Shown: positions 1 to 64,000 of the stretch, piece by piece
Layout of the letters: the number at the start of each line of letters is the position of its first letter
Position numbering within the stretch: position 1 is the stretch's first letter
From: Pegea sp. RAD2-039
Taxonomy: Eukaryota > Chordata > Thaliacea > Salpida > Salpidae
Assembly: GCA_034620365.1 (NCBI GenBank)
Contig: JAQGEQ010000339.1
Location: 992,001-1,056,000 of the forward strand
Direction: 5' to 3'
DNA: 64,000 bases
Program-made: the position numbers and the translations under genes
Notes under the pieces: generated by a model
Seen by the model: only the letters and a program-made list of their open reading frames with translations
What the model was told of the DNA's origin: nothing
Databases searched by the model: none

Positions 1-970
1 AGAAAACCACTATCATAGACGAAGCAATTCTTGATAGGGTCTTACCTCAATGCTTCTAGAACCTTTCTTTATTGAGTCATTTGTTTTGATAGTTACATTT
101 AGTCAATTGAAATATAATCACTGAAAAATAGTTTCTTTAAATGATTACTACAATTTGGACAAATAGATTTGATATTTTCAAGAAATATTCGAAGTTTAAA
201 TCAAACTTTTTCAATTACAACAAAGTTTTTATTTAAGTTGAATATTTTTTCTCAGTGATCTTTTAAATGTAATTTAAGATCGTTAGCTTTCAACTATACA
301 AAGTTTTCACGAATTAACCAATTGATAGACAATTATATAAAAAGTTTTAAAATTACTTTTAAAATATTCAAATTTAATTTGAATTTTTTTACAAAGTTGG
401 TTAAAGAATTTTCTATTGATTAATATTAATAGAACAATTTTACTTTTAAATTTCTCAATTGGCAGAAATTGACTATGAAATTGTTCTGAAAAATATTTTA
501 AATTCTTAATTATTTATTAGGTTTTTATTTAGTTTGATTAAGGGTCATAAAACTTTCAGTAAGACATCACCTAATAAACTTATGATATTTTTCAATAGTT
601 ATAATTTTTATGAATTGGATAAGTACAAATAGCAGATTATTTCTAGATCTATAAAATAATTCAATTGAATAATGTTCGAATGAATTTGTATAAAATTAAG
701 TGAATCTATTTCGCTAATAAGTTAAAGTAAAAATAATCGAAATATTTCTCATCAGATACAATTATATTACCAAAGCCATCTCAAACTTTGACAAAGTTCC
801 CAAGTTCTGTGAGTTGATACAAATTGATTTGTTTAAACTATTTAAGGTGTATCAAACTTTTGTTACAACCTTCTTCATTATAGTTCCAAATCTTTTTTCT
901 CTTTTATTTAATTTCTTTTAACTTTCTTAACCTTCTTATTTTATCAACACCTGGGTTGTAAATCTCAGAT
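1..970. other. AT-rich intergenic sequence
   Basis: I see no gene, RNA or clear repeat here. A possible splice donor lies on the minus strand near position 45, so the edge of a gene lying to the left is possible but unsupported. Confidence 0.5.
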
Positions 971-2195
<1,225 letters not shown>

Positions 2196-2303
2196 ACTGG
2201 TTGAGTCTTTAAAGTCGATCTTATATTTTCGTCTAATTGAACTGAAATTTCTTTTAAAAATTGTAACTTGGTTATTGAGTTAATAAACCGACTTCTGGTT
2301 GAT

Positions 2304-3896
<1,593 letters not shown>

Positions 3897-6800
3897 CTTT
3901 TAAAATTAAAAAAGTTAATAACAATTTTGTAGTATTTTTTATTCAGCGAAAATAAAGTAAACTAGGTCATATTGAAGACTAAATAATCAAAAATATATAC
4001 TTAAAACTAATAAATTAAAAAAAAAACATTTAAAAATCTTAATTTGATAGACATTTTACCAATAAAAATATTATTAAATTACTGAAAAATAAAATCAACT
4101 AAAGGATGGCATCAAAATAAAAATATTAATTAAATTCATCAAGGTTATTTTTGAAATAGAATAAATTCAATTGTTTACTTGTGCGCATATCCGGATAAAA
4201 TTAGTAAATTGACTTAGCAAAATTAGTTGCATGTTAGGGGATTTTCTTTTCAAAAGTTTTTAAAAATCTAAATTTGTTCCAAAAATTTTGTAGCAAATCT
4301 TCCTAGCTTGACCAAAATTGTATTCAATTTTGCTTTTTCTGGGTTTTAAAACAGCATTTATATTACTACAGGCTATATAAAAAATATCGCTTAAATTTCT
4401 ATACTATTTCCAACTACAAAAATTATTGGTGTAGATGGTTTCATTTTGAAAAAAAGTTTTCAAATATCATCATAAATGATTATTTAACTATCTAATATAA
4501 GAACGCTAGGCATCAATTCTTCGTTAAATATAATTTTTTTGCTGTCGCTAATTCAACAAACTTTAGAGTAGTGTAACATGGACTTGACAATAACGACGTG
4601 ATAATGTCAGCATCTTTATGTGGAAAATTAAGTCTGAAAATTTGGCAAATAAAATACCGAGATAGTGAAAGGCTTTATTCTAGTTTATGTAAGATTTGAA
4701 TTAGTTCCAAAATTGACTGATACTCTGATTACTTTTTGTGGTAGCAATTAAAATAATAAATAGCCGGAGTTCTCCAAAGAATTTGAACGGAACTTAAATT
4801 ATAGTAAAGATATTTCAACGCAAAAGATTAGAATGAACCTTTGGCCGCTCTTTTCATTTTTAAGAGCACTTATATATCTACAGATGTTGACTTTCTTATT
4901 AATTTTTATTCTAGTCCTCAAGGAAAGAGAGGTTGATTTCCCCAGGGCTTTGATCTGCATCACCTTTTGTCTTCTCCTCCTTTGTCGACAAATCTTCTTT
5001 TTCAGACATCCCTTATATACTGACAAAGATTTGAATAAAATTTCTTAACTTTTAAAAATGGTAATTGTTACAAGTACGATTGTTTGATAAAAGGCTACTA
5101 AAGTTGAGTAAAATTAGTATTATCTTAAACTTGAAACAAAGTTTTGATCCATTTGGTTTGATCAGATCATTTCGCCATTTTTTATGAAAAAAATTGATAA
5201 AAGTAAACAACAGAATTTTTTTTCCAAGATAAAAGTGTATAAAATATTTTTTTGTAAATTAAAGTTTTTTTTAAAGTTCTTAAAAAGTCGTCACAGGCTA
5301 CACTAAAGGTCTTTCCAAGTTGCATTTGAAATCCATGTGATTACAGAACCTTAAATTAAATTCAGAAATGTTTAAAGTAAAACAACTAAAAAAATATGTT
5401 ACACATAGCTGTCAGTCTAATCACTTTCTTCACCAATCTATTTTTTGTTTTCGATTTATAACTTATCCCCCTTAAATATTCCTATTTTCTTTTCTTCATT
5501 AATCTATGCTAAGCTGTGATAATTAAGACCTTCATATTTTCTTTCCACAATCATATTATTTTGTGCTTGCTATTAGAACTTCATAACTTGTCACCAATAT
5601 AATTTGGAATAAAATGAATCAATATGAGAACAAGGTATACTTAAAATGCTAGAAGGTCAAAGCCTTAAATCATATCAAGGCATATAAGTAAAAGTAGCTT
5701 AATGAAAATGGCGTTGCAAAAATAAGTAGTATTACATTTTTTAAAGTAAATAGATTTCAGTTTTTGATTCTATAACTGAACAATTCTGAGCAAGTGAATA
5801 ATTCTTTTGGTTAAGGTACACAACTGTAGGCATAGACTGTTTGAAAAACTTGCTCAAATCATTTATAAGAAAGAATTTTTATTTTTTGTAGTCTTATCAT
5901 TTTATTTAACACGTTGTAGTTTAATGTTAATAAAAAAGTCAAGGAAAACTTTACTACTTACCTTATAAATTTATGCTTAGCAAGTAAGAGTACATATTGG
6001 TGGTATTGAGTGTAAGTTCGAAATATCATTTGGTGCAAATCTAGATTATTTTCAAATTAATTTTGATTGAAGTTTACCTCGTCTGTTTCTTAGTGATTTA
6101 ATTTTTCGTGAAATTTGAAATTAAAAGCAAAATGTTTGAATTTTAACTAAATGCAGCTATTACTATAAAATAAAATTCTGTAATTGGTATAAATTGAAAT
6201 TTGACTCTAACATTTTGTTCAGCTTTTTGTAAAATAAAATGCAAACTGCTTTCATTACAAATATGTTTTCAGTAATTTTGGTTTACATTTTTTAAGGTTT
6301 GTCTTGTTATTTATAAGAAAAGAAAATCTTTATAAGAGAATTTTATAATTTAAAATTATATATATATTTATATAGATAAAATTATAATAAAACAATTTTG
6401 TTGGTTTTTCTTTTGATATTTTGATTATATTTTGACTAAACTTTTTGTTAATAACATGTTGGTATCAACATTTTATATTAATTAGTTTAATATCTTCTCA
6501 TATATATGTATTATTCAAGTTGAACTTACAGACTAAATCAAAAACATATATATATAACTTAAACTTTGAGAATTTGTTATAAAAGTTTAATATTTGTTTT
6601 TTGTATAAATTCTTTTTTTTATTTATCTCTTATTTTGTTGGCATTATTAACCAAATTTTTGTGACCAAAACTGTTTAAAAAAAGTTAAATAATTACTTCT
6701 TTTGAATTTTATTTAGAATATTGTTAAATTAAAATATCAAGTTATAACAACTTTAAGGAATATAATTACATTAAAGATTTAGCTTTAAAAAGTAACATTT

Positions 6801-7087
6801 TTGGTTTTACTATAAAACTTTTATTGATCTTTTTTTTAACTTAAATGAAGTTTATTATAAATTATGTCAGATTTAAGTAATTTTCTACTAATCTTTTAAA
6901 TTTCTTATCATAAACCTTTTTTCATTTTATTTATAATAAAACTTGATTTTTTCATATGAATTCAAATAATGCCTTAAATTTTAAATGCTTTGAAATTAAT
7001 TATTAATGTAAATATTCAATTATAATTACATTATTTTTTATTTTCAAGACATTATTATTTGATAATATTTTTATAACATTTGTAAAT
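3897..7087. other. AT-rich intergenic sequence
   Basis: No convincing gene, RNA or transposon was found. It separates the divergent starts of QPRT and NUP88, so it should hold both promoters, but no specific element could be recognised. Short open frames near 4.8-5.0 kb on both strands lack family similarity. Confidence 0.5.
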
Positions 7088-10000
7088 ATGGATTTTATAA
7101 ATAACCATCCCATATTTACTATGATGGGGCTTGAAAAAGAAGATGAAACTAAAGTAAAAGAAAAGACAAATAGTTTGGTAGTGATACAAAACTCTTTGAT
7201 TTTTGCTTGGGATAATACTAACTCTCGTTTACTAGTTTCAAGCTACTCCAAGAACAATAATTCAGAACCTTTTGTTCAGGTAATTAAAATCAGAAGTTTT
7301 GTTATTTACTAAAAGTGAATAAATTGATATATTGTTATAGACATTGCTAGGTAATGCACCACCACTATTTAAAGTGAAAGAAATTGTCTGTTCAAAAGAT
7401 AATTCTCATGTTGCTATTGTTGGAGATAGTGGGGTATGTGTTATGATAATTCCAAAAGATTTATCACATAGATTCGCTTCTGGAAATATACAAAAGAGAA
7501 TTATTTGCAGGTATCTAAAATTGCTTATTAACATTTGACTCAAAATGAATCTAATAAGTGATATTTATTTTGTATCTTTAGAACTGAATTTATTGCTGAT
7601 TGGTTCTTTACAACTAACATATCAATAAAACTATTACAAGCAAGTTGGCATCCAGATGCCGATACAGTAAATCCTTTACTATTTATTTTATCATCTGATA
7701 ATACCTTGAGATTATACAATGTGAAATCAAACCCTCAAAAAGCCGTCAAGTGTTTTAATTTGGTAAAACAATCTGATCAACGCGATGATGCATCAATTCC
7801 TGATTCAGCTTCTTCGATATTTTCTATGTAAGATCAACATCCAATTCATCTTCAAATGTTACAAATATTTTCTTCATAGGTACTCAACAGTTACTAGTTT
7901 GGGTGAGACTGCTGTATCGTTTGATTTCGGCCAACAAATAGTTGTTGAAAGAAAAAATGAGATGGTTTCTTTGTTAGAGGTTTATATATTGAAGGGAAAT
8001 GGAGATGTTTTACTTTTACTCGCCAACTTATACGATCATAGGTTAGCTGAGATTCGTTTTAATATCTTAAATTGTTGTCAACTTTCGATTGTTTAAAACA
8101 TTTTATTTATTTATTTAACGCATGGTTGTAATTAACAAACCAAACAGCTCTTAAAGCAAACACAACATAAAATGAGTCTCAAATACCACAATTCAACATA
8201 ATTAATGTAGAAAAATCGGAACACAGCAGAGGTATTTGTGTAACAAAGTTATGAATTACCAAAAATTAAATAAATAAAATGGCAGTCTTATCACTTGTCA
8301 ACAAAATTACTCAAATCATTTTTTTCTAACTTAACTTTTATATTCTTGAAACTCTTAGATTTCAAGATGGGATAATTTGTGGACCTTTAATAATGTTACC
8401 TCAAGCAGATGATAATTATGGAACGGATTCCTGCTCTATTTTAGTCACTCAGACTAATCCTTCGATGATTGTAATAGGAACAAAATCTTGTGGAAAAATC
8501 CATCATTGTATCTCACTTAGAAGTGAAGTTTATTCTTCTAAGGCAAGTTTCTAACTTTCTATTACAAAAGTTTCAATTTTATCTTTTAGGTTTTTCAATC
8601 ACCTTCTGAACTCGTATACAAGAAGGGAGAAAATAAAATGAACTTAGAACCAACTTTATATGTGTATGAAACAGTTCAGTTGGAAATCATTCCCCAAAAT
8701 GACGATGTTGTGAACGACGATGAATATTTCATTAATTTGTTACCAGGTTTGACTTGACATGAAAAACTAGTTTTTACCAATATACAAATTTACATTTATT
8801 TTCTAATAGACCCATGCCTACCTTGGAGATATTATTGCTTTACATCAGTTGGTGTCCATTCTGTTTCTTTGCCCTGGTTGCAACATCTCAACCAGTATTT
8901 ATTCGATGATAGTGAAGCTAGTGGTGACAACCAACCACTTCTTGTTCGTGTAAGTTTCCACAATTATTTAACAACCAATTATTTGATGATGAAAATATTT
9001 TCTTGATAATTATCAGGATTATCCATGTATGGTAGAGCACTTGATATGCACCAAACCAACTGCTGAGTCTGTACCTTGTATCATTAAAGGAGTAACTATC
9101 ACCTCAGACTTAGAACTTGGAGCAACCGTTTTAGTTTGTGTAACAAATGATAACCACTGTACAACTGTAACTTTGTTGTAAGTATCATAAGTTGCTGGTG
9201 ATTATTTAGTGATTTACGAAATTATCTTTAAAATTTTTAGAAGTTCTTTGAAAGGATCAATCCCTCAGCTGTTGTCAGGATCAGAAAACATCGGGATCTC
9301 TTTCAATTCAACAGATAGCGCCGCACAGCAACAAGATTTTACTACATATGTGAAGAACTTGTTGAAACATGAAGTCACTCAGCCTGTTCTAAGGTTTTTA
9401 TCACATGTGTTTTCGATTTACTGATAAATTTTTTAATTAAGGTCTTCTAATAAAATCGATAATGATCGCGATAAGATAGAGATGTTGAAAAGATCAACAG
9501 ATATACTTCGGGATCACTACATCACTAAGCAAGATATTGTTCGTCAAATTATTATCAAACGAATTCGATTGATTAATGAACAAAAAAGCCAACAACTTGA
9601 AGACATTAAAAATCTTCAAGAGATAAAGTAAAATCCAACCTCTGAAAATGTTTCAAGCAACAATTAAAAGATCATTTTGACCATTTTCAGACAGAACCTG
9701 ACAGAAACTGCTGGCCAGATTGCTAGTGATTATGAAGATGTGAAAGATAAACAAGAGATGCTGTTGGAACGAATTCGTAATGTTATTAAATCAGGGAAGT
9801 TTCATGATCCAGTTACATCAAAAGTAAGAACTTGCTGTGTGAGTTTGGTTAATTAACTAATCGTTGTTTTAAAAGGCTGAATTGAGTATGGGGAAAGAAT
9901 TGAAAAATATCTCGAAAAAGCTCTGTAGTTTAGATAATGGAATCAAGCAACTAAAAATCAAATTATCTTACCAAGAAAAACACATTCAAGACAAAAATAT

Positions 10001-10202
10001 CGAAAATTCTACATCTAATAGAGATGTGACAACAATGACGAAGTCTGCTCTTGTAGTTGATCAGTGCAAACAAATCCTTCTTGAAGAGTGAGTATTTGGA
10101 TGTTTATTATCAAATAATAATTTTGTCATCTTTTACAGAGGTGATAAAATCCATGAACTAATCAAGAAATTGAATAATATGAACGTTCAAGTTGGATTGT
10201 AA
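7088..10202 (+). CDS. NUP88: Nucleoporin NUP88
   Basis: NUP88 sits on the cytoplasmic face of the nuclear pore with NUP214 and takes part in export. Thirteen exons: 7088-7279, 7341-7510, 7582-7827, 7880-8041, 8359-8542, 8590-8746, 8810-8949, 9017-9177, 9241-9393, 9442-9627, 9691-9823, 9876-10087 and 10139-10202. They total 2160 nt, 719 residues (human 741). The first two thirds form the beta-propeller region, with conserved blocks such as QASWHPDADTVNPLLFILSS, GPLIMLPQADDNYGTDSC, SVGVHSVSLPWL and EHLICTKP. From about residue 520 the protein is coiled coil (DILRDHYITKQDIVRQIIIKR; ELKNISKKLCSLDNGIKQLK), ending with KIHELIKKLNNMNVQVGL. The donor after exon 5 at 8543 reads GCAAGT, so that intron is of the GC-AG class. 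An AATAAA lies near 10290. It is convergent with the PKA regulatory gene, stops 174 bases apart. Confidence 0.96.
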
Positions 10203-10375
10203 TCTTAAATATTCTTAATTTTGTGATTTAGTTTTGATCCCAATAGTTTTTAGACTTGTTTTTTATTTGTGCGATCAAGCTTTGTAAAATAAACCGTTTT
10301 ACTTGACGTACATTTTTATAACAAAATACCCGATCAATAAATTGCAGTGACAGAATTACTCAGATAACAAATATT

Positions 10376-11998
10376 TTAATTCTTTTCAGTAGGGTTAAGC
10401 TTTTCGCCGAAATAATTTTGATATTGATCAACATTTCGTTTCAAAATTTCTGCACAGTTTCCAAGCACACGTTCAAACCTAGTGCGGTCTAACTTGACAC
10501 ATTTCATTTGTGTATCAGCGATGATAGTAGCGGCTCTCGGTCGGTTGAATAGAAGAGCTAGTTCACCTAGAAAAACCTCATCAACACTCGATCCTCACAT
10601 CAAGGTTCACTTACCAAAATAATCAGCCGGGTTCAGAGTCTTCACCTTTTTGTAAGGAGCTTTTGAGTCGTGTGGAGGTCTTACTAGCACAGAAGCTGTT
10701 CCCTGTTCGATTATTTAGTTTCTATTTTCAACTAATTTGATTGACGTACTTCAACAATTATATAAAAATCATTTCCTTCGTCGCCTTGTCGAATAATTTC
10801 TTGCTTCGCCATAAACTCCGCATCTTCAAGTGCATCAGCAACAGCCAAACGTTCCCATTCATCTAAGTTTGCTGTCAAAAACATTCAGTAAATACTAGAT
10901 TAATTGGCAATCGATTTGTAAGTGAAACAGCTAACAGAGCAAAGGGACTTTGGCGAGGAACTCCTGATAAACTTTTCTTTTCTTCAAGGTATTTCCCATC
11001 AATATTCTTCGGTAGCTATCTCGGTCAATCGCCCACAACGTTATATCTGTTTTTGCTATTATATCAGCAGCTCTGGGTGTGTCGTAGATCAAAGCTAGCT
11101 CTCCAAAGTATGAAGGAGCTTTTAGAGTTGCCACCTGCTTTTTATTGACAAGAACCTTTAAAAAAACTTTTGTTCAAAAATGATATTTTTTTAAATTTTA
11201 ATATTTAGAGAAAAAAATGTTGACAAAGAACACCTACATTAGCTTCCCCTTCATGTATAATGTAAAAGTTATCACCGTCATCTCCTTGGTGGATAATATA
11301 TTCATCTTCATTTTTTTCTACCATAAACATAGCATCAAATATATCCTGCTTTTCTTCATCATCCAAATGGTTGAATAAAATATTATGTTCAATGGCTTTT
11401 GAGATGGCCTGTTTGGTTTTCTCATCTTTAGGAATTACCTGAATGTAAAAAAGTGATAGTGAACCTGACTTTTTAAATGTTTCAAAAAACCTTTTTTTGA
11501 TAAGAAGCTGCATCTTCGACTGTGTAAACTTGACTGCTAACACCACCGCGGCGTAAAACCTTTAAAGACACTTTTAATGTTTGTAAAATTATTCAGTTTA
11601 CTAAAAGATAAAATGTAATTTCAACACGAAAATTTTTTTCCAAGTCACTTTGTATTTTGTAAAAAATTATTTTTTTTTTAATTTAATTCAAAATATTTTC
11701 ATGAAAATGTTGAAACTAATCAAGTGAACTTACTGTAGAATTAACTTTTCTATTTGATAAAATTTGCTCAGAAGTCTGCAAACAAATTTTCTTAAAATTC
11801 GAACTAATTGATCAATAGGAACAAAAAAAGTTTGATTTAATTTTAAAATTAGTTTTGAAAATTCATTGAAAAAAAAAGTCTTACTAAACAATAGTAAAAA
11901 CATAAAGTAAAGTTTAATTTTAAAATATTTATGAAAAGTAACAACTCATAAACTCAACAATTACTAACTTTTTTATTTGATGAAGTTTGCTTAGAACT
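10376..11998 (-). CDS. Divergent type-I PKA regulatory subunit, N-terminus not found
   Basis: Regulatory subunits hold the PKA catalytic subunit inactive until cAMP binds. Minus-strand exons: 11491-11559 (pseudosubstrate), 11238-11438, 10936-11155, 10750-10871, 10615-10702 and 10376-10566, preceded by two tiny in-phase exons at 11734-11775 and 11969-11998. The pseudosubstrate is [11 protein letters not shown], as in vertebrate type I beta. Cyclic-nucleotide domain A has the phosphate-binding cassette [15 protein letters not shown] and domain B has [15 protein letters not shown], both keeping the Glu and Arg needed for cAMP, so it should bind. Introns fall at the same places as in the neighbouring canonical gene, and three exons (201, 220 and 122 nt) have identical lengths. 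The C-terminus is longer ([11 protein letters not shown]). I could not find a dimerisation/docking domain upstream. The two tiny exons resemble each other (SEQILSNRK and SKQTSSNKK), suggesting exon duplication. Confidence 0.85.
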
Positions 11999-14900
11999 CT
12001 GCAGATATAATTAAATCAAAAATTGTTAACTAGTTGAACATAAAACCAAATAATTTAGTTTTAAAGTACTAGTAAAGAAATAAAAAGACTAAACATTTTG
12101 AACATGATAAAAATCTAAACTAAAATATTTTGAAGTAATTAATAATATCTCAATCTATTGGTGATTTGACTATAAGACTTGCGACAGTTAAAAGACTGAC
12201 CTAAAAAGTTACAATATACAGATATTCTAAACACAAGCTTTAAGTATCGAAACATTTTTATTCTGGAATAATTTGAAAAACTTATAATAAAACATCATTT
12301 TCAAAAAGATTTTGAAGTTGTCAATACAATCATATTTGTCAAATATTAAGGTTTTGGGTGATTTTTTTCATTTTAATAGTTAGTTTTCCTAATAACTAAT
12401 TTTAAATAGTTAAAAAAACTTGTGTTTAACGACAAGATTTTTAACCCGATTTCTTTTTTACAAATCTTAAACAAGTCGAAATTTTACAAAACATAGAAAA
12501 ACAATTTAAACCAAATTTCTGTTAGCTTATCTCCACTTGTTATGCATTTTGCATGTGGATAACATTTTAATTTTTTTTCTACCATTACATATTTCAGCTT
12601 AAACTTAATAAAAAGAAAAAAGCATGATGAATAGATGAGGCATTTCTTTTGTAAAGTTTAAATAAAAGATTATCTTAATGACATATACATAAAAAAATCC
12701 TTAGAAAGTTTAAATTTATACAAACCAAAGTTCATAAAATAATAAAGCTGTTGAAACGCTTTTTAAAAAAAATTATAAAAATTAAGGATATGGGCAATAT
12801 TTAAAAATAATACTTTTCTTATTTATAATTATTTTTAAAGGACATTAGCATTACACTATGGCTTATGACTATGAGTAATTACATAAATACCAAACGACTC
12901 ACCATAGTATATCATAAATAATTATTGTGAGCTTAGAAATTTTATAAAACTTTTGACGTCCAGAAGAGGAAAAAGATTAATTTAAAAAAAATTAATTTGA
13001 GCCAACTTAAATCGATAAAGTACCTACAAACCTGACAGTGATTATGACGTCATTCCAAACAAGAAAGCTTTATGTAAAATTATGTAAAAGCAGCACAGTA
13101 GAAAAACTAATTAAATAGACCAAGCTATAAATATTAGAATACAGAATAATTATTTTTCATATTGTGTAAAATCATTTTTTATAATCAATCATCTTTATTT
13201 TTTAAAATTGATTTAAACATACTGATTGCAGTGGATCTGAATGTAAATGCTATAAAGACTACTAAAAACCGGATATTAGATAAGGAACGTTGTTCTAAAA
13301 CTACCTTATTAATAGTAAGCTTATTTATCATTAATAATGTACTTTTTAAATATTTTTTAAATTTTTTACAACTTACGTTAACAACTGCTATTCAAAAATA
13401 GGTTAAATTACATAAAAAGTTTCTTAGGCAGGTAGTCTAGTCAAAAATTATGTAAATTATAGTTTAAAGAAATTTAAATCAATCAATAAGGTTCACCGCT
13501 GTTGAGTTATATTAATGAAAATTGTCATACAAGTTAAGCTAAGTAGGTTGCTGCTCGTTAATCCTTTCTAGATACTTCCGTTGCAACATTTTACACAACT
13601 TGAATAAATCAAGTTTAAAGACAATTAATGGCACAATTGACGTCTCTTATCAAGTTTAGAAAATTCCAAATAGTCAAGAATTGATTTTTGACATAAATAA
13701 AACAATGAATTTCATAAAATGGGATGGTTGGAAACGTTTTAATTACGTAACTCCTTAATGCCTACAAATTGTTTTGCTTATCAAACGAAAATCTTGATGT
13801 TTTAAGAAAACATATTTTTGCCCTTATACTTGTGATGTTGTAGTAGTGATATTCATTTTTCTTAATACAATAGAAGAGTTCAAAAAATTATTTCAAGATT
13901 GTGTTTATATCGGATATTTTGAAATACTACCAGCCATAAATTTAGTAAAAAATTTACGTTAGGTATTTATATATACCAGATTTGAAAAAAGTTATTTCTA
14001 GAAACCTCGATACTATGCAAATAAAATTTTAAAATACATATAGGAGCAAAATACAGCTTTAGACTATTAATTCAATACATATTTATGTAAGTATATTTGT
14101 GTAAATAAGCATTTTTGTAGAAATATTAGTGTAGCATTGAAATACAAAAAGGAAAGAACGTTTGTAGAACAACTGAAACTTCAAAAACTTTTGTGATAAA
14201 AATAAACAAAAAAATATTGAAAATCCACACAGCTGGAAACTGGTAATTTTTAACCACAAAAAAAACGTGTTTTGAGTTTTATTTTTACCTATTTTTTAAT
14301 TTTACCGCTTTCGTAAATGTGCTTGTTCGTAAACTTTATTGTCGTACAGACGGCTGTTATTTAGTGATGATTTTTCCTGAGTTAGGATGTTGTTTATCAT
14401 TAGTATTTAAACCGTATTTGTAAGTTTCCTTAATATTTTAAATAGAGCTATGTATAAAAGGCTATTATTATTACAATTTATTTGAATTATTATAATTTAT
14501 TTGGCGAATTGTTGCCAGTTGTTTTGGCGTTATTGGAGCTCAGTGTAGTTAAAGCTTAGCAAAGGTTAAGATAGTTTTTTTGCCATAAATAGTATAGATT
14601 TTTATAAAATTCTATTTGAATAATATATTTAGTTCTTTAATACAACACATTTTTTTAGATAAAAAAATGGATACAATGCTGTCCAAGCAAACTGTCTATA
14701 GACCCAAATAGTCTGTCGGCATCCAGCAAATGGAGTTACTGGAAGAAAACTTTTACCAATTACATTGAAAAGTGTGGGTCGAATGAGACAGATAAGAAAA
14801 AATTAGAAGAGTTTGTGAACAAGACAAGATTGTGGAACTTTTGTCTGGTTGTTCATCCTTGCAAAACTCTCCGACATCTACAGATTTGTTGTTTGCCATC

Positions 14901-16329
14901 TTAGTTATGCTTATTTCAAGAACCACTTTCCGAATCAATTTTTTCTTGTTTCCTTTTTATACCAATTTCAAATTTCTATTTGTTATAATTTCAAATTTCC
15001 GAAGAAGAAAAGTGGATCCTGTTGTTGGATCCTGATTGACTCCTTTAGAGTCTCGAGGACGTTCATTTTTATGAATTCAAGTCGCGCGCTTTAATCGCGA
15101 GAGTTGTGAAGCTGTCATCTTCAGTTTGAGGAACTTCGGCGGATTTTAAGGTCCATCATCTCTAGAAGGTTGATCTTGGTCTCTACTCCGAAAAACATTG
15201 CAGGAAACCGAAGAGTGGTGTCTCTTCTATGGAATGTTGACTCAAGAGGAGGGGTCCTATCCCACATTTGTCAGATCTTCCAATTTTCGTTTTAAGTGGT
15301 TTTATGTGAAGAAACCAATTTGTTTCTAGTTGTGTACACGTTGACGACTGAGCTATTGCATATAACACAGAATTATATGAATAAAAAATTCAATAAATCG
15401 TGCTGATGACGTAGCATCAAATTTATAATAAACGTGTCGCGCGTATCGTTGTCGCTTTAAATTTGAATAAAGTCATTACTACAGCGTATCATCAAATTTT
15501 TGTGGATAAGCTTGTCGAAGAGTTATTTACTAAATATAGTGCACCACGTGGATTTCCTACAAATTTCCACTAGACAAACAAACATACGATAGTTTTTACA
15601 ACTATATATACAAACTTTTCTAAGTTCCATCGATGTAGGGTTTGTAACTGAACTTATTCTTAAAATATCAACTGCTAATAATGAATAATTTCAAACATAC
15701 ATCTTGAAAAACCTTTATTCCATTACGACCAAATAAAAAAAGTTTTCTGCAATTCATTAAATGAAAAACATTAAACTTATATTTGCGAGATGAAACAATC
15801 TACAAAATATCGAATTATTTACAAACTTTCATTTATCTCCAGTTTCAACTCATGAAAAAAATTCACTTTAGAATCAATCGATGAAGATGACAAAAAAGCG
15901 ACATCATACCATAGAAACAAATACACGCGAATATATATAGAAGGGGATAGGAAACATGCAGAAGAGAAACTGGTCAAAAAGGGATTGACCAAAAAAACAA
16001 CAAATTTAAATTCTAAAGGAAAAAAGAGAATCATAATTGAGATACTTAAGATGATAGCGAAAGTGACGTGGCAAGAACGCGTCGCTTACCGATGTAAATG
16101 GGATATACAAAATTAAGTTTCTTTATATATATAAACAAAAAAACACTGTAATCAAAACATTTTGTGATCTAATAGAGAAAATCAAAACAAAGAAGAAAAT
16201 TGAAAGAAATTTGTTTTCATTCAAGCCAGATATCTTGACTAAATACAAAAATGTTTAAGTACTGCTCTAATCTATCCTTTTTTTATGGATAAGACGTAAA
16301 CACAGAAAAAAAGAAATAAAAAATGATGA
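11999..16329. other. Spacer between the two PKA regulatory genes
   Basis: Mostly AT-rich sequence without recognisable genes. It contains the gag-like relic near 14.7 kb, listed separately. I looked on the minus strand for exons resembling the docking domain of the neighbouring gene and found none, though 60-90 nt exons are easy to miss by eye. Confidence 0.5.
14640..15080 (+). mobile_element. Decayed LTR-retrotransposon gag-like fragment
   Basis: From 14701 one frame reads DPNSLSASSKWSYWKKTFTN and on to YIEKCGSNETDKKKLEEFVNK, resembling the start of invertebrate Ty3/gypsy-type gag proteins (a tryptophan-rich WxxWxxTFxNYIE block). After a frame change near 14825 it continues with IVELLSGCSSLQNSPTSTDL, matching the usual next block (V-x-E-L-x-S-G-C-S). 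Stops interrupt the frames and no protease, polymerase or LTRs were seen, so it is dead. The assignment rests on remembered family pattern only. Confidence 0.4.
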
Positions 16330-19300
16330 TCAAACTGAGAGGGAAACGTAGCTGTTGTATTGTTTGATATTTCTTTTCAAAATAGCTGAACATTCACCCA
16401 AAACTCGTTCAAACCTCGACCTATCTAGCTTTACACATTTTAAAACACTGGTCGCAACTACAGTTGCAGCGCGTGGTCTATCCAATAACAAAGCGATCTC
16501 ACCTAAAGAGATGAAAGTGAAATTTCACAAAGCTTCAAATTTAATTGTAAAAAATAAAACCAACCAAAGTAGTCAGAAGCTCCTAGAACACCAACTTGAG
16601 CGTATTCATCATATTCTGAAGATCCTTTTTGCAAAACTAAAGCTGTTCCCTGAATCAAATATCGATTTTTAAACATCTGATAATCGACAAATTAGTAACT
16701 TACTTCAACAATAATGAAAAAGTCATTTCCCGGTTGTCCCTGGACAACTACTTCTTGGTCAGGTTTAAATGTAACTGGTTCAAGCGCATCAGCCACGGTC
16801 AATCTTTCCCATTCATCGAGACTCTCTACAAATCAATTGATAAACAAAATCATTCAGAACATCAACAGAATTTACCTAAAATAGAAACTTTGCTGAGAAA
16901 TTCCTCGTACATCCGTCGCTTCTTCTGAGTGCTTCCCATCAAGATACGCCTGTAACTATCTCGATCAATCGCCCACAGCTTCAGTTGGGTCCTTGCCCGT
17001 ACATCAGCAGCTCTTGGAGTTCCGTAAATCAGAGCTAGTTCACCAAAACTCGCTCCTTCGCCAATCGTAGACACAAGCGTCTTATTAACATATATCTAAA
17101 CGAGAATGGTCAATTTTGCTTCAAATCAACTTTAAAAAAAGACAATTTATTCACATCAACTTCTCCTTGATCAATAATGTAGAAATTGTCTCCATGGTCA
17201 CCCTGTTTGATGATGTATTCACCAACAAAACATGAAACTGGAAACATAGCATCAAATATATCAGATCTTTCATTTTCATCTAGATGAGAGAACAAGACGT
17301 TTTTTTCGATGGCTTTTGCTAGAGCAGCCATTGTTTTGTAATCTTTAGTAATAACCTAAAGAGTAGTTTTGTTTTTGTGGATTGAAGCTATCTATTCACG
17401 TTTCTTTACCTTTTTCACGTAATTTTTCACATCATCTTCTTGAACTACTTCAGCACTAACAGCATTTCGTCGGACTCTTCCTTTTTGTGTGTAAGATTCC
17501 GGAGTCATCATTGCTTCATCATCACTGGTTTTTTCTTCTTCTTTTTTAGCAATTTCTTCCAGTCGCTTTTCTTCCACCATTCTATCAGATTCTTCCTATA
17601 AGTGAAAATAACAGATTTTCAAAAATTCGAAATGCTTATTTTGAACAATTAACCTTTTCAAGTTTTTCGAAATATTCTTTTAGAAACTTCATCGGAGCAG
17701 CTGGCTTATGCACGCAAAGCTAAAAAGCAAGGAATTTTAGATTAGAAAAATTGAGATAATTCATATTTGACCAATTAGTAGTAAATTGAATATCAATCAA
17801 TATTACTGAAGTAATGTACATGCTTAAAACTATTTAGAATATATGAGCTGTTTACAAGTATCATAACAAACCATTAAATTTAAATTAATCTGATAAAAAT
17901 ACCTAAAAATTTATCTATAACTTTTTGTTTATTCATTGCATATATAACAAAGAAAAATTTAAAACCAAAGTTCATATTAAATGACTTAAATATAAACAAA
18001 ATATGTAAAAGTATAAAATAAACCTACTCTAAATTAGCAAATAGTCAATAAATAGAACACAATTTTCATAAAATATCAAAAAAAGTAAACATTAAACTTC
18101 AAACTAAAAAAAATATTAAATTCCAAACTGTAATGTTTCAGTGACAGCTAAAAGCTGACATAATTCATTTATGTCTAAATTGGCCATTTAATAAACTGGC
18201 TCAGACAACAACTTTTATCTAACATTATATATAAAATATTTAAAAAACTTTTATAAAATAAAGAAATTTTGATTATATAAAATGTATAAATTTTACTAAT
18301 TCAGGGTTTTTAAACTTATAATTAAATTAAGTTTGATTATTTTACAATATTATAAAATACCAGACTAAATCATAATATAGAAACTGTTTGGTTTTCTAAA
18401 ATTATAATTTTTTTTCAATTTTACTAAAAAAGTTTGCAGCATATTGCTCTATGCTTATTCTATCCTTAACAAAACTTAAGTTTTCATTTTTTTAGCAAAT
18501 GTGAAAATTTATCTATAACAAATTTAGTGATCATATTTAAATCACAATTTTTAAAGAAACAATAAAACTATTTAAAGAATTGTTGTTAATTAAAAATTTT
18601 CTTAAGATTAACTAGACTAGTTTTTATCAAAAATTGAAAAATCTCACAACAAAATAGTAAAATAAACAATTAATTAACAAAAATCTTATAAACTATCTAA
18701 GAGCTTTGATTTCTAAATAAGGTTCAAATGCGATGTGATAAACAGAATACTGAGAAACCGCTTTAAAATATAAAATACTATTTATAGCCTTGTTTACTAA
18801 TCTATCAAAGACTATTAAAAATATTTCACATTTAGTAAAAGTCAAGTAAAATGTTAAATTTTAAACAGAACAGTAGTTTATAGCCATGTTATTTATTTTA
18901 TAAATTTTATTTTATTATAAATTATTTTAAATAAAGTACAACCTAAAAATTTAGTTGAATGATGTCATATGTCACACAGCTAATTCTACACAAAATCAGT
19001 CTAAAGCCATTATCTTTTGGTCTAAGATGAAGTTTAGACTTTGAACTAAATTCTATTGACATTTTAGTTTTATTTTAAAAATAAAGCACACATAAAAATC
19101 CATCAAAATGTAAATAATTTGAAACAGTTAAAATCATAGAAAAAATCACCTAACAAATACTGTGCAAAAAAGGTATAACAAATTTTATAAAAATTAAAGG
19201 TTTTATTTAAAAATTTATATTTTGCTTCTAATGGTTTTTCAACAATTAATTTTTTATAAATGAGATAAAAACTTTATCAAATCTAAAAAGATAATTTACT

Positions 19301-19507
19301 TTTCCATATTTATAGCTTATTTTATTTGATACTTATATATTTTTATAAAATAAGAATATTTTCTAAATAAATACAATTAAAAAAATAATTTTGCTGAAGT
19401 AAATTAAACAAAGTTACCTGAACAATTCCATCTTTAAGTATTGTTTGAATATCATGTTCTTGAACATAAGTTTCACATTCACGAACATTTTCATTATTCT
19501 CATTCAT
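16330..19507 (-). CDS. PRKAR1: cAMP-dependent protein kinase type I regulatory subunit
   Basis: Canonical PKA regulatory subunit. Eight minus-strand exons: 19418-19507, 17654-17719, 17410-17595, 17155-17355, 16876-17095, 16704-16825, 16565-16649 and 16330-16502. They sum to 1143 nt, 380 residues, against 381 in human RI-alpha. The N-terminal dimerisation/docking domain is clear ([20 protein letters not shown], then [14 protein letters not shown]). The inhibitory sequence is [11 protein letters not shown], with Ala at the pseudophosphorylation position. Both cAMP sites are intact ([15 protein letters not shown] and [15 protein letters not shown]), and the C-terminus [13 protein letters not shown] is almost that of vertebrates. 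The first intron (17720-19417) is long for this window and AT-rich, a possible place for regulation or alternative first exons. It lies upstream of a divergent paralogue in the same orientation. Confidence 0.97.
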
Positions 19508-22500
19508 TTTGATTACTAACAAAAACTTGATTCAAATTAAAAAAAAAATGATTAATGACGATTTTAATACTGATAAATTGTTTTAACAGCAAATATCTTT
19601 GATAAAACAGAATTATTAAAAATACAAATTTCAAATAACAATTTATTTAAATAAATAGTTAATTATTAAAACTAATTTAAAATTAGAAAAAATATATTTT
19701 TTTATTCTTTTTAATTGATATGTTTTTCAAAAAGCATTCTATTAATTTTGATAATAAATATCTAGTTTAAAACCAGCAAAGTATTCATCCATCTACTACA
19801 AGTTTTTCATAAAGCTTTTATTGTGATGATTATTAGATAATAAATTTACAAAAATATATTTCATAAGGTATAAGACTAAATACTTTTGAAATAATAATCA
19901 ATATCAATAAATATGTAAGATTATATATGAAATATAAATTTTAGCTATAAAATTATAAAACAAAATATTTCATACTTATTAAATAGAATAAAAATAAAGA
20001 ATTTAAAAAGAAGTATTTGTGATGTACCCGGATATTTGCTGCTTACAAATAATTAAAAAATATATAAATAAAAATTTATAATCAGTTTAATTTGATTTTT
20101 AAATACTTACATAATGCAAAAATAAATATTTAATGATTGAATTTACAATTACACCCAAAACAAAAACAGCTATTAATGTTTACGTAAATAATCTTTCTCA
20201 AATTAAAAAAACTTACTTTATTCTAAGAGACTACAAACAAGATGAAATATCAGTTATTCACCCAAAGCTTTTTAACATTAGCAGTTTAAGAACTGACAGC
20301 AAATACCAAAGATAATAATAAAATTTGGAATAAAAGCATACAAACAAACTAAATTAAGTGACAAATATATACGTCGATAGAAAACAAGAGAATACCTGAA
20401 GCCAAAGTGCTTCAAAATAGTTTTTGCAAACATTTTCTAGTTTAGTTTACGAGTAACCAATAAAAATTAAGTACTATAGGTTAGAAAAAATATTCTGTGG
20501 TTAATAAATGAGTTTGCTGAAATAATTAAACCATTTGAACTCACTTTTCATTTTATTTTAAGGTTTTTCAAGTACGATTATTTTAATAAAAACTAAATAG
20601 AATTGATAAACAAAGGAAAGTTTATATAAAAAATACAAAACTAAATGATAAAAGTCGTTTTATTGCTGTTTTATGATACAGTATAAAATACAATTTAGTA
20701 TATAGTCAAAGTTATCTGTTAACTATAGAATTTTAAAGCTTATAGACATATTAATTTTACAAACTTAAATTAAAGATACTAACTTAGATAATAAAATATC
20801 TTATAAAAGCTTATCACAAATATATGATAGATTCAGTATATCTTCTGATATTGCTTGGTTTGATCACTGGCTGTAAACTCTGAGTAATGCAAGAATAAAA
20901 AAAAACTGATAATTGACGTGTATTTATAGAAATTATACGTTTTTTATCATTGTAAAAAATGTCACTTGAAATACTTAAGCTTAGAGTAAGGCTTATCCAA
21001 AAGCAAAGTAAGAAATAAAAAGTTTTAAACAAGTTACTTGAGGTGATATTCCAACTTGACCTAGTTTTTCAGCCAAGATAAATCGAACCTTAAATCAATG
21101 AAAACTTGTTGGTTAGACAATGCTTCAAAGAGATAGCACTTAAAGTTTTCTAAATAGCTAATCTTATTACTTTTTTATACTTCATAAATATTAAAAAATA
21201 AATTAAGAGCTTAGAATTCGATTTGGCAGATATTATTTTCATAAGGTTGAAGGACTCTCTAATCAATCGGGAATAAGTTGTAAAAATTTTTATACTATGA
21301 TAAATATTTTATGTGGGATTCGTTATTTTTATGCAATTCTTACCGATGTACGTTAGCAATGTATGTACTCTAGTGTCAGTATTAATAGCAATAATTTAGA
21401 TAGTACTTCTGTCTTATATTGGTACTTATATGAATAAACCGCTATTTCAGTATTAGTATGACTTTGTTAAGGTAATTAAAGTTTAACTAACTTTATAACT
21501 CTCAGTTTAGATTTATACAACTTTCTTATAGCTACACTAAAATAGCCAAAGTATATTATGCTGACTATTTAAAAGAAGTTTTTGCTTTTACTCAAATAAT
21601 TAACTAGTCTGTATTGGATTGTTTCTATCTCTTATTTAAAAAAGCTTTATTTTAAATATTTTGAAAAAGTAACAAAAACGTTCTTAATAAGCTAGGCAAA
21701 TATTTCGCTTTGGTTTAATTCGTTTTATTTTGGAAATATTGTTTAAATAAATAAATAAATTGATAAAGCATTTGAATTTATTATAAATATGGGTAGCCAA
21801 TTATAATTTTGAATACAAGTTATATACCGATTGTAGTTATTTTCGCTTAGCACAAAAACCAGGTTTTATTTTTACTTAAATAAAAGCATTCTATAAAACT
21901 TATCTTTATCAATTCGCTATGACATTCAAATCTCAGTAAACTGTATTATAACTTAATTTGATTACATTTCTATGTACACTTTTTTTGAAATAATTACTTT
22001 CAATTAATTAAAAATAATCAAACAGGTTGATGTAAATTATTTGTGGTAGCTAAGAAATTTATGAAATAAATGTTATGAAACTGAACAAGAATTTAAATTT
22101 TCAGCAATTGTATAAAATGTCTTTGGTCTACAAATAAGAATAATCAAACTTTCATTTGTCAGTTTCTACGTTAAATAATGTAACCTTGTAATGTTTAACT
22201 AGTTTTAAAAAGAAAATTTCAACATTTTTATGGTTTAAAAGAAGTAGATATTAAGCAACTACAAATGTTATTTGTGAGAATGTGTGTTAGCGAGAGGTGC
22301 TCTCTTCAGGCGCGCTCCTTTGCATTTATTGTAACAAATAAAAAAATAAATAAATAAAAACATAATATAAAAAAACCTTTTTGAAGTACAGTTTCTGTGC
22401 TATGGCGAACTATTCCCATAATGTAAACTATTTAAAAGTCCAAAATAACCACTTTTCGAAATTTTGTATAGCGCGAACAATAATATTAATAAGAAATAGA

Positions 22501-22893
22501 ACAATTTGAAAAATATTTTTACGTTTTATGAAGGTTGCTGAAATAAATAGTAAGATAACTTGTAAGAATTTTACATCTCATATACATCCCTGCATTTTAG
22601 ACAATTAAACAAAGTAAAAAAATTTGTTGTCATATATTTATTTTATATAATTTAAATATTATATTGTCATGTGAATATTTTATTTTTACTAAAATTATAA
22701 TTACATAAATTTTATTGTAAATGCATGTTTTGCTCCAAGTTTTATTATTATTTAAAGTAATAACCGAATTAATATATTAATATTTTCAATCAAGAAATAA
22801 AAAAAACTGTATTAAAGTTGTTACTTTTTTCATTTACTACAAAAAACATTCTATAATTTTTTTATTTTAATTTCCAGAAAGTTTAAAAACAAA
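19508..22893. other. AT-rich intergenic sequence
   Basis: Lies between the divergent starts of PRKAR1 and NCAPD2. Apart from the 66-bp hairpin element at 22265, listed separately, I see nothing I can support. Open frames near 20.1 and 20.9 kb look like chance. Confidence 0.5.
22265..22330 (+). repeat. 66-bp hairpin repeat, copy 1
   Basis: This segment recurs at 46285-46350 with about four differences in 66 bases, although its AT-rich surroundings do not match. It is GC-richer than its flanks and contains a perfect stem-loop, GAGAG-GTG-CTCTC. It is followed by an A-rich tract (AAATAAATAAATAAA), as at the 3' end of a SINE or LINE. The origin is unknown; a conserved retroposon tail or a structured RNA are both possible. 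Confidence 0.7.
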
Positions 22894-25800
22894 ATGGAGG
22901 GCTTTAAATTACCATCATCTATTGAAAATGTTTTTGAATCTTCTTATGGAACAAAAAGGTTATCAAAATCCGAAATACGCTCAGGGTTACAAGGTATTAC
23001 ATAACTCCATATTAAAATAGTATCTCAAAGAATTTATACTTTTTTTTCATTTATTTTTCTGTAGTTATTGTTTTATGTTCTTGATAAGAGCTATATAGTT
23101 CACTATCTGCAAAATTACTTTAAATCAATGAATGAGTAAATACATTTTATTAAGTACCTAAAAAGTATCCAAATTTATGTAGATGTTAAACCTGCCATGA
23201 GTAGAGGAAACCTTATGGATCAAACAACTTTTGATATACTCTGTAATACTATTTCTAGATTTGAGTCATTAGAATTATCATTAAAGCAGACATCTTTGGA
23301 TATTATAAAAAAAGGTATTTAGCATTTTTTTATTAATAGTTTAAATTTTGTAAACATGTGTTGATTATAGAATTGTATTTTTATTTTTATAGTATAACTT
23401 TGTTTTTTGATTACTTGTTTTAATAATTAATTATCTTAAAGTTTATGACAAAGTTTAAACTTTTTAATTTCATCAATAACTAAGTTTTGAGATTTTGATT
23501 TTGTTAAAATTTAAATAATATTTAAAAGTTCTAAACTCAAAAATAGTTTTAGAGACAAATTCATGTTTATTTCATTCTTGTTAAAAGTATAAAACTTGTT
23601 TGCTTTATTATATAAGACCTTTCATCATTTCTTTATGTTTCTATTTTGTTCTGTATTTGCTATAAAAGCTGTATAGTTTATTATCTGCAGCCAGATAAAT
23701 AAATTCATTGTAAGTTATTATTATTAACTTTCATAAAACTGATATATTTTCAGTGGAGCATATGTAATCTATTTTTTTCTATTTTAAGCTGCAAGCAACT
23801 GTACAAAGCAATTTGGTAAATTGTTATCTTTTGGAGCTGAAATTACTACTGAAGACAAACAAAAATATTTGAAAGTTCTTAAACAAACTATTTACATTTT
23901 AATAAACTTATCAACTGAAGTTTATCAAGAAAGTACCAAGAAAAATATTCTACTCATGCAGAAAAGTCGTTCTAAAAAGGTTTCTTCAGGTAACTTCTAT
24001 ATTTTTCTTTTATCATCTTCATTATAAACTTCAATTTGATGGAATATTTTTTAATCTCACTTAACTTTTAAACTGCAGGATGTTTGCTTAGTATTTCATA
24101 ATATATTACTTGAATAAGTTATTCTGATTTTAGGCATTGACATTGAAACTGAACTTCAATGTGTCATTCAACTGATAATGTCTTTTTTGGATCTTGATAT
24201 TAGTAAGCTTTGGGAAAATCGACTTGTGGATGATGCTTTTGTTAAGTTGGTGGCTTTTCTTTGTAGTTTTATTCCATCTAAAGATCTGAGACATAATTTT
24301 AATCGAAATAGATGAAACGTTAAAGTTTTATACATTTAATATTAATTTAATAATTTTTAAACATTTAAATTTTTACATTTATTTATTTTTGTTGTTTTCT
24401 ATTTACAACAATTGTATTTACAGATTGCTGGAAAATTTTCTCTACAATCTATTAGAAAATCAGCAATTAGTAAAAGATAGAACTTTAAAATTATTAATAT
24501 TTGAAGCCCTTGGTTGCCTTATCAAAAAGTTTGTTTATATTTTTAAACAGTTCTTATAAAATCTCTCACAAAATAATTTCATTTAACTAAATTTGTAATG
24601 ATTAATTTGCATAATTATTTGCTTTTTTAGATTTGGACAAAATGTAAACACAGAATTTAAAGTGGTTCAAATGATACAAAATTTTGAACACATTTCTTCA
24701 TCTCTTGCAGAAGCTCTATTTATTTGGACAGATAAATTCAAATTTACTTCTCTTCTTCCTCAAGTTTTAAGGTTTTATATTTAAATAAAAGTCCCAATAA
24801 ACTATTTATTTCTTCAATAGAGAGTTGGATTTAATCTGTGAAGAAGATCTAATGAAAGATGTAGCTATCGCGCGGTCAATCTCAAATTTTATCACGGAAT
24901 TGGGTAAACTTCTTCCAAATCAGCTGCTGGCAAACATCGATCTACTATTTGATCGTTTAGGACAAGAAGTGATTTCAAAATTAAATATTTATTTGCAAAT
25001 TAAACGTTGAAAACCTTCCAGCCCTACTCCATCCGAAATTCGATTGTGGATTGTATCAGAGAAATCTTACTCAACATCTTATGTAAAGAAGATGCTGATG
25101 AGAAATCAAGATCTAATCGGTAAGATGAGGATCAGGAAGATGATACTTGACCTCAATCTTTATAGGGATCACTTCATCGAGGTTCTCTTTGAACATGCAA
25201 ATTTGGATACGAACGCGTTTGCAAGATCGCGCGCTGTTAACTCACTTGTGGCACTCGTTAAAGCCGAATCATTTCCCATCAAAAGAAGTCATGATCTTGT
25301 TGATCTCGGAGTAAAACTTCTTCTTGATAAAAGTGGTCTTGTTAGAAAAGCAGCTCTTCAGTTACTCACAGGATTGCTGACGTGGAACCCTTTTGGGGCA
25401 AATGTTTGTTGAATCGTTTTGTAAGATTTGTTCAGTTTCAATTTTGTTTCTTTTTAGCTCACAGTGAAATCTTTAAAAGAAAATTTAGAAAAAGCTGAAG
25501 AAAAACTGAAAGAGTTACAGAAAGATCTTCCTGCTAAAATGGAATCAGAAGAAGAAGAAAAAAAAGAAGATGAGGATGAAGATAAAACTCCGGATGTCGT
25601 TGAAGAAGAAGAGAGTGCTGCTGACTGCCAAGTCAAGAAACAAAAAGTTTGTTTTTCTACCTTAGATGAGTCGAGATAATTTATCAAATCTTCCAGGAGA
25701 TTGTCACTTACTTCTCAATGGCTTATGGATTTGTTCAAAGAATTCATGACGCATCTCATCTTCTCAGTCAACTTCTTCTTTCGAAGACACAATCTGATGT

Positions 25801-28800
25801 TCTTGAATCAATCCAATTTTTCAAAGTTGCTTTCCAATTCAATCTTGATTTTGTGATTGAGGGTTAGTTGATGTTTCATCTTCAACATCCAATCAACAAA
25901 TCGCGTTTAATCGAAGGCATCGACTCTATGGTTCACCAGATCTTCAGCGAAGATCAAAAAATTCGTGATGCAGTCGTGTCAGCATACACAGAAATGTTCT
26001 TTCAAAATCCCACCAACAGCAGCAGGTCCACACCTGACTTCTTCTCATTTCAACTGTAAACTCATTTTGCTGCTTCTCTCAGGTCAATGAATCCTTTAAT
26101 GATAGTTCAAAATCTGACTTCTATCACTAAACGAGTCACTTCTGCAAGTGTTATTGCCTTCCAATGTTTGCTCACTGAACTTCAGAAGAACCAAGTTATT
26201 CCACCGACTGCTATTCAAGTGAGACATATAATAAAAATGTGATTTAAGTAACGTTGTTGACAACGAGACTCTTCAATTTATTACCTCTGCTGTGTTCCAA
26301 CTTTAGACTGCTTCAAAAGATCTTTGTTATCTGTAGTTACGACTTCAATATCAAGTTGATGTGACTTTTAATCGAAAAATTTGGATTTTTTCAGATTATT
26401 TGGAACAAACTTAGCAGTTCATCAAACGAAGACATCAATGAAGTTAAATTGATTTTTAAATTGATCAGCATACTGGCCCAGTAAGCTTTTGTGACTAAAA
26501 TGGCTTTTTTAAAAGTTTCTCTTTAAATTTTCAAATATTTAAAACTTTTTTGGTCATTTTGTGATCTTCTGAATTTTTGTTTCAGTAAAAATCCAGAAAT
26601 GCTTCGAGGCAAATTAGATTTGCTCGTCAAAGTCGGCTTACGTCATGTCGAGCAACAAAACGGTTACCATGACTTCCAACTAGCAGAAGTCACTTGCATT
26701 GTTCTTTCTAAAGTAGCAACACCTTCAAAAAGCTCTAAAAAATCTCCAAAATATTCACATGATCATTTAGTGATTAAATCTGTTTTAGATCTTGCTGTGA
26801 AAGGTTTTTGATGTTAAAACTTTCTACAGTTTGATGTTGATATCATTTTCTACTTCAGGATTTCCTTTGAAGTCGAATAATTACATCAAATTCGTGGATG
26901 AAGCTATAGCAGTCCTCATCAACTTGTCTGAATCACCTTTTAAGATCATAAAACAATTTTTCAATTCAATCTTCAGTATTGTTTGTGAGTTGATGATAAA
27001 ATCTTCTAAATCTTCATCTCAAAAAACCTCCATTGAACTTTCAGCCTCATCAGAAGTAGACAGCGAACTCTTGACAAGATTATTCAGTATTTCTGGTACA
27101 TTAGCATTAAAGGCATTTGCATATGTTGATTGTGAAGTACAAGCTGATCTAAATCGCAAAAAATCGTTAGTGTCAGACTCTAATCACTAAAAGATCATTT
27201 TTCAACTTTTAAAATTATTCGCAGAAAATCTAAAAGTTCGAAAAAACGCGACAAGACATCTCGAAGAAAGAGCCAAAATAAAAGCCAGGTACATTTACCA
27301 CCTCAATATGACCACTGATCACCTCAGTATGACCACTGACCACCTTAGTATGACCACTGACCACCTCAGTATGACCACTGACCACCTCAATATAACCACT
27401 GACCACCTCTATATGACCACTGACCACCTCAATATAACCACTGACCACCTCAGTATGACCACTGACCACCTCAGTATGACCACTGACCACCTCAATATGA
27501 CCACTGAATATCTATCACTTCAGGTCGACCAAGATGATGAAGAAGATGAAGCTGATACTGACAATGGACAAGATCATCAAGACTTAATCAACCAAATCAT
27601 AGAGAATGAAATTGTTGGTCAGTAAGAACCCCCAAATATCATCTAAATGCTAAAAATCTCTTCAAATAGGTCCCAAGACACTTCTTGGGATTATCTCTCG
27701 TCTCCTCGTCCAAGCTTGCTCTGAAACTGAAATTGTTGATGAAGCTTCAGTCCGTCTACAAAGTGCTTCCACCTTAGCTTTGTCTAAATACATGACAGTA
27801 ATAAAGATAAATTAGAAAAAAAAGTCTTCCTCTCATCATCTGATCTTAGGTGAGCATGAAATTTTGCGAAAAGCATCTTCGCCTCTTCTTCACCTTGCTG
27901 GAGAAGTCGCCACACGAGAATATTCGTGCTAATCTTGTGGTTTGTGTCTCTGACCTTTGTGTACGATTTCCTAACCTACTAGAACCTTGGACCACTCGGA
28001 TTTACAACAGGTTGTTAACAGCAACGCGTGATTCAATTCATCTTTTAAACGTTTCTTTCACCAGATTGAATGATGAGTCGGAGTTAGTCAGGATCTACAC
28101 TCTCAAGGTTCTCACTAATCTCATTTTAATTGATATGATAAAAGTGAAAGGACAAGTTAGCGAAATCGCGCGCTGTATCGTCGCCAAGAACACCAAGTTG
28201 TCGTCTATTGCCAAAAACTTCTTCTGTGATCTCTCTAAAAAGGTTTGAGTCTTACAAACTCCCCGATTCTAACCCCAACCACCTCACAGGGCAACTCACT
28301 CTACAACATTGTCCCTGACATCATCTCACGACTTTCAGGAAGTGACAGCAACCTTGGCGACGACGACTACCGCGTTGTCATGACATTCATCTTCGATTTT
28401 ATCTCGAAGGACAAACAAGTAGAGAGCTTGATGGAGAAGATATGTTATCGCTTCAAAGCCACCAGGTAGTAAGATCTGTCTTAAGATCATCATCAGATGT
28501 TTGGATGTTGATAGGGATGAAGATCAGTTGAGGAATCTCGCGTTCTGTTTGACGTTGCTTCCATATTCAGAGAAATGTTTCAAGAAGTTGGTTGATTGCT
28601 GCCCCTTCTACATCGACTCGCTCGGAGATACAGTGATCTTTGATTCATTTCAAATTGTCATTTCAAAAATAAGAAAGAATTTGAAACAGGATGTAAAGGT
28701 GGGTTAGAAAGTCAATAATTCGATTGATAAAAAGATGATTGTTAGGAGAAAGCCGATGAGTTTGAAGAAAAGTTGACTGAAAATCATGTCCGTCTGTTCG

Positions 28801-29207
28801 GAGAGAAGAAATCGGTTGCTAAGGCAGCGGCAGCGATTGCTGAGTGTTCCAACATTAATGCTTGTGAGTTTGATTGAGTTTGAATTTGTGAAAATAATTA
28901 CAAAATGTTTGTAGCTGAAAATAAAACAGGATCTAGAACAGAGAAGGTGAAACGAAACGTCAAAAAACACAAGATTGACTTTTCATCTAGTGAAGAGTCT
29001 GATGAAGATGAAGTATCTGGCGGTGAATCGAAAGGTTTGTCGTCTTCATTTGTTTTCAATTTAAATAAAAACGATTTTATGAATGAAGAAAACGAAAACT
29101 GTGAAGAAGAAGAAGAAAATGCGGCTGATAAAAGTGCCCCTGACGAAAATCACACCCCGATTCGGCGAAGAAGGTCGCAAAGAAATAAAAGTTTACTGCG
29201 AGCTTAA
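22894..29207 (+). CDS. NCAPD2: Condensin complex subunit 1 (CAP-D2)
   Basis: HEAT-repeat subunit of condensin I, needed for mitotic chromosome compaction. Twenty-five exons: 22894-22993, 23183-23314, 23789-23989, 24134-24245, 24424-24528, 24631-24771, 24821-24968, 25022-25119, 25166-25403, 25458-25646, 25697-25862, 25917-26025, 26083-26218, 26395-26480, 26586-26803, 26859-27171, 27225-27288, 27524-27617, 27670-27797, 27850-28010, 28065-28242, 28290-28465, 28515-28698, 28746-28863 and 28915-29207. They total 3888 nt, 1295 residues (human 1401). Diagnostic blocks: FARSRAVNSLVALVKAESFP, LRLFFTLLEKSP, VRFPNLLEPWT, DMIKVKGQVSEIARC, IAKNFFCDLSKK, YNIVPDIISRLSG and KDKQVESLMEKICYRFKATR. Exon 10 adds an acidic linker, and the C-terminal tail is acidic then basic (RRRRSQRNKS), as in animal orthologues. 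The ATG follows an acceptor-like TTTCCAG, so a 5' untranslated exon is likely. A 21-bp minisatellite fills the intron after exon 17. An AATAAA is at 29356. Confidence 0.96.
27308..27517. repeat. 21-bp minisatellite, 10 units, in an NCAPD2 intron
   Basis: Ten tandem copies of a 21-base unit with consensus ATGACCACTGACCACCTCAG plus one base, varying at a few sites. It occupies most of the intron 27289-27523. The plus-strand frame through it is open and runs into the next exon (repeating MTTDHLS), but a TGA just upstream blocks read-through from the previous exon, so I read it as intronic. Confidence 0.9.
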
Positions 29208-30894
29208 GATACCATTTTCACAAACTCCTATTTTTTTAAATATTGATTTAATGTTTTTTTTTTAAATAATGGTTAAAATAATCTGTTATCTGTTATTTGA
29301 ATCTTAATTATAATTATTATTTTGTTTTTCTTCAACTGATTTCTTCTGATTGATGAATAAAATTTTTGATTGGATTTTGTTGTTGGTATGATAGACATTT
29401 TGTATCTGCGATTTATTATTAAATCTATTTAAAAAAAGCCATTTTTGTCAGTTTAAAGTTTTAACCTGTAGAAAGGCCTTATCCACAAAAATTCAAATAA
29501 ATTAGAAGAATTAATTTGTATTTGATTGCGAGTACATAAAATGATTAATATAATATACATAAACAACTTTAATATTCATAATTTTTTAAGTAAAAACAAT
29601 TATTCTACTTTTAAATTCTAATTTTATTATCCTTTTACCCAGTTTTGAAAGATAATGTTCGACCAAAAAAGCTGATTAATTTCTATCAAAACAGAATATT
29701 ATTTAATATTATGTTCGTTTATTATTGAGTCGGTTTATTCGCCTCTCAAAAATGATAAAACCAGCTTGCCAGTCATTAACCAAGTAGCTTAAGCTAGTAA
29801 GATTACATAAATACAGTGACGGAAGTAAAAAGCGCATCAAAAACCGTCAATATAAACTAAGAAAGATGAAAATAATTTATAATATTCTATTTCTTGGCAG
29901 TAAGAATTGAACTGGGGTAAGATGCATGGGTAGTGAATAAGATTAGAGAGTGAAAGTAAGTAATATCTTTAAAAAAAGTTTCAAACTCAGTTAAGTTTGT
30001 TTATTATATTTTAATCATGTAAATAATCTCAACTTCTTCATTTAAATTGAAGATATAAATGTTCTGGGTTGCTCAAAGGTCTTTGTGTAAAGATGAAGAG
30101 TTTTAACATTTGTTGAATTTACAATATTTTGCTGTGTGACAAAAACATCAATTGTTTTATGAAAGATTTGTTTAAAGTATAATAACTGATTAAGTTTGGA
30201 TTAAAAGTCAAACGATTTTCAAAACTTCAAATTATTTTATAAACATAAGTTATTTGACTAATTTCAAATTATTGAGAATCAAACAACTAATATATGAGTG
30301 AGAGGTTTTCAAAACATTTCTATTTCAGCGTGTATTTGTATTATGAACTAAATATGTCAATAAATACTTTTGTTATTAAAATATATTTTCATTTTATCAA
30401 CAATTAAGGGTTACACTGAAATGTCACAAATATTCAACTTGCTGGTTTATGTTTTCACAAGATTGATCACAGAATTGATGCAATTCTTATTAATATCTGA
30501 TATTTTGCTATAAAGATAATTTCAAGTCATTTCGTTTCTAAACTAGGAGATCTTCAAATATTTTTCTTTTCAATAAATTATTTAATTTAATTGTAAAAAG
30601 TTTAGATAAAAATTACATTGTTCCAGCTTATCTTTAAAATAAACATATGTAAAATTATTACAAAGAAATGACTTCGATAAGAGATAACAAAAAAGTTTAC
30701 AGACTGGAGAAGATTGCTATTGATGTTTTTTCCAAAACATTTTTTTATGTCTGCTGATAGACTATTTGATAACTTGTAAAATAAAGTGGTTTATACAATA
30801 AACTAAAAATTGATAAATCTTAGTGACGTCAGTTTAAACCACAAACAGCAAACTTAAAAGAGTTTATAAATAACAGCAAATCGCTGCCAAAAGC
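29208..30894. other. Intergenic sequence between NCAPD2 and the U1 cluster
   Basis: AT-rich; contains the NCAPD2 polyadenylation signal near 29356 and the upstream region of the first U1 gene. One of the few TGACGTCA palindromes of the left part is at about 30823, some 70 bases upstream of U1 copy 1, where snRNA proximal elements usually lie. Confidence 0.5.
30865..30873 (+). promoter_or_regulatory. TATA-like element of U1 copy 1
   Basis: TATAAATAA begins 30 bases before the predicted U1 5' end. The same nonamer sits at the same distance before U1 copy 3, although the flanks otherwise differ, which supports a promoter role. Inference from position and recurrence. Confidence 0.45.
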
Positions 30895-31057
30895 ATACTT
30901 ACCTGACGGAGGTCGAACGGTGATCAGGAAGACCGTTGGCCCAGGGCGAGGTCTGTTCATTGCACTGCGATCAGATTGACCCTTGCGATTGTTCCAAATG
31001 TGAATAACTCGGCCGTGCAATTTCTTACATGGGGCTATGCGTTCGCGCAGGCCCCTC
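30895..31057 (+). ncRNA. RNU1: U1 spliceosomal snRNA, copy 1
   Basis: U1 base-pairs with 5' splice sites. The 5' end is the canonical ATACTTACCTG. Stem-loop I has the U1-70K loop (GATCAGGAAG), stem-loop II has the U1A-binding ATTGCAC, TGACCCCTGCGAT follows as in other animals, and the 3' stem-loop GGGGC...GCCCC is perfect with a TTCG loop. Length is close to the 164 nt of human U1. The Sm-site region reads CAATTTCTTAC rather than the usual AATTTGTGG, so Sm assembly may be altered; intact stems argue against a simple pseudogene. Confidence 0.92.
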
Positions 31058-31346
31058 TCTTGAAACCCAATCAGAAGGCTCTGAAGCTAAATAGATTTTT
31101 AGACTAAGAGTTCCAGCTTACTTATGAGGCTCTGGCTCTCAACTTGGTCTACTTCTATATCTCTCCTAAACTCAATTTATATTTTTTTAATGGCGAAATA
31201 ATTGACAATTAGTTATATTTTTTAACAAACTTTGTAAAGAACAACTATTTATATCAAACGATTGTATTTGTAATATTTTCACATGTGAAGCCACAAATTA
31301 CAAATATATAAAAAGTTATATTACCGTCCAGCTCAATACCAATCTC

Positions 31347-31507
31347 ATACTTACCTGACGAAGGTTGAACGGTGATCAGGAAGACCGTTGGCCCAGGACG
31401 AGGTCTGTTCATTGCACTGCGATCAGATTGACCCCTGCGATTATTCCAAATGTGAATAACTCGTTCGTACAATTTCTTACATGGGGCGATGCGTACGCGC
31501 AAGCCTC
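31347..31507 (+). ncRNA. RNU1: U1 spliceosomal snRNA, copy 2
   Basis: Very similar to copy 1, with the same canonical 5' end, U1-70K and U1A binding loops and the same unusual Sm-site region (AATTTCTTAC). The 3' stem GGGGC/GCCTC still pairs through one G-U. The upstream TATAAATAA of copies 1 and 3 is not seen here. The 3' end runs within tens of bases into sequence resembling the 3' end of a LINE, so this copy could be a retroposed or chimeric one. Confidence 0.88.
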
Positions 31508-31529
31508 TACCTGATCGATCAAAAGTGAA

Positions 31530-31605
31530 GCCAAATAAGTGCCACCAATTGAAAGAATCGCGCGATAAATAGCACCAAATGGCGCTCTCTACTCCATTAG
31601 CAAGT
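31530..31605 (+). mobile_element. LINE 3'-end fragment next to U1 copy 2
   Basis: CCAAATGGCGCTCTCTACTC here is identical to the minus strand of the LINE relic at about 40.6 kb, and the preceding 40 bases are similar, encoding the broken pattern N-W-x-x-x-A-x-D-x-x-x-W-R-S typical of the C-terminus of LINE reverse transcriptases. Only the last ~75 bases are recognisable. Confidence 0.55.
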
Positions 31606-32087
31606 GAGGGGTAGAGTACAAAAACAAACTTCAAAGAAAAAACCCTAAAATTTGTATTTTACCCTTTCACTATGTTTTGCTTTGTTTTTAACAACAGCTT
31701 TTGAGCACAGCTAGCATGGCCGTTAAAAATACTGCTGACTGAAGTATTATTTGTTTTTAGTTCCAAAATAATTTATGCGGTAATAATAGCTAAATCAAGA
31801 AGTAATTTGTTTAAATATATTTGTTCAAAAAAGTTTTTAATACTTTGGCCTAAAAATTTCATCTACAAAGTTTCTTTTTAAAATTATGTTCTTGATTAGT
31901 TAATATTGAACAAAATCGTAAACTATTGTTTACAAATAATTGATCATAATTTGAATTTTACCAGCAAGAACAAATTAACTTTGTTACTTTTGTTAATATT
32001 TGTCTAAAAAGAAATTTCGCTTTAAAAGTTGGTCAAAAAACGTTTTAAATTAGTCATGTCACCACAAACTTGAAAACTAATTCGAGT

Positions 32088-32096
32088 TATAAATAA
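32088..32096 (+). promoter_or_regulatory. TATA-like element of U1 copy 3
   Basis: TATAAATAA 29 bases upstream of the predicted 5' end, matching the element before U1 copy 1. Confidence 0.45.
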
Positions 32097-32116
32097 AGCA
32101 ATTTAACGTCACTGTT

Positions 32117-32279
32117 AAACTTACTTGGCAGTGACTGCACCATGATCATGAAGGTGGTGGGTCCGGGGAGTGGTTTCTTTCATTGCACTTCGATTGAAAC
32201 TACCTCCGCGATTGACTCAAATGTAGTCAACTCGGCTGTGCAATTTGTGGGGGTGGGACTGCGTACGCGCTTTCCCCTT
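32117..32279 (+). ncRNA. RNU1: Divergent U1 snRNA, copy 3
   Basis: Recognisable throughout as U1: loop CATGATCATGAAGGTGG of stem-loop I, ATTGCAC of stem-loop II, CAAATGTAGTCAACTCGGCTG, a canonical Sm site (AATTTGTGG) and the 3' stem GGGACTGCG...CGCTTTCCCC. It differs strongly from copies 1 and 2 outside these blocks. Its 5' end is AAACTTACTTG instead of ATACTTACCTG; the C-to-T change at nucleotide 9 alters pairing with the last exon base. Keeping Sm site, stems and TATA-like box suggests it may be expressed as a variant U1, but a recent pseudogene is possible. Confidence 0.85.
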
Positions 32280-35200
32280 CTTTATAAATCTTATGACGGA
32301 AGCTGTTCGCTATGACGTATATCGGCGGGTTTCGATTAGAATGAAGTCGTTCTGAATGAAAATGATTTTATCATTATTCTGAATTTTATTGAACTTTTTT
32401 CTTGAATTAAAGTTCAAAGATTTTAGATTATCAATAGTTTATATATCTTGAGCTTTATATCAAACAAAACTTGTGATGTTAAAAGTAATAAAGCCTCTCA
32501 ACAAACTTTGATAATATCTAAAATAAATTTGTTTTTATTGTAAAATTGTTACATGTAAACAAAAATTTAGAATTTTGGTGAACAAGAAGTTTACGACTTA
32601 AAAAGTTTGCTAATAGTAGAATACTGCTTAAAAATCTATACATATTTGAAAAAAAAGTTTAGCAGATATCAGACAGACAGTAATTGCACTGTAATAACAT
32701 ACAATTTCTTATCTGTGAGTTATTACTTTAATTATGACTTAGACATCAAAAACCACCGGCTGTAGGCTTACTTTGAAATACAATTAAAGTGAGATAAACT
32801 GGAGGTTCAGTTGATTGGCTTCTTACCATTCTAGCGCAAATTCAAACTCCATCTTGTCGTCGAAAAAGTATATCATGTAGCGCTCGCTAGCGTCACCTAT
32901 CGAGTGAATTAGTTTCTGTTCGTTACTGAATTAGTTGATCTTTAGTTTATCACATTATTTGCCTTAGATCAGGGACATTGTTCACGACGAATCTATCCAC
33001 TATCTGATCAGAGAACAGAAGTTCTTTCCTGACAACTAACGGAAGATTTCTAATAATTACTGTTGAAGATGATAAATGTCCGACCTTTTTATGTCACGGG
33101 GAGGCCAGTGCCGAGTTTGTAGTCTCGGTTACAGTAGTAGATGAGAAATAGATAAGGGATCAAGTTAATTCAATGACTTGAGTGGTAGAGAACTGAATTA
33201 GGCTTCAAACGAGAAAATTGTTCTTCATTCTTCAAATAAAGCTTCAGGTGACCAAATGCTTGGCCCGTCACTGGAAGGCAGACGTTGTAAAAGTCTGAGA
33301 AGCTCAGAATCTAGAAACTCAAAAGAAAAACTCTGAACATTTTTTCAAAAGAAGTTGAAGAGCTACATTGGAAGAAATACAGTTGGACGGATTAGATTGG
33401 ATTCCATCAATCAATGCAAACATTAGGTGGAAACAAGGAGATGGTTGAATGAAGAACGCCGATTTATTGCTCATGCTGAAGCATCCCACCTTGCTTGGCC
33501 AAACATCTGAGTACCATTTTACCAAACCGAGCTTGAAGGTCAATTTACAACATTCGTGATATCAGCATATCACATCACAGAGACAAGCTAGTTACTGCTT
33601 TAATAAATAAACCCTCAAACTCAACAGCATCTGATTTCTATTTAAACTAGAATACAATTTCCTGATGCCAATCAAAAGTTGAAGTCTACTGATATTTTTC
33701 TTTCTAAACTCATCAATAAGATAAGATATTTCTTTCTACTTGTTTCGTGCTAAGAACCAAACTTATAATCCAGTGAGAAGATGAATCAATCCATTCGTAC
33801 GAGTTTCTATGTTTAGTAACTCTTTACCTTCTTGCTACATCTGCGGCTGGGTGAAACATTCTTTTTATTAATCTCCTCCGTTTTGTTTTCCGCTTTTTAA
33901 TTTCTTTTTTTCTCCGGTCAATGATTTCAAACATCACTGGAGTTGCTAAGCTGGCGAAGACCTTATTCTTGGAATTGAGCCCTGTTGAAAATATCTTTCT
34001 TGCTCTTCAGTGAAACTTATTGTGCATCTTTTCCTTCTACTTCTTCAATTTCTAACTATTGATAATTTGCTTCTTAGATTCGCTTCTGTTGATGTTTGTT
34101 TATCTCTCTTGACAGCAATTTTTTCAATACCAAAAGTCATTCCAATACTTTTGCTTAGTGAGAACAAAGTCTTGTAAAAATTGATCGTATCTAACATCGA
34201 TTTTCAAATTATTTATATAAATTAATCGTGTTCCTATTTTCTTTATATCATCAGCCTGACATTCTGTCTTGGATTTAGACAAAAGAATCAGGAAGATGCG
34301 GAAGAGTAGCGAAGAGCACTAGTGATCCAGGAAGATTCCTCTTTTGATGTTTATTTTGGGCAAAACTTTGATCTTGTTGCTACTTCACAGATGTAGTAGC
34401 TTTTTTTTTACAAACATGTTATCTAATTTAATATTTTGTTTTTATTATTTCAATTCGACCTTAAAATTTCTGAACTTTTAAAACTTTATTATTTCCAAAA
34501 AAAATTTCAAATACTTTCCAACAAGTTCTTACTTATTTTTTACTAACCATTACTTACTAATAATTATTAATTATCTCAGAACTCTACATAACAAATAACT
34601 AATAAAAATATTTCAAATTTCTATTACTATATATTAAACCATTTACAATAAAAACTTTTATTTTTTGTAAAAACGATTAGTAGTTGTTAAAATTTGCTGC
34701 CTGAGACTTTAGATTCTATTTGAAGTCCCGGAATACAACAAATGGTAAAAAATAGATTAGACTTCTTGATGAAAATATTTAACTTAAAGGCTTGTGGAAA
34801 ATGGCTTCTTCTGCGGAAATTATTTTTTATCCAGATGACAAATTTTCATAATAATCCTTTTTCTACTTGAAGTAGCTTAACCAGATTGTGGTTACACTTT
34901 ATAAACTTAAAATAACAACTCTGGATGAATTTAGTTCTTAGTAGCTTTGATAAACTAACCAATCAGAAAGAACAACGTTCTGCTGACGATTAACATCTAC
35001 AAGTTGTACACGTCTGTTGTAGCAATTATATTATAGAAGTTTTTTATTTATTTTGAAGTTGATGATTAAGCCACAATAAAGTTGCATTTTTATCTTCTAC
35101 AATCTTAGAAAATTTTCTACAGATTCTTTTGTTGAGTTTTAACTTATTTATTAAAATGGTTTTATGGAATTATTTGCTTAATTACTTTTAAAAATCCTAG

Positions 35201-35406
35201 TAGCCCCTCTGATTTATTATTTATACTAATTTAGAAGCTTAAATTAAAAAAGTTTTAATTTCTAGTTTGGTTAGCTGCTTTGTTGATAATCTAATTATTT
35301 ATAGTTTCTAACATTAACTTATCATTCCAGGTAATATAGGAAAATCGTCGTTTTCTTTGATAGTAACTTCTGAGAACAGATTTCAATTCTCATTCAGAAA
35401 ATCAAG
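32280..35406. other. Intergenic sequence with possible unidentified repeat remnants
   Basis: 32.8-34.3 kb is GC-richer than its surroundings and has scattered short coding-like stretches broken by stops, which suggests an old transposon, but I cannot assign it. No intact gene was found. The last part precedes the PDI-like gene. Confidence 0.35.
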
Positions 35407-38400
35407 ATGATTCTAATTTCTTTAATTTCAATATTGGTGCTATTAACTCCTCAAAGTTTAGCAGCAATTGATCGAACTACATTTGGAAGAAAAGATCAAG
35501 TCATTGAGCTTGATGATTGGAACTTTTTGAATGTTTTTGACGCTGTTGACTTTCTTCTAACAATATTTTGTGAGTAGAATTTAAAAGAGTAACTTATCCA
35601 CAACATTTCACTTAAAACAGAAACCTTTTTAATCCTGATTTATTTGTAAGATTTTTGCCTCAAGATCTCAATTTTATCTGCGGATGATGAAGATTTTTGT
35701 TTACAGATGAGCAAAATAATCAAGGGAAGATGGCATTAGAAGAGTTTATGAAAGCTAAAAGTATTCTAATTGATGAAAGTGAAGACTTGGATTTTGGTAT
35801 GATGGATTTGAGTCAATATCACAAAATACGAACTGATCAACCTCTCGGAGTGACTCCAAAAGTTCGAATCTACAAAAAAAACAAATTCATCGACTATCAT
35901 GGTATTAACACTTTTAAATAATATCTGAAACAAAATTATTTATCAAAATTCTTGAAATATATATGTAAAAGTTTTGGTATAATTAATATGAGGTACATTT
36001 GAAAACAAAATTGTTTTAGGTGAGATTACAACCGAAAATCTGGTCAATTGGGCTCACCTAACCATGAATGTGCCTCTAGAGTTAAAATCTAAAGCTCAAT
36101 TTGATGAACTACTTAAATTCAGATCTGTAATTCTTGGAATATTTCCAGAAGTAAATAAAATTCAAAACTTTTTGTTTGAGAAAAAAATTATCTGAAAATA
36201 AATAACTGATATATAAAGTAACTAAATATTATATATATTATATTATAACATCCAAAAACAAAATGAAAATTGAGAAAATAGTTTTATGCCTACAAGTAAT
36301 ATTAGTTTGTTTTATCACCAATTCAAATGCTTTTTTAATTTGACAATTTTAAATGTTTTTATAAGTTTATTAGGAAGAATAACAAATAACAAAAAATTTA
36401 TAATTCTGAACAGCTGTAGTGTGATAAATCGAAAATATTTTGTTGGTTTTGTGTACAAGTATAAAGCAACGGAAGTACACATCTCGTTTAACTAGTTTCT
36501 AGTTGTTACAACTGTTTGCTTAGTCAATAATTGATTTAGTTTACTTTAACACATCGTTCTAAAAGAGATATTTGTATTACATTAAGTTTTAGAATTTACT
36601 AAGCTAGAAAATTTTATAAGTTCAACACAGTGCTACTAAATATCAAATTTAATGATTGAATTGTTATTTTTTTAACATCAGCTAATTGAATCGACAAAAT
36701 TGAAACTGATTTCTAATGATAATAATTTTCTAAGGTTTAAATAAATTTTTCTTCCAGAAAAATGAAGAATACAAAACTTTTATCAAGGCGAGCGAATATT
36801 ATGTTTATGATTCAAAACTGGTGATACCTAGATTTGCCGTCATTTCAAATACTCGACTAGCAAGAGATTTTAGGATGGTTCCTGGAAATGTCGCTATATT
36901 TAAACATGTACATTCAATTATTCATTTAAAAAAATATATTTTTATAATTTGTAATATTTTTTAAACAATACTTAAAATGAATCCAAACAAAAATTATTTT
37001 TTTTTTGACGTTTTGTGTTTTTTGATTTAGTTTGAAGAAGGTAAAAAAGTGTTATATGAAGGTGATATGAAAAATTATGAAAAATTGGATGCTTTTTTGC
37101 AAGCTGAATCTATCCCTTACGCTCACAAACACAATTTTGACAGTGTAAGTCATATAAACTAAGTTTGGTGGTAAAATAAGTTTAAGATCTTTGCTGTGGC
37201 GTTGACAAATTACTGTTACAATTATGTCAAAGTAACTTTTGTTTTAACAACAAATCAAAGCTTTTAAATCAATTTCTTATTTCTAAGGTTCATGAGAAAA
37301 TCCACAATTTAAAATATCGATACAAACATGTTTTATTTATGCGACCAAATGATCCAAATTTCGAGAAAGTTTTCGAAAGTTTTAAGGATGCTGCAAGACT
37401 TTACTCGATTAAGGTAACATTAAAGTCTACTGGAAGTACATTTACAAGTGAAGTCATAACTTTGTTGAAAATGATAAAGCTTTCTTTCGTCTTTAGAATG
37501 ATGAAGTGGTCTTTGTGTATGCAAACCCCGCAAAAGTTCCCCCAGAAACATTAAAACTTAACTTTAATGTTGATCCACTGCGAGATATTCCATGTCTACG
37601 AATGACTAATCGATGTCGTTTCAACGGAAAATATATTCAAGCCCGTGAAGACTTCTCGTACAACGGAATGATACGTTTTACTGATGATGTTATTAGTGGA
37701 AAAGTTCAGGTTAATTGTTTTAAAGTCGATTCCTATATTGTGGAAGATATAATCTGATGCCGATAAAAGCTAGCATTGCGGTCTAAGGTCTTCGCCTTGC
37801 GAGGAGTCGACAGTAGCACCTGGCAGCTAAACAAATGAAATAAGTAGTAATAAGTCGAATATTTGCCACAGAAATCAATAAGAAGTGAAGTTTTGCCAAG
37901 TGATTGGAATAAGAATGATGTGAAGTATTTAGTCGGATCAAATTATGAATCCTTTTTATATGCAAATAAGCAGAAGTCTATTTTGGTTTTCTACTGTTAG
38001 TTTCACTAAATTTCAACATTTTCTAATTAAATTTGAATTTTTTAGCTCAATAATAATAAGATAATATGAAAAATGCGAGTCAATGATAATTAAAAAGTTT
38101 AATTTTTAAGGGAACATTTTTGATGACTTCTCGAAAGTTGAAAAAATATTTTTAATGATTTTCAGATAAGAATGATAAAGAATCAAAAGAGATTCTTCCA
38201 GAATTCGAATCAGCTGCGAAAAGTATGAAGGGTGACTCATCAGCTGTGTTTGCAAAATTAGATGTAGAACAAAATGATGGCGAGTTAGGGAGCAATCTAA
38301 AAGTTCCAAAGATAGTTCTGCATCTACCTGGTGGAAAGCGAGTAAACTAATCTTCTACTCCAAATTGAATAGTTAACATTTTTTTTCTAAATTACTTATT

Positions 38401-39054
38401 TGTTTTAGGACTAAACATTAATGTATTTGAAATTAATTTTTAAATATATTTTTTTATTCAATTATTTTATTACCTTTACTACATTGCATTAAAGTATTAG
38501 TTGCTTATAACTTTATATTGATAACCATTGGTCTTTTTTGTATTCAGTCAAAACTTTACAATAGTCCAGATCTATCAAGCAAAGGATTCAAGAACTTTGT
38601 TCTATCTGCCGGAACATCAACAGCACCAGTAAGTTTTTATAAACTTTATTATTTTTATATATTTCATTTTCGAATTTTGTTAGGATGGTTATGAGAAGAT
38701 GATAGAAGAGCTCGAAAGAGATAGGGTGAGAGCTAAAGCGAAACTGGAAGAAGAGTTTATAAAAGCTGATAAAGAAAGAGAAAAGAAGTGGGAGAAAGAT
38801 GTCAAGGAAGCTTTAGAAAAGTCCTTAGTGAAAATTATTGGTGGGTAAAAAGTTTAAAATATAAAAATACAGAAAGTTTAAACACCATTTTTGACCATCA
38901 CAAACAAATCCAATAATCACAACTCTCTTTCATAGGTCAAAGTATTGATGAAATGGACGAGCACATCAAATATGAGAGAGAACATGCCAATAATCCTCTT
39001 GAACATGATCCAGAGGAACATGTTGAGAGCGTTTTAGGACATTATGAGCTCTGA
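35407..39054 (+). CDS. Redox-inactive protein disulfide isomerase-like ER protein
   Basis: Twelve exons: 35407-35569, 35707-35901, 36020-36150, 36758-36907, 37031-37144, 37288-37413, 37497-37709, 37872-37995, 38166-38341, 38548-38628, 38684-38840 and 38936-39054, totalling 1749 nt (582 residues). A signal peptide (MILISLISILVLLTPQSLAA) is followed by an a-b-b'-a' thioredoxin-fold layout. The a' domain is clear from LPSDWNKNDVKYLVGSNYES, as in PDIA1 and relatives. Both catalytic CGHC motifs are missing: the first site reads LTIFYEQNNQGKMALEEF and the second ILVFYYKNDKESKEILPEF. It cannot act as a thiol oxidase at these sites and is more likely a chaperone or calsequestrin-like protein. After a' comes a charged coiled-coil (ELERDRVRAKAKLEEEF), and the C-terminal HYEL resembles a KDEL/HDEL retrieval signal. 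The last 13 coding bases overlap the convergent small gene. Confidence 0.9.
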
Positions 39055-39269
39055 TCATCAATTTTCAATTTTTTAGATACAACTTCTTTATCTTTTTGAA
39101 ATTCTTCAACAAATTGTGTTAAAATATTTGAGGTGTTTTCATTTAGTTTTAATAAGGTTTCTTTAATAGCTGGAATTGTTAAATCTTTCAGACTTATATC
39201 CAAACACTCTGTAGTACCATCTGGCTTTACAGCTGTTGCATAAACCATTTTTTCATCAGTTTTATCCAT
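39042..39269 (-). CDS. Small 75-residue protein, possibly GON7-like
   Basis: A single-exon frame of 75 codons with a good coding look: a short beta-like start (MVYATAVKPDGTTECLDISL) then an amphipathic helix (AIKETLLKLNENTSNILTQF) and a charged tail. The order (YxxxDGxxxxLxVS, then a helix of that length) recalls GON7, the disordered KEOPS subunit of t6A tRNA modification, but the similarity is weak and from memory. Its end overlaps the last 13 coding bases of the PDI-like gene on the opposite strand. The alternative is a chance frame; lack of introns and AT-rich flanks do not decide it. Confidence 0.5.
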   Translation of the reverse strand: MDKTDEKMVYATAVKPDGTTECLDISLKDLTIPAIKETLLKLNENTSNILTQFVEEFQKDKEVVSKKLKIDDQSS

Positions 39270-40560
39270 TTTCCAAAATTAATAAAAAATTTTTAGTTAA
39301 AAATCTATGAAAAAATAAATAGACTATCAAGAAATCAATCTACTTTGCTTTACTTATAAATTATTTATAAGAAAATTAGTCTCAGCTAACAATTAAACAT
39401 TAACAAAACTTTTTTTATCAAAAATATTGAAAGTTCTTACATAACTTTTAATTAATATATGCATATATTAATTATAATTTAATTAATACATATATTAATA
39501 TATATTATTATATTATATAAGTATATACAAAATATATAGTTAATATATTTATTTTTTTGATGTAATATTTTTCTTTAAACCAAAATAAAACTAAATCAAG
39601 CTTTTAGATTTCCACAAAAATTTTTGATCATATATAATAATAAAAATTAATCTAGAAATTGATATAAGCCACACATAAAGCTTTTATTAAACTTTAAACT
39701 AAATAATAAGAACTAAACAAAAGTGTATTTCAAATTTAAAAAAATGTAATTGAAATGATTGAAAGCGATCAAACAAAATTTAAAAAAAAAAACCTTTAGT
39801 CTTTCCCACATAAATATTGAACAGTTATTAAAGTATTTTTATAAAATCTTAACCATAACAAAATTATATAAGTTAAAAAAAACTTTGATATGTAAAAAAT
39901 TATATTACTACTTTTTAAAACCTATAAATATAATTAGTGGAAATTTAATTCCTATAAATATGAGTTTATAAAACAGATTAACAAAAATCAGAGATATAAG
40001 CTTTATATAAAATTTCAAATAAATTCCAAAACCATAAATAAATGAAATTAAAGTTAAGCAAAATTATTTATTATAACTTGAGCAACATATAAAAGTATTT
40101 CACAAGTTATAATAACTACCAGCTGTAAAAGAAATTAAAACCTTTGCTTTTTGTAAGAAAAATTAACTTAGGAAAATCTGCTGCACACAGATAAACACTA
40201 TGTGTGTGTTTCCAATGTGTTCACCATATCGAAACAATATGGGCTAATCTTATTTTTGCGTAGTTTTCTGACAGTTAGTCAAATAGTTTTAAAGCAGTCA
40301 ATCATACTTAGACAAGTTAAAATTTGCAATAAACTAATAAAAAAAGACTTTTAAAAGAGTTATCTGACTGTAAATCTTTAATGATTATAATGTGAAGGCC
40401 TGCTTCGGCCAAGAACGGCCATACTGGGTATGCTTATAAGTGATGATGTTAAAAACAAAGCAAAACACAGTAAAATGAAAAAGAACTATAAAACTAATAT
40501 AGATTAAAAGACAAAAGAGCTAAGAGCAGCGAAACATTTTTAAGGTTTCTTCCTTTTCTT
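39270..40560. other. AT-rich intergenic sequence
   Basis: Extremely AT-rich, with palindromic TA-rich runs around 39.45-39.55 kb. No gene recognised. Confidence 0.5.
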
Positions 40561-41200
40561 TAAAGCTGGGTGTTCTTCTTTATCCTTCAGTGGTTTGTGG
40601 AGTAGAGAGCGCCATTTGGAGCAATCTGCTGCAGTTTCTAACCAATTGCTTGTATTAACGTTGAGCGATTTCATATCATGCTTGCAAGAAGCCCTAAACG
40701 AAAGTAAAAACGGCAGATCTTATGTTTACCTTTTGATGGCTTCTCATACAACAGATCTCGTGAGATCTTTCAGCCGATAGACGTGTCCGAGTCAGCAAAG
40801 CCTTTGATTTACATTGATATCAGGGCTTCAAGATTTTCTCATTTGAGATTTTTTGCTGCCACGTTAAACACAATATACGACAAAGGGAACAAAAGAGGAA
40901 GATATTAAGTTTATTTTCGCTAGCTTTCTACAAAGTCCAAGCTTCACTGGTATACGCTAACGTACTGCAAAGAAAGGCTTTATAGATGATGGCTTTTGTT
41001 TTGATGAATAGCTTTGGATCATCTCAGACCCTAGAGATAAACCATGCAAATGCAACCGATGCAACTGTTGACATTTGCTTCTATTGACACTGATTATGGT
41101 ATTTTTGAACCAAGGTAGACAAAATTACCTACAGCCTCAGCCTCAAAGCCATTGATATTGATTGGTTGTGGAACGTTAGCACCTTAACTTAGAGCTTTTG
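40560..41200 (-). mobile_element. Decayed LINE, reverse-transcriptase C-terminus
   Basis: On the minus strand, broken frames spell the end of an RTE/Jockey-type non-LTR retrotransposon polymerase in order: PININ-GFEAEAVGNFVYLGSKI, then TKAIIYKAFLCSTLAYTSEA and WTL, RILCLTWQQKISNEKILK, LGHVYRL, and finally SNWLETAADCSKWRSLLH. These are the regions after the catalytic palm domain. Stops and frame changes interrupt it, and no endonuclease or catalytic YxDD part was seen, so it is a 5'-truncated dead copy, as usual for LINEs. The related fragment next to U1 copy 2 is its second trace. Confidence 0.8.
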
Positions 41201-42032
41201 TACTTTTTAGAATAATTTTCATTCTAAAGTCTGTACAGGCTGATGAAAATAGGCCCATCAGCATGTGTAGTTCTTTTGTTGAAAGTCAACTGTAAATCTT
41301 TAATAACTGTCTAATTCCATAACTGTCTAATTCCATAACTGTTATTGCCATATTTTTGTAACGTTTTTAATTTACAAATCTTTTTTATATTTTTACTTTA
41401 ATTTTGCCGATTATAATTGTTTTAACTCCTTACTGTATAAGCACAAATAAATGTATCTTTTCTTAAATATTTTTAGCTGCGATTTAAACAGTTAACTGAA
41501 GAACCTTTTCCATTGTGACTAGTTTCAGTAAATTTCATAAAAAAAATTCTACTTCTGAACCTTTAAAATTTTAACTTTTAGGTTTTTAATTCATGGAAAT
41601 TTACTTCCATCAAAGTAATTACTATGCTGAACAACAACTTTACATCTAGTCAACACTTCGATGTCTGTTGAAAATATTAGGATAGTAGGCAGTTAGGTCT
41701 TTAACAACTTCTTTTATGAAAATATTAAAAAAGTTAGAGTTTCGACTTTTGTGACAGATAATTTATCTCTACTTTTGATCATCGAAAACTTTTTACGGCA
41801 ATTTTAATTTAAGTTTAACTTTGCTGAATATCAATCAGTGAAAAGCAACTAATAACGACAGAAGAATATATTTCTTAAAGATTAAACACAACACGACTTT
41901 TTTATTAAGTTTTTATTTAGCTCGAAACATTTACAAAGAAATTCTGGAAACACGAAAGACCAACTTTCAGCTCCTTACTTTGGCTTGTATCTGTAAAATA
42001 AGAAGTTGTAAAAAATTGTAAAGATGAAGAAG

Positions 42033-43073
42033 TTAAAACCTTTTGAAGTTTCTTCTCTGATGTTGTTTTGACGCTACACCAATCCTAAACGCTTGACTGC
42101 AAACGTCATGCTTTGCAAAGGGGTTGCTCCCATCAAAGTCTTCGCTCCATACATTGGTCTTCTGCAGAGACTTTCTAGAAGGATAATTTTGTGGGATTCT
42201 TTGATCTTCACATAAGATTGGGTTGACAGCATGTTTGCCACCACGAGGGGTCGGTAGAGAGTACTTCTTGCCACGTTTGCTTAAAACTTTGGGATTTCTA
42301 GATAGAAACATCTTAACTGAACCATCTTCCTGAATTTGAATCGGAACTCGTTTTAAAGTGTCGTTGCCACAAGCAGGGCAAAATCTCTTGCTCATATCTG
42401 TAGTAGTTTTGAAACAAGAAAAGCATCTTTTTATGTATGATCTCACATTCTCAATTAACATCCCATCAACTGAATAGATCTTCAACTTCATCTTCAATAA
42501 GACATTCTGCATCGCAAAATCAGTAGTCAGGCAAACTACTTTGTCTGGTTGCTTCTCTTCTAAAGACTCTTTTTTTGATCCTTCCATTTCACGGAGCATT
42601 GCTGGAGTAATCCATCCATCTTCATCTAAAACTGTGTCTTTCAACTCTTCAGTAACCTTTTCTATGTCTTCTTCTGGAGAAGATTTTGGGGAATAGAATC
42701 CTGGAAGGTCTCTTGAAGCATTAGATCCAAACTGAATCTCTTTTTTTGCTTCAATTGATTCAGAATCTTCTAAAGGATCATGATCATGTTCACATTGAAG
42801 TTGATAAGTCAGAGCAATCACTTTAATATCAGTTGAAGATAAATTATGATAATCTCCAATCTCTTTAGAGATCTCTATCACTTTTCGGATATATTTAGGA
42901 GCTGGATCTTTTAATTTCAACTCATAACTGAGAACTTGTAATCTTCTTTTAGTAGCTGAGTCTCTTATTTCACTAATTACTTCACCACAAGTGAAAACTT
43001 TTTCACTGAAGTCTTGAAGACTAGCATTCCGAATAAAAGCTCCAGAGTCAGCTACAACAATTTCTGCTTTCAT
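42033..43073 (-). CDS. NOB1: 20S pre-rRNA D-site endonuclease NOB1
   Basis: NOB1 cuts the 3' end of 18S rRNA late in 40S assembly. One exon gives 346 residues (human 412). The N-terminal PIN domain shows its acidic residues: VVADSGAF, CGEVISEIRDSATKRRLQVL and LSSTDIKVIALTYQL. An acidic, less conserved insert precedes WITPAMLREM and CLTTDFAMQNVLLKM. The zinc ribbon is RCFSCFKTTTDMSKRFCPAC (C-x2-C-x12-C-x2-C), then FLSRNPKVL, YSLPTPRGGKHAVNPILCED and RKSLQKTNVW. The frame ends RRNFKRF. A splice from the donor at about 42037 to an acceptor at about 41985 would instead end RNFKRYKPK at 41975, closer to the basic C-termini of relatives; I cannot choose. It is shorter than vertebrate proteins mainly in the insert. 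Confidence 0.95.
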   Translation of the reverse strand: MKAEIVVADSGAFIRNASLQDFSEKVFTCGEVISEIRDSATKRRLQVLSYELKLKDPAPKYIRKVIEISKEIGDYHNLSSTDIKVIALTYQLQCEHDHDPLEDSESIEAKKEIQFGSNASRDLPGFYSPKSSPEEDIEKVTEELKDTVLDEDGWITPAMLREMEGSKKESLEEKQPDKVVCLTTDFAMQNVLLKMKLKIYSVDGMLIENVRSYIKRCFSCFKTTTDMSKRFCPACGNDTLKRVPIQIQEDGSVKMFLSRNPKVLSKRGKKYSLPTPRGGKHAVNPILCEDQRIPQNYPSRKSLQKTNVWSEDFDGSNPFAKHDVCSQAFRIGVASKQHQRRNFKRF

Positions 43074-46000
43074 AATTAATCTATTAAATAAAAGCTACAA
43101 AAAATCTTTTTAACACTTAAACTTTTATAATATAAAATTTGATGTTAAATAAAATATAAATTAAAATCAAGAAATATTCATAATAACAAAAAGTTTATTG
43201 TAGTAGCAGTAATTAATAAAATAAATGAATTTATTAGAAATATAGAAACTTTTTAACATAGGAAGTTAATAGTTAAGAAAAATAAACAAAGATTTAATTG
43301 AAAGAAATTAAAGTTTTTAAACAATAATCTGCATAATAGCAGTAAAATACTAAAAATATACTTTATGTTAAATTATTGAAATATGTTTATCTTTGTGATG
43401 ATTACCAATCTAAAAAAATTAAAAGAATAAACTTAGAAGAAAAATACAATATATAAATATATATAAATCAGTAAAGTACTATAATCAAAATTATAAATAA
43501 TAAGAAATGAAGCATTTAGAAAAAACTTAAATATTCTTGCTGCTATTATGCTGTATAAAAAATGAATCATAAATAGTTTAATCATAATCTATCATTTATT
43601 TGCTTTATACTAATAATATAAAATTTTATAAAGTAACAAAAACTATTAAAGAGCAAAACTATATAAAGGAAAAATAAGAATAAAGTATGTAAAAAACTAA
43701 TTGTTTAAAATTAAAAATCATTTATATAAAATAATAAAAGCTTATACCAAAAAAACTTAATATATATAATTAAATACATGCTTGTAATCTAAATCCTATA
43801 ACACAGGTAATTTAAAGCATTATTTATGGTAAAAAATAATTTTAGAATTTACCACTTATTTCATTTCAAGAAAATCTAAATAAATTTTACAAAAATGATA
43901 AAACTTTCGAGAAAAATTCCCTCCTTTAGTGAAAATCTGCTATGCTCTGAAATAAAGTAACACATGCAGGCCTATGTTAAAAAGGTTGTTACTAATATGG
44001 CTTTTTAAGATTTAAAATAATTTATGTACTTTATTTTCGAGACATTTTACTAAGATTTTATTTTGATAAATTTTATTATCAGAGGTTTGCAACTGATTTT
44101 AGCAAACTTAGATGACTATTTTTGAAAGAATAATTGAATACAAAAATTGTAAATTATCATACAAGCTTATAGAATAAGTTTAGAGTTTCATATCTACTTA
44201 TTTACAAGCAAATTTATAATAATGTTATACGTAAGTATGGAAAAGTTAAACGTTATTTTAACTGTTTACAAATTTAAGCTATTTAGTTGAATATCAAATA
44301 TATCTGTAATAAGCTCTCATAGGAATTGTTCCATGGTTAAAATGGGGGATATTTGTTTATATAACATTTCAATAATCAGACAACTTCTTTTACTTTGATG
44401 TTTGAAATATTAAAATCTTGCTTTTAGTGGTCGAGAACTTTGAGATGTCGCAAGCTCAGAGTAGTGCACAGAAAATATATCTCATTCTACTTAAACGATA
44501 TATTAAAATCCTTATTAATAAACAATAATTTAGAAAACCTTATGATTTTACTCGACAGTGTAATGAAACTTTTTTGATACTTACCCTAGATATAGAGACA
44601 TTAGAAAAATTAGTGATTGTTGAACTTTACGAAAACTTTTATTTTATCCTAGTTTAAGAAATAACTTAAGTCAAAACTGAGCTAAATCTAGATTAATTTT
44701 TAAGATCCTGTATAAAAGTTTATTTTTACTTTATTAGTGATTTCTAAGATTTTTGAGGTTTTAGATGAAATGAAGCGTCAGACAAAGTAAGATAATACAA
44801 AGGCTTGATGGCTATTTTTAAAGAAAGGGATCCTTATAAAGTTTATTGTTTGAAATCTTTTACTCTATGAAATGACTAAACCAGGCAACATAATTATGTG
44901 AAGACTTTAATCTTTGTACAATTAAACTATTTTGGCATAAAGCAAAATTTCCTATTTTTAAAGTTGGTCTGTTGTACCAAAAGTACTAAAGTTTTGTTGC
45001 TTATCTAAATATTTAGTTTCAGAAATTAATTTCAAAACGTACTGTAGTAATATTTGAATAAATTCTGTCTATCTAGTCTTTATTATTTAGACTTAAAAAG
45101 TTACACAATTTGGTCATTATTTATAATACTCTACACCATGTTATTAATATATATCCTTTTTTAATATTTTCAATATTTTGCTTAATTTATTCTTTTTTTA
45201 AGATTATTGTATAGTATCATTAAAATTAACTTGTCATATACTATATTTGGGCATTCATCACATGACTGTACATCATATATAAAAATATCTTAACTACAAA
45301 ATAGCATCATCAGCATTATGTATATTTACTTTTATCATCTTTTATTTATAAATCCATTGTTTAAAAGATTTGTTGGTTTTATCTATTTTATGAGTTTTTT
45401 TTTTTTAATGTCTTTTCAATTTTAACATATAAACTTTGGTTTGAATTAAAATTTATTATCATATGCAATTGTAAATTATAAATTTATTTAAGATTTGATA
45501 ATTCAGAATTTTTAATTTATTAAAATTTACTTAACTATAAATGCATCAATTATTTTTATAACTTGAAATAGTGCAGATGAATAACACATTTCCGAATTTA
45601 ACTAATTAATTTAAACAACTGATATAAACTATGCATTAAAAAATATATATTAAATTAATTTTTTAAGCAGAATAGAACTATTTTAAATTTTTCAACATTA
45701 TTTTGATTTTATAAAATTTTAATTTAAAAGTTAAAACTTTTTATACTATCACTATGCAATAAAGTATCATGCAATTAAACTTATTTAAATTAAATTTATT
45801 AAATATAATTTTTCCAAAAACGAGAATAATTAATCAATTAGATACTTATTAGTAAAGCAATTAGCATACACTTAAAACATATGCTGAAAATAAAAGAATG
45901 GAACTCATTCTAAATGGTTTATTATCAATTTATTTCTTGCTTATTATCTTCATATAACTTTATTTTTTTATGTAAATTAATGTTTTTATAATGATTAAAA

Positions 46001-46637
46001 CTTTGTTAATTTTTTGTTGCTAAAAAGCTGATATGCTTTAATATTCATTTTATACAAATTGTTGTATATAAACTTCCATTTGTTACTTTGATTATAATAT
46101 CAGAATCACTTGAGTTGTTCAAGCAGAAGTTGAATCATTGTAATATTGCCAACATTGCCATTTCTAAACTATGATTTTTTTTATATTATTAACATTTTGT
46201 GTAAATGCTCACTGTTATATGCTTTAAAGACTATCGAAATGCCATGTGTTACATCTTTTTTTTTCTATATTTCTAACTTAATAGATGCTATTTGTGAGAA
46301 TGTGTGTTAGCGAGAGGTGCTCTCTTCAGGCACCCTCCTTCGCATTTATTTAAATAAATTAATTAAATATCTTATATAAGTTGAATAGCTGCTATAATTA
46401 TGTTGTAATTTTTTATTAATTTCTTCTATTTGATAGAAAATATCTTCAAAACTATATTCTAAATTATCTAAAAAGATATTAAAAGTTTCACAAAAGTTTT
46501 CTTTTATAAATTATAAATGAAGTAAAAAGTTTATAAATAGAGTGATAATAATTTGATTATTTTGAAGAATAAAACATGTATATCAACATTCTATCTTAGA
46601 ATGTTTTAATTATTCATAACTTAATGGTATCTAAACA
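43074..46637. other. AT-rich intergenic sequence
   Basis: Lies between the divergent starts of NOB1 and the TACC gene. The only supported item is hairpin repeat copy 2 at 46285. No other gene or RNA recognised. Confidence 0.5.
46285..46350 (+). repeat. 66-bp hairpin repeat, copy 2
   Basis: Near-identical to copy 1 at 22265, including the full GAGAG-GTG-CTCTC stem-loop. Differences cluster just 3' of the stem (GCGC versus ACCC) and at the ends. It is followed by AT-rich sequence and lies about 290 bases before the TACC start codon. Confidence 0.7.
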
Positions 46638-49600
46638 ATGAATGAAAGATCAGTAAATCCTACTAAAACTTCAGAAGAAGGAAGTGGCTTCTTTTCTAAG
46701 ATCGGAAATTATCTTTTTGCTTTAGCTTCTTCTGAAGAAGCAAAGACTATAGAGAAAGATCCAGAGAGATTTGAAATGTCAGAAGATGAACTTGAGACTT
46801 CTGGTCAAATCAATGACGTCATCATTGATTCAAAAGAATTGGAAGAAGAAAATAGGAAAAATGATAAAACACCTCTAAGTTTAATGACATCAGAAGAAAT
46901 AAAGAATAATACCTCAAATGATTTTGAAGATATGACGTCACGTCAAGTGGAAGATATGACGTCACATCACATGGAAGTTATGACGTCACATCAAGTTGAA
47001 GATATGACGTCACATCAAGTTGAAGATATGACGTCACATGAAGTTGAAGATATGACGTCACATCTAGTTGAAGATATGACGTCACATGAAGTTGAAGATA
47101 TGACGTCACATCAAGTTGAAGATATGACGTCACATCAAGGTGAAGATATGACGTCACATCAAGGTGAAGATATGACGTCACATGAAGTTGAAGATATGAC
47201 GTCACATCAAGGTGAAGATATGACGTCACATGAAGTTGAAGATATGACGTCACATCAAGGTGAAGATATGACGTCACATCAAGTGGAAGATATGACGTCA
47301 CATCTAGTTGAAGATATGACGTCACATCAAGTTGAAGATATGACGTCACATGAAGTTGAAGATACGACGTCACATCAAGTTGAAGATATGACGTCACATC
47401 AAGTTGACGGTATGACGTCACATGAAGTTGAAGATGTGACGTCACATCAAGTTGAAGATATGACGTCACATCAAGGTGAAGATATGACGTCACATAAAGT
47501 TGAAGATATGACGTCACATCAAGTTGAAGATATGACGTCACATCAAGTTGACAGTATGACGTCACATCAAGTTGAAGATATGACGTCACATCAAGGTGAA
47601 GATATGACGTCACATCAAGGTGAAGATATGACGTCACATCAAGGTGAAGATATGACGTCACATCAAGTGGAAGATATGACGTCACATCAAGTGGAAGATA
47701 TGACGTCACATCAAGGTGAAGATATGACGTCACATCAAGTTGACAGTATGACGTCACATCAAGTTGAAGATATGACGTCACATCAAGGTGAAGATATGAC
47801 ATCACATCAAGGTGAAGATATGATGTCACATGAAGTTGAAGATATGACGTCACATCAAGTTGACAGTATGACGTCACATGAAGTTGAAGATATGACGTCA
47901 CATAAAGTGGAAGATATGACGTCACATCAAGTGGAAGATATGACGTCACATCAAGTGGAAGATATGACGTCACATCAAGGTGAAGATATGACGTCACATC
48001 AAGTGGAAGATATGACGTCACATCAAGTTGACAGTATGACGTCACATCAAGTTGAAGATATGACGTCACATCAAGGTGAAGATATGACATCACATCAAGG
48101 TGAAGATATGACGTCACATGAAGTTGAAGATATGACGTCACATCAAGTTGACAGTATGACGTCACATGAAGTTGAAGATATGACGTCACATCAAGTTGAA
48201 GATATGACGTCACATCAAGTGGAAGATATGACGTCACATCAAGGTGAAGATATGACGTCACATCAAGTGGAAGATATGACGTCACATCTAGTTGAAAATA
48301 TGACGTCACCGGAAGCGGGTGATTCTGTTGGAAACAATCAGAAGATAAAAACTTTTCATGTCGATGATATTGATGACGTCATCAAAAAGCCTTCAATAAA
48401 AAAACCAAAAAGAAGTTTAAAAAGGCCGACTGCTCGTAAAAAGATACCTAACCTATCCCTTGACCACTTGCCCACTGACCACTTGTCCACCAATGATGTT
48501 CCATTTCAAGACTTTTATTCTGTTGACCCGTTTGCTTCAAGGTCAAAACTCCAAAATTCCCCGCCGCTGACGTCATCATTTTTAGTCAATAGCAAAAATG
48601 AAAATGTTGATTCACCACCGCTAGAGGCAGCAGAGAACAAAGTAAGATTTTGTGTTGATTGGTTTCCTTGACAACAAGTTTTCTCTTTTCAGGGTTTTCA
48701 CGACTCCCTAGCAACCGACTTTAGGTAAATTAATTGATTTTCTGATAAATTATTCAATTTTCTGATTAAAATTTTATTTGTAGAAAACAAGATTTTGGTA
48801 AGTGTTTGACTCCATCTTATTTTGATGTTTGGTTTGTCTGCCGCTAACCAGCAGTCGCGAGCGAAGTTGTCGTGGCTACAATGACGCGTACTCAGTGAAG
48901 CGGAAGAACGCTTTAAACAAACTTTTCACCTTTCATTTCTTAAACTTTGTTTTTACTTCAGTAAATTATAATTTGATTTTTAACAGGATTTGAAAATCAG
49001 AAGCAGCTGACTCAGCAGAGGTATAATGACGTCACTATTGTTAATAGTTAATTTCGTTATGACGTCATTACAGCATTTAAGATCTTTTTGAAGTGACAAA
49101 ATTTCTTCTTATGATTTTTTTTTCTTTTAGAAATATGTCGGTTGTTGAAAGTGGAGAAAATTTAGAAGTTTTACAAAAAAGAGTTTCGAAAAAAGTAAAT
49201 TTCTTTTTAAAACTTCAAACTTAATCTAACAAATTACCAAATAATTCAGGGACTTTTAGGATTTCGCCCAAATTATTCAAATGATGAAGAATTGAAGAGC
49301 AAGTTGGAAAAATTGAAAATGAAGAAAAAAAAGTTACAAAATTGGATTCGGCTTTCGCAGTTCGTTTCGCTTCATTTCTCTTCAACTTCTTCACTAAATC
49401 TCTCTTCTTCAGAGATCACAAAGATTTCTGTGAGAAGATGAGGAGCCACTTGGCGGCGCTGTTGCAGAAAAAAATCGAAGAAACAAACTCGCGACAAAGC
49501 GACTATCGCGGCAGATTGGACGATTATCATCACGTGCATTGCCAGGTTTCCGACTTCACTACGCGTGGTTACAACATCGACGAGCAAGTCGCGCGCATCA

Positions 49601-49967
49601 AGCAGGTTTGTGAGACGTCATCAAGTGTGTGAAGGCGTTTGTGACGTCATCGACGCGTTTGTAGGAAAACGCGATGCTGAAGGAGAAGCTGGAAATGAAA
49701 CGCGAACGCTATAACCTCACACAACAAAGATTAATCCGACAATTAGATGAAGATCAGCAGATGATGCGGGAGTCACGTGATGATCTACAACAGAAGCGCG
49801 CGAACATGAACGACGAGATGACGCTGGTGGAAGCGCGGTTACGTTCCACACAAATTCAGATGACGTCATTAGAAGCTGATTACGTTAGCAAATCGGAACA
49901 ATGTGAAGAAATGAGAAAGTTATGTGATGAATTAATCTTCACAGCTGAAAATAACCAAACTAACTAA
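46638..49967 (+). CDS. TACC: TACC-family coiled-coil protein with a giant internal repeat
   Basis: TACC proteins bind microtubule ends and centrosomes with XMAP215/chTOG. Eight exons: 46638-48641, 48693-48724, 48784-48797, 48987-49020, 49131-49194, 49250-49359, 49413-49605 and 49665-49967; 2754 nt, 917 residues. The C-terminal ~220 residues are heptad-rich and end with LRSTQIQMTSLEADYVSKSE and EEMRKLCDELI, the pattern of the TACC domain end (LRxxQxxxxSLE...L..ICDDLI). The first exon is huge: residues 1-98 acidic (SEEGSGFFSKIGNYLFALAS), residues 99-562 are 58 octapeptides with consensus MTSHQVED, then a basic patch (IKKPKRSLKRPTARKK). The repeats replace the acidic, serine-rich region of other TACCs. 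The donor after exon 6 (CA|GTTCGT) is weak and was chosen for phase. An AATAAA is at 50121. A 443-codon antisense frame across the repeats is a by-product of the 24-base period. Confidence 0.85.
46932..48323 (+). repeat. 24-bp coding minisatellite, 58 units, each with a CRE-like palindrome
   Basis: Exactly 58 units of 24 bases, consensus ATGACGTCACATCAAGTTGA plus AGAT, in frame with the TACC gene. TGACGTCA, the full cAMP-response/ATF palindrome, is intact in all but units 19, 37, 38 and 49. Variants change residues 5-8 (QVED, QGED, EVED, LVED, KVED, QVDS). Units 34-45 and 46-56 repeat the same order with one unit lost, and units 37 and 49 share the same TGACATCA change, so a 288-bp block was recently duplicated. 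Confidence 0.97.
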
Positions 49968-50418
49968 TCTGTTACCATGACAACCAAGCTGCTTCGGTCG
50001 ATGACGTCACACACACAAACGATACTTTTCTATTTATTCATCTAATTTCATCTAAAGATATCTGTATGCAAATTAGATCGATGACGTCATCATCGCTATT
50101 TCTTTTTCTATTTTTCTTTCAATAAAATTTAACTTAAAAAAATAGAAATTTTGTTTATGAGAAAATTAAAAAGTTTTTTATTGAAAAAGAAAGTTCTTAA
50201 AGCTGTAATTACTTAAAGTGGTGAAGTCACGTGACATGCAAATGAAGGTCATAATAAAAGTCAGTGAAACACAAAATACATCTTTTTCCGATTATTGTGA
50301 TTTGCATAAATTTGCTGAGTTTGGAAATTCTGGCCTCTATCGATTAAGGCCCCAACTTTAACAAAATTCCTTTCTTCGATTTCAACCTTTAACCAGATAA
50401 TATGAAGTCATCAGCGCG

Positions 50419-51645
50419 CTAATAGTCGTCTAATTCGCCTTTCTTCCACGACGTGGGGATGACGTCATGATCGCGCGGCGGTGTAGGAAGTTGTAGCTGA
50501 AGTGGGTCGCGAAGACGCTTCAAATCCGCTTCGATTTCATTTACTTCTTTCACCATGGCATTGTATCTGTCACGTGATGACATCACATTCACCACATACT
50601 CATTGACGTCATCACTAACCGTGCAATGTCAAAATCGCGTTTTCGTGCCGCCTTATAGAAGAATCGAAGATAGACGCGATCACGTGCTGCTGGATAGATG
50701 TATTCCTAGAAAAAACATGTAAAGACGATGACGTCACATGATGACATAATACTGACCTGTTGGGTGAGCAGGAAGTAAGCGTAGAAGACGATCGCGTAGC
50801 CAGCAGTGATGAAGTAGGTGACAGGTTCCATAATATCCCACGAATATTCCCACCAAGTCAATCGCGCTAAAACACCATATTGCGCTGCCATAGCAACCAT
50901 ACCGCCAATCATCGACACCTTAGTACGCGTCACAGCTGACTGCTCACACTGGTCGCGAACCTGAATCGATTTGTCAGATGACGTCATCAGTAGGGGCGTG
51001 AGAACCTTTTGAAGTGGGGCGAGAAGTGACTTAAGGTGCTCGAGGCGTTCTTCGAGACGTTTTTGTTTGTCGCGTTGAAACTCTTCGATATTCAGTTTGA
51101 TGTAAAGATTTGAAACAATAGCGCGAGTCGCTGAGACGTCATTCATCGCTACGTCATCAGTTATGTGATCACCTACGTCATCAACTGCGTCATCACCTCA
51201 TCTATTAATCCCAGGTCTCACCTGAAGGGACACAAGGCGATGTGACGTCATAAGTGACGTCATTTATTGTGATGTTGAAGTCACTTAAGATCAAGTTGCC
51301 AATTCTTGTGGAGGAAGACACGCGGTTCCCATCTAGAAGATACTGGATGAAGATTCTAAAAGACTCTTCCATCTTTATTCACCTTTATTGTAGATCGCGA
51401 CACGATCGATTCCGCCATCTTCCGTCTTTAAATCTTTTATAAAATCTCGAACTGATGACGTCACAGGTAATAATGTGAAGTGACACATCTCATTTCGTGA
51501 TGGTAATTTTAAATCAATGGTTGGCAAACCATTGATGTACTTCATCACAACTAAAAGCAATTAAAAGTGAAATAAAGTGATCTGATTGGTCAATTTTACC
51601 TCGTTCATCAGATGCTTGAGATGAAGATAAACGAAGAAGGGTTAC
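50419..51645 (-). CDS. MCU: Mitochondrial calcium uniporter pore subunit (5' exon not found)
   Basis: MCU forms the Ca2+ channel of the inner mitochondrial membrane. Minus-strand exons: 51600-51645, 51383-51550, 51222-51332, 50757-51148, 50620-50705 and 50419-50566; 317 codons with the stop (human 351 residues). The matrix N-terminal domain is clear (YINGLPTIDLKLPSRNEMCH, TEDGGIDRVAIYNKDGNRVS). A coiled coil (KRLEERLEHLKSLLAPLQKV) leads into TM1, then the selectivity filter loop WWEYSWDIMEPVTYFI with the essential DIME residues, and TM2. The C-terminal helix EIEADLKRLRDPLQLQLP is also conserved. All visible residues suggest a working channel. The first exon, with the mitochondrial targeting sequence, should lie to the right of 51645 but was not recognised. 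Confidence 0.95.
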
Positions 51646-54600
51646 CTGAAGAAGAAAAATTGTTTATTGATCTGTTAGAAGCTTTTAAGTTTTCTTTTTA
51701 TTGATTTTTGCTACTTTTCTGAAACTATTTGAATTTTTTGACACAAATTATTTACCTGATGTGAAATATAAGTTTTAGAAAAACGAAATAAATTTGATGG
51801 CCCCAGAAATCTTTTCATCTTGATCTTTTGATTAAAACTTTATTTGAAAATAAAAACTAAATAAATTTTTGTAGAAATCTTTTTAAGGTTTTTTATAAGA
51901 AAGTGATAATCTCTATCTTAAGTATAAGATCTGTTGTTTATAAAGTAATAATTATTATAAGTTTTTTATGTTTATTTAAAATCATAAAAATATTTAAATT
52001 TAGAAAAAAATCTTATGTATAAAATTCTAAAGTAAACAAATTAAGAAGTTTTCTTTAAAATTCAGTAAAAAGTAATTCTGATAAACATAAATTATATATA
52101 TACCTCAAAAATAAAAATAAATCTATAAATAATACATACATTCAGAAAAAAGAACTTATAAATTTAGAAATAAAAATGTTAAGAAACTGAAAAAGCATGA
52201 CTTATAAAATCAAAAAATACTTAAATAAAAAGCATAAATAACAAAGATATTATAACAAAAATATTTCTAAATAAACAAAACTTTATTTTTAAAATTCTCT
52301 AACTTATTTAAAACCTTTGTTAGCTAATGTGAAAAAATAAAAAAGTATCTTTGATTTTACTTGTCAAAAAACAGCTTCTTTCCAAGATAATCAAAATTGA
52401 TAAAAAACAAAAAAAATCTTACAGTCTGTTGAAACTTGTAAGACAAGACTGGCACAGCAAGAAACAATAACTTAAAATAAAAGAATTCGTTTGCTTACGT
52501 AGATGAAAAATGTAAATAAATGAAATAACTTTGAGATTAGACGTTCAGAAAAAAAGTGGATAAATAAATCAAAATAAACAATACAAGAAATTAAAAATTA
52601 ACTTTTGTAGTTAATTAAATACATTTAGACATAAAGTTGTTTTGTAGTTACTTTAAAATCAAAACAAACTTCTCTAAGCAAATGCCCACAAACAGTAAAC
52701 AAACGTTTTACTACAAAAATATTAAAACTATAATTAAAATTTTACTACAAGCTATAAACATTTGCAAACAAAAATGTGAATTGAATAGTTTCAAAGTTTT
52801 ATATATAGTCAGAATGATGAATTTTGATTAACAATATTACAAATAATCATCAAATTATATCTAAAAGTTCATTGCTATTTTTAGTTCTCAGTAGTCATAG
52901 TGCGAGCTTGTAAAAAAACTTACAAATAGTCTTTGAGATGATTACATGGGTTCATCTAAAATAAGGAGCTTCAGACCTTCAAATCAGGCTCTAAGCTTCC
53001 TTTATTCTGTCCTGATCACTGTCTTAAATTTATGTCCAGACTGATAAGAATGTTGAAGGCGAAAAATTGATATTTCAAGACTTTTAGGTCGGTGTTTTGA
53101 TGTATTGCCCTGAATAATAAGAAATATTTTTAGAAACAACTCTTCTTAAGTTTGCAAAAGGAGTTCAGTCTTGTCTTGATTAGTATCTAGATTAGTATTT
53201 AGAACTTACACTTCTAAAATTACTTAAGACTTTAGAAAGTTTTGCTGAACTATTTTTTCAATGTGTTAAAAAAGATTTCGATAGAAAGATAGTCGAATAT
53301 CTTTTTGGTACTACGTTGTAATTTCTTAAAACTTTTAAATAGTTTTTTGTTTGTTTATAAAGTCTTATTTAGTCGTACAGTTTCTCAACTATGATAATCA
53401 GTTCTTAAACATTTGTTTTCTGAGATAAACAGTTTTTGAGATAAAATTTCTTATTTTGATTGATAAATTTAGATCTATTTTTAGAAACCAATAAATTTCT
53501 GAATTTTTTTCTTTTTTTACACACAGCTTATTCTACGACAAGCTTGACAAATAAACTATACAGATTCATTTTCTTTTATTTCTAATTTAGTTTTATGCAT
53601 TTACAAATCTCTTAATAATGATGATTAATTAAAACCACCTTTTATTTCTAAACTAATTTTATTAAATAAATGCGTTTCTGTTTTGGATATGGTACATTTT
53701 GGGCTTCCTTAATTAATGGTTTTACGTTTTGTTTTTTGGTTTTTTAATATCCACATTTAGATAAAATTTATAATTTACCAAAAGATCAAATTTGGGATCA
53801 AATCTTATTTAAAATCTTGAAGAAATTTGACAGTCATGTAGTAAAAAGGTTTCTGAAAGAATGTAATCCAGAATTTTAATTTTTCTTGAAGTTAACTTTC
53901 ACGACAAAAGTTTAAAGCTTCAGAAAGCTCTGACATCAAATTGCTGGTAGGTAATTACCGGCTTCGAGACTCAACGAGTGAAGATTTTCTTCTTCGAACT
54001 TGAAACGGAATTATTTTAATGATAGATATGATGGTTTTCTCAAACCTACGTCTAACCTTAACTTCAGTCGAAACTACAGAACAACGGAAATGGCTTCCGA
54101 GTATTTTGGCTCAAAACAAAATTACAACTTTTAGAATGCATTGAAGCAAAAATATCTTCTTCCATTTAATTTCGAGTTTAAAAGTCCTGTAAGTATTTCA
54201 AACAAATAGATTTTGATTGAAGACATTTATGTATCGAAACTGAAGAAGACTTAATTTAATAAAATCTTTAATTTTCCAAGAAAAATTTTCGTTTCTTAGC
54301 AATAGTTCTATTTCGTGATCGGCCATCTAGTAACTGATATCGCCAAGTTCATTCAATTTCGATCTGCTTCATTAATCTCGGGATGGGCGTCATGACGTAA
54401 CTTACGCTGATATCTTTAATTACACCTATGAAGATGAAAGAAGTCTTGTGTGACGTCATCACTCACTGTCGTGAGATTGTACTTTCACATGTCATTGAGG
54501 TGTTTGTTTGTATGTTTGTTTTTGCCCAAAAGTGATAAAACACTTGATTGTTGGTTATCTTCAAGTTTTGATTTCAATTCTTATTTCTTTTGTTGCTTTT

Positions 54601-54876
54601 TTAAGGTTTTAAAGGAAATATTTTTTGATAATTTTTCAACTTTTATTTTCAGTTCGATTTAATAAACTTCAATTTCTCATTTGAAGTTTTGTATTTCAAT
54701 TTTCCGAAATAAATTATTCCGAAATTATTCGGTGCGAGAAAGAAGAGATGAAAGCGAGAGAGAGAGGAAGAAAAAGAGATCATAATTGCAATAAAAGTCC
54801 ACTCCACTTCCTAAGACTGTGTCAGATAGAGATTTGTAGGAAAATTTAATCTTTCAAATTATATTATTTGTTGAAA
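51646..54876. other. Intergenic region between MCU and Wnt
   Basis: 51.7-53.9 kb is AT-rich with no recognisable gene; the missing MCU 5' exon may be here. 54.7-54.8 kb just upstream of Wnt is a purine-rich GAGAG tract that could be part of its promoter. Confidence 0.4.
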
Positions 54877-57170
54877 ATGTGGACATCTTCACTGATGTCT
54901 CTTCTGATTAATCTTCTTCTGATGATTCTTCTTATCATTCATTCATCTCAATCATATCAGCCTTGGAAGTAAGTGTCCAGTTGAACTGTCGCGTCATTTT
55001 CTAGTGTTTTATGACTATTTACTTTCATTTTTTACAGGTCTATGTCTAGTATTCATCAAGTTTCAACTTTTATATGTGAACAGCATGTCCTTACCCCCCA
55101 ACAGAAACAAATCTGTCTCAGGTAACCCTCCCCAACCCTCACCCCCCTAACTAGCCGATTTCTTACCCTAGCTGGTTTCAAAGCGACCCCAACAGCATTG
55201 ATATGGTTCAACGAGGAGTCAACATCTCCATCCACGAATGCCAACATCAGTTTAAGAACGAAAGATGGAATTGTCCTGCTTTCCGACACGATACAGACGA
55301 TGGCGGCGAGCTGATCGGTTAGTTACTTCTTTTTTACTATTTACAACGATCCTGTTGCCAGGTTGCCTGGTAACCATGGCAACCGACCAGCCAGCTAGGT
55401 AAGTGCCGTTTGTTGTCTAAACCTTCCACTTTCTGCTACTTTATGACGTAATTAAGCGACGCGGGCGCTGCCTTGCTGCTCATTTATCCAATTTTGTGAC
55501 GATAATAATTTGGTTGCTCGGGAGGGGGGCTGGAGAAAATTGTTCGATTTGTGACTGGTTACTAATTTGCATAGAAACCAAGCCTGGAAGTCGCGAATCG
55601 GCGTTTGTGCACGCGATCACCTCAGCAGCAATTGCATATCGCGTCACCGCGGCTTGTAGTGATGAAGATCTTCAACACTGCACTTGTGATCCTAAGAAGA
55701 GAGGTGGAAGCTCTACTGACGAACAAGGTGAGTGACAGCGTTGTGATCTAAGTGATGACGTCATTATTTTGAAGGAAAATTTGAATGGAATGGATGTAGC
55801 GATAATATCAACTATGGAGTCGATTTCGCGCAGCGGTATCTCGATTCACTCGAAACTTCCAAAAATGACGCGATTAATCGCGTAAATCTACACAACAATC
55901 TAATTGGACGAAAGGTTTTTGCATTTTTATTAATTTTTTTTTTGCTTGAAAATCGAACAGCACCATCTGATTTTTATATCCGTTTGAAATCTGTGAGATA
56001 GAGATGAACAAACAAACCTCCTGACTGGCGCTTTGATCTTGAAAAAGCCGAAAATGTCGTAAATCAATCTTGGCCTGCCGTAATTCGTCTGTCAACAGAG
56101 TTTTCAGCCTACACAACTTTCCAATTTCAAATTTATTTCTCCAAATTTTTTTCCTTTTTCATTTTTTTTTTGCTTCATATTTTCTCTTCTTTTCATTTAT
56201 GTAATTCCATTCATCAAATTTTTCTTCGGTTAATTACACCGATGTCGCGAAGCGGTGATAAGAATTCTCACTGATTAATCGCGCGTCAAATTTTCATTAA
56301 ATTTGCATAAAAACCACCATCATCATCACCTAGTAACCAACAGCAACCTATATGTCCCTCTTCCGACTTGCTTCCAACTTTGACACGCTTCACCGCGTCT
56401 ACTAATAACGTCATCATCTTCAATAAGACGTCACTAGAAAATTGCGCTAATGACGTCACTGCCATTTGACAATTAGTCTCCGTTCTTCAGGCAGTAAAGA
56501 AGTTCTTCAAACGTAAATGTCGTTGCCATGGACCAACCAGTACCTGTCCCACACGGACCTGTTTTCAAATTCTTGAAAATTTTCGAATGACCGGCAACTA
56601 TTTGAAGGAGAAATATGACCGGGCACTTAAAGTTCGTGTCCTAGAAAATGGGACAATTAAACTTAATCGACGTAGATCTATGAAAACTCTAAAGGGCCGC
56701 AACCACCTCTATTACCTTGAAAGGTCGGCGGATTATTGTAAAAGAGATGTGGCTAAAGGTGAGGACCTCAACATTTTGGTCATTTAAAAAACATTTTATG
56801 TCCAGGCTCCTTGGGGACTGGTGGACGCTTATGTAACGCGACCTCTAAGGGACGCGATAGTTGTGACCATTTGTGTTGTGGACGTGGCTATGATGAAAAG
56901 CGCGAAACATCGACGATTCCTTGCAGATGCAAATTTGTTTGGTGCTGCAACATGACATGTAGTACTTGTGACGTCTCATATAACATGTACACTTGTAAAG
57001 AAGACCCAGATGAGAATCGAACTTTTGTCGCTAAATCGTCACCACCGCTTGTTGCTAGGAAACGGAATCGCAGCCGAAAGTTTAATCGACGTCGAAAGAG
57101 CTGGAAAAATAGTGGACGTAAGCGGACACGAAATGTGACGTCATCACCACCATCGGTGACTTCTGGCTGA
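54877..57170 (+). CDS. Wnt: Wnt-family secreted ligand with atypical acylation site and basic tail
   Basis: Seven exons: 54877-54968, 55038-55121, 55172-55317, 55575-55727, 55775-55914, 56491-56758 and 56806-57170; 1248 nt, 415 residues. A hydrophobic signal peptide (MSLLINLLLMILLIIHSS) is followed by Wnt signatures in order: HECQHQFKNERWNC, SRESAFVHAITSAAIAY, FEWNGCSDNINYGVDFAQRY, RKCRCHGPTSTCPTRTC, LYYLERSADYC and CDHLCCGRGYDEKR...CRCKFVWCCNMTCSTC. Cysteines are well kept. The usual CHGxSGSC loop, whose first Ser is palmitoleoylated, reads CHGPTSTC, with Thr at that place. Wnts normally end soon after the last CxC/CK; here 56 residues follow, with a strongly basic stretch (RKRNRSRKFNRRRKSWK). 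The subfamily cannot be told. TGACGTCA sites lie in introns and just after the stop. Confidence 0.95.
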
Positions 57171-59205
57171 AAATCGCACTTATGACGTCACGAAAATTTG
57201 TAATTACATCAAAAGCTCGACTCACTACTGAACTGTGATTTTATATTCGCCCTTCCGCGCCTGCTTCTCGCTCGATGACGTCATTTCCGCCTGTCTGCAA
57301 AGGAGAAGAAATCTTAATAGAAAAGTGCTTGTCATGTGACGTAAGAATGACGTCAGTGAAAAGCGACAAGTAGCGATTGTATGAATCTGAGGAGTGAGGT
57401 TGAAATTTGCGAAATTTGCTCGTAACTTGAGAGGATAATTTTTCTCACAAAAACTTTTTTTTTGCTTTTCGAGTCTTTTGAGATTAATTTCTTTATCTGA
57501 CTCGACTAAAAATTGCGTTTTTGGAGCTTTTTCGGCGTGACCGAGCCAGCATAAAAGCTTCAATTGTGACGTCATGTCGTTTACTTTGATGTCGCAGATT
57601 GTGACGTCATCAACTACCCGATGATCGACTGTGTGAGACTTCTTCTCAATTATCACGTGATTTTTGGAAGATGATTTTGAAAAAAATGAATAAAAATATA
57701 ATTTATGAAATAATTTTGATGCTTGGTATAAAAACTGGGAACAGAAGCAGATTTTAAGATGATTAGGGCAGTTAAAAAAGGGGGCTGAAGAGGTGTAGAA
57801 GTGAAAATAAAGTAAAAAACTTTTAATTTGAGAGACTGACTTGCAGCTTTCAATATTTTAGTTGTAATCTTTAAAGATTATTTTGAAAATTTGTAAAAAT
57901 TTTGCTACAAACTGAAAAGTTTAAGTTGAAAATTATCCAAACTTTAGATCTCTAATCCTTCAGATAAAAAATTTTCAAATAAAAATAAGAGTGGTTGATA
58001 AAATTCTCATGAAAGATTTTTGAGAACTTCTCCTGATCTTGTATTCAATCATATTCTAATTGAAAATGTCTGAAGTTTACTAAAACATCAATTTCATTTG
58101 AAAAATCTTTCAGACAAATTGGACTTTTAACTTTTTGATTTATTTTTATCAAATTTTGAATTTGTCAAAATTTGAGGAAATATTATTTTGGATGGAGTTT
58201 TAATCAAGAAAATATCTTCTAATTTCACAAGGTACAAGCAGCAGTAGCAGCAGCAGTAAATTTTCTTGAGAAACTCTTTTTTTCAGCTCTTTTCTAATAT
58301 TTTCTCCCATAATCCACCAATTACCAAACTAATTAAAGTTATGACAAAGCGTTTGAATATTTACTCAAGGGTTACACTCCGATAAGTTTACATCAGCTGT
58401 TCTTATCTTCCAAACAACTTCTATCAATGCTGAGTTTTGGTGTAAATGTAGTTCAAAAATTGAACAATTCTCGAAAACTTGTAAATTTATATTCTCGGAA
58501 CAAATTTCTTTTTTACGAATTTAATTTCTTTTTTTGTCAATTTTTGGTAAATGATACGATTAAAACTAAATCACCGAATTATTTGCATAACACTTTGTAT
58601 GCAGCATTCAAAAATGGCTGTTTTCCGGCCAATTACATTTTTCTATTGATGTTCAACTGATGATGTGAGATAATCAAACAAGTGTCACGTGATCATGTGT
58701 GTCGGGAAGCTCCCTCACTGTTGCTAGTAGCAACATAACTTCTTTCTACATTGACCGTATTTTGCGAATCTGATCAAAACTCAATTCAGTTATAGAACCG
58801 TGATTGGATGAAAGCAAGAGACTAGTTCAAGATCAACATCCAAAAAAAAGATCAACATCCGAAGGAAGGATAAGCATCCAGAAGAAAGGTCAGCATTATC
58901 ATCAGCTACAACTCCTAATTAGTCCTCACTTTAAAGTCGAGATAAATTATAATTAGTTTAGAATCTAATAGCAGCATAATTCAATTCTGCCAGAAGTATT
59001 TTTGGATTACAAGTTTCTTCAAACTCTCCGTTGTCGATAAAAGGCTTTCCACCTGCAGTCAGCAAATAAATTTAAACTATAACTTTCAATTAGGTTTCAA
59101 AGCTACTTTTACGATTTTAGATTTTATCCGCTAAGCGGCGCTATTTACCCCTGTTTGTAAATTCAAAATTTTTTAATTGAAATGGAAATCTAAAATCAGC
59201 TTATA
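57171..59205. other. Intergenic region after Wnt
   Basis: Contains many TGACGTCA palindromes at 57.1-57.6 kb, a 143-codon minus-strand frame at 57225-57656 without recognised similarity (possibly an exon of an unknown gene, ending ARKGEYKITVQ), a short CAG run near 58.24 kb, and three or four ~19-bp repeats of AGATCAACATCC-type sequence at 58.83-58.90 kb. None is strong enough for a gene call. Confidence 0.35.
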
Positions 59206-59870
59206 AGTAATTGCAGTGTTGAAATGATCTTCATCTTCAGCAAGGATGTTTGGAGGACTTTGATGGAGAGTTTTATTTAAATTCAGCAATTTGGAGAAAT
59301 GATTTGATCTTCTCAGTAACTTTTAAGAACAGAATCAAGATTATTTCCAAAATAGTTCATTATTCTTCCGAAGAAGATTTCGTTTGTAGATCAAAGGATC
59401 AGTTAAAGAGCTGATCTCAGTCTCTTTATTTTTAGATATCTAATTGATCATTTGAAGAAACAAGCATCGATCTGGGAGCAAAAAGAGAATGGTGAGGACA
59501 GTTTAAACTTTATGAAAGTCTTTTAATCTCATCCGTAACTGCTAACAGCTTTCCCGGATCCAAGTAGTCATGATGAAGAGCGGATATAGCGGAAGGATTG
59601 GAAGATAAGAAGCGACTGTTACGCCATCGATGCTTAATCAAGTTAACTTCAAGCACCTACGTCATTACATCGATTTCTTTTCAGGAAATAATGTTGCAAG
59701 TTACTACCACTCGATTCGCTTCTATGACAACCAAACCGACTTCACAAGCACCGGGCGACCAGATAACTGAGCGTTGGTAGTTTTCGAGGTGAAGCGGTGA
59801 TGACGTCAGGCAACTTAGTGACGCTAACAGTTGCTAGGGGTACCGATTTTGCTTTTTTGTTTCGTAATTT
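59206..59870 (+). pseudogene. Inverted, decayed partial copy of the DPP4-like gene
   Basis: Nearly the same sequence as the minus strand at about 62.75-62.94 kb: the exon that encodes [20 protein letters not shown] and the intron before it are both present, so it arose by DNA duplication, not retroposition. Further right the match continues in pieces: AACAGC-TTTCCC (from the 62.5-62.68 kb exon), then FYDNQTDFTSTGR-like sequence and GTTGCTAGGGGTACC (from 62.0-62.4 kb). Stops, a deletion and frame changes break it. The order is that of the functional gene, in opposite orientation. Confidence 0.85.
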
Positions 59871-60494
59871 ATTTGTGATATCGCAGAAATATTTATTGCA
59901 AAAAGTAATCTCGAAATTATCAACCAAATTTCTAATTAAAGATTTTGTAATCGTTAGTCGCCTCATAATTAGTTCTAAAATTTTATAAAAAGTTGGTAGC
60001 TGTCAAAGGTCCCAGAAAAAGTTAGGATCAAATCCTTCAAAAGAATATAAAAACTCAGAGAAGAAGGATTATTGATCCAAGGAGCTTAAAAGCAGAAGAC
60101 TCTTCTTATAAAATTTTGTTGTTCTTGCTGCAAGGTTCCGCGTTACCACGAAGACAACAAATACTCTGGACCACCTCTAAGCAGAGCTGTGGTTCCCATT
60201 TGTCCTCTTCCGCCACTATCGCTAAAGGACTGTTCGAGGTTTATGTTGACTACTTTCATATATTTTCATTGGTTGATTAGTGGACAGGAACGCGCGCTGA
60301 ACTGTTTAGATCTGTTACTTGGTGACTCGGCTCAGTGGACTGGGACAGTGACCTCGAGATGGTATATTTTCTGACAGGGCTGAGTGTAATATCTCTCAAA
60401 GCAATCACAAGCTAGTGACACTATTCATCCACTCTTGAGGAATCTATTTTTCGCGTTCGGTAGGTGGCGTGGTAGAGTGCAGTGAGCATTTTGA

Positions 60495-60570
60495 GATGTG
60501 ATTCGAACCCACGCTTGCAAAAACACAGTGTATTACAAGGCTAATCGACTTCAAGCTCATCTTGTTGCTA
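60495..60570 (-). repeat. tRNA-like fragment, possible SINE head
   Basis: The minus strand reads GCGTGGGTTCGAATCACAT, with a perfect pol III B box (GTTCGAATC) and a mostly paired T arm, preceded by GATTAGCCTTGTAATACACT, like a tRNA anticodon arm. The acceptor stem cannot be closed, so it is not a working tRNA; a degenerate tRNA or tRNA-derived SINE is likely. Confidence 0.35.
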
Positions 60571-60896
60571 TTATTTAAGTAAGATGTTCTACTAGTAAAA
60601 GAAGCCTGGTAATAAAAAAGTTTCTCAGTTGATTTGGTTGCTTTAAAACCTAATAATTTTGACAGAAGTTTTTTCACAGTAGTTACTACTCTACTAAATC
60701 TTGATTCTAGTTTTTGTATCTATAATTTTGTTCATAAATTCTCGTCTTAAAACTTCAACGATTTATTAATTGTTGTAAAAAAAACTTTTGATTCAAATTT
60801 AACTTTTCGCAAAATGTCTTCTTTTTGAAAAATTATTTTCATGAACTTTTTATTCCATTTAAAATAAGCGAATTAATAATTTTTTTGGCGAAAATT

Positions 60897-63800
60897 TCAC
60901 AAACGGGAATCTCCAAAGATACTTTCTTGATCAAAACAGAACTGAAGTTCTCTAGTCAGGATTTTGTAAACTGTATTGTAGTTGTTAGCTGTGTTCGACA
61001 TGCCATGATCGTTGTTTGCAAAGAAGAAAGCTTCAAAGTCTACATCCTGTTCCACAAGGTACATTTGAAGTCGAGCGGCATTTTGAAAATGGACATTTTC
61101 GTCTCTTGTTCCATGCAAAACTGCATACCGATGTGCTGCTAGGTTCTCACTTTGTTGTAAAGCTGTTGAAAGCTCGTAGCCGATCTTAGAAGTAAAAAAA
61201 GCTCTTTAAGGACTTATATGAAGATCTACAAATACCGGATTCATATTTGGGGTCTTCATATAACGTTCAGTGTAAATCGAATGATAGAAAGTCCAGTCCG
61301 TCACTGGGGCAACCGCCATTCCACACTTGAACACCCTGTCCACATCAGATTCAATTGTTCGGGTTGTTGCGTAACTATAACAACAGAAGTTATTGATAGA
61401 TGTTTAGAGGGTCTCTAAGGGTCCTACCCTCCATAAGACCATCCCCATATAGCTGTTCGAGAGGTATCAATAAAACTGAATTTTTTCGATAACTCTTTGA
61501 CCGCATGAATTTGGTCTAAAGGTTCATATTGTCCTAACTTCATGTAAACCTGGACAACTAGGAATAAGTAAAGACACATTTTTCACTTTATAGTTCATCA
61601 CCTGATGCATGATATGGTCACCACGGTAACCAGTCCCGCGTCCATCGAAACTCATTACTATCACATCAAGTGAACTGGCCACGTAGTCCTTGTAACCAAA
61701 AGAATACCGGTCCACAGCTTTTTGGTAGCCTGGTCCGGAGTAAACCTCCACTAGCAAAGGGTATTTGCGTTTTGAATCGAAATTTGAAGGTTTATGAAGA
61801 ATGTAAAAGAAGTCTTCTTCTTCTCCATTCTCTTCTTCCAATTTTATTGATCCGAAAGAAGTTTCGCGAATTCTATAATCTGCCATTAAATTAAATTGAA
61901 GCCAAATTAGTTTTTGACCATTTTCTCACCTTCTAATTTGCTCAACAATTCCTCATTATCTTCAACAACTTCTACAACTTCAAACTTCTCGTCTTTCCGC
62001 CCCAATAGCAACGAAATTGGTACCCCTAGCAACTGTCAGCATCAGTAAATTATCTGCCGTCATCACCGCTTCACCTCGACTACTACCACCGCAGTTGATG
62101 ATGACGTAGCTACCATCATGACTAAATGATGACGTCACCCAGTTGCAGCGATCGAGAAAATCGTCGTTGAAGTGGCACGTGACACATTTGCGTGTGACGT
62201 CATCAGTGTTGCCTTTAAAAACATCATATTTAAATTAGGTTGGTGACGTCACACTGCTCTACCTCGAACACTCCACAGATGACGTATACGGGGAAGTCCC
62301 TGTCCTCCGCCTTCTGGTTGCTCGGTGCTCGTGAAGTAGATCAAGTCAGTTTGGTTGTCATAGAAATGGATTGACTGGTAGCCACTTGCAGCGTCAGTCA
62401 CCTGAAAAAAAAACATTGTGATGACGTCACTCTTTGAGCTCAATTAAGCGATCAGGACTACTGACATCACAGTGATGACGTCACAGTCGCTACTTACTTC
62501 GAATTTTCCTGAGGTTCGCCATTCTTTTGTCACTTTCCCTTCACCTTGCCACGTGACTACCTCGATGTGGGGAAACCCCTGATAGCTGTTAACAGTCGCG
62601 TATTGTGTTGATGACATTGGAAAGATATCGTGAGGTTTGTAGTGTCCTATCCATCCTGTTGTGCTCCCAACAAGATCTACTTCTTGATCTTTAAATTATT
62701 TTGAGAGTTAAAGATGTAAGAAAGATCAGATCTTTAAACTGATCACTTGATCTACAAACGAAATCTTCTTCGGAAGAATAATGAACTATTTTGGAAATAT
62801 TCTCGATTCTGTTCTTAAAAGTTACTGAGAAGATCAAATCATTTCTCCAGATTGCTGAATTTAAATAAAACTCTCCATCAAAGTCTTCCAAACATCCTTG
62901 CTGAAATTGAAGATCATTTCAACACTGTAATTACTTAGTAACTGATTACCAGTGGTTGGACGTCGATTGGGTCGACAAGTAGCCGCGCGACATTCAAGTG
63001 AACCTTTGGAATGGGAGTCCCTGGTTTAGGGTAAGGGAGTTTCACCATCGTGGGGTATTGATTATCAAAGACACTGAATTCGAATTGATGTACTTCTTCA
63101 TCATTTATTCTACATATCGATCAACAAGTTTGTAAATTGTGTGCTGATTCGTTACTGACGTCGCCCAAGCGATGATGTCATCATTTGGTGACCACCAGAA
63201 GAGCGCGTCATCCTCCACAATCTCTTCGACGTACAGCCAATCAGCGATTCCGTTGAAAATCGCGTTTTCGCGTCCTTCCTGGCTCAGCTGATACACTTGT
63301 TTAAAATCCTGTAATAGCGCGACTGATGCTACAGGCTGTCACGGCAACATAAGTGCAGCTCACTGGCGACAGAAACAAATTGAAGTCGGTGACGAACGCC
63401 ACCTGGTGACCGTGATTACTCCATTTAAACTTTTGGATCCCACTGCTCTTAACTTCACCAATCATCCCTGGATCTATAAACTCACTAAACATCGTGCTTC
63501 AATCGCTAATTCGTGACCTAATGACGTCATCTTACTTGTTGTTGACATCATAAATAAGCCATGAAAAGGTTCTGACGTAATGTGCGTAACCCTAAAAACA
63601 GAAAATCAGACGAAGAAAGAAGTGATGAGGATCGAGACACTGACATCAATTAGGTTGTACGTGATCATGACGTAATCACGATCAGGCGAAATAGTCCATG
63701 AGTTCAGATTAGAAACAGATGTTAACTTATCAGCTGAAATTAGCTCTAAAGTAGAATTAGTCTCTAAATTTCGAATCCAAATTGATTGTGAAGACTCGTA

Positions 63801-64000
63801 TGCAAATTCGGCGTCTGCGACATTCCATCAGATCATCTGAAGAATCAAAGACTGAAACTCACCTGAGAGCCACGTGACATAAAAAGATTTGGCCGAGAAG
63901 TGACCGCTGATGTATTCATCAAAAGTAACTTCTTTTTGTGTCTCTTCCGCTGTGAAAAATGTTGGTTACTATGACAACGTTGCCTTACCAAATTTGGAGG
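60897..64000 (-). CDS. DPP4: DPP4-like S9B serine dipeptidyl peptidase (5' end beyond window)
   Basis: Membrane or secreted peptidases of this family remove X-Pro dipeptides. Minus-strand exons: 63863-63949, 63645-63814, 63536-63591, 63364-63484, 63160-63308, 62950-63109, 62747-62900, 62498-62676, 62263-62401, 62075-62212, 61930-62025, 61587-61879, 61428-61537, 61236-61374 and 60897-61184, in phase, 758 residues. The propeller holds the substrate N-terminus motif [10 protein letters not shown] with its two Glu. The alpha/beta hydrolase part has [23 protein letters not shown], the nucleophile elbow IWGWSYGG, the Asp region [11 protein letters not shown] and the His in NNDHGM. All three catalytic residues are present, unlike DPP6/DPP10. 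[20 protein letters not shown] in the rightmost exon matches the start of the ectodomain, so the transmembrane anchor and start codon lie to the right of the window. The donor at 62074 was chosen among several in the same phase. A broken inverted copy lies 1 kb downstream. Confidence 0.95.

Follow-up and report, generated by a model that had tools for sequence, protein, structure and literature searches.

Proteins of the TACC family include TACC3, D-TACC, TAC-1 and Alp7. The coiled coil of TACC3 engages chTOG/XMAP215-type partners at centrosomes and spindles. SDP-type repeats are present in some vertebrate members and are not universal. The gene analysed here resembles the family in a C-terminal coiled coil that matches the TACC_C profile, in a TACC3-like end and in an acidic N-terminal half. 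It differs in that the match falls below the Pfam cut-off, half of the protein is an array of 464 aa and SDP is absent. The array itself is comparable to coding minisatellites, since its unit length is divisible by 3, its variants are interspersed, the two most changed units (58 and 2) lie at the edges and the product is of low complexity. Unlike in these, a palindrome greatly over-abundant genome-wide forms part of the unit. One described counterpart of such a palindrome is HIP1 of cyanobacteria, an over-abundant octamer that is sharply kept and dispersed over coding and non-coding DNA. By analogy, the palindrome described here may be compared with HIP1 as an over-abundant, sharply kept octamer found in coding and non-coding DNA; it differs in its sequence, in its occurrence in an animal genome and in its strong clustering. 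The octamer, TGACGTCA, is identical to the CRE, the site of ATF/CREB bZIP factors, including the A/G and T/C flanks, and is a putative CRE by sequence identity. In the available text of a 2007 survey of nine animals, the position of the CRE was studied at promoters, and no positional bias was seen in sea squirt, fly and worm (PMC1796609). Here, the copies lie within genes (exons, introns and downstream), with up to 80 per 6 kb.

The window is the whole stretch of DNA that was analysed (64,000 nucleotides). An ORF at 46638-48671 (+ strand) is open across the entire array. A splice model was predicted from GT..AG borders and frame. It comprises eight exons and seven introns of 51-189 bp, includes a weak donor (GTTCGT) at 49360 and yields exactly 917 aa. 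The features of the gene are as follows.

46638..48641, + strand: exon 1, with the acidic N-terminus, the octapeptide array and the start of the middle part (ORF, splice model)
46814..46821, no strand: dispersed TGACGTCA of exon 1, lying apart from the array and read as NDVI (motif count)
46932..48323, + strand: octapeptide array of 58 24-bp units, 54/58 with exact TGACGTCA (TRF, frame reading, motif count)
48461..48490, + strand: two 15-bp units TGACCACTTGCCCAC (DHLPTDHLS), found with TRF; their octamer TGACCACT is common to the array at 27297-27507
48693..48724, + strand: exon 2 (splice sites and frame only)
48784..48797, + strand: exon 3 (splice sites and frame only)
48987..49020, + strand: exon 4 (splice sites and frame only)
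49131..49194, + strand: exon 5 (splice sites and frame only)
49250..49359, + strand: exon 6, where the TACC_C match begins (splice model, Pfam)
49413..49605, + strand: exon 7, coiled coil (splice model, Pfam)
49665..49967, + strand: exon 8, C-terminal half of the TACC coiled coil and best-supported homology (profile, PDB search)

When the frame was read from 46932, the ORF and the predicted splice model bore out the preliminary description, which had placed an octapeptide array of 58 in-frame units at residues 99-562 of a 917-aa protein, in one exon. TRF reported the 24-bp unit with 57.8 copies at 46924-48309. The 'perfect period' announced earlier holds for unit length, exactly 24 bp in 58/58 units, and not for unit sequence, of which 17 distinct versions were counted. 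Units are arranged head to tail, the period is divisible by 3 and the frame is open throughout, as in a coding minisatellite. The consensus unit is ATGACGTCA CATCAAGTTGAAGAT. Its first part encodes MTS, contains TGACGTCA as core and opens 53/58 units. The octapeptide consensus is MTSHQVED, with E, L or K at Q, G at V and DS at ED as variants. Over the whole array, core positions differ from the consensus in 4/464 cases vs 71/928 elsewhere in the units; this low variation was mostly inherited by unit duplication and is thus not independent evidence. The most altered units, 58 and 2, both lie at array edges. In edge units 1, 2, 57 and 58, which were picked after inspection of the array and whose differences were tallied by hand, the core differed at 0/32 positions vs 15/64 others (Fisher p 0.002). 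After removal of the variants shared array-wide, these counts were 0/32 and 10/64 (p 0.028). Net charge was -14 for residues 1-98, -115 for the array (464 aa), +3 for the middle part and +3 for the coiled coil. A second array of the same window, 10 x 21 bp (MTTDHLS), adjoins a match to a condensin subunit (Cnd1).

The C-terminal 361 aa were compared with Pfam. TACC_C (PF05010) was the sole family at E <= 1 and scored 26.1 bits (E 8.5e-6) against a curated cut-off of 29.9, with an alignment spanning profile positions 25-201 of 201. Exon 8 alone reached 26.4 bits; exons 6-7 thus do not raise the score, and the upstream exons are joined by frame, not by added homology. The best two of 177,635 PDB sequences were TACC3 chains (5lxn, E 0.001; 4pky, E 0.006), followed by a match at 0.13, and the C-terminal end is shared with these chains (EEMRKLCDELI / EELTRICDDLI). 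The acidic N-terminal region of the family was found in both the head and the array. No SDP tripeptide was seen in a by-eye reading of the 917 residues; as SDP repeats are not universal, this was not counted against membership. The preliminary description had placed the array where other TACCs carry these repeats.

The gene could instead encode some other coiled-coil protein. This is unlikely, given that TACC_C has no competitor at E <= 1 for the C-terminal 361 aa, that TACC3 heads the solved-structure matches, conserved end included, and that an acidic N-terminus followed by a C-terminal coiled coil is a fitting architecture. The points in its favour are the score below the curated cut-off, a weak match of exon 8 to the Tri-helical family (16.9 bits, cut-off 27) and the occurrence of comparable scores elsewhere. 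In a control search, sub-cut-off TACC_C matches were obtained in 2/14 prokaryote genomes, so such scores alone are no proof of a TACC. A six-frame search of the genome with TACC_C (E <= 0.001) retrieved the present gene and one other place, C28:332029-332571 (L010), a 200-aa exon ending DLKEFTSICEELL with 23.7 bits. TACC3 was absent from the PDB matches listed for this exon, which is perhaps part of a paralogue. The preliminary interpretation was partly supported. The homology is weakly supported, and 'TACC-like' is the right label for the gene.

The array is probably a coding minisatellite in this TACC-like gene, amplified from a CRE-bearing stretch and giving an acidic spacer. An exon stretch that already bore the palindrome would have been amplified via replication slippage or unequal exchange. 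Such arrays would persist in exons when the unit length is divisible by 3 and the palindrome falls in one of its two stop-free frames (MTS or DV). The protein would thereby gain a strongly acidic, low-complexity spacer of 464 aa between the acidic head and the slightly basic middle part with the coiled coil. If TACC3 is a guide, chTOG/XMAP215-type partners at centrosomes and spindles would be bound through the coiled coil. Reach and bulk charge would depend on the spacer, whose length would be free to vary. A flexible acidic spacer is the likely role of the array in the protein. Of the roles suggested in the preliminary description, a length-variable acidic spacer is reasonable, and nothing was found in support of metal binding.

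Counted over the whole genome (105.7 Mb, 387 contigs), the palindrome has 27,792 copies, vs 969 for the reversed word ACTGCAGT and 694 for AGTCGACT, a CpG-centred palindrome of the same letters, an approximately 40-fold excess over the latter. CpG composition was rejected as the cause, given the count of AGTCGACT. The three variants TGA(A/G/T)GTCA, pooled over both strands, gave 21,279 copies vs 11,004 for the reversed controls. In a 200-kb sample taken together with the window minus the array, TGACGTCA stood at 36x its expected count and its twelve one-step variants at 0.3 to 3.8x; the CpG-decay product TGATGTCA stood at 2.5x (25 seen vs 10.2 expected). The motif is therefore a sharp one. The flank preference, (A/G)TGACGTCA(T/C), reaches three bases out on both sides (TGA TGACGTCA TCA) and weakens beyond them. 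A transposon or longer repeat was also rejected, as information was near background past 3 bases on either side of 106 non-array sites. As far as tested, the excess is accounted for neither by base composition nor by a longer transposed repeat. A second palindrome, TCACGTGA, which we take to be a bHLH-zipper type site, has 4,614 genome copies vs 237 for its reversed word. No report of a genome-wide TGACGTCA excess in an animal was found among the titles of the leading literature-search results.

The sample consisted of 20 ten-kb stretches at round-number positions on three contigs and was not random. It held 21 TGACGTCA vs about 53 predicted from the genome mean, a deficit that is expected if the sites are clustered. 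Several non-palindromic octamers were more enriched in these 20 stretches; their source was the tandem arrays of one stretch, L020.

The window contains 88 TGACGTCA vs a mean of 0.48 in 100 shuffles, so the count is not due to chance. Outside the array, 34 copies were found vs 0.46 expected from dinucleotides, and 32/34 lie between 46.8 and 63.5 kb. No copy was found upstream of the TACC-like gene between 30,832 and 46,813. The palindrome lies inside the exons and introns of some genes, and the adjacent 46 kb are almost free of it. Apart from its array, the TACC-like gene has four exonic copies (the one at 46814 included), three intronic ones and two past the stop.

48374, 48568 and 49861: exonic TGACGTCA, read as DDVI, LTSS and MTSL (exon 8 coiled coil), respectively
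49027, 49060 and 49642: intronic TGACGTCA
50002 and 50082: TGACGTCA downstream of the stop

In frame 0, TGACGTCA begins with a TGA stop, which leaves MTS/LTS and DV as the sole readings possible in exons.

An extreme stretch elsewhere, C21:1751501-1757500, carries 80 TGACGTCA in 6,000 bp, mostly non-tandem. Tandem repetition in it is slight (three TRF rows, at most 2.5 copies). The region contains sushi-domain ORFs (3/5 of the L043 ORFs scanned). ORFs of >= 100 aa carry 2 to 9 copies each, and further copies were seen by eye in the short intron-like stretches between ORFs. A strand asymmetry of the flanks with respect to the gene (right TCA 49, left TGA 23, p 0.003) was not relied on: it is a single-gene effect, with 35:13 at L043 and 14:10 at the other loci. 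TCACGTGA is also frequent in CRE-rich stretches (20 seen vs 0.7 expected) and tracks the CRE across 131 two-kb bins (rho 0.35).

CpG o/e was 1.04-1.07 in CRE-rich stretches, which had been selected for CRE, vs 0.71 elsewhere when the CRE-poor set was taken without L020. That stretch has the highest CRE count of the 20 sampled (6) and a CpG o/e of 0.31, and consists largely of two minisatellites. L042, CRE-rich as well, had a CpG o/e of 0.88. When all 20 stretches were divided into 100 two-kb bins, CpG o/e was unrelated to CRE count (rho 0.02, p 0.82), and GC was weakly related to it (rho 0.23, p 0.02). Factor-protected unmethylated domains around the palindromes are only a lead. Methylase genes are present in the genome.

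The genome may carry an actively maintained, dispersed and non-transposon palindrome system, made of about 27,800 TGACGTCA, the extended form TGATGACGTCATCA and the partner TCACGTGA. We propose tentatively, as a serious possibility, that these sites are generated or maintained by some process, DNA-binding or coupled to transcription, which even shapes protein sequence. If so, the system clusters in particular genes, at up to one site per 75 bp, in mini-introns as well as in exons, and the process writes MTS/DDV tripeptides into unrelated proteins, and the 58-copy array into the TACC-like gene. Transcription-factor binding, unmethylated chromatin and recombination are candidates for creating or protecting the sites.

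Other arrays were surveyed with TRF (>= 4 copies, period >= 10) in 264 kb, that is the window and the 20 ten-kb stretches. Eight arrays were obtained. Five of them combine a period divisible by 3 with a surrounding ORF of >= 144 aa; an open frame is partly automatic at such a period. Four of these five are without TGACGTCA, and the TACC-like array alone carries the palindrome. The comparison arrays are likely coding. A search with the array peptide gave at least 22 matches (150/175 candidates scored), nine of them in the TACC-like array, one on the minus strand. The remaining 13 are spread over 8 other loci, which rules out that the array is unique. The units contain TGACGTCA at 2/8 of these loci, C3:391k and C3:813k. 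None was found at C66, C25, C6:3911k, C10 and C147 (701-901 bases examined each). The C284 locus has two copies, 680 bp apart and not in units. Among the loci listed, arrays on the palindrome include the following.

C3:813967-814166: eight TGACGTCA, DDVTNNKR, inside a 737-aa SR-rich ORF
C3:391171-391682: 21 TGACGTCA, DDVTEWRV in one of four open frames
L034, two ORF arrays: VTSSEEDQNH with 4 exact TGACGTCA in 12.9 units, and TATDDV with 3 exact
C6:3500206-3500363: without an ORF of 90 aa

In the L034 arrays, TGACGTCA is kept in only part of the units. As 6/8 of the other array-peptide loci are without the palindrome, the array is no proof that the palindrome drives amplification. The palindrome may simply have sat in the stretch that was amplified.

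The array might also have been kept for its DNA: its densely spaced bZIP (ATF/CREB) sites, 54 within 1.4 kb, would act as an intragenic regulatory or chromatin element, and the peptide would be incidental. The exact CRE with its preferred flanks, its conservation in the edge units and the parallel enrichment of TCACGTGA, genome-wide and in CRE-rich stretches, speak for a DNA-level platform. We nevertheless judge this improbable, because the sites lie inside the gene with none upstream as far as 30,832 and in-frame arrays without the palindrome are commoner than those with it.

Selection of the MTSH/ED octapeptide itself, as a metal- or partner-binding multimer, is less plausible still. The 58 repeats are kept in frame, with His in 56/58 units and an acidic residue in 58/58, as such selection would have it. 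The MTS part, however, is written by a palindrome found genome-wide. Codons depart from the consensus unit in 66 cases, 54 of them amino-acid-changing and 12 silent (tally), which looks unlike protein-level constraint. The structure of 26 units predicted with AlphaFold was a helix without fold confidence (pLDDT 56.5, pTM 0.22). The 54/66 nonsilent changes, together with the use of ATGACGTCA (ATG ACG TCA) in 53/55 MTS units, fit a DNA-shaped product. In the neighbouring NOB1 ORF, ACG was used for 0/15 Thr residues. The MTS peptide is better explained by DNA than by selection on protein chemistry, since the unit is built on a genome-wide palindrome and in-frame arrays are frequent in this genome. 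On the best reading, the peptide sequence mostly follows from the DNA sequence as a by-product, and the coding minisatellite appears to be a local extreme of a DNA pattern seen genome-wide, not a protein novelty in its own right. As a TACC variant, the gene is a curiosity; the abundance of the palindrome is the more interesting question. It illustrates how recurring peptides in several proteins can stem from a pattern at the DNA level.

Hotspot alleles tend to be lost by conversion. That the CRE copies are recombination hotspots, with an array growing since each unit attracts double-strand breaks, is likewise a very improbable explanation: the clustering of the palindromes (277 pairs at exactly 23 bp vs 7.3 expected from an even spread) and the precedent of the CRE-like site M26 (ATGACGT), an Atf1-Pcr1-dependent meiotic hotspot of fission yeast, are set against the full CRE in ade6, neither bound nor promoting recombination according to the available text of the same article (PMC9775316), against the expected loss, not gain, of hotspot alleles, and against the many arrays without CRE in this genome.

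Pairs of TGACGTCA at exactly 24 bp number 304, 50 of which come from the TACC-like array. A frame-specific enrichment of this spacing was unsupported (304 vs 277 at 23 bp). That the 24-bp spacing is hardly commoner than the 23-bp one also speaks against the palindrome as a driver of amplification.

The genome is compact and AT-rich. A Wnt match recorded at 77.2 bits marks it as that of an animal, and a glass sponge was rejected as the source on account of this Wnt gene (PMC5684314). Mitochondrial COX1 was looked for in the assembly and not found. A GH6 exon was found with 35.2 bits (cut-off 27); GH6 is, to our knowledge, tunicate-specific among animals, and the source is thus probably a tunicate. 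By eye, this exon is flanked by further exon-like ORFs.

The base composition of the window shifts near 46 kb, with a GC content of 0.35 at 46000-64000 versus 0.28 at 0-46000 and a CpG observed/expected ratio of 1.06 versus 0.72 over the same intervals. The GC-rich side (46000-64000) holds 32 of the 34 CRE palindromes (TGACGTCA) located outside the array. A second palindrome, TCACGTGA, was counted 4,614 times genome-wide, versus 237 times for the reversed word, and was enriched in TGACGTCA-rich stretches. Eighty exact copies of TGACGTCA were found in 6 kb elsewhere in the assembly (L043, G000:C21:1751501-1757500), a region carrying sushi-domain ORFs. There is hardly any tandem arrangement among them. 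By eye, these copies were located both within the ORFs and in the intron-like stretches separating them.

The window contains a second in-frame array (27297-27507, 10 x 21 bp, peptide MTTDHLS/MTTDHLN), adjoining a condensin-subunit match (Cnd1, 64 bits, 27850-28248). The octamer TGACCACT is common to this array and to two 15-bp units of the TACC-like gene (48461-48490). Outside the window, two large, neighbouring minisatellites, one with 88 copies of a 20-bp unit and the other with 97 copies of a 22-bp unit, occupy positions 5266-9830 of L020 (G000:C3:300001-310000). Neither contains an open frame, and their GC content is 0.47-0.50 in an otherwise AT-rich genome.

A further TACC_C-like coiled-coil exon, ending in DLKEFTSICEELL, was detected in L010 (G000:C28:332029-332571) at 23.7 bits, below the cut-off of 29.9. 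TACC3 was absent among its PDB matches; the exon is perhaps a TACC paralogue.

Seven C5 DNA methylase matches, each in a single open frame of 832-873 aa, were found in the assembly:
G000:C57:819728-821071 and C57:825001-826344, two matches
G000:C249:1740707, one match
G000:C32, three matches
G000:C52:9209, one match
One pair is in inverted orientation with 4 kb between its members. In addition, C49 carries split matches and C262 a partial match. These single-frame methylases are possibly retrocopies or borne by mobile elements. Two of the seven frames were scanned further, and both also contained a BAH domain.
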